Shown: positions 1-64,000 of the stretch, piece by piece
How positions within the stretch are numbered: position 1 is the stretch's first letter
Layout: each line of letters opens with the position of its first letter
Origin: Phytoseiulus persimilis
Taxonomy: Eukaryota; Arthropoda; Arachnida; Mesostigmata; Phytoseiidae
DNA: 64,000 nucleotides
Direction: 5' to 3'
NCBI GenBank assembly: GCA_037576195.1
Contig: CM075101.1
Location: forward strand, 7,998,001 to 8,062,000
Notes under the pieces: generated by a model
The model's input: only the letters and a program-made list of their open reading frames with translations
The model's database searches: none
What the model was told of the DNA's origin: nothing
Position numbers and translations under genes: made by a program

Positions 1-2700
1 GGAGTGAAACTGAATATTGACCACTTCTGACAGAGAAGTCCCTGATGCATAGACAACATGTATCGGTGTTAATCACCGGAAGCGAGGTCGCGCACATTGT
101 TGGCACCGAAACCGAAACTTCCAAGTGAAGGAACGTTCCCTCATCCGCATGTAACCATCCATGCATGAATTGAATGAAACGAACGCAGGCCACGTAGTTC
201 CGAAACCCGTCAGGCTTTCGGTGTTGGCAATGCTCATTCAATGGGCAACCGAGACCGAGACTTTGAGGATCCCGGCAAGATGGGATAGGAAGCCCCCTTA
301 ACAGCCCATGGGACGTCTCGCTCGGCCATGAAATTCCACGGGCCCAGTAGTAATAAGAGAGATTGAACAAAAAAGAACCCATAGCAATTTCCGCTTCTCC
401 AGAGGTGGACTCAGAATAGGGGAGCTTCGGGTTCGATGGTAATTTCATTTGTGGGGACGATTTTCGGTATTTCCCACCAGCAATAAGCAGCGGTCACCTC
501 GGACTCGGGGGAATATCTCAAAATCACGTCGAACTCCCACGAAAACCGTTAAACGAGCCAGAAGTTAGAGATCCATAAGCCTAAGTGAAGGCTGGGGATT
601 CGGATGGAGTGCCAATATAATCGGATGCTGCTCCACAGGGCGAAGCCCCAAATCATTTCCCCACCTGTCACACGAGTCGATGCATGAGCGAACCAGTGAA
701 AATGCCAAAGTGCACGGATTCTGCAAAGCGTCGCTGAGTGAAGCTCGAACGGGCGTGGATGCCGGCTTGTACTGCGAAGCATTGGATTCGCTCGAGGTTC
801 CGCCGATGTACGGATCGGCAACTTACCTGCGTGTTGGAAGCGTGCTCCAACCGCACGGAACCGGGATTTCTGGGTTCTCTGCGACTCCTGAAACCGAGTC
901 TTGTTATGTTATTCCTGTTGTGTGTATTCCGTCCGTCGTCAGTGAGCCAACGCCAACAAAACAACACACATTCAGACAGACACAAGAGGAGGAGAGATCT
1001 GGTCGAGGGCGACCTCGTCTGCTACCACTGGCTGTCTGATGACGACGCCGAGCAGATTTCACGGAGTCGAGATTCAAGGCATCGCAATGAGGTTGAGTCG
1101 CCCCGCCGCGTTCCGTCTGCCTGTCCGCCGCAACGGCTGGAATATGGCAAAGACTTTTCTCAGTCAACCAGCAGCTCCAGCTCACCGAGAAGTGTCTTTG
1201 GGGAAGCTTAAGGACCTCCTGCCGGCAAGCGCATTATGATCGGTTTTCTCTCTCACCCTCTATTCGTCGGGGCTACCTCTTGGACACATTTTCGTTAGTG
1301 GCGCCACCAGCAGACAAGATGTCTCCTGGCCAAGTGTCAAAGATGACTAATTTAGTCGGGAAACGCTCGATGGAAACGTTTCGGATCCGGAGCCGGGAAA
1401 AGTCTCATAGTGCGTGTTCTGACAACGTCGCTCGCAGAACACATATCCGCTCGATGATGATGGCTCTTCGGAGCACGGAGCAGGTTTTGACGTATTAACA
1501 TCTTTAGCTTTTCGAAAAACAGCGCCGTCCCAGTTCCTGAAGGAATCTCTATACAGCTTGTTGCCAGTTGCCAGGCGACCGATACTGGAGTGGCAAAGCC
1601 TGATCGCGAAGGAGTTCTACCACCGCACAGACCATAGAAAGACCGAAAACAGTTGCGAAGCTACGCTTTTCTTTCGCTCATTCAAATGTCTCCGAGATTG
1701 ACCGTGCGCTCTCAATCTGCCCTTTCGGCTTCACGTCCCAATATCTGACTTCCCGCCGCAGGACTGTATAAGTTCACTTGATCCTTGTCGACTCCCCCCC
1801 TTTTCCTTGCTTTCATTGCGGAGGAACAGACTCGGCACACTTCTTACCCCTACGCTCCCTTTCCCGGGAAGTGGTGCTCATCGCTCTGATTCAGTTGCTT
1901 GTTCAGAGGTTGAATGTTTCGTTTCGGTTGCTACTGAATCGTCGGCAAGTGCGATCGAAATTAAGTCGGTGGGACATTGTTCCTCAAACCTGTTTTCCGC
2001 GAAAAAACACCACCAAAAACTGGCACCAGCAACAGAGACGAACAAAGAGATTACTCTGAGAGAGGATGTCAATCAGAAGTGAAAACTCGTGCCTACGAGA
2101 TAGCCCGCTCGAACATGCCGAGTGGAGTCTTTCAACGGCTCACACCTGGCCGCCGTCAGAAACTCTGACCGCGCGAAACCATTCTCCATTTAGCTTTAGT
2201 CCCCGCTCGCCGGAGGAGTGTGCCTTACGAGCTGGCCATCAATCTTCTCATCGCTCGATGCCGATCTTTCAGGGAGCGGAATATGATTAGGATCAGAAAC
2301 TCTCGGGTTCCACAGCGCATCCAACGGTACCCGCGATCGCCGTTGTTCGCCTGTTTGGTTCACCGAGACCGGTATAGTTATCTCGCCGTGCTTGGAAAAT
2401 CGCTCCATTTCATTGAGGGCGTCAAGACTGACTTTTGACAAAACTTACAGAGAAGACGACGGTTCATAATGACAGTGTTCATTTGTATCTCTATTAAGGA
2501 GTGTATGCGCTCATCAGAACCGGACGAAAACATTGTTATCTGACCTACTCGATCAACTCGAGTCGAGTGGACAATATTCTCTGTGGTTGTCATATTCAAC
2601 TTCCAGAAGAAAGTGTAAAAGACTGGAATGTCGAGTGTATTGCGGCGCCATCACGTGCACCGAACGCAAGCCGTACCGTTCATTCGGTCGCTCGTGTGCA
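1..2700. other. No recognisable gene
   Basis: Only short overlapping open frames without recognisable domains are present on both strands. No convincing splice-bounded exon, RNA gene or transposon terminus was found. The stretch is best read as intergenic or intronic sequence. Confidence 0.5.
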
Positions 2701-2701
2701 C

Positions 2702-2857
2702 AGTGATTCGTTTGCTCGGGTTCAAGTAAACGGATTCATTCCTGGACAGTTTCCGCTCCTCGAGCGACGAAGCGGCATCAAACAAGGCTTCGGCTTGACG
2801 TCGGGGCATGTCGTAACGCGGACGTACGCCACTCTTCCAAATTCACTCGTCCAGTGA
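2702..2857 (+). pseudogene. Possible non-LTR retrotransposon reverse-transcriptase relic
   Basis: The plus-strand translation contains VQVNGFIPGQFPLL followed by RSGIKQG. This resembles the reverse-transcriptase stretch of LINEs in which an NG motif is followed by a G(I/V)(K/R)QGCPLSP motif. The similarity stops after KQG: the expected CPLSP and the catalytic F/YxDD box are not seen. It would therefore be a short, decayed fragment. The 3' part (from about 2748) is repeated at 24.41 kb. A chance match cannot be excluded. Confidence 0.35.
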
Positions 2858-3133
2858 GAAGAAACTAACACTTCCCAGGCTGATAATCAAGTCGAAGTGA
2901 GATATGATCTAATGATGGAATCGATCGAATCGTTCGTATGACCGCGTGGAAGTTTCTTTGTGCGTTGGCGAATTTCGAAGACATTCTGTAGAATCCATTC
3001 CAATCGGATTCGTATTGCGTTTGCCTTTGAAACATTCGTCTCTCCGCTCGCGCTCTACTTCGAAATGGGGCCCGGGGATAAGAGGCCTCGCCTGTCGACG
3101 CTGAAAGGCGTCAAGTGGTCGCTTGTCCTGGAG
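2748..3133 (+). repeat. Duplicated segment, copy 1 (partner at 24.41-25.16 kb)
   Basis: Positions 2748-2992 align with about 24408-24652, and 2993-3133 with about 25017-25157, with only scattered substitutions. Copy 2 has about 360 extra bases between the two blocks, so one copy gained or lost that piece. Copy 1 continues into unique sequence after TTGTCCTGGAG at 3133, whereas copy 2 runs straight into a copy of the HMG-CoA reductase 3' exon. Both copies are in the same orientation. Confidence 0.8.
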
Positions 3134-3431
3134 CTCAAGTCCCTGGATCGTTTGCTGGGCTCCCCGAGGACCCGTCTGTGAGCCCGCATCCGTCGATGAC
3201 TCAACGATCGGCTCACAATGGCCACATGCATGGCATGCCCGGAATGTTTCTTCCGGTTACACCATGCTGGAGCTTCCTGGAGCGCCAGTTGATGCAGCGA
3301 GATGAGCAACAGGCTGAAAGTCAATGAGAGTAATCGTTGAGATCATCGGATGAATATCTTCCCGTACGACAGGGGCGCTCTCGAAACCGACATCCGACGA
3401 GCCGACCACTTTGCAATTCTCAATTCGTGGA

Positions 3432-4010
3432 TCATCTCGTTTCGTAACGATTGCGAGGAACGTCAGAGAAGTCCTCCCCGTGGCTTTGAAGGTGAACGAC
3501 TTCCATATGTACGAAATAATGATGCAAATACCAACTCACCTCATCTTGCACTACGCCATCGAGAGTGCTTGGCCGTTGCTCATCTCGACGTCGCTGCTTC
3601 AACTTTCGCTGTTGAGTTCACCACAACTTAAGCTGTGCACGAGAACGAATGTATACTCAGAGTACGGTAGGTTTGAATAGAGTGAATACTGACCTCCCGC
3701 TCGAGCCTGTCTTGCATGGAGATCCGCGCCGCTCGGATCGCCGTCAGCGTCCTCACGAGCTCCTCCTCATCTTTCTTGAGCTCGTTGACGCGCTCATCCA
3801 GGACGCTCGCTTCAGTTTCGAGTCTGAGGAGAACGGAAGAAAATCACGATCAGATATCATCTCATGGATCGTTTTTTGTCAGCATCATCAATGAGTCTCC
3901 TCCGATAGCGAGAGCCCTCTAAGCAGGAGTTCTCTGAATATCTCTTCGGTGGAAAAAAGAGTACTCACTCCTTCCCCCAAGCCAGGAGGGTGTTCTCGTC
4001 TCCATTGAGC
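3432..4010 (-). CDS. Small coiled-coil protein gene, 3' part (four exons)
   Basis: Four minus-strand exons chain in frame: 3969-4010, 3694-3823, 3540-3608 and 3432-3473, the last ending in TGA. Donors are GTGAGT, GTCAGT and GTGAGT, and every acceptor is AG. The translation is highly charged and heptad-like (for example VNELKKDEEELVRTL), then a basic stretch (KLKQRRRDE) and a short C-terminus ending YETR. Introns are about 70-150 bp. A further possible exon near 4125-4160 (KSNMDLEHEL) has an acceptor, but its donor phase does not fit, so the 5' end is unresolved. I do not recognise the family. Exon structure is moderately sure; function is unknown. Confidence 0.5.
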
Positions 4011-4481
4011 CTGTGGGGGAGGGAAATATCTGTGAGGAAACACCAGGGTATCATGATACGACGCGGATCCGAATTGTGTTCAGTTTGAGCAAAAAAAAAA
4101 TCTTCGGTCCAAAACTTAACGCACAAGCTCGTGTTCCAGGTCCATGTTTGATTTCATCGTCTGCGAAATTAAGATGACCGTGAGTTTGGATTGTCGACGA
4201 GAAATGCTTTGAACGGCTGAGTTCAAGAGTTATTCATCATTATGCTTGGTCCTCGGTTGGACGGCGCAGAGAAGATCCTTTCGCCACATCCTCCCGCAGC
4301 AGTGCCACTTGTGGCTTCGCGCTCGGCCGCATATAGTGAGCCCGGTTCTTCGATGTACTTTGTACGTACATCCGAGACGCCTGACGATGGAATCGTTCAA
4401 GTCGATGCCAATATCGTGTCAACCACAAGCAGCAGCGAGAAGCGTTTTTTCAGTCGACCTATATCCATCACTTCCAGATTC

Positions 4482-4950
4482 CAGGTTCCGGATGCCCGCA
4501 CATTTTCTCCATGCTGAAGTGCCGAAACAAGACAGCGTGGTTCTCGGGGAAGCCTTCGTCGAAGAGCGGTCTGGTCCCCCACCAGCCGCTGAACTACCTC
4601 GTCTACCTATCGTCACTGAAGGCTGGGAGACTCGTTGAGAAGCTAGGATTGTGGAGAGCAGGGAAGATCTCGGGCCCACAGCCTTTCCGAGAGACTGATT
4701 GAGAGAGTTTTCAGAACATCATTCGGGCTCAAACCTGATGGTTCTATGGTGCGGCCCTGGACTTCCGGCCCTGCTCACAGAGAGCCATCGTCGCGAGTGA
4801 TACCCCAAACTAGATTCCTCTTTTGAGAACCTCTGAGTCTATTTTCAGATGGAATCATCCCGTTGCGCCCCGAGCAGCAGCGTATAGCAAACCGGAGGGA
4901 TGGGATCGCGCCATATGACAGAATGCGAACTCCGAACGCTCCTTTTCGCT
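4482..4950 (+). CDS. Two possible exons of an unidentified gene
   Basis: After TTCCAG near 4480 a plus-strand frame stays open with protein-like content (PLNYLVYLSSLKAGRLVEKL). It could leave by the GT in GGATTGTGGAG near 4650. A second block from about 4847, after TATTTTCAG, is open in two frames and ends near a GTAATA at about 4950. The phase between the blocks can be satisfied, but the reading frame of the second is ambiguous. No family is recognised, and other frames are also open here, so this is a tentative call. Confidence 0.25.
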
Positions 4951-4959
4951 GGTAATACC

Positions 4960-5422
4960 GAGGAGTCCGCAGGAACCGCCTTTCGGTATCACGCTCACGT
5001 TTTGAGCTTCTCAGCAATCCACTTCCCTCTTGTCTGAGGTCTCTCGGTGCCAGTGAATGAAGTTTTTCGCAACATTTCACTCATCTCTACGCTGTTCTAA
5101 AATCTGAAGATTCGTGAAATTTCTACGGTCTCTGAGCGCATCGAACCGCTCATGGTCTGCGATCCTGCAGGTATAACAGCACCGAATCGGCATCTGAAGG
5201 CAGCGAACGGCTCGTGGAAAAACGGCAGTGTCTTTCTCGTTCTCAACCATCTTCCCGATCCGGTCTCAATATTGGCTCATCTCTGTCAACTGCACAGAGG
5301 GTCGGGAAACAATAGGTTCCTCACTAATCGAGAAATCGGCCTGATAACTGAACGGAATACGCCCGGATATCCCTCTGCGCGCATAGCTGTGCCTTGATTC
5401 CACTCATACGCAGGAATCTATA
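4960..5422. other. Left flank of the Helitron, no gene recognised
   Basis: No recognisable coding or RNA feature. The last bases (GAATCTATA) together with the TATATATA right of 17221 would form a TA-rich empty site for the Helitron insertion. Confidence 0.5.
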
Positions 5423-5441
5423 TCTATATATATAAAAATCC

Positions 5442-5484
5442 AGGGTCTGTTTGTTTGTTTGATTGTTTGTTTGTTTGTATGTCC
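5442..5484 (+). repeat. TTTG microsatellite in the Helitron 5' module
   Basis: A run of TTTG units with one TTTGA interruption begins about 25 bases inside the Helitron 5' end. Such a TTTG run close to the 5' terminus is common in arthropod Helitrons as I know them. Confidence 0.75.
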
Positions 5485-5785
5485 TCAATAGGCTCCTCTG
5501 GTATTGATCGGATCGACTTGGAACAAACTGCATAATGTAGGGCGGCTCTCCGGGAAGGACATAGGCCACCCACCCCTCCCCCCTCCTCCTCCCCTCCTCC
5601 CCCCCTCGCGATTTACCCCAACTTTGACCCCCTCCATACTGTCACCCGCATCCAAATTCTGACGATAAGGTGCACCGCCCCGTTATGACGCCAGCCAGAC
5701 TCTTAGGCCTCATCCCATCGTCATCGGATATCCTTCCCCAACCCCTCTCCTATACATCGATCATAAAAATCTATCTTAAAAATAT

Positions 5786-8700
5786 CTGGAGGGGTGATTC
5801 CGAGACCAATAAGGCCACTACTTCCCAACTCTGGAGGGGTGATTCCGAGACCAATCTGGCCATTAGTTTCCAACTCTGGAGGGGTGATTACGAGACCAAT
5901 CTGGCCATTAGTTTCCAACTCTGCAGGGGTGATTACGAGACCAATCTGGCCATTAGTTCCCAACTCTGCAGGGGTGATTACGAGACCAATCTGGCCATTA
6001 GTTTCCAACTCTGGAGGGGTGATTCCAGTACCAATCTGGCCATTACTTTCCAACTTTAGAGGGGTGATTCCGAGAACAATCTGGCCATTACTTTCCAACT
6101 CTGGAGGGGTGATTCCGAGACCAATCTGGCCATTAGTTTCCAACTCTGGAGGGGTGATTACGAGACCAATCTGGCCACTACTTCCCAACTCTGGAGGGGT
6201 GATTCCGAGACCAATCTGGCCATTAGTTTCCAACTCTGGAGGGGTGATTACGAGACCAATCTGGCCATTAGTTTCCAACTCTGCAGGGGTGATTACGAGA
6301 CCAATCTGGCCATTAGTTTCCAACTCTGGAGGGGTGATTCCAGTACCAATCTGGCCATTACTTTCCAACTTTAGAGGGGTGATTCCGAGACCAATCTGGC
6401 CACTACTTCCCAACTCTGGAGGGGTGATTCCGAGACCAATCTGGCCATTAGTTTCCAACTCTGGAGGGGTGATTACGAGACCAATCTGGCCACTACTTCC
6501 CAACTCTGGAGGGGTGATTCCGAGACCAATCTGGCCATTACTTTCCAACTTTAGAGGGGTGATTCCGAGACCAATCTGGCCATTACTTTCCAACTCTGGA
6601 GGGGTGATTCCGAGACCAATCTGGCCATTAGTTTCCAACTCTGGAGGGGTGATTACGAGACCAATCTGGCCACTACTTCCCAACTCTGGAGGGGTGATTC
6701 CGAGACCAATCTGGCCATTAGTTTCCAACTCTGGAGGGGTGATTACGAGACCAATCTGGCCATTAGTTCCCAACTCTGCAGGGGTGATTACGAGACCAAT
6801 CTGGCCATTAGTTTCCAACTCTGGAGGGGTGATTCCAGTACCAATCTGGCCATTACTTTCCAACTTTAGAGGGGTGATTCCGAGACCAATCTGGCCATTA
6901 CTTTCCAACTCTGGAGGGGTGATTCCGAGACCAATCTGGCCATCAGTTTCCAACTCTGGAGGGGTGATTACGAGACCAATCTGGCCATTAGTTTCCAACT
7001 CTGGAGGGGTGATTCCAGTACCAATCTGGCCATTACTTTCCAACTTTAGAGGGGTGATTCCGAGACCAATCTGGCCATTACTTTCCAACTCTGGAGGGGT
7101 GATTCCGAGACCAATCTGGCCATTAGTTTCCAACTCTGGAGGGGTGATTACGAGACCAATCTGGCCACTACTTCCCAACTCTGGAGGGGTGATTCCGAGA
7201 CCAAACTGGCCATTAGTTTCCAACTCTGGAGGGGTGATTACGAGACCAATCTGGCCATTAGTTTCCAACTCTGCAGGGGTGATTACGAGACCAATCTGGC
7301 CATTAGTTTCCAACTCTGAAGGGGTGATTCCAGTACCAATCTGGCCATTACTTTCCAACTTTAGAGGGGTGATTCCGAGACCAATCTGGCCACTACTTCC
7401 CAACTCTGGAGGGGTGATTCCGAGACCAATCTGGCCATTAGTTTCCAACTCTGGAGGGGTGATTACGAGACCAATCTGGCCACTACTTCCCAACTCTGGA
7501 GGGGTGATTCCGAGACCAATCTGGCCATTACTTTCCAACTTTAGAGGGGTGATTCCGAGACCAATCTGGCCATTACTTTCCAACTCTGGAGGGGTGATTC
7601 CGAGACCAATCTGGCCATTAGTTTCCAACTCTGGAGGGGTGATTACGAGACCAATCTGGCCACTACTTCCCAACTCTGGAGGGGTGATTCCGAGACCAAT
7701 CTGGCCATTAGTTTCCAACTCTGGAGGGGTGATTACGAGACCAATCTGGCCATTAGTTCCCAACTCTGCAGGGGTGATTACGAGACCAATCTGGCCATTA
7801 GTTTCCAACTCTGGAGGGGTGATTCCAGTACCAATCTGGCCATTACTTTCCAACTTTAGAGGGGTGATTCCGAGACCAATCTGGCCATTACTTTCCAACT
7901 CTGGAGGGGTGATTCCGAGACCAATCTGGCCATTAGTTTCCAACTCTGGAGGGGTGATTACGAGACCAATCTGGCCACTACTTCCCAACTCTGGAGGGGT
8001 GATTACGAGACCAATCTGGCCATTAGTTTCCAACTCTGGAGGGGTGATTACGAGACCAATCTGGCCATTAGTTTCCAACTCTGGAGGGGTGATTCCGGTA
8101 CCAATCTGGCCATTACTTTCCAACTTTAGAGGGGTGATTCCGAGACCAATCTGGCCACTACTTCCCAACTCTGGAGGGGTGATTCCGAGACCAATCTGGC
8201 CATTAGTTTCCAACTCTGGAGGGGTGATTACGAGACCAATCTGGCCATTACTCTCCTACTCTGGAGGGGTGATTCCGAGACCAATCTGGCCATTAGTTTC
8301 CAACTCTGGAGGGGTGATTACGAGACCAATCTGGCCATTACTTTCCAACTTTAGAGGGGTGATTCCGAGACCAATCTGGCCATTAGTTCCCAACTCTGCA
8401 GGGGTGATTACGAGACCAATCTGGCCATTAGTTTCCAACTCTGGAGGGGTGATTACGAGACCAATCTGGCCATTAGTTTCCAACTCTGGAGGGGTGATTA
8501 CGAGACCAATCTGGCCATTAGATTCCAACCCTGCAGGGGTGATTACGAGACCAATCTGGCCATTAGTTCCCAACTCTGGAGGGGTGATTCCAGTACCAAT
8601 CTGGCCATTACTTTCCAACTTTAGAGGGGTGATTCCGAGACCAATCTGGCCACTACTTCCCAACTCTGGAGGGGTGATTCCGAGACCAATCTGGCCATTA

Positions 8701-11700
8701 GTTTCCAACTCTGGAGGGGTGATTACGAGACCAATCTGGCCACTACTTCCCAACTCTGGAGGGGTGATTCCGAGACCAATCTGGCCATTAGTTTCCAACT
8801 CTGGAGGGGTGATTACGAGACCAATCTGGCCATTAGTTTCCAACTCTGGAGGGGTGATTACGAGACCAATCTGGCCATTAGTTTCCAACTCTGCAGGGGT
8901 GATTACGAGACCAATCTGGCCATTAGTTCCCAACTCTGCAGGGGTGATTACGAGACCAATCTGGCCATTAGTTTCCAACTCTGGAGGGGTGATTCCAGTA
9001 CCAATCTGGCCATTACTTTCCAACTTTAGAGGGGTGATTCCGAGACCAATCTGGCCATTACTTTCCAACTCTGGAGGGGTGATTCCGAGACCAATCTGGC
9101 CATTAGTTTCCAACTCTGGAGGGGTGATTCCGGTACCAATCTGGCCATTACTTTCCAACTTTAGAGAGGTGATTCCGAGGCCAATCTGGCCATTACTTTC
9201 CAACTCTGGAGGGGTGATTCCGAGACCAATCTGGCCACTACTTTCCAACTCTGGAGGGGTGATTCCGGAACCGATCTGGCCATTACTTTCCAACTCTGGA
9301 GGGGTGATTCCGGGACCAATCTGAGCATTACTTTCCAACTCTGGAGGGGTGATTCCGAGACCAATCTGGCCATTACTTTCCAACTCTAGAGGGGTGATTC
9401 CGGGACCAATCTGAGCATTAGTTTCCAACTCTGGAGGGGTGATTCCGGTACCAATCTGGCCATTACTCTCCTACTCTGGAGGGGTGATTCCGAGACCAAT
9501 CTGGCCATTAGTTCCCAACTCTGGAGGGGTGATTCCGAGACGAATCTGGCCATTACTTCCCAACTCTGGAGGGGTGATTCCGAGACCAATCTAGCCATTA
9601 CTTTCCAACTCTGGAGGGGTGATTCCGAGACCAATCTAGCCATTAGTTTCCAACTCTGGAGGGGTGATTCCGAGACGAATCTGGCCATTACTTTCCAACT
9701 CTGGAGGGGTGATTCCGAGACCAATCTAGCCATTACTTTTCAACTCTGGAGGGGTGATTCTGAGACCAATCTAGCCATTACTTTCCAACTCTGGAGGGGT
9801 GATTCCGAGACGAATCTGGCCATTACTTTCCAACTCTGGAGGGGTGATTCCGAGACCAATCTAGCCATTAGTTCCCAACTCTGGAGGGGTGATTCCGAGA
9901 CGAATCTGGCCATTAGTTTCCAACTCTGGAGGGGTGATTCCGAGACGAATCTGGACATTACTTTCCAACTCTGGAGGGGTGATCCTGAGACCAATCTGGC
10001 CATTACTTTCCAAATCTGGAGGGGTGATTCCGGTACCAATCTAGCCATTACTTTCCAACTCTGGAGGGGTGATCCTGAGACCAATCTGGCCATTACTTTC
10101 CAACTCTGGAGGGGTGATTCCGAGATGAATCTGGCCATTACTTTCCAACTCTGGAGGGGTGATTCTGAGACCAATCTAGCCATTAATTTCCAACTCTGGA
10201 GGGGTGATCCTGAGACCAATCTGGCCATTACTTTCCAACTCTGGAGGGGTGATTCCGAGACGAATCTGGCCATTACTTTCCAACTCTGGAGGGGTGATTC
10301 CGGTACCAATCTAGCCATTACTTTCCAACTCTGGAGGGGTGATCCTGAGACCAATCTAGCCATTACTTTTCAACTCTGGAGGGGTGATCCTGAGACCAAT
10401 CTGGCCATTACTTTCCAAATCTGGAGGGGTGATTCCGAGACGAATCTGGCCATTACTTTCCAACTCTGGAGGGGTGATTCCGAGACCAATCTAGCCATTA
10501 CTTTCCAACTCTGGAGGGGTGATTCTGAGACCAATCTGGCCATTACTTTCCAACTCTGGAGGGGTGATTCCGAGACCAATCTGGCCATTACTTTCCAACT
10601 CTGGAGGGGTGATTCCGAGATGAATCTGGCCATTACTTTCCAACTCTGGAGGGGTGATTCCGAGATGAATCTGGCCATTACTTTCCAACTCTGGAGGGGT
10701 GATTCTGAGACCAATCTAGCCATTAATTTCCAACTCTGGAGGGGTGATTCTGAGACCAATCTAGCCATTACTTTCCAACTCTGGAGGGGTGATTCCGAGA
10801 CGAATCTGGCCATTACTTTCCAACTCTGGAGGGGTGATTCCGGTACCAATCTAGCCATTACTTTCCAACTCTGGAGGGGTGATCCTGAGACCAATCTAGC
10901 CATTACTTTTCAACTCTGGAGGGGTGATCCTGAGACCAATCTGGCCATTACTTTCCAAATCTGGAGGGGTGATTCCGAGACGAATCTGGCCATTACTTTC
11001 CAACTCTGGAGGGGTGATTCCGAGACCAATCTAGCCATTACTTTCCAACTCTGGAGGGGTGATTCTGAGACCAATCTGGCCATTACTTTCCAACTCTGGA
11101 GGGGTGATTCCGAGACCAATCTAGCCATTACTTTCCAACTCTGGAGGGGTGATTCTGAGACCAATCTGGCCATTACTTTCCAACTCTGGAGGGGTGATTC
11201 CGAGACCAATCTGGCCATTACTTTCCAACTCTGGAGGGGTGATTCCGAGACCAATCTGGCCATTACTTTCCAACTCTGGAGGGGTGATTCCGAGACCAAT
11301 CTGGCCATTACTTTCCAACTCTGGAGGGTTGATTCCGAGACCAATCTAGCCATTACTTTCCAACTCTGGAGGGGTGATTCCGAGACGAATCTGGCCATTA
11401 CTTCCCAACTCTGGAGGGGTGATTCCGAGACCAATCTGGCCATTACTTCCCAATTCTGGAGGGGTGATTCCGAGACGAATCTGGCCATTACTTCCCAACT
11501 CTGGAGGGTTGATTCCGAGACCAATCTAGCCATTACTTTCCAACTCTGGAGGGGTGATTCCGAGACGAATCTGGCCATTACTTTCCAACTCTGGAGGGGT
11601 GATTCCGAGACCAATCTAGCCATTAGTTTCCAACTCTGGAGGGGTGATTCCGAGACGAATCTGGCCATTACTTTCCAACTCTGGAGGGGTGATTCCGAGA

Positions 11701-14700
11701 CCAATCTAGCCATTACTTTTCAACTCTGGAGGGGTGATTCCGAGACCAATCTAGCCATTACTTTCCAACTCTGGAGGGGTGATTCTGAGACCAATCTAGC
11801 CATTACTTTCCAACTCTGGAGGGGTGATTCCGAGACCAATCTAGCCATTACTTTCCAACTCTGGAGGGGTGATTCCGAGACCAATCTAGCCATTACTTTC
11901 CAACTCTGGAGGGGTGATTCCGAGACCAATCTGGCCATTACTTTCCAACTCTGGAGGGGTGATTCCGAGACCAATCTGGCCATTAGTTTCCAACTCTGGA
12001 GGGGTGATTCCGAGACGAATCTGGCCATTACTTTCCAACTCTGGAGGGGTGATTCCGAGACGAATCTAGCCATTACTTTCCAACTCTGGAGGGGTGATTT
12101 CGAGACCAATCTAGCCATTACTTTCCAACTCTGGAGCGGTGATTCCGAGACCAATCTAGCCATTACTTTCCAACTCTGGAGGGGTGATTCCGAGACCAAT
12201 CTAGCCATTACTTTCCAACTCTGGAGGGGTGATTCCGAGACCAATCTGGCCATTACTTTCCAACTCTGGAGGGGTGATTCCGAGACCAATCTGGCCATTA
12301 GTTTCCAACTCTGGAGGGGTGATTCCGAGACGAATCTGGCCATTACTTTCCAACTCTGGAGGGGTGATTCCGAGACGAATCTAGCCATTACTTTCCAACT
12401 CTGGAGGGGTGATTTCGAGACCAATCTAGCCATTACTTTCCAACTCTGGAGCGGTGATTCCGAGACCAATCTAGCCATTACTTTCCAACTCTGGAGGGGT
12501 GATTCCGAGACCAATCTAGCCATTACTTTCCAACTCTGGAGGGGTGATTCTGAGACCAATCTAGCCATTACTTTCCAACTCTGGAGGGATGATCCTGAGA
12601 CCAATCTAGCCATTACTTTCCAACTCTGGAGGGGTGATCCTGAGACCAATCTGGCCATTACTTTCCAACTCTGGAGGGGTGATTCCGAGACGAATCTGGC
12701 CATTACTTCCCAACTCTGGAGGGGTGATTCCGAGACCAATCTAGCCATTACTTTCCAACTCTGGAGGGGTGATTCCGAGACCAATCTAGCCATTAGTTTC
12801 CAACTCTGGAGGGGTGATTCCGAGACCAAGCTAGCCATTACTTTCCAACTCTGGAGGGGTGATTCCGAGACCAATCTAGCCATTACTTTCCAACTCTGGA
12901 GGGGTGATTCTGAGACCAATCTAGCCATTACTTTCCAACTCTGGAGGGGTGATTCCGAGACCAATCTAGCCATTACTTTCCAACTCTGGAGGGGTGATTC
13001 TGAGACCAATCTAGCCATTACTTTCCAACTCTGGAGGGGTGATTCTGAGACCAATCTAGCCATTACTTTCCAACTCTGGAGGGGTGATTCTGAGACCAAT
13101 CTAGCCATTACTTTCCAACTCTGGAGGGGTGATTCTGAGACCAATCTAGCCATTACTTTCCAACTCTGGAGGGGTGATTCTGAGACCAATCTAGCCATTA
13201 CTTTCCAACTCTGGAGGGGTGATTCCGAGACCAATCTAGCCATTACTTTCCAACTCTGGAGGGGTGATTCCGAGACCAATCTAGCCATTACTTTCCAACT
13301 CTGGAGGGGTGATTCCGAGACCAATCTAGCCATTACTTTCCAACTCTGGAGGGGTGATTCCGAGACCAATCTAGCCATTACTTTCCAACTCTGGAGGGGT
13401 GATCCTGAGACCAATCTGGCCATTACTTTCCAACTCTGGAGGGGTGATTCTGAGACCAATCTAGCCATTACTTTCCAACTCTGGAGGGGTGATTCTGAGA
13501 CCAATCTAGCCATTACTTTCCAACTCTGGAGGGGTGATTCCGAGACCAATCTAGCCATTACTTTCCAACTCTGGAGGGGTGATTCCGAGACCAATCTAGC
13601 CATTACTTTCCAACTCTGGAGGGGTGATTCTGAGACCAATCTAGCCATTACTTTCCAACTCTGGAGGGGTGATTCTAAGACCAATCTAGCCATTACTTTC
13701 CAACTCTGGAGGGGTGATTCCGAGACCAATCTAGCCATTACTTTCCAACTCTGGAGGGGTGATTCCGAGACCAATCTAGCCATTACTTTCCAACTCTGGA
13801 GGGGTGATTCTGAGACCAATCTAGCCATTACTTTCCAACTCTGGAGGGGTGATTCCGAGACCAATCTAGCCATTACTTTCCAACTCTGGAGGGGTGATTC
13901 CGAGACCAATCTAGCCATTACTTTCCAACTCTGGAGGGGTGATTCCGAGACCAATCTAGCCATTACTTTCCAACTCTAGAGGGGTGATTCTGAGACCAAT
14001 CTAGCCATTACTTTCCAACTTTGGAGGGTTGATTCCGAGACCAATCTGGCCATTACTTTCCAACTCTGGAGGGGTGATTCCGAGACCAATCTAGCCATTA
14101 CTTTCCAACTCTGGAGGGGTGATTCCGAGACCAATCTAGCCATTACTTTCCAACTCTGGAGGGGTGATTCCGAGACCAATCTAGCCATTACTTTCCAACT
14201 CTGGAGGGGTGATTCTGAGACCAATCTAGCCATTACTTTCCAACTCTGGAGGGGTGATTCTGAGACCAATCTGGCCATTACTTTCCAACTCTGGAGGGGT
14301 GATTCCGAGACCAATCTAGCCATTACTTTCCAACTCTGGAGGGGTGATTCCGAGACCAATCTAGCCATTAGTTTCCAACTCTGGAGGGGTGATTCCGAGA
14401 CCAATCTAGCCATTACTTTCCAACTCTGGAGGGGTGATTCCGAGACCAATCTAGCCATTACTTTCCAACTCTGGAGGGGTGATTCCGAGACCAATCTAGC
14501 CATTACTTTCCAACTCTGGAGGGGTGATCCTGAGACCAATCTGGCCATTACTTTCCAACTCTGGAGGGGTGATTCCGAGACCAATCTAGCCATTACTTTC
14601 CAACTCTGGAGGGGTGATCCTGAGACCAATCTAGCCATTACTTTCCAACTCTGGAGGGGTGATTCCGAGACGAATCTGGCCATTAGTTTCCAACTCTGGA

Positions 14701-17034
14701 GGGGTGATTCCGAGACCAATCTGGCCATTACTTTCCAACTCTGGAGGGGTGATTCCGAGACCAATCTAGCCATTACTTTCCAACTCTGGAGGGGTGATTC
14801 CTAGACCAATCTAGCCATTACTTTCCAACTCTGGAGGGGTGATTCTGAGACCAATCTAGCCATTACTTTCCAACTCTGGAGGGGTGATTCCGAGACCAAT
14901 CTAGCCATTACTTTCCAACTCTGGAGGGGTGATTCCGAGACCAATCTAGCCATTACTTTCCAACTCTGGAGGGGTGATCCTGAGACCAATCTGGCCATTA
15001 CTTTCCAACTCTGGAGGGGTGATTCCGAGACGAATCTGGCCATTACTTTCCAACTGTGGAGGGGTGATTCCGAGACCAATCTAGCCATTACTTTCCAACT
15101 CTGGAGGGGTGATTCCGAGACCAATCTAGCCATTACTTTCCAACTCTGGAGGGGTGATCCTGAGACCAATCTGGCCATTACTTTCCAACTCTGGAGGGGT
15201 GATTCCGAGACCAATCTAGCCATTACTTTCCAACTCTGGAGGGGTGATCCTGAGACCAATCTAGCCATTACTTTCCAACTCTGGAGGGGTGATCCTGAGA
15301 CCAATCTGGCCATTACTTTCCAACTCTGGAGGGGTGATTCCGAGAAGAATCTGGCCATTACTTTCCAACTCTGGAGGGGTGATTCCGAGACCAATCTAGC
15401 CATTACTTTCCAACTCTGGAGGGGTGATTCCGAGACCAATCTAGCCATTACTTTCCAACTCTGGAGGGGTGATTCCGAGACCAATCTGGCCATTACTTTC
15501 CAACTCTGGAGGGGTGATTCCGAGACGAATCTGACCATTAGTTTCCAACTCTGGAGGGGTGATTCCGAGACCAATCTAGCCATTACTTTCCAACTCTGGA
15601 GGGGTGATTCCGAGACCAATCTAGCCATTACTTTCCAACTCTGGAGGGGTGATCCTGAGACCAATCTGGCCATTACTTTCCAACTCTGGAGGGGTGATTC
15701 CGAGACCAATCTAGCCATTACTTTCCAACTCTGGAGGGGTGATTCCGAGACCAATCTAGCCATTACTTTCCAACTCTGGAGGGGTGATCCTGAGACCAAT
15801 CTGGCCATTACTTTCCAACTCTGGAGGGGTGATTCCGAGACCAATCTAGCCATTACTTTCCAACTCTGGAGGGGTGATTCCGAGATCAATCTAGCCATTA
15901 CTTTCCAACTCTGGAGGGGTGATTCCGAGAAGAATCTGGCCATTACTTTCCGACTCTGGAGGGGTGATTCCGAGACCAATCTAGCCATTACTTTCCAACT
16001 CTGGAGGGGTGATTCCGAGACCAATCTAGCCATTACTTTCCAACTCTGGAGGGGTGATCCTGAGACCAATCTGGCCATTACTTTCCAACTCTGGAGGGGT
16101 GATTCCGAGACCAATCTAGCCATTACTTTCCAACTCTGGAGGGGTGATTCCGAGACCAATCCAGCCATTACTTTCCAACTCTGGAGGGGTGATCCAGAGA
16201 CCAATCTGGCCATTACTTCCCAACTCTGGAGGGGTGATTCCGAGACGAATCTGGCCATTACTTTCCAACTCTGGAGGGGTGATTCCGAGACCAATCTGGC
16301 CATTACTTTCCAACTCTGGAGGGGTGATTCCGAGACCAATCTGGCCATTACTTTCCAACTCTGGAGGGGTGATTCCGAGACCAATCTGGCCATTACTTTC
16401 CAACTCTGGAGGGGTGATTCCGAGACGAATCTGGCCATTAGTTTCCAACTCTGGAGGGGTGATTCCGAGACCAATCTGGCCATTACTTTCCAACTCTGGA
16501 GGGGTGATTCCGAGACCAATCTGGCCATTACTTTCCAACTCTGGAGGGGTGATTCCGAGACCAATCTGGCCATTAGTTTCCAACTCTGGAGGGGTGATTC
16601 CGAGACGAATCTGGCCATTACTTTCCAACTCTGGAGGGGTGATTCCGAGACCAATCTAGCCATTACTTTCCAACTCTGGAGGGGTGATTCCGAGACCAAT
16701 CTAGCCATTACTTTCCAACTCTGGAGGGGTGATTCCGAGACGAATCTGGCCATTAGTTTCCAACATTGGAGGGGTGATTCCGAGACGAATCTGGCCATTA
16801 CTTTCCAACTCTGGAGGGGTGATTCCGAGACCAATCTAGCCATTACTTCCCAACTCTGGAGGGGTGATTCTGAGACCAATCTAGCCATTACTTTCCAACT
16901 CTGGAGGGGTGACTCCGGTACCAATCTAGCCATTACTTTCCAACTCTGGAGGGGTGATTCCGAGACCAATCTGGCCATGCTTCTTCGAATCTGGAGGGGT
17001 GATCACGAGACCAATCTGACCATACTTCTCAAAA
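5786..17034 (+). repeat. 45-bp minisatellite array, about 250 units
   Basis: The consensus unit is CTGGAGGGGTGATTCCGAGA followed by CCAATCTGGCCATTACTTTCCAACT, repeated head to tail at exactly 45 bp. Sub-variants differ at a few positions: TTCC or TTAC before GAGACC, CTGG or CTAG before CC, ACTTTC, AGTTTC or CTTCCC, and CTCTGG, CTCTGC or CTTTAG. Variants cluster. 5.8-9.4 kb is rich in GATTACGAG and CTTTAGAG units with 495/990-bp higher-order periods. 9.5-17 kb is more uniform and rich in ATCTAGCC. The last unit (about 16993-17034) is divergent, with TGACCATACTTCT. Since 45 is 15 codons, stop-free frames persist for kilobases on both strands; these are not evidence of genes. Confidence 0.97.
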
Positions 17035-17203
17035 CCATGATGCTGGCCCAGTGTAAAGAGAGAAAAGTGCCTCGATCCCAGGTCAGAATCCTATCGAGGA
17101 TCGGTGGCCTCTCCCGAAAGTGTCCCGATGACACTACATGTAAGGCAATGTGTGTCTGTCAGCAGTAGACTCCCGAAGCAAGGGACGGGTCAGCCAGCGT
17201 GGT

Positions 17204-17216
17204 CGGCCGAAGGCCG
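17204..17216 (+). promoter_or_regulatory. Helitron 3' terminal hairpin
   Basis: CGGCC-GAA-GGCCG forms a five-base-pair stem ending two bases before the terminal CTAG. In Helitrons such a hairpin acts as the rolling-circle termination signal. The same hairpin and CTAG recur at 21869-21886. Confidence 0.75.
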
Positions 17217-17479
17217 GCTAGTATATATATACATATATAGAAGATGTGGTACACACCCGGGAAGAGCCTGACGCAGAGGCACGCCTCCCGCTGAGCTTTA
17301 TCGTAGAATGGTGCCATGAAGTGCCTCCCCAGGCGGAACTTGGTATTCCAGTTCCTTAATCCGGGCAAGCGTCGTAAATGAGGCTGCAGACACGATCTGG
17401 AATATGAAAGAGAAGGCGAAGCTTGAATTCCGCCCAACGAATCGTAAACGAGTCACAAAGGTTGTGATCCTCGATTCTA

Positions 17480-18763
17480 TTAGGTAAGTCAAAAAGTTCG
17501 TAGCGTTTTTGATCCGACATTTTTGAAATTCCCGCGCTCCGCACAAGAGCCGCCTACTACAGTGGTTGTTCGTTTACGTTCTTAGGCGGGCTCTAGAGTT
17601 CCTACCGGTGTATCGTTTCAGACTTTATCGTCGAGTTCGTAAAATCAGGAAGAATTTGCGATGGAGGACCAAAAGCAGCATTTTCGACACATAATGTTGT
17701 TCTGCTACCGCGAAGGCTTGAATGCAGCGAAGACCACTCGAAGAATATCTGCAGTTTACGGGGAGAATGCTCTTCAAAGTTCTACGGTTAGAAAGTGGTT
17801 TACCCGTTTCAAGGCTGAAAACTTTAATCTTGAAGATGAGCCCAGATCAGGACGACCACAAGTTGTGGAACCCGATGAAATCATTAGCCTGGTAACTTCA
17901 AACCCCGGCCTGACCATCAAAGAAATTGAAGACTCGACGGGAGTTTCTCATGGAACCGTTTGGAATCGCCTCCATCAAGCTGGCTTCTCAAACAAGAGGA
18001 ATATCTGGCTGCCTCATGACCTCACCGATCGCCAGCTCGAAAGACGTGTGGATACAAGCCACACTCTTCTCCGGAAGAATGCCGATGAACCATTTCTGAA
18101 GAGACTGATAACCGGCGATGAAAAGTGGATACTCTACAGGAACGCTACGCAAAGAAAAAGCTGGGTCCCCAAAGGTTCACGGGCCGCAGCCGTCCCCAAA
18201 CCCGAAATTCATCAAAAAAAAGTGATGCTGAGCTGTTGGTGGGACTGCAAGGGCGTTGTGTTTTTCGAGCTGCTCCCGCCGGGTCAGACCATCACCACCG
18301 AAGTCTACTGCAGGCAGCTTGAGGATTTGAAGACCGCAGTAGCAACAAAGCGCCCAGAATTGGCGAACAGATGGGGCGTCGTTTTTCAACATGATAATGC
18401 GAGACCCCACGTAAGTTTGCGCTCTCGGCAGAAATTGGCGGAGTTTGACTGGGATGTGCTGCCACACCCAGCTTATAGTCCCGACCTTGCACCGTCAGAC
18501 TATCACTTGTTCCGGTCTCTTCAAAACTCTCTTGATGGAGAAATATTCGAATCTTTGGAGGGTATAAAAAATCACCTCAATCAGTTTTTTGGAAATAAGG
18601 AAACCAAGTTCTGGGAGAAGGGAATCTTCGATTTACCTGACCGATGGGCGAAGGTCATAGAACAAAACGGCCAATATATCATTCAATAAAAAGACTCTTG
18701 TGTACAGGAATTCGGCTCTTGAAAAATAGGTAAAAAACGCTACGAACTTTTTGACTTACCTAA
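17480..18763 (+). mobile_element. Full-length mariner element with perfect 31-bp inverted repeats
   Basis: The element is bounded by perfect 31-bp terminal inverted repeats (17480-17510 and 18733-18763, starting TTAGGTAAGTC). A TA target duplication flanks it (17478-17479 and 18764-18765). Length is 1284 bp, typical for mariner. It contains one uninterrupted transposase gene. Perfect repeats and an intact frame suggest a recent insertion. It lies in the intron of the phospholipase A2 remnant, on the opposite strand to that gene. Confidence 0.95.
17661..18689 (+). CDS. Mariner transposase, apparently intact
   Basis: The 342-residue protein has the mariner layout. An N-terminal helix-turn-helix pair includes NALQSSTVRKWFTRFK (residues 36-51). 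A GRP linker motif (SGRPQ) lies near residues 63-67. Then come the catalytic block GDEKWILY with Asp153, a WVPKG motif, QHDNARPH with Asp245, and YSPDLAPSDYHLF with Asp280. Asp245 and Asp280 are separated by 34 residues, the D(34)D signature of true mariners. Length matches known mariner transposases of about 345 residues. There is no frameshift or internal stop. It performs cut-and-paste transposition into TA sites. The ATG at 17661 is 181 bases inside the left end. It is probably competent, but activity is unproven. Confidence 0.95.
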   Translation: MEDQKQHFRHIMLFCYREGLNAAKTTRRISAVYGENALQSSTVRKWFTRFKAENFNLEDEPRSGRPQVVEPDEIISLVTSNPGLTIKEIEDSTGVSHGTVWNRLHQAGFSNKRNIWLPHDLTDRQLERRVDTSHTLLRKNADEPFLKRLITGDEKWILYRNATQRKSWVPKGSRAAAVPKPEIHQKKVMLSCWWDCKGVVFFELLPPGQTITTEVYCRQLEDLKTAVATKRPELANRWGVVFQHDNARPHVSLRSRQKLAEFDWDVLPHPAYSPDLAPSDYHLFRSLQNSLDGEIFESLEGIKNHLNQFFGNKETKFWEKGIFDLPDRWAKVIEQNGQYIIQ

Positions 18764-18971
18764 TATAATCGCCTAAGAAGGCCGAAATCAAGATCTGGCG
18801 GATAGTGGGGGTTTTCCCATGTAGGGAGATGATTGTTAAGCAACGAACTCACTGGAAGTCGTTGTCGCATGTATCCTGCAGCCTCGTACCATGACATGTA
18901 CCATAGCAAATGTCGTGCGAGTCGCAGCACGCTAGTATGTCGGCAGGGACCAGGGTGGTCTGGAGCCCCCC

Positions 18972-19279
18972 AGATCCACACCCGTTGTCGGCTCGTTGGC
19001 CGTGTGGCATAAACCAACGCCTTGGGTGCCACGCTAAGCTAGCAATCGCGGGTTCGATCCCCGGCCGGGACAACAAATTTCTTGAGTGGTAAAAAGAGGA
19101 TTCAATTTATATCAGAATTGAATCTGAACCATCTTAAGACCCAAGCCCACCGCCCGCAATGGGATTTGCGAGGCGATAGGGAGTGTTTCTGAAGCAATAC
19201 CGAAAGGTGATTCCGGGACACTTCTGAGGGCTGGCTGAGAGGTTCAGCCGGAAAACAAAACAAAAGATCCACACCCGTT
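18972..19279 (+). mobile_element. tRNA-derived SINE (18987-19264) with 15-bp target duplication
   Basis: AGATCCACACCCGTT occurs at 18972-18986 and again at 19265-19279. Between the copies lies a 278-bp element. It has an A-box-like sequence (TGGCCGTGTGGC, 18997) and a consensus B box (GGTTCGATCCC, 19051), giving a tRNA-related pol III head. A body follows, then an A-rich tail (GAAAACAAAACAAA) abutting the right duplication. The head does not fold into a convincing complete tRNA (the acceptor stem pairs only partly), as expected of a SINE. The insertion lies within the phospholipase A2 coding exon, whose frame continues on both sides. Confidence 0.8.
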
Positions 19280-19335
19280 AGGTACGTTCTGGTAAAAGGA
19301 AGTCGGTTTTAGAAGTTCGGGGAAACTAAACGCTA

Positions 19336-19926
19336 GGTTGTACCGTGAATCGCCCGGCTTCCGCGTATCGAGGTGTCGTAGGGGTATGCGCAAACACCAC
19401 TGACGTGAATGTGATCATGAAAAGTGGCTCGAGTGCAACAGATGAACGACCGTGACAGGTGAGATCCATCACCTTCAAGCCGTCGTTGTAGCTCTATCAT
19501 CTAAACAAGGTCCCTCGACGAAACACTTGAGCGCGCTCAGTGTGAAAGAAGGCTCAGTTAGTTGTTAAGCTTCTCCGATTAGAAGTAAATTCTGACACCT
19601 ACCGCGTAGCGTGGGTTTTGATTAAGAGTTGACCCCGGCGGGCATACAAATTGGGGCCGCCTGTGGAGGATAGTTCTGTATAAGCGGATCGATGCCATTC
19701 ACTATGAGCATGAGGGCGACCCTACGATAGGAACCTCATACGTGGTATCGTAGGCGACACACCCAGAACCCGATTCTTTCATGGGAATTAGACACAGAAG
19801 AGATGAGAAATATACATACGGGCCAAATCTATGATCGGAAGACGATACTAATCAAGAGGCCTAATTTTTCAGGCTCATCCGCATCAAATCACGCGGTTAT
19901 TTTCCAGAGATTTTGTGTGGGAGGGT
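19336..19926. other. Unexplained non-coding block between PLA2 remnant and second array
   Basis: No open frame of interest, no terminal repeats and no simple repeats. It may be upstream intron of the phospholipase A2 gene or older transposon sequence. The second 45-bp array starts abruptly at its right edge. Confidence 0.4.
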
Positions 19927-21656
19927 CTCTGATTCCGAGACCAATCTAGCCATTACTTTCCAACTCTGGAGGGGTGATTCCGAGACCAATCTAGCCATTA
20001 CTTTCCAACTCTGGCGGGGTGATTCCGAGACCAATCTAGCCATTACTTTCTAACTCTGGAGGGGTGATTCCGAGACCAATCTAGCCATTACTTTCCAACT
20101 CTGGAGGGGTGATTCCGAGACCAATCTAGCCATTACTTTCCAACTCTGGCGGGGTGATTCCGAGACCAATCTAGCCATTACTTTCTAACTCTGGAGGGGT
20201 GATTCCGAGACCAATCTAGCCATTACTTTCCAACTCTGGAGGGGTGATTCCGAGACCAATCTAGCCATTACTTTCTAACTCTGGAGGGGTGATTCCGAGA
20301 CCAATCTAGCCATTACTTTCCAACTCTGGAGGGGTGATTCCGAGACCAATCTAGCCATTACTTTCCAACTCTGGCGGGGTGATTCCGAGACCAATCTAGC
20401 CATTACTTTCTAACTCTGGAGGGGTGATTCCGAGACCAATCTAGCCATTACTTTCCAACTCTGGAGGGGTGATTCCGAGACCAATCTAGCCATTACTTTC
20501 CAACTCTGGAGGGGTGATTCCGAGACCAATCTAGCCATTACTTTCCAACTCTGGCGGGGTGATTCCGAGACCAATCTAGCCATTACTTTCTAACTCTGGA
20601 GGGGTGATTCCGAGACCAATCTAGCCATTACTTTCCAACTCTGGCGGGGTGATTCCGAGACCAATCTAGCCATTACTTTCTAACTCTGGAGGGGTGATTC
20701 CGAGACCAATCTAGCCATTACTTTCCAACTCTGGAGGGGTGATTCCGAGACCAATCTGGCCATTACTTTCCAACTCTGGAGGGGTGATTCCGAGACCAAT
20801 CTAGCCATTACTTTCCAACTCTGGAGGGGTGATCCTGAGACCAATCTGGCCATTACTTTCCAACTCTGGAGGGGTGATTCCGAGACCAATCTGGCCATTA
20901 CTTTCCAACTCTGGAGGGGTGATTCCGAGACCAATCTAGCCATCACTTTCCAACTCTGGAGGGGTGATTCCGAGACCAATCTGGCCATTACTTTCCAACT
21001 CTGGAGGGGTGATTCCGAGACCAATCTGGCCATTACTTTCCAACTCTGGAGGGGTGATTCCGAGACAAATCTGGCCATTACTTTCCAACTCTGGAGGGGT
21101 GATTCCGAGACGAATCTGGCCATTAGTTTCCAACTCTGGAGGGGTGATTCCGAGACCAATCTGGCCATTACTTTCCAACTCTGGAGGGGTGATTCTGAGA
21201 CCAATCTGGCCATTAGTTTCCAACTCTGGAGGGGTGATTCCGAGACCAATCTGGCCATTACTTTCCAACTCTGGAGGGGTGATTCTGAGACCAATCTGGC
21301 CATTACTTTCCAACTCTGGAGGGGTGATTCTGAGACCAATCTGGCCATTACTTTCCAACTCTGGAGGGGTGATTCCGAGACCAATCTAGCCATTACTTTC
21401 CAACTCTGGAGGGGTGATCCTGAGACCAATCTGGCCATTACTTTCCAACTCTGGAGGGGTGATTCTGAGACCAATCTGGCCATTACTTTCCAACTCTGGA
21501 GGGGTGATTCTGAGACCAATCTAGCCATTACTTTCCAACTCTGGGGGGGTGATTCCGGTACCAATCTAGCCATTACTTTCCAACTCTGGAGGGGTGATTC
21601 CGAGACCAATCTAGCCATTACTTTCCAACTCTGGAGGGGTGATTCCGAGACCAATC
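19927..21656 (+). repeat. Second 45-bp minisatellite array, about 38 units
   Basis: Same unit and orientation as the main array. The first half is marked by CTGGCGGGG and TTTCTAACT variants that recur every few units. The second half is closer to the main-array consensus. The left edge is abrupt, with no Helitron 5' terminus upstream. The last unit is truncated (CCAATCT joins GGAGGGGTGATCACGAG), so it differs from the end of the first array by an 18-base deletion. Confidence 0.95.
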
Positions 21657-21886
21657 TGGAGGGGTGATCACGAGACCAATCTGACCATACTTCTCAAAAC
21701 CATGATGCTGGCCCAGTGTAAAGAGAGAAAAGTGCCTCGATCCCAGGTCAGAATCCTATCGAGGATCGGTGGCCTCTCCCGAAAGTGTCCCGATGACACT
21801 ACATGTAAGGCAATGTGTGTCTGTCAGCAGTAAACTCCCGAAGCAAGGGACGGGTCAGCCAGCGTGGTCGGCCGAAGGCCGGCTAG
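21657..21886 (+). mobile_element. Helitron 3' module, second copy
   Basis: The module from GGTGATCACGAGACC through the hairpin and terminal CTAG (21883-21886, then T) matches 16993-17221 almost base for base; I see one clear substitution (AGTAGAC versus AGTAAAC). It ends a second, 5'-truncated or fused Helitron containing the smaller array. Confidence 0.85.
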
Positions 21887-23374
21887 TATGAAATACATTT
21901 TCATCATGCATCATCTAGATTGCGACGTGTCGCGCGGGATGACATGGGGCATCAGGCCGAGGGTTCGCCCCGGGCATCGTCGAAGGTCGGTGCGCTACTA
22001 ATTTTGGTCGAATGCTTCCTCCTGGAGGAGTCTTCCGAACCAGGAAATTTTCTTTGCCCTGGATGTGGGCTCGACGGAGCCCATCCTGTAGGGATACTCT
22101 CACCTGAATGGATCCGAAGTGCCAGAGATGAATGGGAGTCTAAGCTGCTCCGGCTTCCATCAATAGTTCTCGAAGGAGATATATTCGATTATCTCTTTTC
22201 AGTTTAGACCGTGTGGCAATTAAGCCTAAAAATGGCTGTCAAAACGAGCATTCCACCAGGGCGTAGTCATTGTGACTCGCGATCACTGTGAAATCAGACA
22301 GAACACAGCCGTCAATCTCGGTTGGTTTCCGGATATTAAACGAGAAAAACTGCCGAAGTTGCAGAACTCGAAGATGGGCGCTCGCGATGCCGATTCTTCG
22401 ACATCGCTTGATGAGGAACCCACAGCCTTCAAACACTGAACGATAGGGACCCATCTGATGGAGAAGTCGCCGTATCAAATCACTCACATCTTCTCTCTGT
22501 GATGCACTGCACATTATTCACGGGAAGGCTTGGTCAATGAATAAATGCGTGCAGCGATGCACGAACGTTTTCCCTCTCCTGCACGAATCTAACGTGTCAT
22601 CTCGGAAGTTGAATGTGCTTCCCAAAGAATGCGAGATGGTTGAAAAGGGCCGATCCCACCTGTGGGAGGTCTCTCCCAAGAAACGTGATTTTGAGCAGTC
22701 TGCGAGTTGAACGATTGATTGATTTTTCGCTAGGGCCTGATTCCCGTTCATATCACTCGAATTCCACGACATAATGGGACGGGAACTCGGAAAAGGAGAG
22801 GTCAATGAGAAATCGAACACTTCTAACAACGCAGTTTGCTGAGTCATTCCCTTCAATCTGTCGGGCGCGTACGCCGAGATGGGGAACGTTCTCACCCACT
22901 GGGAACGTCACTGACAGCAATGGAATTCAGAGATTGTTTCGGCATCGATCTGACCAAGCTTTTCGAAAATCTTCTTTTTTTGCCGTCTCAGGCTTCGGGG
23001 CCGCTGTTGTTGGCCGGAGAATTTGGCATTCACGCTCACCTGGGGGACAACCCTGGTAGTTTGGCACTCGCTCTAGAGAGAATCCAACTCAACCCCTCTG
23101 GGAGCGAGCCCGGACTAATACTCCTCAATTAGGAAATTCAGCTTCTCTGGGAACTGTTGTGCCATTTCTTCAAGTGCAGTGGAGGCATCTTTCCCATTCG
23201 TCTGTCTTCCTTAATAAATTGTTTTTTTTTTCGGTCTCGGGTTACAGAGTCGTGACTTGCGACTTCGCCAAATGTCATGTTGCTGGGAGGTGGGCCGGTC
23301 ACTGTGGCGGCATTCACCGTGTTCGCCGTGTTGCTTGGGTGAGCGGTCTGGTGAGTCGTCGCTCCTAAGTTCTC
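21887..23374. other. No gene recognised
   Basis: Only short overlapping open frames. No domain, RNA gene or clear transposon terminus was identified. Confidence 0.45.
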
Positions 23375-23605
23375 GGAATCTACGGAGCTAGTTTCGGAAT
23401 GGATCCGGCCTCACTCCCGGAGTTCTAGGAGTTGCCTCCGGGATCGATCTGATGGATTTCCCGGAATCTAGGGAAGTCATTCCGGATTTGATTTGACTAT
23501 ACTCTTCCGAGTCAAAGGAGGCGGCTCTGTGGTCGATGTCACCTTACTTTCTGGGAACTACAGAGGTGCTCACAGAAGCTTTCTGACCATAGCAGTTGGA
23601 GTCTT
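23375..23605 (+). repeat. Degenerate array with 45-bp period
   Basis: At least five successive segments line up at 45-base spacing, for example AGTTGCCTCC, AGTCATTCCG, GGCGGCTCTG and GGTGCTCACA as successive unit starts. Internal anchors such as GGTCGATGTCACCTTACTTTC and GATTTGACTATACT correspond to ATCTGGCCATTACTTTC of the young array. The units are strongly diverged from each other, so this is an old array. Confidence 0.6.
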
Positions 23606-24107
23606 CATGTTGGGGGCCACGCAGGGGAGTTCGTCGACATTTTCAAGGAAGATTGCTTGGGGAGGATGGAGCGTGTGGATGCTCTCGGCATGTGGATGAC
23701 GTATACTCATCCAGTGGCACAACGAGGGGGGGCAATGCCGGGACCCGGATTGTTTTTCTCAACGGACTTAGCAGACCTGGCAGTGGTGGATGAGATGGAT
23801 GGGCATCTCGACTGATTCTAGCTCCCGGACATTGAAAATTCCACTGCACTTCATGAAAATGTTCTACTTCTTCAAGGAAACCCGCAATCGGAGCTCTTCC
23901 AAGCTTCTCGAGTCTGAGCTTCACAAAGAAGAGCTGGGAAACTGCAAACATCATGATCGGAAAAGCATTCACTCTCCTTCCAATCGATCGGGCGTCCGAG
24001 TGTTGAGCGCGCGACGAAAGAGGACCAGAAAACGACCGTCTCTGGTGTTCTCATGTACCATATACCGGTACCTAATCAGTCAGCTACCAATCTACCCCAC
24101 TGGCACC

Positions 24108-24221
24108 TACCTTAACCAGCTGAGCCTTTCTGTTTCACACGGAAGCTGTGAAAGAAGTTTCAGCTCATTGAACCGAATGGAGACGAATATCAGAATCTGC
24201 GCTCTTAAAACAAGAATTTAA
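24108..24221 (+). pseudogene. hAT transposase C-terminal (dimerisation) remnant
   Basis: The end of a plus-strand open frame reads LSLSVSHGSCERSFSSLNRM. This matches the hAT-family C-terminal dimerisation motif, in which a conserved C-E-R-x-F-S-x-L follows a hydrophobic strand. The upstream catalytic part is not recognisable and no terminal repeats were found. It is a decayed fragment. A hAT MITE lies 2.4 kb downstream, but nothing shows that the two are related. Confidence 0.6.
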
Positions 24222-24407
24222 AATTCGGCGTTAGCATGGATCATCCGAGACCTCACCAACGTCATTGAATTAACTCGATAGAACGAGTTTGCTCACTTTT
24301 CTTGTGTGTCATCACTGGGGCCTGCAAGTTTGAGTGATCTTTTGAAATTATTCCATCGAGCGACCGGGATTGATTGATTGCGAGTAGGGGACAATCACGA
24401 AAAATCA

Positions 24408-25157
24408 GGACAGTTTCCTCTCCTCGAGCGACGAAGCGGCATCAAACAAGGCTTCGGCTTGACGTCGGGGCATTTCGTAACGCGAACGTACGCCACTCTT
24501 CCAAGTTCACTCGTCCAGTGAGAAGAAACTAACACTTCCCAGGTTAATAATCAAGTCGAAGTGGGATATGATCTAATGATGGGATCGATCGAATCGTTCG
24601 TATGACCGCGTGGAAGTTGCTTTGTGCGTTGGCGAATTTCGAAGACATTCTCACACGGTTGTTGCTCGCGTTCCCATTCCTTCGCGTACTTATCTCCATA
24701 AATGGGGAAAAACAAAACAGGGCACTGATATGATTCTCTCGCTGAAGACAGGTAATGTGGACGAGAGTAATGCTATCAAGGATGTGTAAGGGATCTCTAC
24801 ATGGGCGAAAATACTTTCATCTTCTGATATGGGAAAAAATGATTAACGAGGGGGAACTGTTGTCGAACTTCCAAAAAAATCTACCCCACAGCGGCTGATC
24901 GCTGCTGCACCTTCTAGGAACGGTTTCTCTTCTCGAGTTGCTAGGGTCCAGACTAGGAAACACGAACGTCCCATACGGGGGTTTCTCAGCCAGTTCTCCG
25001 AAAACATCTCTTCAGAGTCCATCCCAATCGGATTCGTATTGCGTTTGCCTTTGAAACATTAGTCTCTCCGCTCGCGCTCTACTTCGAAATGGGGCCCGGC
25101 GATAAGAGGCCTCGCCTGTCGACGCTGAAAGGCGTCAAGTGGTCGCTTGTCCTGGAG
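24408..25157 (+). repeat. Duplicated segment, copy 2 (partner at 2.75-3.13 kb)
   Basis: 24408-24652 matches 2748-2992 and 25017-25157 matches 2993-3133. The intervening part of about 360 bp is absent from copy 1. The right end joins the HMG-CoA reductase fragment at CTGGAGGCC. Confidence 0.8.
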
Positions 25158-25650
25158 GCCGGGGCCATGTTTATGGAAGAGCGGTTGTGCCGCATGTGTG
25201 ACTTCACGAGGTGGCCGGCAGCCAGCGCCGACAGCAGGGAGAGTTCTCCTGCCACCACGGCACCGCAAACGACTCTTGCAAGCGTCCTGGCGTTTTTCCC
25301 AGGACTGTCCGGGCTCGCGCCCTTGACGCCCAACAGCTCGAGCATTGATTCCTGAGGCGGGAGCACCGTGCCGCCCCCCACGGTGCCGACCTCTGTGGAT
25401 GGCATCGTGCACTGTATGTGGATGTCCTCGTTGTTCTCACCGCAGCTTTCGATGACGGTGATGCAGTTCGAACTACCGACGTTTTGGGCGGGATCCTGAC
25501 CCGTGGCGATGTAAATCGCGGTCACGATGCTCGCTGCCTGAGCGTTGAAGCCTCCTATTGATCAAGCCATGGCGGAACCGATGAGGTTTTTGCTTAGATT
25601 CACTTTTACCAAGGCGGACGCACTCGTTTTCAGCACGTTGCGGACGACGT
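25156..25650 (-). pseudogene. HMG-CoA reductase 3'-exon pseudogene
   Basis: About 495 bases match the last exon of the HMG-CoA reductase gene at 43245-43739 with roughly ten substitutions. The minus-strand translation keeps [15 protein letters not shown] and the KSHMRHNRS motif with its catalytic His. One change turns a conserved Gly codon after MA into a TGA stop (minus strand, 25562-25564). The N-terminal two thirds of the catalytic domain and the membrane domain are missing, and the C-terminus runs into unrelated sequence. It is therefore a non-functional fragment. The parent segment is a single exon, so absence of introns does not tell retroposition from DNA duplication. Confidence 0.92.
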
Positions 25651-25846
25651 GACATCCGCTTGGCAACCTTTTGGGTTAGGACCTAGGAGCTGCATCGGTT
25701 CGCGATTCGCGCAAATGGAGATGAAAATTGCACTCGCAAAACTTCTCACGAAATATCGACTCACATGCGACAGCGAGCCTGAGGGCGATAGGCCCCTGCT
25801 TCAACGGATAAGAGATCCTCTGATGATCAAAACAGAGTTGCTCTGA
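25651..25846 (+). pseudogene. Cytochrome P450 C-terminal fragment
   Basis: The plus-strand frame contains PFGLGPRSCIGSRFAQMEMK, the P450 haem-binding loop FxxGxRxCxG with its cysteine ligand, followed by the L helix and a tail ending in KTELL and a stop. The wording is like clan 3 enzymes (CYP3/CYP6 relatives). Only about 63 residues remain. The I helix, ExxR and PERF regions are absent upstream, where the sequence changes at once into the HMG-CoA reductase copy on the other strand. It is either an isolated last exon or a broken piece; a complete gene is not present here. Confidence 0.85.
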
Positions 25847-25849
25847 TCT

Positions 25850-26524
25850 GCTCCGTCCCCCGAAATGCCAGTCGGTGGAGTTCGGTTCACTGCAATACTC
25901 AGGCCGTTTTCTCAATGTTCGCGGAAGGATTCGGAATCTCGCGTCTCGTCCCAGAGGCGCCCCAGGCCGAGAATTGGGATGAACGAAAACGGAAAGTTTC
26001 CCATCAAAGCATGTTTCTTTTTTTCATTATTCTCGGTTCGGATAAACCGGATAATTTCCCACCGAGATATGATTACTTTTGTGAGTATATAGGGAGTCCT
26101 CGCATGGTGGGGTTCTCGGGTCCACACTACATGAAGCTTCAATATGTGGATCGCGAAGAAAGGAGGCTGAGAGCATAAAAAGAATACGTGTCTCAAACAT
26201 ATTAATTATCGCATGGCCGCTTCAGATCCCGATGATTGAGGCAGCTTGGAAAACTATATCATGCTAAGCCTCGCTTTGCGAGGGGTTTATTCAGCCACTC
26301 TTCTTAGACTCTGTTTTGCCCGCTCTACATTGTCATCTCTATGATGACTCGGGCAAAAATTCGGTAAAGAAGATCAGTTATTGGTCTGCCTGCGGTAAGG
26401 TCCCCCTTACGGAGTCTTTTCTCTTTGGGGTTACCAACCGGCCTTCACACCAGCTTCTGGGGATGTCTTCTTTTGCGACGAGCATTCTCGTGAACATTTC
26501 CGCGAGGACGATGTGTCTTCATTC
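25850..26524. other. No gene recognised
   Basis: Short open frames without domains. Nothing supported on either strand. Confidence 0.4.
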
Positions 26525-26532
26525 CCCTAGAC

Positions 26533-26728
26533 CAGTGGTTCTCAAACTCCACTGACCCATCGACCCCCTGGGCGACTTCGTTGAAGTTTGATCCACCTAC
26601 GGGGACGCCAAGAAGTATGGTCAAATCCACCCCGGCATCACCTCTGTAAACCGGAGATCGGCCATCGACCCCGTGGGGGTCGACCGTCGACCCCCAGGGG
26701 TCAATATCGACCACTTTGAGAACCACTG
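26533..26728. mobile_element. 196-bp hAT MITE with 8-bp target duplication
   Basis: The element starts CAGTGGTTCTCAAA and ends with the exact reverse complement, giving 14-bp perfect terminal inverted repeats of classic hAT type. It is flanked on both sides by CCCTAGAC (26525-26532 and 26729-26736), the 8-bp duplication expected of hAT insertion. It has no coding capacity. The interior contains inverted CGACCCCC/GGGGGTCG motifs and a diverged unit of the 45-bp repeat family. Confidence 0.93.
26588..26650 (-). repeat. Diverged 45-bp-family unit inside the hAT MITE
   Basis: On the minus strand the MITE interior reads GAGGTGATGCCGGGGTGG, then ATTTGACCATACTTCTTGG. Exactly 45 bases after the first GGTGAT-like start comes AGGTGGAT. 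This corresponds position by position to GGGGTGATTCCGAGACC and ATCTGGCCATTACTTTCC of the Helitron array, and is closer still to the divergent last array unit (TGACCATACTTCT). Confidence 0.6.
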
Positions 26729-26736
26729 CCCTAGAC

Positions 26737-28221
26737 TTTCGATAGTTTCTCCTGCTGTCTCGTCCGGGCCTGCGGCTGTCTCAATGGCTACATTCATCCC
26801 ATTTCCGAGTGACAATGACAATCGAATCCAAGCTGGCTCTTCTACAAAGCTCCCGGAAGGTTCTTTCGGGGAAGGCTTTCAACCACTGAGGGACCCACGG
26901 GAGCACACTCGATGGACGCCGTTTCGTACCTCGGTTGAGCCGCGAACACCCTCGATGGCGCTCCTGTCGTTCTAGGATTCGCGGTGCTCAGATTCCAAGT
27001 TTTCAAGGAATTTCAGAGGGAGAGAGCTTGACAAACATTGAAACTTTCATGACTCACGGAGAGTCCTCCAACCGTATTGGGCACACTGACACATGGTTGC
27101 TCACGTGGAGGATGTGTCGAAGTGATCGTATGCATAATTATGCTTCCTCGGGTGCTTTCGCTAGGACTCCGCCGAGACAAAGCCCCACATAATACGCGAA
27201 GTGTATTCATTCCACAACTTTATCTCACAACACGGCAACTCCCTCTTCCTTTGAGCTGCAAATGCTCCGCATCATCGAAATTCAGCATCCAAACATGGAT
27301 CTTCTTTCCGGCAAACCTACCGAAGAAATTGGTACTTTGTGGTTCGTAAACTGCGAAACTCTCTGCAAAGAAAAATATTTTTCGCGCTCACCTGCAGTTT
27401 CTCGTCTGCATATCTACGCAAGGTTTCAGTCAATGTTTATTTTCCTGTCGCACGCTGATCAAAGAATAATGTAATTGTCGGTTGGTTTTGACACGATTTG
27501 CCCTTCAAAGGTCGTGCTTGGAAAATGCTGGAGGTTTCATATGGGTCGGGCGAAATATGGAGCGACCGCGTCTGGCGAGGCAAGTCTGATGGCGGGAGCT
27601 GCTCATTCAGAGCTGATCTCCGATTCATTCCGATGATACTGATCGAATCTCCAAAATATCTTCAGAATCATGAGCGTTCGGAAGGGGCGCATGCGCATGA
27701 ATGAATTCTAGCGGCCAGCGGCGTTGATTTGGATTATATTCGTACTGAAAAGCGACCGCCGGGGGTAAGAAATGTCTACACCGTGGTCGTGACCCACGTG
27801 GTCGTGAGAACCCACAGCTACGTCTCAGACACATCCGTGCGTAACATACAATGCTCGCGCCAATCTGAACCAGGGTCTCAGTTCGCGAGTTTCGTTATAC
27901 ACTGCTGCAGTCTTGCGCGTTCATTTCCTCACTGTTGCCATGAGCCGGTGCTCACAAAGTCCCAGGTCTCCGATAGCTCTGAGTGCCCTGGCCAAGAGCC
28001 CTTCTTCGTCTGAAACTCCTAGCGCAGCTCAACAGGCGCAACGCACGAAAACTCAAACTCATGCGAAGCAGAATGTAGATGTTTTTCGGGGATACCGATT
28101 CGTGACTTCTCGCTATGGGCTGGCGCTCTCCTCACAATTTCCAAGATGTTAGACGATTTGGAGGCATGGTGTCAGCGGATCCCGAACTAAGGTTCACGGC
28201 TCCTGCTGCTCGAGACATGGT
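26737..28221. other. No gene recognised (upstream of semaphorin)
   Basis: Scattered short frames only. It could include the semaphorin promoter and 5' untranslated exons, but no element is identifiable. Confidence 0.4.
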
Positions 28222-30661
28222 GTGAAAGCCTCCCTGAACCTCCATCTTCCCCTGTTTCCGTCGGAACGAAGCTTGGGCAACGGTGACATGCGAGCCTCGC
28301 CGTTACTTGGAGCTGCGGTTGCGTTGAGTGCGTTTTCTAGTTACATACCCAGCAGCCACAGAACGCACTTCTCATGTGGGAAGCTCTACTACAGGACGAT
28401 GCTTTTGGATGAGGCTCACGATAAATTGTACATCGGCGCGATGGATGCCGTTTTCAGGTTGAGCTCGAAAAATGTTAACCGATCCCGGTAAGTTTCCCCA
28501 GCGGGCACTCGGCTCAAATTTTCGCGAACGTTGATTGAAGTGCTCGAATCGAGTGTCGAGGAATCGGGATTGGAGAAGGAGCATTTGGGCGGAGCCCGGA
28601 GAGAGCTCGTCGTTCACTCGACGCTTCCAATATCGGAGGTCCACGGAGACCTATTCTTGTCTCATTGGAGGCTGATGCTCACTCTTCATGGGAATACCCC
28701 CCAGGTGAAACCAGAGCACTAAACTCCACGAGCCGATAATTTTTCGTTCCCGAACCCGATGGAACTTTGCCTCGAAACCTACCCTGCTTTCGACGCTTAG
28801 CTCGATAACTCTCTAGCACTCTCTGCAGACTGATTGACGAATCGAAAGCTGAACAGCGAATCCCGTTAGACAAGAGCAGACTATGTAGCCTCGTCCCAGC
28901 CCGGGAATCCTAAAACCGTTCATCTCGGACTCTTGGGAGGCTAAAGTCATGCAGGAATTCCCTTCTCTCCATTGCAGGTGTTCCACGAATCACGTTTCAC
29001 TCGAACCAGACGATACCACAAGCTGCGTTGCGAGGGGTGGGAGCGAGGACTATGAATGTCGAAATCATATAAGAGCGCTCCATGCTGTCCGCGGCGAGCT
29101 TCTGTACGTCTGTGGTACGAATGCTCAGAATCCAAGAGATTGGCTTCTCAGTGTGAGTGGCGAGGCAAACTTGCTATACAGGAGTATTGCTCCTATTCCA
29201 TCTCGCGGAATTTCGCGATCCATCGCGGAATAAGACGGAACATCCTGCTCATGATTCTCAGACATCTTGCTCCCAGGCGAACCTGGTCGACTTCAGTTCC
29301 TTGGTCCCGACGGTTGGTACCGGTGCGGGAAGATGCGCCTTCGGCCCTGATGATCACGTCACCTCAGTCTGGGTGGAGCGGGGTAACCCTGGACATCTGC
29401 AAGGACTCTACTCAGGGACCGTTCTCGACTTCACCAAAACAGACAGGGGCATTATTCGCTCCGACCTCATCAATTATGAAACTTTGCAAAAAAGCTACGA
29501 CTCCTTGAGAACAGTCAGATACGACAAGAGGTGGCTGAATGGTCCAGAGTTCGTATCCTCTTTTGCCATCGGAGACTACGTGTATTTTTTCTTCCGTGAG
29601 CTCGCCGTCGAGTACTCGAACTGTGGCAAAGTCATCTACTCGCGGGTGGCTCGTGTTTGCAAGAAAGACGTCGGAGCTGGGAAGAGTAACCTGAACAACG
29701 TGTGGGCAACTTTCATAAAAGCCCGGCTCAACTGCTCGATTCCCGGCGACTTTCCGTTCTACTTCAACGAAATTCGATCCGTTTTCAAATCTGACGAGGA
29801 TGACATGTTTTACGCTGTCTTCTCTACACCGACGAACGGAATTTTCGGATCGGCCGTATGCGCGTTCTCTTTGAAGGCCATCAACCAGGCTTTCAGCGGC
29901 CCATTCAAAGGACAGAAGAACTGGGATTCTGCGTGGTTGCCCGTTACCCAGTCGAAAGTTCCGAAACCGCGACCAGGCACGTGCGTCAACGATACCATGG
30001 CCCTGCCTGAGCTCATGCTGCTCTTCCAGCGGAACCATCCCCTCATGCACGCAGCTGTCAGCTCCCAAGGAAGCCGACCGATCCACTTCGAGTGGGTGGC
30101 CCATTTGTTCCCCTATAAATAGCGAGAACCAGTTCATTCTGAGTTCGGATTCCTCTCCAACACGGCTGACACATGGTTTCCCGGTTCCAGGCCCAACGTG
30201 GTTTTCACTTCAATCGCTGTGCATCGCAAAAAGCGCGTGAACGCCTTGAATGCTTTGATATTCTACGTCGGATCCTCTGACGGCCACGTTTACAAGATTT
30301 TGCAGGGTGGATCTGGAAGCGATGAGCCGTTGTCGTATATCGCGGATGAATGGTGCATCGCCAACGAACCGATTCGACGGCTCGAGATTTCCCAGAAGCT
30401 AGGGATGCTTTACGTGGCATCAGATTCTGGTTGGTTCTCCATGGATCTCGGGCGCCCTACCGATGGTTCACAATGACTTTCAGGCAATGCTAGCTGGTAC
30501 AGCTTGCTCACTAACCAGGATGCGGAAAATCTCTTGCAGGCATCACTCAAATCAATCTCTACATGTGTGAGCAGCGCTACGATGAGGAGGAAGCGTGCGA
30601 ACGCGACCCGTACTGCAGTTGGGACCCTCAGTTGGAGTGCATTTCAGTTGTATCGGATTAG
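28222..30661 (+). CDS. Sema2: Class 2 semaphorin (sema and PSI domains)
   Basis: Five exons chain in phase: 28222-28487, 28978-29152, 29277-30091, 30191-30429 and 30540 to a TAG at 30659-30661. Donors are GTAAGT, GTGAGT, GTGGGT and GTTGGT. The start is ATG at 28222, or at 28288 where MRASPLLGAAVALSAF looks like a signal peptide. The sema propeller shows FSCGKLYYRTMLLDE, LYVCGTNAQNPRDW, GDYVYFFFRELAVEYSNCGK, ARVCKKDVG, KARLNCS and PRPGTCVNDT, closest in wording to Drosophila Sema2a. A PSI motif (MCEQRYDEEEACERDPYCSW) ends the visible coding. Class 2 semaphorins are secreted axon-guidance cues binding plexin B. The Ig domain expected next was not found. Exon 5 either ends at the TAG or splices at a GT just before it. 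Family very secure; the 3' end is not. Confidence 0.9.
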
Positions 30662-33600
30662 GACAGCGAATCTAATAAGTCAAGGAGTTTTCGGGAACAG
30701 AAAACAGCTCAGAGTACGACGTACCTAAGTGACGATGGTTTACGGACGCTTCCTGGTCACCTGAGGAGAATAACACCTTAAGGCCGATGGACGGCAGACT
30801 CCATCCCAATGCTAAATATAGTTGTTCGGGCAGACTCGAAGTGAGATCACATGTAGCAACTCCCTTTCTTTGACTTCCGCGCGCAGTTGATCCGGCAAGC
30901 TAAAATGCAGTGACTCCTTATCGACAACGACGCAGAATCGCAGTTCACATTTCGGAACTTTCGATGTCTCCCTTAATAGTACTCTGGTGGTATCTCTCGA
31001 GGTCACGGGTTTGCTTTAGGAATCGGACAGAGATGCTGACGTCGTTGTGAAGTTTTGACAACAAGCGCAGCTTCTTCGCAGAGCTGTTGCTTTCTGGAGC
31101 CTCATCTAGCTTGCCTAGCTCTCGACCACTGGGTGTAGTTTTCGAACTACCGCATCTCTAGTTGTGACTACGAGTCGGAATCTCAGGATTCCTGACTTCA
31201 CCAATCTATCCCCATCTGGTTAACACGCCCCAACTCCCTCTACAAGGGACGGACTCTCATAACCCTCATCACCAACTTCCTGAGCCCGCTCAAGAGTAGC
31301 GAGAGCGCTTTCGAATAATCAAAGCTGAGCGAGGAGACGAGCGGCCCTATTACCCGCGAAGGCGCTCGAGGAGTACGATTATAATTGTTTCATCCAAGAA
31401 ACTGAAAGGAGCGGATTAACTTAGAACGGTGCAGGAATGGCCCCGTGTGTCTCCGACCTTCTCTGGAAGCTTTTCAATTTTTCGAAATGATACGATTGGG
31501 TTTGGTTTTATTCTCGAAAGACGGGGTCAGGAGGGGAGGTAAACGTTTGGCGATTCGAAGCCGTTCCCCAGTGTGGAAACAGGAGAGCGTCGGTGTTCCG
31601 TGCTCGAAAAGCAAATCGAGCACTTCAAAAGACGCTTTACCACACGACGCCCAACATGACCCACAGTAATTCTGCGATTTTATGAAGATTCCCAAATGAA
31701 CATTTACTTCCGATGAATCGAGCGGCACTTCCGTATCATGCTAGTCCGGACGATATTCGGACACCCAGATTGCACACTATCCGGCTCGATGCGAGGAATC
31801 GTTCAGATTATTGAGTCTAGACTAGCGTTATTACACTAACGTTGACGTTGCACTAACGTTGCAGGAATAGTTCCATGACGAAATCCATAGAGGACCTAGT
31901 TTTTGAAACGAAACAGCGCATCTCGAGATTGCCAGTGGAGTGAAAATCAGCGAGAAATGAAGCCAAACACGTCGACGCGATCGACACATATTGCACAGGT
32001 AGAAGACGGGATCTTCAAACTGGAATCACAGATTCGGAGGGACGACCTGAGAGAGTACAATAACGTTTCCATGGAGAACCAAAGTTTGCAAGACAGTGTG
32101 CGTCCCAAAGAGGCCCCCTCATATTATGTGTGGCTCTTGAGTTTTTTTGAGAGGTGCATTCTCTCGAACCATTTTTTTTACTCGGAAGCTGCCGAATCAG
32201 GCAGGTGGGGTCAGAACCTTCGTTAGGCTTCTCTCGCATTGATTCACAGGATGTTCGGAAGAACGCATCTGAGCATGATATTTTCTCATCCGGTCCAGGA
32301 TGGCTTATGTAGGGGACACGAGGAGAGAACTCGTCGTCAGAAATGGAGTTTTCTGACGAAGCTGAAAGTCGTGATGATCCGGATGATTGGGTGAAAAGCC
32401 CGCCATATTTCGTGGATTCCTCTGTGAATTTTCAGCCAGGTCAGCATGGGCCTCACCGACGGATCAAGGGGTTCCATGGAACGACGCCTTCTATCCAATT
32501 TGATGGATTTAAAGGCTGAACCCCGTTCGGCGCCTGATCCTTGGGGTAACGCAGACGTCCATGTCTTGGAAAAGTCGCCGAGGAACTAGCGCCGAGTTAC
32601 AAGAATAGCTACGAGGAACGGTGTTTGCCGTCGGGGCATCACTGATGGCATTCCGGGGCGGAAATATCCACAAACAACCCCAGTGAGAACGGAATACCAC
32701 CTTCTTTATGGAACAAATCTGGGATGGGGCAAGAGCAGGGCAAAAGTCCCGGAGGTTCTGGTGAAAGTATTGAGGTCGCAAGGAGCCGCGGAGACGATCA
32801 AAGGTGGATTAGAGTGACTTCGGTCAGATCTCCAGAATCGATCGAATCGAGAGATCTAGTGTAAATCCTCCGATTCCTGATGACCAAAAAAGCATAACCC
32901 CTCACTGGAGCCCAAGCGAGTAACCCATTACGAGACAAAGAATACTATCCCCAAGAATATCACGATCCGAGGTAGAGACGGGAGATGGACGCGTCGAAAT
33001 GGGTTTGGAAAAAGCGGAGAGGCAATACAGAACAGCGCGAGATGCTGTTCGAGCTTAAATCGCAAATCGAGTCCATATTTAAGTTTGTGGGATGCGCCAC
33101 CAAGGCAGGAGAGCTCTCTGGCGAGCTCTAACTAAGGCATTCCGGGAGTATGCTCGGGAGAGATCGAGAAAAAGACACCAACAGGAATTCGACCATCAGA
33201 TTGGGAAAGAAACGATATCCCAACGTTGAATATTATCTCCCACTCTATTGGAGGTGCCAGTTACCTCCTGGACGCCAATGACACTCGCAAGCGCACGGAA
33301 CGCCGTATTCCCTCCAGAGCGCCGAACGAAATAATTACAACAGGCTTGAATGTGGAAGCGATCCGCGCAAGATTCTCCTCGCATTCAGCAACCGAACCGG
33401 ATAGAAAACTCGGCCAGAAGCACTCTGAGACGTAGGGTATGCCAACAAGAATATGTGAGGCGCACATGAGCCGCTAATTGGGAAAACACACAACAAAGGC
33501 CAGAGGACTGCGACCGACGGAAGGGGTCAACGAACAAGGACGAAATAGGCTCAAAAGAGGTTGCGGAGGCGAGAGCAACACTTTCAAGGAACACATGGTA

Positions 33601-35970
33601 TGAGGACGATGTCCGAGCCCGCGAGAACGAAGCGGAGGGATCTGATTTTGGATGATACATGGTTGGATCTTTCCTGCCGCGAAGACACCGAGAGCAAAAG
33701 ATGAATCGGAGAGATGAAATCGCATGAGCTTTCGGACATCCAGCACAACACTCTCTCTTGCGACCCCTTCTGAGGTCACATGTCATTTCGAAACCATTGC
33801 CAGACCGAAATCAATATAAGCTACTTCTTTCTAGTTTCCTGGAGGCTGTTTGCTTCTTCCGCCTATTTCTCTGGAAACTCTTGGAGCAGCTGATTTTGTG
33901 GAATCCCAAGTACACAGATGGAGTTCGGCGCGGACTCTGAATGTTCTATGAGATATCGCTCCCTCTGTCGCAGGCGGAACTCGGAAACGTCGCCTCCCGC
34001 GAATTTCGTTGTAGTAGAACGGAAATCGAGTGACACCCACCCATGACCAACAATGAGCTCTACTTGACACCATCCCTCTCGGGTACCAGATCTCCGATGG
34101 GCGATGGTTGACGAAGATGTTGATGGAAACGCCACCTCTTCGGAACTGCGGCCCACGGAGCACCGGGTAGAGCGAATTTCTAACGGGGAGCACAGAACAC
34201 GGATACGAAAGACAGTATCATGGATGAGAGCTCATACTGGAGAGAAGACATGGCTCCCAGGTATCGAGAGCGATATTTCTACCCACACTGAATCGAAGGC
34301 GGAGACCACTCTGAAAGAGTCCGGAAAATTCTCTTTCGGTCGGGAAGTTCTAGGATTCCATCATTATCGATCGACTTCGAATCTCGTGTCGGTGTCCATT
34401 CAGTGCCAAAGCCTAGGGGGAAGCTTCGCTCCTTCCCAATCTTTCCCGGACAGTTCACAAGATAATCGAACCCTCTCCGGATGACATGTTCACGTCCCTG
34501 TCATTCCGTGAAACGAGTTCGTTTTTCGAAAGGTTTATCTGCGCTAATCGATGAACAATCGACAATCAATGCTCATTCGATTGATCGGCTGTTCCGCCGA
34601 TCGGTCGGTAGGTAGATCTGAGTGTCGATTGTAGAGCCCGTCAAATGGCTTCCAATTTACATAAAAAAAAAGGTTCCGCAATCGCTAAGTACCGGGACGC
34701 CCCATCTGCCCGATACGAAAATCGAACTTCGGAGGTCATGTCGCTATCATTGTCAACAGGCCGTTGCCGTGAAACTATCTTCTTCCATGATGGGTTACGG
34801 CACCACTGCTCACAACTGGATGTTGTTGATTCCCAAAACAATACGGATTCTGCAAATTCGCTGCGCTCGGGGCACGAGTATTCGAACCCACGTGAATCAC
34901 ACAAGCGAGAGTTTCCACCACTGTACTTTTTTTCAACTGAAGAGCACACGTGCAGTGGGATCGAGTTCTGAAGAGTAGAGATTCCCGGACGGTTGTGGAA
35001 TCGGAGGGCACGATTTTCTCATCATCGGATCCCAGCAGCAGGATCTGACCTCCCAGCGATTCCTTCCGGACCTGAATCGGATGGGAACGGATCGGGAATT
35101 GGATGAGGAAAGAGCAGCAACTACATAGGATGAGAGATATGAATTTTTGAGCCATATTCCACAGCTGCGCGATGGGCAGTTTCGAAAGAACAAATGAGCT
35201 GGTCTTGATTTTCGCTGAAATTCCACCCGAAATAGAAGTATATTTCTCCGGGAGCAAAGTATTTGTTGTCTCTAGAGCTATCTCTGAACGCCTGCTCATC
35301 ACAATTCATACGTTGAGAGAATACATCAGCTGGATCATGTAGCTCGTCGAACGTCTATCCGGTACCCAGAGGCTTGCGCCATCGTGGATTCGTGAATGCT
35401 ACAACATAATTCTGAAGACTGCTTCAATGCGTCGCAGGAGAAACCGGGCTCACTCGCCACGATGCATGGTCCAATCAACATCCGACAAGAACAGTCCGAT
35501 TCCTACGAAAGTCCATTCCCCATATCTTCGTACCTCCGTATAAATCATTCCACAGCGAGGGAACGTTCCGAGTTCTAGCTATCGATATTGACTCACGGCC
35601 CTTCGCTAAGAAGTCCCATTGCTACTGCAATAGGGGTCTGCAATGTTCAGACATCTGTTTGGTCGAATGTCGAGTTGCGGAACCTAGGAGAGGATTACAA
35701 GTACCTGACAATCACTTTCTGGATCCAAACGGATGAGCTCGACTAGCCATCGGCGACACCATGGAGATGGATGGATTGCGGTGCCTCGATCGGTAGTATT
35801 CGACGTCCATATTTCGAGCGATGAGCAAGGTTTTCGCAACGATCATGTCTTCGATCCAGAGTTTCCTGTGAGCTGCGAAGAAACTGAATCTTCCCGAGCG
35901 GGATCGAAAACGGGCTGCTGGAATCCGCGCTGAGTGGTCTCCACCCGTTGAGTCGGAAGTTCTCGGGAGG
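30662..35970. other. No recognised gene; possible semaphorin 3' region
   Basis: No Ig-domain exon for the semaphorin and no known domain was found. An isolated HTGEK motif near 34.2 kb lacks zinc-finger cysteines. A minus-strand open frame at 35121-35309 (APGEIYFYFGWNFSEN) is protein-like, but its splice boundaries are unclear. Confidence 0.4.
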
Positions 35971-35978
35971 ATAATTAC

Positions 35979-36129
35979 GTAAACGAGGCCCGGACGTAAT
36001 TAGACAGAGTTTCTCCCCGACGTTGAGAACGCCGTATAGCTGACTCATGCCGGCTGAGGCGGGATTTTCCAGCCATCCGTAAGGCTCCACGCAGTCCACG
36101 AGACCGTACGTCGTGGTTCGGTGTATACC
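35979..36129 (-). CDS. Possible orphan exon
   Basis: A minus-strand frame of 50 codons lies between an acceptor CATCCAG (AG at 36131-36130) and a GTAATT donor (36978 side is not involved; donor bases 35978-35977). The content is protein-like: GLVDCVEPYGWLENPASAG, then LYGVLNVGEKLCLI. No neighbouring exon with matching phase was established and I do not recognise the family. The acceptor lies within a few bases of the 36.13-kb inverted-repeat arm. Confidence 0.35.
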
Positions 36130-36133
36130 CTGG

Positions 36134-36280
36134 ATGCCGAAAAATCGAGCCAGAAATGCATGAAGCCGAAAAATCGAGCCCGAAAAGCATGAAGCCGAAA
36201 AGCATGAAGTTGAAGAGCGTGAAGCCGAAAACCTCCTCACCCAACAGCGGAGCGGTCGGGACTGGCTTAGCGGGGAGGAA
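36134..36280 (+). repeat. Inverted repeat, left arm (partner 36617-36738)
   Basis: The arm contains GCATGAAGCCGAAAA units at about 15-bp spacing, then CCTCCTCACCCAACAGCGG and GTCGGGACTGGCTTAGCGG. The reverse complement of 36617-36738 follows the same order (AAGCATGAAGCC, CCTCCTCTCCCAACGGCGG, TTCGGGACTGGTTTGGCGG). The arms are diverged, roughly four fifths identical by eye, and about 340 bases apart. Confidence 0.8.
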
Positions 36281-36390
36281 TTGCACCTTCGTTGTGCTCA
36301 GCCTACCTACTTCTTCTGCCTCGCTTACGTCCTCGCTGTTCCGCATCTTCAGTCCCTAGTTCGAACTCAGCAAAGGTGTAGCTGCTACAG

Positions 36391-36562
36391 GAAGCAATCT
36401 GCTGAGCGCGAATATTGAAGTTTCCGAGGTCAACTCGCTAGAACTGAAGAGGAATCTTCACCTCCAGCTCCAGTACTATTCGCAGAATACGCTGTTACAA
36501 CACCTTGTTCTTCCCCACCGAAGAGGGAAAACCGGCATTGAAACACTGATTCTTCGCTGCAG
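36391..36562 (+). CDS. Possible orphan exon inside the inverted-repeat loop
   Basis: After GCTGCTACAG (AG at 36389-36390) a plus-strand frame is open for 57 codons up to CTTCGCTGCAG and a GTGCGT donor at 36563. The content is protein-like and Leu/Gln-rich (ELKRNLHLQLQYYSQNTLLQ). There is no start codon, so it would be an internal exon. The family is not recognised and no partner exon is known. It lies entirely between the two arms of the inverted repeat. Confidence 0.3.
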
Positions 36563-36616
36563 GTGCGTTTCATCTAAATGAGTCTCACAAAGGTACAGAT
36601 CGACGAAACGATACAG

Positions 36617-36738
36617 AAATCCCATCCCGCCAAACCAGTCCCGAACACTCCGCCGTTGGGAGAGGAGGTTTCCGGCTTCATGCTTTTCGGACTCGATTTT
36701 TCGGCTTCATGCGTTTCGAGTTCGAATTTTCGGCTTGT
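36617..36738 (-). repeat. Inverted repeat, right arm (partner 36134-36280)
   Basis: Reverse-complement partner of the left arm. Similarity ends near TGGGATTTC on the inner side and near the CCGACAAGCC stretch on the outer side. No target duplication or known terminal motif was seen. Confidence 0.8.
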
Positions 36739-37149
36739 CGGAACCTAACCCGTGGTTCTGTTCGAAGCGGCGTCGAATGTTATCCCGAGACTTTGGTCCC
36801 TGAACTCGGCAGCACGACTCGCACTGCTGCATGAGGGGTTGGCCAACTCATCATGCAGGCGGAGGAGAACGGGAGGAATTTACGAAGATGGGCGCACTCC
36901 GTGTTCGTCGTTTACTTCCAAGAACTTCGAGGATCAGCTCCGATGGATGGAGCGAATCAAGGGCTGGTGGAGATCAGCAGTGTTTTCCGGTTCCCTGGGT
37001 GGGATTCGAACGATTCCGGACCTCAACAATCCCCCCGGTCGATGTAACCATCGACGGGTCCTGTTCGAGAACGGTTCTGTGAGTGTCCTGTGGCAGAAAT
37101 CTCTCCGGCATTCCCCCTGATCGTTTTCGTATTTTTCATGAATCTTGAA

Positions 37150-37750
37150 TCTATATATATAAAAGACGCCGGCCGGTCTAACCTGTGATCCGAATGAACG
37201 CCAGGGCAGCGGCTCGGAGCTTGACGGAACCTCGCATACTCACGCGGAATCGGCCCCAAATAGGCCGCCTGATACTTTTCTTGAAAACCTCCGGAAGCCG
37301 GAATACGAAGGAGACTTGAAAACTTCCTTGTCGCCGGCCGCAGTATCTTCCAGTTCCAAAGGGCGCGCCTCGTCCAACCGCTTTTTCCACGGTCACAAAC
37401 CGAGAAAACTCGGGAACTTTGTCGTCGCATGCGAAAGAATTTCTCTGTTCGGATGAGCACGCCAAAAACCAATGGCCTGCGGCGCGGTCCTGTAGCGATT
37501 TTGCTATCGTGAAAAACGCGGTGCACAGCGATTCGACTGCGTCTGTTCGTTCATCGTGCCGTTGCTCGACGCCGTAGAGCCCGTGACGACACGGTGCGAG
37601 GAAAGTCGGACGGCTGCCCACCCGATACAGGGAGTGAACATCCTCAGGTCGCCTTCCTTCCAAGCACGGTAAGGTTCACCTGCGACAGTCACTTCCACGG
37701 CCCGACCGTCAACGCTCTCCCGCCGTTGCGCCCTCGGATCCACACCATTT
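37150..37750 (+). mobile_element. Second Helitron 5' terminus (fragment)
   Basis: TCTATATATATAAAAGACGCC follows an A at 37149. This is the same first 15 bases as the Helitron start at 5423, after which the sequences diverge. No matching hairpin-CTAG end was found downstream, so this is a partial or different-family Helitron and the right boundary given is arbitrary. Confidence 0.5.
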
Positions 37751-38548
37751 CTAAACTACAAGGTAAATGTGAACCGTAATTGATGTGAACCGCACCGCCG
37801 ATATCATCGCGGCCAAGCCTGAACTAGCTGCAGTGCGATTGATCAACTGCCATGATGGGCGTCCCGAAAAGTCAGCTATTCTGAAAGACGGAGAATCCTG
37901 CTCCAGGTCCTTCAAGAGCAAGAGATCAATCGTAGAATCCCGTTGTCAACGACGACAGATACAGTTGACGCGGGACCACTCCCGACAAAAGTTTGGGAAA
38001 GACGCAATTTCCATCAGGACGTTGCGGACAAAACTACATCGATGTGGTGAGAGATCCTCTGGTTGACCTGGGTGGTGGTCGAACCTCCTTACGTCGGAAA
38101 AGTCGTCGATGGGCGAAACGCGAAATTCAGGAATGGTCAATTGAATCTAGAATGTCGTCAAACCTCATCCTGGATCCGCCCAGAGAACAATGCGAGAGAA
38201 ATCACCTCGAACAAGAAAAGGTCTCCCCGAACCGGATGACTGCGATAGGATGTTGAAAGCATGTTGATCGGGATAAGCCTCCTCTATCGTGAAGACAGAT
38301 ACATGATCTATTGAATGAACTACCTATATGCCGCACATCAGGGCTCGACAAAGTCAGGGCCCCGGGACAAGATACCTGCCCAGCGCCCGAAATCTGGGGC
38401 CCCGGTGCCGACCAGGGATCTGGCTCCGTGCTCAGGTAGGGAGTATCCGGGCTCGGCCTCGGGATGGTTTTGGGACAATTTCGGGCCCGACCACGGAGTC
38501 GATCTGATTGATCAAACTTTTTGGAGTCGATCTGACCGAATGTTTGGG

Positions 38549-38665
38549 GGTATGTCGACATGATTCCTGAGTCGATGTGGCAATATTTTCCAGGATCCAG
38601 AGGGTGATTTCGGAATGGATCTTGGCTTACTTCCGAGGAGTCACAGAGGTGATCCCGAAGAAGCC
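38549..38665 (+). repeat. Degenerate 45-bp-family units
   Basis: TGATTCCTGAGTCGATG, then TGATTTCGGAATGGATC, then TGATCCCGAAG start at exact 45-base intervals. TTGGCTTACTTCC in the middle unit corresponds to CTGGCCATTACTTTCC of the young array. Two to three diverged units in plus orientation. Confidence 0.6.
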
Positions 38666-38667
38666 AG

Positions 38668-38800
38668 AAAATGCCTCAGATCATGGCTTCGGGGCCCAAA
38701 ATACGCCGCAGATCATTTGGCCGGAGCCCAACTCTCGGAACGTGCGCGAAGAGTGCTTCTGTGGGTGATTTTCCTCCGAGTGCTTACGGGTCGACCTGGA
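38668..38800 (+). repeat. Inverted repeat, left arm (partner 39335-39480)
   Basis: The arm runs from CTCAGATCATGGCTTCGGGG through ATACGCCGCAGATCATTTGG and GGGTGATTTTCCTCCGAGTG to GCTTACGGGTC. The reverse complement of 39335-39480 keeps the same order (CCAGATCATGGCGCCGAGG, ATACGCCCCGGATCATTTA, GGGTGATCTTTCTCCGAGTG, CCTACGGGTCC). Translations of both arms share CAK, GD and PSAYGS motifs by virtue of this homology. Confidence 0.8.
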
Positions 38801-39118
38801 TTTCATCTCTGAAGTGTTCCGGGGCAGATTTCGGATACGAATGGCATCTGTGAAACTCGCTGATCGGGTAAGCGGAATGAATGAGAGAATGGATCACTGA
38901 GTCAATCGAAGTGGTCCGACTCAAGCGTGAGGTTCGGAATATTGTGGATTCTACAGAAGGAAAATGAGATGCGTCTGGTCACGGTAGAAGTCCACACACA
39001 CTTGTGTGGTTCGCTTTATTCGTATCACAGCGAATCGTGGTCATGAAGGGTATCACATTATTCTCATTCTGAACCCAGAATCATTCATGTTAATTCTCTT
39101 GGACTAATATTCAAGAAT

Positions 39119-39215
39119 CGACCTCGGCATCATCCCCATGGACCTCAAAAAGTATGGTCAAGTCGACCTCGGAATCACTTCCGTGAAGCCAGAGAAGTAT
39201 GGTCAGGTCGAGGGA
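39119..39215 (-). repeat. Degenerate 45-bp-family units, reverse orientation
   Basis: On the minus strand TGATTCCGAGGTCGACTTGA is followed by CCATACTTTTTGAGG, and 45 bases later by TGATGCCGAGGTCGATTC. A partial third unit (CGACCTGACCATACTTCT) precedes them. These align with TGATTCCGAGACCAATCTGG and CCATTACTTTCC of the Helitron array, the clearest of the dispersed relatives. Confidence 0.7.
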
Positions 39216-39334
39216 AAAATATGATTCGGACCGAAGCGGAATTATCTTCGAGAAATCTCCGTGGGACACGGTTTCAAATACCTAGAGGGATTTCCATGAT
39301 GCCGGAGTGATCGAAATGAGGACAGATAACTACG

Positions 39335-39480
39335 CTCAGATTCTATGGACCCGTAGGCACTCGGAGAAAGATCACCCAGGAAAGCAATCTTTGCGCACAT
39401 TTCGAGATTTGGGGCCCGGATAAATGATCCGGGGCGTATTCCGGGCCTCGGCGCCATGATCTGGAGCATATTTTGAGGCC
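39335..39480 (-). repeat. Inverted repeat, right arm (partner 38668-38800)
   Basis: Reverse-complement partner of the left arm at a distance of about 540 bases. The degenerate 45-bp units at 39.12-39.22 kb lie between the arms. Confidence 0.8.
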
Positions 39481-42400
39481 CGAGCGGAGAGAGTTTGTCA
39501 ACCCCAGCCGCAGACGAACTACGTCGAACGTCGCAGCGAAGCGCGATAGGGTACGCTGGTAATCATTAATGGCGCAAAATCGTCGACCCGTGGCCCGGAA
39601 CAGATCAGCAGCTGGCTCCAGATCACTTTACAAGTGATTGTCGTCTGAGATCGGGACCGCGGAGGGAGCCTCCAGCCCGCGGAAGCTTTAACCATCACCG
39701 ATAACGAGGAGGAGTTTTGCGACTCATTCTTTCGGCTCGTCGTCTCCGGCTTCTCTGTGAGCCAGGTAGATCGGCAGTTTCTGAGATACGCAGCCCGGCG
39801 GGCAGTCAGAGCGACCTTCCGCTCACTCGGTCAACAGGAAGAATGCCCTTCTGGACTTGAATGCATTCAGAGCAAACGCGGGGTCGCTGGGGGACCGTCA
39901 TAGATGTCGCCGTCCGCCGAAGTTTCAACGGCGTATGGGCTTGGGAGGAGCTGATGCCGCATACGTTATGGGCGGCTCACGTGGACTTTCAGACAGACCA
40001 TGTGGCAAGAGGGAGGAGTGTCGTTCGAGACTCCTGCACGGGAAGAGAAACATCCAATGTTACCGACTTTCCAGGAGACTGAGTCTTGAGGGCAAGGCAC
40101 GAATCTGGGCGAATCAGGTCGGCACTGAACCCGGAGCTCGGGTCCGTAGCGAGTGTCGAGGACACACATGGAAAACTGGCGTAGAAACTGGCGCGAGTCG
40201 CCAATCTGGGCTCCTGAGGACGAATTTTCAGGTGTGCCCCCGGATGGAAACACGGGGCGAACCCCTTTCAAAGCCTGCCGGCGATTTCCGGGACCCCGAA
40301 AGGTGACACTGGCGACAGAGAGTCAGTCAGACGAGCAGCTGAGCACCACCGTCTTGGAAGGACAACCAGCGGCCAGGTCATAATACTAGGAACTAGGAGA
40401 GTTCGAGCCCATTGTTTGACAGCGACACCCCACGAATCCCATTCTACGAACGGCTATTTGCTGCTCGATGGACTGAATGGGAAGAGTTTTTTTCACAAAC
40501 GAGATACGATCAACAGCGAGCTGAAGCGTCACCACGGGCTGTAATCCAGGTGGAGCGGGGAGTTACTAGCTAGCCAGCGGAGAATACATACAAGTGTGTG
40601 CATGCGAGCCCCGGATGGTGAGTCTTCTTCACAGAAAAGATGGAGATATGAACCCCGGATCGAGGAGCTATGTGTGGGCGAAAGCACGGGGTATCAGATT
40701 GTTCAACTTCATTTGTCCGAGCCTCAATCGTCGACCACAGTAGAGCTCCAAGTAAACGATTCCTCGAAAGGCTTTCCATGTGGACATGGCATTTGCTCCG
40801 CTCGGGACAATATTTGCGTTCGGATTGGACCAAGTGTGGTGTGTCATCTATCTATTTGCCAAGGTAGCTCAATCGACTCCAGTCCGCTCCTTCCCTCGGG
40901 ATGTGGGACACGTGGGATCGGGAAAGCCACGCGTTGTGGATGACAATATGGTGTCCGCTCCCCTTGTTTCCCCGGAAGGTCCTCTGCTTACGCTCGATGG
41001 TCACGCAAACCCCGGTTGTAAACACGAGCATGAGGTTGGGGTTCCAGTAAGCCCCGTTCCAACGTAGGAGTCGGAAACAAACAGAGGTGGATTCACAACT
41101 TTTCCTATAAACCTTCCGACGATAGGTCGGGCTGTTTCCCCCCTGTCGGCGTTGATGGTCTGGGCGGGTCGGGAGACGGTCGCGTGCGACACTCTGCACG
41201 GCGATAAACTCTCTCTGCTCGCCTCGGAACATCTGACTGACTGACTGACTTTGTTCACCGGATCAAAAGGACCCGCCACCCAGAGAGGCCTATCACCCGC
41301 TAGAAGAGTACAGGGTAGGCTCCGGTGGGATTCCGCGCAACATGTGCACGTGAGCCCAACGAGCATGCCTTCCGTTCGGCAGGCGCACACATGTGACCCG
41401 CACCCTCGGGACCGGTTTAGGTGAAGTGAGCAACGACGTGAGGTACTTCGAGCCTCTTCATAAAGGCACTCTCGAGACTCTGATGGTCCTACTGGGTGAA
41501 CTGTCCTGTACTTGTTTTTTTTTTTAAATCGGAAAATTTCGAAGAAGTCGAGGTCCGGTATCCAAGAAGCTCACCAAGATCCCGCAACCAGAGTTTGTGT
41601 TGGTTCTCCAGTGGCGGACTTCGCCGAATTTGAGACCCAATGGTTCGATTCCGCCCGTGAGCCCCGCGAAGCCACGGCACTCTCTGCTCACATTTCTTCC
41701 GGCCGCTTGCTCCGAATCCCCCGTGAGCTACGTCTTTGCGACTTAGATAGCCTTGACTTGATTCCAGACTTCACTACGGTGGCGACTATACTTGGACATT
41801 CGTTCCCGTCAATCGGGGACCAGCTCAATAACGCTCGTCATCGTTTTCAGATTACTGAACAGCTTCCTTGATCCACAAGCGCCGATGAAGTGGAAGTGAT
41901 TTCCGGATTTCTAGAGGAACGAGATCGCTCGAATCTCAGCTGATATCGCGAGATTCTTAACCGGGCGGTGATCCCGGCGAATTCTTCGCGAGAACCGACT
42001 TTGAATGCGGAACGATCTTTTCAGATGTTTCAGGTGCGCCTTAGTTCGTGGAAGAGGAGCGCGATGACTAGCCTCCCGGACAATTTTTCGGAGGAGGCTC
42101 GGTCGTGCCGAGAACGAAGTCAGCGAGGGCTTGCTTTGTCGTCCACAGTCACATGGTTTTGTTGAATTTCACCGCGACCGCTCCTTATTGTGTGATCGAG
42201 GTTTAGCTCAACCGACAGTGGTCGGTGGGACTCGGGGAGTTACTGAGCAACACATAAAGAGCGGAGCGGACGCGCACACTTTTGAACACACCCTTCGAAG
42301 GCGTTACGCCTTTAGCAAACTCCCAGAGAGGTCGCGCCATTTACTGCTCTGATCGGGAACCCGTTCGATTCCCCGTGGTAGCTCGACGCGCATGGAACGT

Positions 42401-43230
42401 TCTCTCCTTGTCGCTGGCAGCGGACAACGGAACAGTCGCCTCGATCTCGAGCGGATTCCCCGTTTTCGAGACGCACTGCAGTTGCTGCAGCATCAGCTGC
42501 CGCATCGGCATGAATGTGCTCCGAGCGAACCGACTACTCCTCGCTATATCAATTCAACACTCAAGAATAAACACACGACGTTCGCTGTGGGAAATAATGT
42601 TCCATTGATTGCGGTTGGAGCTCTGCTGCGATCGGCGCCAGCGTCGAAACTGAGTCTAAATGGAAACAATCCGTAGCATGTTAGTTTTGCTCGTTGTTTT
42701 GGCGTCAAAACGAGCAAGCGTCCGATCTCCAGCGGGGTCGTTCTGCTCTACCATCACCGCGTTCCATCCGTCTCTCGCTTTTCGAAGACTGCTCAGCGGG
42801 ACGATCCCGGTAATCGCGGGAGACACTTCGCCCAAAATCTGAAGAGCTGATAACTCTACCAACCGTGCATCCGATATTTCATCTCCGTGATTAGACGGCT
42901 CTGGCCTCGAACGTTTCGGAGAGTTCAGTTGTGATCGATTCATTGTAGCTCATTTTTGAGTAAGTGGTAATGTGAGCGATAATAGTATCTAACTATCTAT
43001 CTATACTTATCTACTAACTTATCCAACTATAAGGACACGGAGGAAGAGGCCCTGTCGACTGCTTGTGTGCTGGCTGACTTTCTCGCTTCCTTCCAACAAG
43101 CCGGCCAGAAGCGGCCGAGGACTATGCGCTGTTTGTATGCGACTCTAAAACTATTCGCGTTCAACTGAGCTGACTATACCAGACGAAGAAAGTAGAAAAA
43201 AAAACTCGAGCGAATGTTTACGACACGGTC
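39481..43230. other. No gene recognised
   Basis: Several open frames of 60-130 codons overlap on both strands without recognisable domains or consistent splice boundaries. A short TCTA/ACTA-rich stretch lies near 42990-43030. It probably includes HMG-CoA reductase 3' untranslated sequence near its right end. Confidence 0.4.
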
Positions 43231-46200
43231 CTAGCTTCGAAGGGCCGGAGCCATGTTTATGGAAGAGCGGTTGTGCCGCATGTGTGACTTCACGAGGTGG
43301 CCGGCAGCCAGCGCCGACAGCAGGGAGAGTTCTCCTGCCACCACGGCACCGCAAACGACTCTTGCAAGCGTCCTGGCGTTTTCCCCAGGACTGTCCGGGC
43401 TCGCGCCCTTGACGCCCAACAGCTCGAGCATCGATTCCTGAGGCGGGAGCACCGTGCCGCCCCCCACGGTGCCGACCTCTATGGATGGCATCGTGCACTG
43501 TATGTGGATGTCCTCGTTGTTTTCACCGCAGCTTTCGATGACGGTGATGCAGTTCGAACTACCGACGTTTTGGGCGGGATCCTGACCCGTGGCGATGTAA
43601 ATCGCGGTCACGATGTTCGCCGCCTGAGCGTTGAAGCCTCCTATTGATCCAGCCATTGCGGAACCGATGAGGTTTTTGCTTAGATTCACTTCTACCAAGG
43701 CGGACGCACTCGTTTTCAGCACGTTGCGGACGACGTCGGCGGGAATGGTCGCCTCGCAACTGACGCTCTTCCCGCGACCCTCGATCCAGTTGATGGCCGC
43801 GGGTTTTTTGTCCGTGCAGAAGTTACCAGACACCGCGATCACTGTCATTTGCGGGAAGATCTTCTGCAGATGGTTCATAGCGACATCAGTGCCCTTTGAC
43901 AGCATGTTCATGCCCATTGCATCTCCAGTTGAGGAGACGAATCGAATGTAGAGGCGGACACCCGCCAGCTGACAGTGAATGTTTTTTAGTCTGGCGTAAC
44001 GAGAGGTTCCGTCGAAGGCTTTCTTGATTTCCGCAAAGTTCTCCGGTTTCTCCAGCCAAGACTTGACCTCTTGAGCTTCCGCTATGCTGGGCAATTTGAC
44101 CACGGGACCGCGGGTCATGCCATCTCCTGTGATCGTCGACCGTGCCCCTCCTGCTTTCGCGATGGCTCGGCAGCCGCGATTCGTAGAAGCTATCAGGCAC
44201 CCCTCTGTTGTCGACATGGGGACCTGATAGGAACGCCCGTCTATGATGAGCGGACCGGCGATGCCAACAGGAACTGGCATGTAGCCTGTAATCGGAACGT
44301 GGACAGACATGAGCGGGGACTCCGAGGTATTCTCGGTGGGGATCGAAGGTCCGAGCAACGGAAATCACGGAGCTCGGAGAGAGTCTCGCTTCCCTACTCA
44401 CCGATCACGTTCTCGCAACAAGCACCGTAAGCCTTCTGGTAGTCGTAGTGAAGATAGGGCAGCTTCTCGAGAATGGGCCCAACACCGGCTTCTCTCGCGA
44501 CCATGTGTCGTCGAATTGCCACTCCGCGAACATAATTCTCTAAAACATCCTCGAGCTTGTACAGCTGAATCTGTTTCTTATCCAAGAGCATGATGACCTT
44601 CAGAGCAATGGAAACAAGTTAACGCCTGATCCTGCAGTTACGCTGCCTGTCTGTATTCTGCGGGACGAAATCCCTGCCAAGTGTTCACCTCTTTGTCTGT
44701 GAGCTCGCCGGGTCCTCTCTCCTTGTCGACCAGGATCTCCAGACATTCGGAGATTCCACGGCACAGCTTCTCCTCCTGAGTGTCGATCCCATCTGGGAGG
44801 GGTGTGATCCCCGATGCATCTCTGTTTGGGGAACGAGGTTTCGTCAGACACCGCGAGGAATGCAGATGCGAACGAATCTGCCCTTCGTCAGACCGTTCTC
44901 GTGAAACACTCGGAGGGAGAGCAATTTCTCTTTCGGATTTCCCTCCTAGCTTATCTAGAGTAGCTCCTCGACAGTAATAGACGATCCAAGCTCAGGTCGA
45001 AAAATGCGAACTTGTCCCATTGCCACGGAACGGGGAAGTTTCATCGAGGAGAATGGACGCGGAAGAGAAAAGATAATACGACGCCCGGCAGCGGGAGCGT
45101 GATGAATGGCCTGCGTTCTTTCGGTTTTGTCATCGATGCGGTGTGGAGAATATTGGCCCGCGAAATTCCGGCTGCCACAAGAAGGGCGTCTCACCTGTGC
45201 ACGACGAACGGCGGGTCGGTTTGTATCATTTTGTAGGCGCGATCGAATTCACCGTCTTCGGCTCCAATCAGAAATGATGGTCTTTTTCTATCGTCCAGGT
45301 CGGATGATATTTTACGATCGTTAAGTCGGTATTCTCGAGTCGGAACGACTTGGCACTGAGGGATCGCTCTTCCAGGTTTGTTGTCGATTCCTGTGAGCGG
45401 AAGGCTTAGTGAGGATGCGTAAATCGAGTCGAGCGGAAACGAACCTCATGACCGCTGGCTGGACGGCGGTCTCGTTCGGGGACAAATTCTGACCTTCAAT
45501 GAGATCTTTCGCTGCGGTTGTGAGTTGTTGTTTCTGTTGCGCTCGTCTTTCGAAAAACAGGAATTTGACAGCGATTGCCAACGCGACGCCCAAGATGACC
45601 ACCTGCTCGATACTGAGCGACCACCAGCTAGCTGAACCACTTGACCCAGCCATCTGTTCGTACCACCTGAAACGTTATTCCACAATTATTCGGCATCCTC
45701 GTTCCTCGGGGGAAAACCCTCATCCATGGACGCGATCAGCCCGTAAAAAACCCGCTGAAAAACAGCGGAGCGACCACCAACCTTGGCATGGCTTGAGATG
45801 TATCGGCTGGAGGCAATGTGGGGGACTCCGGAGCGGGAGGAGCGGTTTCTGAGCTGGACGCAGAGAATGATTGGGCACTTTGATTGGAGCCAGTAGAAGC
45901 GATGCCTTTCGGAGATGCGTGCCGATTGAGAGGCCAACGGTTGTGCGCATGAACCAACATCAAACCAGCACTCTGTAACGCAGAATGCATCCGATATGTA
46001 ATTGTGAGTAGACTTCGCGATTTTCGACCGACGTCAAGCTGAGCCATCGACTCATCGAGTCTCACGCGGAACTCACACCCCTGTTCGAGAAACGTTCGGC
46101 TCTGAGGACACCACGGCACAGTTAAAGTCGTCAGCCACATGAGTGGCAGGAGGGTTAGCTTCAGCGGTTTTAATGTCGCAGCCTCCTCCTGCTTTCCTCT

Positions 46201-47929
46201 CCGACCAACGTCAGTTCTCAGCGTCATCTGCGAGTATGTCATTTTGCTTCCTTGACGGGAAATAGCCAACTCTGCCGATAACGAACATCGTTGTGAGCGC
46301 AAGGAAGCGACAATGTCGCTCCGATGACGACCGATCCCAGGAGAAGAGGAAACTCGCAGCCGCGCTATTCATTTCATTTCCAGATCGGCGCTGCTACTTG
46401 TCTTTGGGTGTTCATGAGGAGCACGTCTGCTCGATAGTTCGAGTGCGACATTCTGATGTACCAGAGGAATGGGAAAGTCTGCATCATTCATCCCAAACCA
46501 AGAAGTTTCGATTGAGCCGTCATCTAATTCAACGTCAACCTGAAGGAACAGTCTGTCGTTCGAGGACTCAAGCTGACATGTCCGGAATACAATTTGTCCT
46601 TCTCTGTTTTCCCTATTGATTGGTCATCCGTTTCACCAGCCGTTCTCTGCTCATGCCGATAACAGCGAGAACATTCGAACCGTGCATCTCTACGGGAAGA
46701 GCTGTACCCAGAGGATTCCAGAAATCGGGACCAGAATGCTAGAGGCTGTATTTTCAAGTACGAGGCGGGTTCGCCGTCCCCTCGGAGCACCCATCACGCG
46801 ACGAAACCAACGAAAATATAATGAAGGACGCTGAGCGCAGGGCATGCGGATGTTGTGTGAATATAGCAACGGATCATCTCTCACCATGATCACTTTCACC
46901 CGTTGTAGGACGGGATTCGGCTCGTCTTCCTGGCTTGAGGCAGCAGTCTGAGTTGATTCCATACGAGTCACCTGCACGCGGCAGAAGTTTTGGATTCCGA
47001 AATCAGTTTTTATCGGGAATTGTCCCGTTCTACGGGGAGTCCGAGATCGGTTCTCTCCTGGTGAACTGACACTTACCTCGAATATCAGAGCAAGAAGCGC
47101 AGGGTAGAACGTCAGAAAAACAATGTTCGTAACAAATGTAGATAGGACCACGTAAGTGGCCAAACTCTCCATGCGTGCGCCTCCGGACGCGGTTCCAACA
47201 CATATCACTAGAGTTCTAACTACGGAGTCTAAGAAGAGGCCCGGGCCCATCATGACCAAGCCGGATGCTATCGCTGAGCAAATTCCATCCGAAGAAGCTG
47301 ATTTGAAAGTCTGCTGTGCTAAGTTGACCGCCTTGTTGATGTCGACCATGATAAGGAATAAAGGAATAGCATCTCTGTGGATCCGAGGAGCAGGATTAGT
47401 CTCAGATCGAAATCACCGCTGTTTTCTGGCAAGCCTTGCGCGATCGGATCTCAACTCACTTGATTTGGGAAAACGTTTGCCCGAACAAACAGAGCAGACA
47501 GCCGGTGAAAATGATTCCGGCGAAAGAAGCGTATGCCAGGGACACAGCAATAACAAGTCGACTCCCGACGAGATGGACTTGCTTGAACTGATGCGATGCG
47601 TGGAGCATAGCTCCCAGCACTATCAGGACATTCATTTCAGATCCTGTAAAAGACGAAGATCCCCGAGCTCTGAGTCGAAATCCTCAGCGAGTATATCCTT
47701 GGCAGGTTTCCCAAGGAGTCACAGGAGAGGAATAGGTTTCACGCTCAAAGCCGCATCCTGTATTCTCACCTTGATATCCTGGAGTGTCCTGTAGAGCACC
47801 GGGATAGCCCATGTTGAAAGCCATGATTCCCAGAGTGAGCATCAGAGTCAGCGCGGCTACAATGACCTCCCAGGGGTGAGATGCCACGAAATAGCCTTGT
47901 TGGTGGAGGACAATGTTGAGAAGTTCCAT
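43231..47929 (-). CDS. HMGCR: 3-hydroxy-3-methylglutaryl-CoA reductase
   Basis: It makes mevalonate from HMG-CoA with NADPH at the ER membrane. Exons (minus): 47770-47929 (ATG at 47929), 47460-47643, 47077-47374, 46885-46971, 45782-45972, 45445-45666, one or more unresolved linker exons ending at 44689, 44402-44597 and 43231-44285 (TAG). The N-terminus reads [14 protein letters not shown]. The sterol-sensing-like membrane region shows [15 protein letters not shown] and [12 protein letters not shown]. The ER-lumen end shows [10 protein letters not shown]. The linker ends GELTDKE and joins [16 protein letters not shown]. The catalytic part has CCENVIG, TEGC (Glu), [27 protein letters not shown] (Lys), GQDPAQN (Asp) and KSHMRHNRS (His), so all four catalytic residues are present. 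Domain order is as in animals. The exon between 44690 and 45445 is uncertain, and the exon 45782 and 45445 donors (GTTGGT, GTTCGT) are non-consensus. A partial copy lies at 25.2 kb. Confidence 0.95.
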
Positions 47930-50900
47930 CTTGCGGACTCGCTTGATACACTCTGGGATGCTCGGATGTTGACGGGACGCAGTGGTTCTCACCGAGCGTG
48001 AATCGGGGAACTGGAAACAGAACCACAACTCTGATGAGAACTTAATCTTTCTCTAACAGCAATCGCGAGACGAGAGGCCCGAGGATGAGGGAAACGGCTG
48101 CCTCGACTCGAACTTGCCGCGCTCGCACGTACGCACGAAAAATCTTCAGAATTGCTCGCGGAACTCAGCGCAGGTCACGGAGCGGCGGAGAAATCATGTG
48201 GGCATTGCCTCTGCGGAATTCCAGGAGAACTGATATGTGTACTAGACTGAAACACGCGCTGATTACTGAGGAGGGAACGCGAGGTCTGGATCGATGACGA
48301 CATCTCACCGGACTGGTCAACGATTTGTATACGAAAGTGACTCCATCACCCGCAAAACCACTCTGTGGTGCTCAACCTTGAGCTGTCGCAGTGTTGTAGA
48401 GCTGGTCAATGGAGCGGAATCCGTCAAGGGATCCGAAGGTACCCGAATGATCCATTTGTGGAAGGCAGGAAGGGAATCAAGCAGGTCATCCGATTCGAGT
48501 CAGCTTTCTGCATATGCAGCGCGAAAGATCAGAGAAAATGATAGTATTTTCCCGCGAATGAGCTCGCTTCTCCGCTTCGCACGGCGATTTATTCGGAACA
48601 CAGCCACAGAAATGGAACGGTTTCCCAGCGCGTCATTGGTGAGGAAAGAGCAAGGCATGACTCGATATCGCAGCAAAAGATATCTTCAAGCGGGGTAGAT
48701 GAGGAGATTCGTTTTTTCAGCACCCCAATTCAGGTGACTTTTTCGTTGGAGGAAACGGGGAGGGGAGGCTGGGGGGGAGCAATCAGGGTCCAGGGATCGA
48801 GGTTCGATGCGCACGAGGCTCATCCCATTTCTGCTGAAAAGAGCAACGCTCCGAGCTTCACGGACAATCGCGCGGAATCCGCTGTACCTCGGCTGTTGTT
48901 CTGTGTGGCTTCCTTTTCAGTCGACGCCACCTTCGGATAAATCTGAATGTCTTTCGTTCCCCACAGAGTCGAGCCGAACTTCACACATATTGAATGAAGT
49001 TACAACGGTCGAACCGGGGAGCCGCTCGGCATGGATACCCGAATTTTTCGTTCTGCGCGATCCGTCGGAAGTAGAACCGCGTCGCCGTCCTGGAATCCTG
49101 AGCACTGACGAACCAGCGACACCTGGAACCACCTGAGCTGAGCGTTGCAACGCGGTCTTGAAATCGAGATCCACGTCCCGCTTCATCTCTTGTATCTGTG
49201 CGTTCGGACTCTTGTGAAATGTGTATCAACCAAAGTTCCGACGCACTTGTTTCAAATACCGTGCCGTGGGAGAAGTCATCAAGGGCAAAAAAAGACAGTC
49301 ATGCAGCGCGTTGACTGATCGAAAAGGGGGCTCGGTGGCGGCATCGAGCGTTTACCTTTCGTAGAAGTTAAATATTTACCATAAGACAACAGATGATCAC
49401 AGCTTCCAAGACACGGGTTACCACACGTTTTTACGGCTCGAAGCCACGGGGAACCTACACGCGTAACCAACATCACTACGACATCAAGCCCGGCATGGGA
49501 ATTACGTGGTACACTCTACCTCTGCGGTTGCGTCTCCAGGGGTCTGATCTTGCGTATGCAACGCTAGCATCATCGGAATCTGTTTTTTACGACCGCTCTG
49601 GGTTTCGTCTGTTCCTGCCTTACTCATGGGGTGGGCCGCCGACGTCGTGAATCATTTGTTTTTCTCATCACGAGTTCATCCTCACACCGCTTTCCCTCAT
49701 CCGCGCTGGGAAACATCACAACCTAGTCCTCTCCAACATGAGCCCCGGACGCCGGCGCCTCGTTGGATCGACGGCTGCCCTATGGTCTGATACACGTTTT
49801 CCAGCCGGTCTAATGCGAACCGTTTTTGGTGAGCTAACCCGTGTGGACGGACGGAGGCCCGGTTTCGGCGAAAGGACTTTCGGTCGAAGTGGGATAATGC
49901 AACGAGCCATGAACGCAGCAAGCGAAAGGTCCGCGCTGTGCGAGTTCTATCGCATCCATGAAACTTCAGTGGTTGTGGCGCTCATCACGATTTGTAAACG
50001 AACGTCCGATAATCTTCCTGTCTGAAAACGACCGCCGGAACAGATAGTGACTGAGGCGCCATCGGCCCGGAGCGTTGCAAACCCGACGAGCCCATCGTCG
50101 CTTCCGACTGTGTTTGCTGTACGAAAAGCCCACTTATCGGAAAGCACATGGATCGTCTACTGCGTGAAGAATTTTTTATATTTGCTCGTACCGACGAGGG
50201 CTCATGCTTGAAGACAAAAAAAAAGACGAAACGAGTCTCTTCGACAGTGACCCCAAACGGATCCGAAGGCCGTTTCACGACGCTCGCCTCAGACTAATCG
50301 AGTCGAACTACAAATTGCTCCATCTTATCGCAACGGGTTAATTACCGTCATGGGATAACCGAGCGGCGTAGCCAGAGAGGGATGAGGAGAGATCAGGCAG
50401 GCGACACCCCCGCCCCCTCCCATATTATTTCCCTGAGCTACAAATTCCTGAAATATGACCGGGAATCACAGTTCAGAGTGATGGAGACCCCTAGGTTCCC
50501 GACACGTAATCTAAACCCGAAGTTCTCCATTTAAGAAATCACGGATCGTCGTTCACTCCGTGATATTGGAATATTGTATGTATATTGGAATCCAGGATGA
50601 CCTCCCGATTACCGGATCGCGAAACCCTCAACTTGAAACGGTTCAAGAACTCGACACCCGTTCGGGAGCATTCGAGCCCGTCGGAGTCGCGAGATGTTAT
50701 GATGCAATACCGCGGCAAAGTCAAGTGTCCGCATTTTGGTCGACGTAAGTCTCTGAAACCATTATCCATGGGGCCAATATCGACTGTTCCATCCGAAGTT
50801 CTCTTCATCTTCCAGCAACGACGTCGTCTGCTTTTTCCTGGAAGCTGATGTGGGAGCGGAACCTTTCAGAATTCTACGTGGCTCGGAATAACTCGGCAGC

Positions 50901-51950
50901 GGGAACAGGGCAAGGAATCCGCTCTAGATATCATGGACAATCGCGAAAGTATTTCCAAAAAAATTACACACGATTCATTCTTAATCCGATTATCGGATAA
51001 TCCGCGGATTTTTCCACCATCTGCGAGCAAACTTGACACGAAACTGAGACGGGGCCCTGTCGTCATCGCTGTGTTTTCATTTCGACTCGGAGGGAAAGCC
51101 GTGCCGACCTCTATTCGAATAGCACGTCTGCCGGCTCCAACGTGCTCTCCTCAGCTGTTAACGTTCAGATGTCAGAGCGATCTGAACAGGATCAACTGGG
51201 AGCTTACGTGGGGTTAGAGTTAACGAAACCACAGTTCGGGCGCACAGGAGTCGGCTGACAATGAGCGAAGAGTGACATCGGAAGCCAGACACAGCGGAAA
51301 CCATCAGTCAACTCCGTCGTATGAATTTCTAGGAAATCTGATGGAACGGAGCACGAGGAGCCGAATGAGAGCAAGAACCACGAAGGAAAAAACGTGGACA
51401 GAGAACTAGCTGGCAAATTGTTTCGCTGTAGGAAAGCCTTCTGAAAAGATGACACAGATTCCTTCCCACTTGCAGATGGGCGGATGAACAGGGAGACTTG
51501 GTCGGAACATCATCGTTGGCGCACCAGTCCTCCATTCACCGGTCCGTCGATTCCAGAAATAGTTTATGACGATTCGTATTGCAGCCACGGGTCAAATATC
51601 AGCTGCTGTCGGTCGGAGCATCGCCGAGGATTCTTCCCAAGATCGCTGACAATCAACTGTTAGCTGTCAAACTCGCTCGCTCGTCAGTCCGCACCCCGAC
51701 GGGCGCCCAGGTTCTCTGTCAGTTTCAGTCTCTCTAAGATCACGCACTCACCTCCACGTCCCTTGCTGTGATGTCGGCTGATCGCGGAGGAGACTCTGCA
51801 GGGGTCCCAGTGGTCGTCACCTTATCCGTTGTCGCTGCAACTGCTCACTAGAACTCATTGTGCAGGGTCCGATCGACTTTTCGGTGCAAAGAGCGATCTA
51901 AAGTAGCGAGGCGATCGACTCTAAGTCGACTTCACGAGGACTTCCCTTGT
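47930..51950. other. No gene recognised; upstream of HMG-CoA reductase
   Basis: Short unsupported frames only. HMG-CoA reductase promoter and leader exons should lie here, but no element could be pinned down. Confidence 0.4.
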
Positions 51951-52550
51951 CTGCTGCTGCTGCTGTTGCTGCAGCTCAGATGATGTCTGGTCTCTCCCTT
52001 CCCTCTCTGCGCTGCGGTGTGTTCTGTGGTGTTCGGTGTTTAGCCGCCGCGGTGTCTGCAGAGGGCTGGCCAGCCCACCAACTGACTGTCTGAATGACAG
52101 ACTCGTCTCTGTTGTTGTTGTCGCTGCTGCTGCTCGATGTCGTCGTGTTCGGAGTACTTGTTCGGTCGTGCTCGTCCTCTAGCAGACTCTTGCAGTCCGC
52201 GGCAGAGTTCGGCTCCCGCGGGCACTCTCAATCAACTCGACGCTTCACTCTCTCACTGTCCTCTCCCACTTCTGCTCTCAGCGGGCCAGGCGGCGCGCAG
52301 GTGGAGCTCCCGGTGGGCACTCGGTCGGGCTGTGGAGTTTCACTGGAACGGCCAGTCGGTTCCGTTCGAGATAGATGGATGCGAGCTCGTAGTCCGAGTG
52401 GTCGAACGCGGCACCGAGCGGAGGAGCACACCGAGCCGTGGAGCTGTGTCGTGAAAGGGCTCTTGGATGCAGGTCACCAGGGAACAAGAATTCGGTCAAC
52501 GCATCGCCACCGCTGCCAGTAGTTGTAGTAGTAGCAGCAGCAGCTGAAGC
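51951..52550. repeat. CTG/CAG-type triplet runs
   Basis: Imperfect triplet tracts occur at about 51953-51977 (CTGCTGCTGCTGTTG), 52107-52137 (TTGTTGTTGTCGCTGCTGC) and 52516-52548 (GTAGTAGTAGCAGCAGCAG). Such tracts are frequent in long untranslated leaders of regulatory genes, but no transcript can be assigned. Confidence 0.6.
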
Positions 52551-53073
52551 AACTTCCAGCTGATGCCGTCGGCCCGGTCAGATGTTACCGTCTAGGTCCA
52601 GTGCAGCTCCGATGGCTCTTCTCTTCAAGCGAGAAGACCCACGAGCCTGGTTTGAGTGCGACGACTGCCTCTCACTCTTACTTTCTTTCGGTTCTTCCCT
52701 CTTCTGTCGCGCTGACAGAACTGTGTGCGGCTGTTTGAATCCAGCCTCGCACGCAGAGACGCGAGAAACACTTGAGAGACTCCTAGCGCACGCGGGAACA
52801 AACACTGAGAAACACTCGCCGCTCCGAGAACGATTTCAGTGCTCGGACCACTTCTGCGGAGGCATGCGACCTTCGTTGCAGTTCCGGGGATGGATCCTGG
52901 TTCGTCACCGAAGAAGATTGGAACCGGTGAAAACCGACAGGGAAAGGGCCCGAAACGTGTCCGCAGAAGAGGGTGAGAAGGCGATTCTGCCGCTTGCCAA
53001 GCATAAGAGGCTAGTAGTAACTAACTCACGGAGCACCCGGGTCGGGTTCCTTCCGTTGGCAAGGGAGTTCCCA

Positions 53074-53103
53074 GTCGGTCGGTCGGTCGGTCGGTCGGTC
53101 GGA
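53074..53103 (+). repeat. GGTC microsatellite
   Basis: About seven tandem GGTC units. A further short run of GGTC-like units follows at 53115-53125. Confidence 0.9.
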
Positions 53104-53109
53104 CCCGAC

Positions 53110-56100
53110 GGACGGGCGGTCGGTCTATCTTTTGCGATTCGTCGCGTCGATCTGACCAGCAGCGAAATCAGGAGGCAGAGTCAGTGCCCCGTTTTCTCCT
53201 CGTCGACATCTACTGCGAGAACAGCAAGCCATCGACGGCGGCCGTTGACAAAACGTTGACTCTATTGTGCGAGGAAATGGAGAGGGGAGGCGCTGTACGC
53301 GATTGCGTATTTTGAATTCTCGTTGAGCAGTTCCGAAACTGGCGGATCATCCGAAATCGGCTCAACGCGAACGAAACAACCGAGGCGCCGAACAGCTTGT
53401 CCGCGTGTGTATTCAGTCCGCCGACGTCATCGCACATACTGCGAATACGTTACGTCTGCGCCGCTCACCGCTGGGGCACTTTCGCTTATCAATGAAATCA
53501 TCGCTCAGCCGCACTGACCGATAAAAATATCAGACAGCTCGACGCTGCATTACTTCCTCTTCGTAACCATGTTCTTCAGTTCCAGCATCACAGCTGACGA
53601 TCTTTCACAGATGCATCATCTCAAACGCTGAAAAACTCCGGTCCTCACTGCCCGAGAACGGTTTTAGGAGTTGGACTCATGACTTTCGTCATCGATTCGA
53701 ACCCGGATGGACTGGGGGCGACAATTCTCGTTTTCCTTGAGAAGTTATCGGCATGTAGACCAAAAATAGAGCGACATTGGGAATGGAGGGAGAACAAGCG
53801 GAGAACAGCATTCTTCTTGGAAGCGATGGCATAATACAGATAACACAACGAGAATTCTTGAGGAATTTCGGACCAGTTCGACTTTGATTAGGATTTACTG
53901 GCAGGGTTTCTATCCATGTGAACTGAGTTCTTCCAGACAGAATTCCGATTGATCTGTTCCATTTTGGACTTGGCGGAGGACTATAGCGATGACACAGATG
54001 ACTCGATTTGATGTAAAAACTCACGGCGATTTATTCAACCATCGTCTCCCATAAAAATGATCATAATGGTAATCGTACCGATATCGTTTTTGCCGTTGAT
54101 GCAATGCAAAAAAATTAAATAGAAGTTCTCCGAATGATATATAATATGTATATTGATATTTACATTTATTGGTACCATTCTCTGTCATGTCGTTTTTTGC
54201 TCCTCCCCCAGACGAGCCTCGGCACAGGCGTTTCCTTGTCAAGTAAAAACGATTCTTGTCGAAGTCGAACGTGCCCCGAACGTGTCTTCAGGGCAATGAG
54301 TCTTCTCTAACTGCTTTTGTCTAGCTCCTGCTCCGCTTGAGGAAGAAACGCCACTCATACGCCTATGCCCCGGTCGTCTTTTTAAATGAGGCTCGGGTCC
54401 ATCGATGGCATTGCACGTGAATCATTGGGTTTATAACCACCAGTCTCCAGTCAGCTATGTTAGAGACCCTCAGAACGAACTCGCCTCGCTTCGAAGGGAA
54501 ATCACGCTCTCCGAGGTCGAACTCATCTCTGCATCGGAGTCAATCAGAGCAGCTGTGATTTATATACATACATGGTCGTCATTCAATGAGGTTAGAGGAG
54601 GCAAACTAAACCTCGCTGCTCACGGTCGTAAGCCGGGTCAGCGCGTTAGAGAGCACCGAGGTGTGAGCTTGTCAGGCGATGAGTTGTCTCCGAATTCGAA
54701 CTAGTCAACGCTATCGTCTAACTTCTAGCGGGATTTCATCTACATATATATATATATGAATATATATATATTCAGGTCTAAATATATATTTTTCTGTATC
54801 TGTTCGCGTGATACGGAACATTTCATGGAAGTCATCATGTTAAAAAATCAGTACCGTCATCGCCTTATATACAGGATTGCGCAGAGGCTGAGCAGAAACG
54901 GTCTCGAAAATGAACTCACACAGACGCAAGCATTCAGCGAACGCGTCGGTTCGTTTAGCTGTTAACCGCCAGAAATAAAGTAGAAGATTCGTATCACCAG
55001 ATAGCTTGCCTTCGTTTGCAACGGGCATTCTGACAGCAGCAGAAGAATAAGAGCACTGTCTGCACCACAGAACCCACTGTTTAAGTAGGGGAGGGGAAGG
55101 AGCGGCACGAAAGCCTCAGCGGTCACAGCGTGAGAGGTGATTCACAGTGAGATCTTTCTAGAACGCCACTTGTTATTGGAACTAGAAACAAGAGTCTACT
55201 GAGAAGATTAACGTATTCGGTGCACTTGAAACAGGCTCGCGATCCCATGCGCCACCGATCGCCTACGGTCAGTGCTGTGATCAAAACTTCAACGCTTCAC
55301 AGGCACGTCCGCTCGGGGAAATTCCAGTCAACAGTGTTTCCATTCGTGAGAAAGACGTCCGCACGTTTGTAGTCTACAGTGGCTCTGACAAGTGGGTCAA
55401 CGATATTCTCATCGTGCCTCTTCTGCCCGATCTCCGGGAGAATCGATCCTGCACTTGGTGCGGAAAGCCCGGTATGTCCTTAGCCGCGACGTGAGGCTCC
55501 TTGCTTCCTGGCGGATCAGTTGCACTCGATTATGTGTTCTACCCGTTTCCGTGTGTTCGATCCGTCCGAGATATAGGTGACCGAGCATCAACCTTCGCTG
55601 CTTTCGGATAGAGTACAGTTGAAATTCGCCGTGTGCGCTTAGATACTCCATACATAAGGAAATCGCAACAAACCAATCAAACAAATCGCGCCGGGTCTCC
55701 TCGACGCAGTGCGCGACGCACGCGGTGGATCCGGACGTATAGTTCACGCCGGAGGAGAGATACGCGCTTCCAACGTCCGGCACAAAACCTCCAACTCAAT
55801 CTCGAAGAGATTCATTTCTGAGACCACCTCCATATACAACGTATCTCTCTTTTCGGAGCGGGATCTGTGGAAGACAGAGCGCCGTGAACCCTGCCGTATA
55901 AGGTAAACTGAAAACGGGACCATTCCCATGAAGTCCCGCGCGGGAGGTTCTGCAGCCGACAAGCTTGTCTCGGAACGAGGGGCTGCGCGTCTTGCAGCGA
56001 GGCAACCAGACAAATAGTTCGGATTCAATGCGAGCTTTCAGGCAGTTCCCAATTCGCAGATCCTCCCAGTTGTCGGTCCCGAGCGATTCCGCGCAACGGC

Positions 56101-57970
56101 GGGAAGGTGTGTCTGTCGGAGAGTATCGATTTCAGCTCTCCAACTACTCCCAATCGATTGACTACTGACTAAGCAATAAGTAACGGGGTACCTCGTCAGT
56201 CCTCAAATCAGTAGCTACTTTTCCTAAAAAACTTTCACACTAAGCAAGAATTACGCTAATGAGAACCGCATCGCCTTACAGCTGGACAACCTGTGCGGAG
56301 AACAGCATGAACCTCTGACGGGGAAATCGTGGAGGGAAGGGCATCGGCCTCAAGGGAAGTCACGAAAGGAAGATCGCTTCCCCATGAGCGGCGACGCTTT
56401 GGGAACGCGTGAGTCGTGATCCAGCGCTACCATCCGCCGCCATTGGTTCCCACGAACTCTTCCTCAACAGGAGGCGGGGCTGCACGATTCCACGGGAAGA
56501 GCCCCGAACACTCCACGCTCCCAACTTTAACAGAGCCTCTGACAGATCAGCTCGAGACGGAGGAAGTCGTTCGCTTTTCTGAGAGCCAGCGTGCAACTTG
56601 CACTACCCCGCTTCCAATCACGTTTTCGAAGGAAGCGCATCGAAACGAACCCAAACGCACCACCCAACGCTCCAAATTTCTAAAAACATTCTTCTAAATA
56701 TTGTGCTGCGGGTGAGCACAACTTCCAACTGACTACTGTCGGATGTCTGACGTTCCTGGTCAGTTTCCCCTTCACGGTAGCGTACGCAGATGGCTCTGAC
56801 ATCCTCCGGTTATAGGCTCGTGGCGATCGTTGGAATTATCCTATTTCGAGTTGCACGGGAACTCCGCCTGTAAAACGCGGGAGTATCGGTTGGGCCCCTT
56901 TTCTGTCGAAACGGGTCTTCCCCCTACGTCCCATGCCGCATGTTCAGCTTCAGACAGCTGCGCCAATAACGAGAAGAAACAGCAGAATACAGGCTGCGGT
57001 ACCCTGCACGAGGTTGTCCATAGATTATGAGCGTAAATGAGAGTCAACTGGTTCTAGGTCACGTTCTCAGTAGAAGTCGCGGGAAAAAGCCCAAAGACGA
57101 AAAAATCCGTCTTCCTCTCGTATAATAATGCACATCTTATCCACTCGACTGAGCACTCGGAGTGCTCGACATACGATTCCTGCTCGATGTTGAGACCGGA
57201 TCGAATCGCAGCGTGCGACAGACAGGAGGGATTCAAAACGGGGTCGACCGATTTCTAGATTTTTGGGAGCTTGGGAGCGTACTTGCGCGCTAATTGCTGA
57301 GCCCCGACATTGACAAGACGCCCAGCCGGTTTAAGCCGTGGGATGAGTTCCCTCTGGGCGCTCTTTCCACCGGATCCCTTCCGCCTTTCGAAAATTCTAA
57401 GCCATCGAAGGAGAGTTGACGCGCGCGTTTCCGAAGTCGTTCACATGTAAAATCCTCGTCGTCATGTGGCGTACTTTTGCTAGCCTATACGAAAACTGTA
57501 CTTCTGGGAGATTTATCGACGCGTTGAAGAAGGGTAGAGTGGCAGTTGTAGGAGGACGCGCCTGCTTCGAAGAACTCCAGAACTTCGTCCTGCATGTCGG
57601 CTGTATCCGTGGTCGTCGTCGTCGTCGCCGATCGACGCGCGATCAAGGAAATCAGGGAAAGACCTATTGATCCGAATATAAGGCCACAGAGTGTCGCAGC
57701 AGTCCTCTCCCTACCTCCAGAGAGATTCGTCGTTATTGTGGGAGAACCGACTTGAGAAAAAACAGCCGAATCGCGCGGCTCAATCAGGCTGCGGGTCTCG
57801 GCGCTGCCGAAAAGTTTGATTGCGTCGGTACATTTCTCGTTGTCAGATAGATCCTTTCAGTTGAGGATGGAGGCGGGTCGCCTAAAGACCGCCTGCTCAT
57901 GGACGGACGCGGCAGAAGTCTGATCACCTGTTCTATTGAGGTATTCCCTTTCTGTCCGGTGGGTCCTCGG
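53110..57970. other. No gene recognised
   Basis: No domain-bearing frame or RNA gene was found. An AT-rich, nearly palindromic run (ATATATATATATGAATATATATATAT) lies at about 54743-54771. A (GTC)n run at 57613-57632 could encode a Thr/Asp-rich minus-strand stretch downstream of EcR, but no splice link to EcR is evident. Confidence 0.4.
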
Positions 57971-57971
57971 G

Positions 57972-62612
<4,641 letters not shown>

Positions 62613-64000
62613 CTGCCATAAGTGGACTTCACCGCCGTGTCGGCTGAATCGAATTCCTCGAATTCAACATGTTCTTACAGCACTGTTTTCAAGAAGAACA
62701 AGAAGAAAGAATACAGCAAAACTACATGGCAGCTACATAGGCGGTCGCCATCTTGCTGTGGCGATGCGAGCGCCCTCTACGGGAGTTTCGTGAACCAACG
62801 AATGGGAACAGTCACACTCACAAATACGCGCACACAGACTACCAGCACCGCCGCAACCGAACGGCGATCGCTGAGCACCACAAGTGAGCAAGGCAGGCAA
62901 ACGGCAGTGGAGGCCGCGGCGGCATTCGGGCACCGGCAGCCGCAACGATGCCGATGATGATGATGACGACGACGACTGCTGGCACCAATGCCGACCGCTT
63001 CGCTCTTTCTTGCTTCGTTGGTTGCTTGCTTTGCTGGATGGCGGCCGCGTTGACGTCGAGCGTTCCGACGCTACCGTCGCCACCAGAAGCAGCGGCATCG
63101 ACGCCAGCGATCGGCTCAGGCAAAGGAGAAACCAGCCGCCGGCTCGGTTTGTTGGATTCGCCACTTGCCGGGCTGATGATGCTTGTTTCCTTGGCAGCGA
63201 GGACAACGGCGACGCTAAGGTAACTTGACTTTCGGTCAGCGTTGCGCTGCCGGGAGTCGCAGCTATCTTTGCCGGCGTATCTGAAGCCGACTTCGCAGTT
63301 GTTGTTGCTCGGCTGCAGTTGCAGCGGTGGAAAAGTCGCCGAACACCCTGACAGACCGACACTTGTCGGACAGACGGACGAACCGACTTACTGAGCGTGA
63401 ATTGCAACAGCGCAGCGCTCGAGTCAAGGCCACTCAGATTTTTTCTCCGGCTGCGACTGTGGCGTCGGCAAGACGCACGCCGTGCGCGGCCGCGTATGCT
63501 GCCGGACTCGCCTTTGTTCCCTCAGTGGGAACCGTTGTTCGATTGTCTCTGAATGCTGCGCGGTCGAGACGGTCCTGACCACATCGCCGGAACTTCGGCC
63601 TGAAAACGTCCGAAAACGGTCCCGACCGACGCTTTCCGAGCTAAGTGGAATACTTCGTGGAATGCTCCATCACACATAACCAGAATAAGAAAGCTGAAAG
63701 CGGCGATGGCGAAGGAGCCGTCTGGGGGGTCGGTGATGAGATTTCCAGGCAACCTCTGCTCCCACCCCAATGCCAGTTTGTAGGCTAGGTGCTACGGATA
63801 ATTCAGTCTGAACTGAAGTTGATTCGTTTGGAGGATTCAGCTAGAGAGGTGTGCTCTTCGGAACTTCACGGATTGAGTAGGATCATGGCCCCAACTCACT
63901 AGGAGTTCAAGCTATGGGTGACGTCGTTCGGAAGCCGTCCTCACACGAAGGAAGTCTGAGGGTGTTTGTGACCTAGCGATTCACAAAAGGGACCGGATAT
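62613..64000 (-). promoter_or_regulatory. Presumed EcR leader/promoter region
   Basis: A GC- and triplet-rich region upstream of the candidate EcR start. The minus strand carries CAAGATGGCGACC at about 62745, which matches the CAAGATGGC (YY1-like) motif often found near transcription starts. That ATG opens a short frame ending in TAG within about ten codons, so if transcribed it would be an upstream ORF. GAT/GAC triplet runs lie at 62945-62978. Transcription from here is an inference. Confidence 0.35.

Follow-up and report, generated by a model that had tools for sequence, protein, structure and literature searches.

The window, that is, the whole stretch of 64,000 nucleotides analysed here, carries a tandem repeat with a 45-bp unit, both in young arrays and as diverged copies. 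The features concerned, with the evidence for each, are the following:

5423 to 17221, plus strand: Helitron A, copy 1, young and non-autonomous, delimited by its ends (re-read)
5785 to 17027, plus strand: young array of about 250 type II units of 45 bp (TRF)
17014 to 17037, plus strand: last unit of this array, on its 3' side, divergent (column comparison with the unit types)
19930 to 21886, plus strand: Helitron A, copy 2, about 38 units and the 3' end (CTAG at 21883-21886)
23370 to 23591, plus strand: some 5 units of type I, eroded, within a segment of about 2.5 kb that is itself repeated (96.6 bits)
26533 to 26728, minus strand: hAT MITE B, with terminal inverted repeats (TIRs) CAGTGGTTCTCAAA and an 8-bp target duplication
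26594 to 26657, minus strand: the type I units of the hAT MITE, about 1.4-1.5 in number (47.9 bits)
37150 to 39559, plus strand: Helitron D, old, eroded and non-autonomous (extent common to two further copies, L001 and L002)
38519 to 38658, plus strand: a group of about 3 units of type I within Helitron D (70.0 bits, spacing 44/45)
39057 to 39211, minus strand: a further group of about 3.4 units of type I within Helitron D, in the opposite orientation (93.7 bits, spacing 45/45/49)

Copy 1 of Helitron A starts with TCTATATATATAAAAATCCAGGG and consists of a 5' region of about 360 bp, the 45-bp array (about 11 kb, the longest in the window) and a 3' region of about 190 bp, which ends with GGCCGAAGGCCGGCTAG and is followed by a T. 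The ends TCTATATATATAAAA..CTAG are common to this copy and to two copies at C2:2.7 Mb, and a hairpin with GGCCGAAGGCC-type arms was recognised by eye directly before CTAG; in locus L032, CTA and then T stand in place of CTAG. For copy 2, no 5' end was found. The window copy of Helitron D starts with TCTATATATATAAAAGACGCC after an A and ends with GGGTACGCTGG before a T, with a hairpin (GCGAAGCGC, by eye) upstream of the 3' end. Before this T, CGCTGG is present in the window and in L002 and CGCTAG in L001, so that CTRR occurs in all three copies; the terminal 5' TC is that of the window copy only, with L001 starting at TATATAAAA and the fetched sequence of L002 stopping short of the end. A T lies directly 3' of both window copies of A, of the two C2 copies and of the three D copies, and the base preceding the 5' end is A in copy 1 of A and in D, and G in one of the C2 copies. 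Both elements have the 5' TC and 3' CTRR of Helitrons and terminate like canonical ones.

The search with the A 3' end gave 561 first-look candidates, 40 of which were scored, and Helitron_like_N had 101 matches in the genome. No Rep/helicase partner with A ends was found in the one candidate examined. A Rep match at C2:2700550, about 10 kb upstream of A 3' ends, was considered as an autonomous carrier and discarded, as two separate non-autonomous A elements are found there; for the remaining A ends on the list, the comparison with the Rep matches was by eye. A strong Rep ORF at C3:24.45 Mb (L050, L051) is flanked by a type II array and a palindromic element, X, and its flanks showed no recognisable Helitron with A ends. 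The long open frames that span the arrays were taken as by-products of the 45-base repeat rather than as genes.

The consensus of the young array is CCAATCTGGCCATTACTTTCCAACTCTGGAGGGGTGATTCCGAGA. Over 22 columns, its divergent last unit is identical to type II at 18 positions, to type I at 17 and to the array consensus at 14, which agrees with the earlier proposal that this unit is nearer to the older copies than to its own array, by a margin of 3-4 sites only.

The first-pass annotation had also described diverged relatives of the unit at four loci, with exact 45-bp spacing. To score them, we took a circular profile of 45 columns whose starting version included the window, rebuilt it in three rounds with outside loci only (34 in the last round) and ran it against the masked window; the bit scores of the four loci in the list above were obtained in this way. 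All four exceed the best of 100 first-order resamplings of the window (maximum 31.3 bits, mean of the maxima 22.9) as well as the reversed window (29.0 bits), so that the relatives are real and stand out from shuffled sequence. It should be noted that the rebuilt profile is blurred and matches both strands, with weaker scores on the opposite one (51.4, 53.0, 37.8 and 24.1 bits at 23.4, 39.1, 38.5 and 26.6 kb, respectively); the strand of each locus was therefore taken from the stronger match. With a hand-made three-unit seed, nhmmer also matched the four loci (E from 2.6e-14 to 1.2e-5) and had no match in the reversed control; as this seed was built from window loci, its independent matches are the blind loci L019 and L022 only. 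Of six matches in blind loci, one (L023, 28.2 bits) is near the control maximum of 26.5 bits.

Spacing was measured without an imposed period, from core matches of at least 8 bits. The steps were 44 and 45 at 38.6 kb, 45, 45 and 49 at 39.1 kb, and 88 and 45 at 23.4 kb, whereas at 26.6 kb, where there are about 1.5 units, the period comes from a single partial repeat (45 bases by hand count). Exact 45-bp spacing thus holds for most steps, and the others slip by 1-4 bases.

Two of the four loci belong to one old Helitron, D, and a third lies within a hAT MITE, as had been suggested. Element B has short TIRs, an 8-bp target duplication and no transposase. The duplication, CCCTAGAC, lies at 26525-26532 and 26729-26736; it is exact in the window copy and in L045, and agrees at 7 of 8 positions in L035 and 6 of 8 in L005. 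The window copy is 196 bp long and that of L005 220 bp. About 1.5 units were counted in four copies and 3.6 in L019, a copy with the left end only, where the right end was not found. The unit was spanned in all 40 scored copies (392 first-look candidates). The fourth locus belongs to a segment of about 2.5 kb that recurs elsewhere (21900-24408 was searched): it is present at C1:5406722, and C2:15.586-15.614 Mb has a tandem row of five copies. That the four loci are independent members of a free repeat family was not borne out.

The unit is found genome-wide, which is the scan that the first-pass annotation had proposed. The 13-mer TGACCATACTTCT occurs at 996 exact places and its reversed form at 3; paired cores in the 45-base register were found 1463 times, against none in the reversed control, and old-type core pairs 32 times, again against none, 25 of them exactly 45 apart. 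Among 100 listed paired-core places, 62 are spaced exactly 45, and 35 of the other 38 come from a single irregular stretch (C1:430482-441168).

We examined the surroundings of 28 loci, which are listed places of the 13-mer and a sample biased to it; in the choice of 20 places, some listed ones, clustered and single, were passed over. Twenty-five could be placed in five transposon groups (two Helitron, one hAT MITE and two palindromic): Helitron A with 11 (nine through shared flanks, L032 and L043 through reading), palindromic family C with 7, hAT MITE B and Helitron D with 3 each, and palindromic family G with one (L047). The other three are L037, L041 and L042. Automatic clustering of flanks had put A, C and D in a single component on the basis of links that were few, and short or weaker (L001-L006, L002-L003, L003-L040 and L003-window), and this component was split by hand. 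The queries of the family searches contain the unit and 40 candidates were scored in each, so copies lacking the unit would be missed. The idea of an old genome-wide family holds as far as the diverged and dispersed copies in the 45-base register are concerned, but these are mostly not a free family, most of the sampled ones being placed in transposons.

In the palindromic elements C, G and X the unit sits between inverted arms. The best inverted flank matches were 627 bits in L047, 320 in L033, 315 in L051, 221 in L004, 206 in L029, 124 in L030, 85 in L034 and 65 in L003, against a background of at most 31.9 bits at 200 random positions; arrays reaching the end of a locus were excluded. In this test, no inverted flanks were found in the Helitron A arrays, L037 and L042, or in L008, a member of family C (16.6 bits). 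The centre was spanned in 37 of 40 scored C copies; the C query holds units, so that its 1598 first-look candidates are not a copy number. Some copies of G hold many units. No consistent target duplication was seen in the C, G and X ends that were read, and weak likenesses between the C and G arms and between the C and X ends suggest that the palindromic families may be one lineage.

A tree of the unit for 17 groups, made with 45 columns and only with matches assigned to a named group, separates two types in 194 of 200 bootstraps. Type I comprises hAT MITE B, Helitron D, L022, L041, L031b, the 23.4-kb segment, palindrome G (1.4 units) and array L049; type II comprises Helitron A, L001a, L019, L037, L042, L046b, L050 and palindromes C and X. 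The types cut across the carriers: both are present in Helitrons and in palindromic elements, and the hAT MITE has type I. As neither type is confined to a single kind of transposon, capture or exchange has probably taken place more than once, and the unit would have passed repeatedly between superfamilies.

Taken together, these data make it fairly probable that the 45-bp unit is an internal tandem repeat of several non-autonomous DNA transposon families. Helitrons spread by rolling-circle transposition, and they carry the unit as an array and would disperse it in this way. Within a copy, the array may grow and be homogenised by unequal exchange or slippage, while units at its edge could retain older sequence. 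Dead Helitrons would then decay mainly by point mutation, leaving short islands of units still in the 45-base register, as in Helitron D. Pieces of array may have entered between the inverted ends of the hAT MITE and of the long-palindrome elements, presumably from a Helitron to the TIR element, and these would have multiplied the captured units. Release of units from Helitrons, the other earlier proposal, accounts for D if it happens through erosion. For the hAT MITE and the palindromic elements, units must also have entered other transposons. This entry was not among the earlier proposals.

It is also conceivable, if rather unlikely, that an old free 45-bp satellite came first and was taken up independently by the Helitrons, by the hAT MITE and by the palindromic elements. 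All three kinds of carrier contain type I, and array L049, of the same type and with a higher-order period of 224 bp, has flanks (465 and 526 bp) without an inverted repeat (21.1 bits, against a background maximum of 31.9) and without a match to any other fetched sequence. No carrier was found for it, which leaves room for a seed satellite; a second type I array, at C1:11757409-11758276, is a further candidate. On the other hand, 25 of the 28 loci of the 13-mer-biased sample lie in transposons, and an array without a carrier may be what is left of a Helitron whose ends are gone.

Across the 45 columns the group consensuses differ unevenly, and two blocks, about ATCTGACCAT and GGTGATTCCG, vary less; this unevenness was reached in 0.22% of 5000 simulations for type I, and in none for type II or for all groups. 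It could reflect a functional module that is useful to a transposon, such as a site recognised by a protein of the host or by a transposase, and is kept under selection by several superfamilies. We consider this reading improbable: the groups depend on one another and uneven columns arise from inherited differences alone, the single-strand folding of six sequences was unremarkable (z between -1.71 and 0.59), and the unit was linked to no protein and to no known motif. Also improbable is a portable module, swapped repeatedly among Helitrons, the hAT family and the palindromic lineage and retained with two constrained blocks because it would help its carriers.

Very little speaks for transposons without a unit of their own having inserted in or beside 45-bp arrays. 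In L001 the end of Helitron D adjoins sequence similar to another Helitron end, and in L032 one A 3' end runs into another array; however, the unit is inside the ends in 40 of 40 scored hAT MITE copies, two of them with exact target duplications, and between the arms in C, G and X, which contradicts such nesting for B, C and G. Chance similarity or low-complexity sequence, for which the few reversed-control matches at low thresholds could be cited (two of 22-23 bits and one of 26.5 bits), is refuted by the reversed controls (3 against 996 for the 13-mer; none in the nhmmer, paired-core and old-type-core searches) and by the shuffles, with their maximum of 31.3 bits.

Comparable systems are described in the portions of the open-access PMC literature that we could draw on. 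In Crassostrea gigas, Cg_HINE are non-autonomous Helentrons with monomers of 140-180 bp on average, and all 13 clusters are carried by Helentrons (PMC7492417); according to a later review, the same arrays are also found in various Helitron elements and elsewhere (PMC12628747). As in our case, short tandem arrays are internal to non-autonomous rolling-circle elements all over the genome, and some Cg_HINE arrays are related to classical satellites (PMC7492417). The unit described here differs in its 45 bp and in being found also within a hAT MITE and palindromic elements. DINE-1 and its relatives in Drosophila are likewise Helitron-type carriers with central tandem repeats, which also give rise to satellite arrays, but the repeat is a different one and DINE-1 is apparently a single kind of carrier (PMC4067079, PMC9659126). 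In molluscs a network of satellites and Helitrons, with arrays inside and outside the elements, resembles the present one, although TIR elements are not named, in the portions available, as sharing the monomer (PMC5139131, PMC8268682). The miDNA4 element of Xenopus is a Tc1/mariner MITE with an internal satellite; it concerns one superfamily, and those portions report no sharing with Helitrons (PMC12628747, PMC9659126). Within the same literature we found no description of the 45-bp unit, nor of any one unit common to Helitron, hAT and palindromic elements. In a single genome, one unit of two types is present in Helitrons, a hAT MITE and palindromic elements, together with at least one array in which no carrier was found, which suggests that a satellite-type repeat can move between unrelated transposons. 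Two questions become testable with this material: the debated one of whether transposons make satellites or acquire them, and that of the passage of a unit between unrelated transposons. Helitrons and MITEs with tandem repeats are known one by one; the novelty is one unit across superfamilies.

The four places in the window proposed as diverged relatives of the 45-bp unit are real. A circular profile of 45 columns, first built with the window included and then rebuilt from 34 loci elsewhere in the genome, gave them 96.6 bits (23.4 kb, plus strand), 93.7 bits (39.1 kb, minus), 70.0 bits (38.5 kb, plus) and 47.9 bits (26.6 kb, minus, about 1.5 units), against maxima of 31.3 bits in 100 shuffled windows and 29.0 bits in the reversed window. 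The opposite strands of the same loci scored lower (51.4, 53.0, 37.8 and 24.1 bits at 23.4, 39.1, 38.5 and 26.6 kb, respectively), and the rebuilt profile is blurred. The first-pass annotation had also held that the units keep an exact spacing of 45 bases. This is so for most steps, but core matches placed without an imposed period gave steps of 44 and 45 (38.5 kb), 45, 45 and 49 (39.1 kb), and 88 and 45 (23.4 kb).

The genome (181 Mb, 127 contigs; the window is G000:C1:7998001-8062000) contains 996 exact matches to a 13-mer of the last array unit, the divergent one at the 3' edge of the young array of Helitron A, versus 3 for the reversed pattern. The expectation that 45-bp-periodic relatives are widespread was borne out: GACCATACTT occurred paired at 30-60 bases 1463 times and GGAGGTGATTCCG 32 times, with none in either reversed control. 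The GGAGGTGATTCCG pairs are found on C1-C4 at some 14 places, 17 of them in a single array at C1:11.757 Mb, and are spaced by 45 (25 pairs), 44 (6) or 46 (1). Among the 100 of 1463 GACCATACTT places that were listed, 62 are at exactly 45, and 35 of the 38 others fall in one irregular stretch, C1:430482-441168, where 8 of 43 listed pairs are at 45; outside the whole C1:430-447 kb array, 25 of the 28 listed pairs are at 45, two at 44 and one at 46. The stretch is part of a long array of type II, one of two unit sequence types, with irregular unit lengths, while the neighbouring part up to 446923 is regular; perhaps the irregularity reflects a poor assembly consensus. In 20 blind loci of 10 kb, whose positions were chosen before sight, a two-type profile (>=26 bits) gave six matches in four loci, one of which (28.2 bits) lies close to the highest control score (26.5). 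The five clear matches, in three of the 20 loci, suggest by extrapolation that the unit is present at thousands of places, with a wide error.

The units in the window are located in the following elements:

5423-17221: Helitron A, non-autonomous, the young carrier, with a TC start and a hairpin-CTAG end
to 21886: 3' end of a second Helitron A copy
about 2.5 kb around the 23.4-kb locus: segment with a further copy at C1:5.41 Mb and a tandem run of five at C2:15.59-15.61 Mb
196 bp around the 26.6-kb locus: hAT MITE with target duplication CCCTAGAC, as the annotation had placed it
37150-39559: Helitron D, an older non-autonomous element holding both the 38.5-kb and the 39.1-kb loci, which had been counted as separate

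Two more complete Helitron A copies were read at C2:2.7 Mb. The extent of Helitron D is common to loci L001 and L002; three copies have a 3' end of CTAG or CTGG followed by T, and the 5' TC was seen in the window copy only. By eye, one end of each of L022, L041 and the L019 array resembles a Helitron. The hAT MITE family gave 392 first-look candidates, and the unit was spanned in all 40 that were scored.

Several further features were noticed. In L032:1-1601, a Helitron A 3' end passes straight into the interior of another A lacking a 5' end, an arrangement that a rolling-circle concatemer might give. Another tandem repeat, of period ~138 bp, lies at L050:1445-2863, ~1-2.4 kb upstream of a Rep domain match (C3:24450345). 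A mariner element (17472-18771; inverted ends 97% over 39 bp; unbroken transposase frame of 342 aa at 17661-18689) sits between the two Helitron A copies. The region 21900-26500 is a patchwork of duplicated pieces: 25157-25650 duplicates 43243-43736 at 98%, within the HMG-CoA reductase frame; 2744-3133 recurs at 95-96% as 24408-24651 and 24999-25157; and 25650-26500 matches C1:7.653 Mb. This looks like captured gene fragments. Besides the mariner transposase, the window codes for HMG-CoA reductase, a Sema domain and the ligand-binding domain of a nuclear receptor, a gene content that indicates an animal; taken with genome size and base composition it suggests, as a guess, an arthropod and perhaps a mite.

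Carriers were assigned at 28 loci, eight from the 13-mer list and 20 hand-picked from it: Helitron A in 11, palindromic element C in 7, the hAT MITE in 3, Helitron D in 3 and palindromic element G in one (L047), with three unplaced. Automatic flank clustering had merged A, C and D on the strength of a small number of links that were short or weaker; these groups were split by hand. In C (arms of ~350 bp), G and a further palindrome, X (found in L051; 278-bp arms, 86%, flanking 5.6 units), the units lie between inverted arms, with best inverted flank matches of 65-320 bits in 6 of 7 C loci, 627 bits in L047 and 315 bits in L051, against a maximum of 31.9 bits at 200 random positions; the remaining C locus, L008, showed no inverted flanks (16.6 bits). 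The arms of C show a weak likeness to those of G, and the ends of C to those of X, so that the three families may be one lineage.

The units divide into type I (TCGATCTGACCATACTTTTCGGAGTCTACGGAGGTGATTCCGGGA) and type II (CCAATCTGACCATACTTTTCCAAGTCTGGAGGGGTGATTCCGGGA), a split among 17 unit groups that 194 of 200 bootstraps recovered. Type I comprises the hAT MITE, Helitron D, L022, L041, L031b, the 23.4-kb segment, palindrome G and array L049; type II comprises Helitron A, L001a, L019, L037, L042, L046b, L050 and palindromes C and X. As both types occur in Helitrons and in palindromes, unit type does not track the kind of transposon. Exchange or repeated capture of units is the simplest reading of this distribution; it is also possible that both types survive from an ancestral pool. 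Over 22 columns, the unit that closes the young arrays matches type I in 17 and type II in 18, versus 14 for the array consensus, so that it is indeed nearer both types, which is what one would expect if homogenisation does not reach the edges of an array.

Helitrons probably disperse the 45-bp arrays through rolling-circle transposition, and their dead copies probably decay by substitution to short islands still in register, as A and D support; TIR elements would have taken up array pieces between their ends and then multiplied them. Our confidence in this explanation is slightly lowered by L049:466-3670 (~C1:222.8-226.0 kb), a type I array whose higher-order period of 224 bp spans about five units, because no carrier was found for it: its flanks lack an inverted repeat and resemble none of the other sequences fetched. 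A functional role of the unit is a slight possibility, to which the uneven variation of its columns would point, but its folding is ordinary.

In searches of open-access literature we found no account of this 45-bp unit, nor of a single unit common to Helitrons, a hAT MITE and palindromic elements. From the parts of the sources seen, the closest kinds of system are the oyster Helentrons that carry tandem repeats (PMC7492417), the network formed by satellites and Helitrons in molluscs (PMC5139131; PMC8268682) and the MITEs with internal satellites already on record (PMC12628747; PMC9659126).
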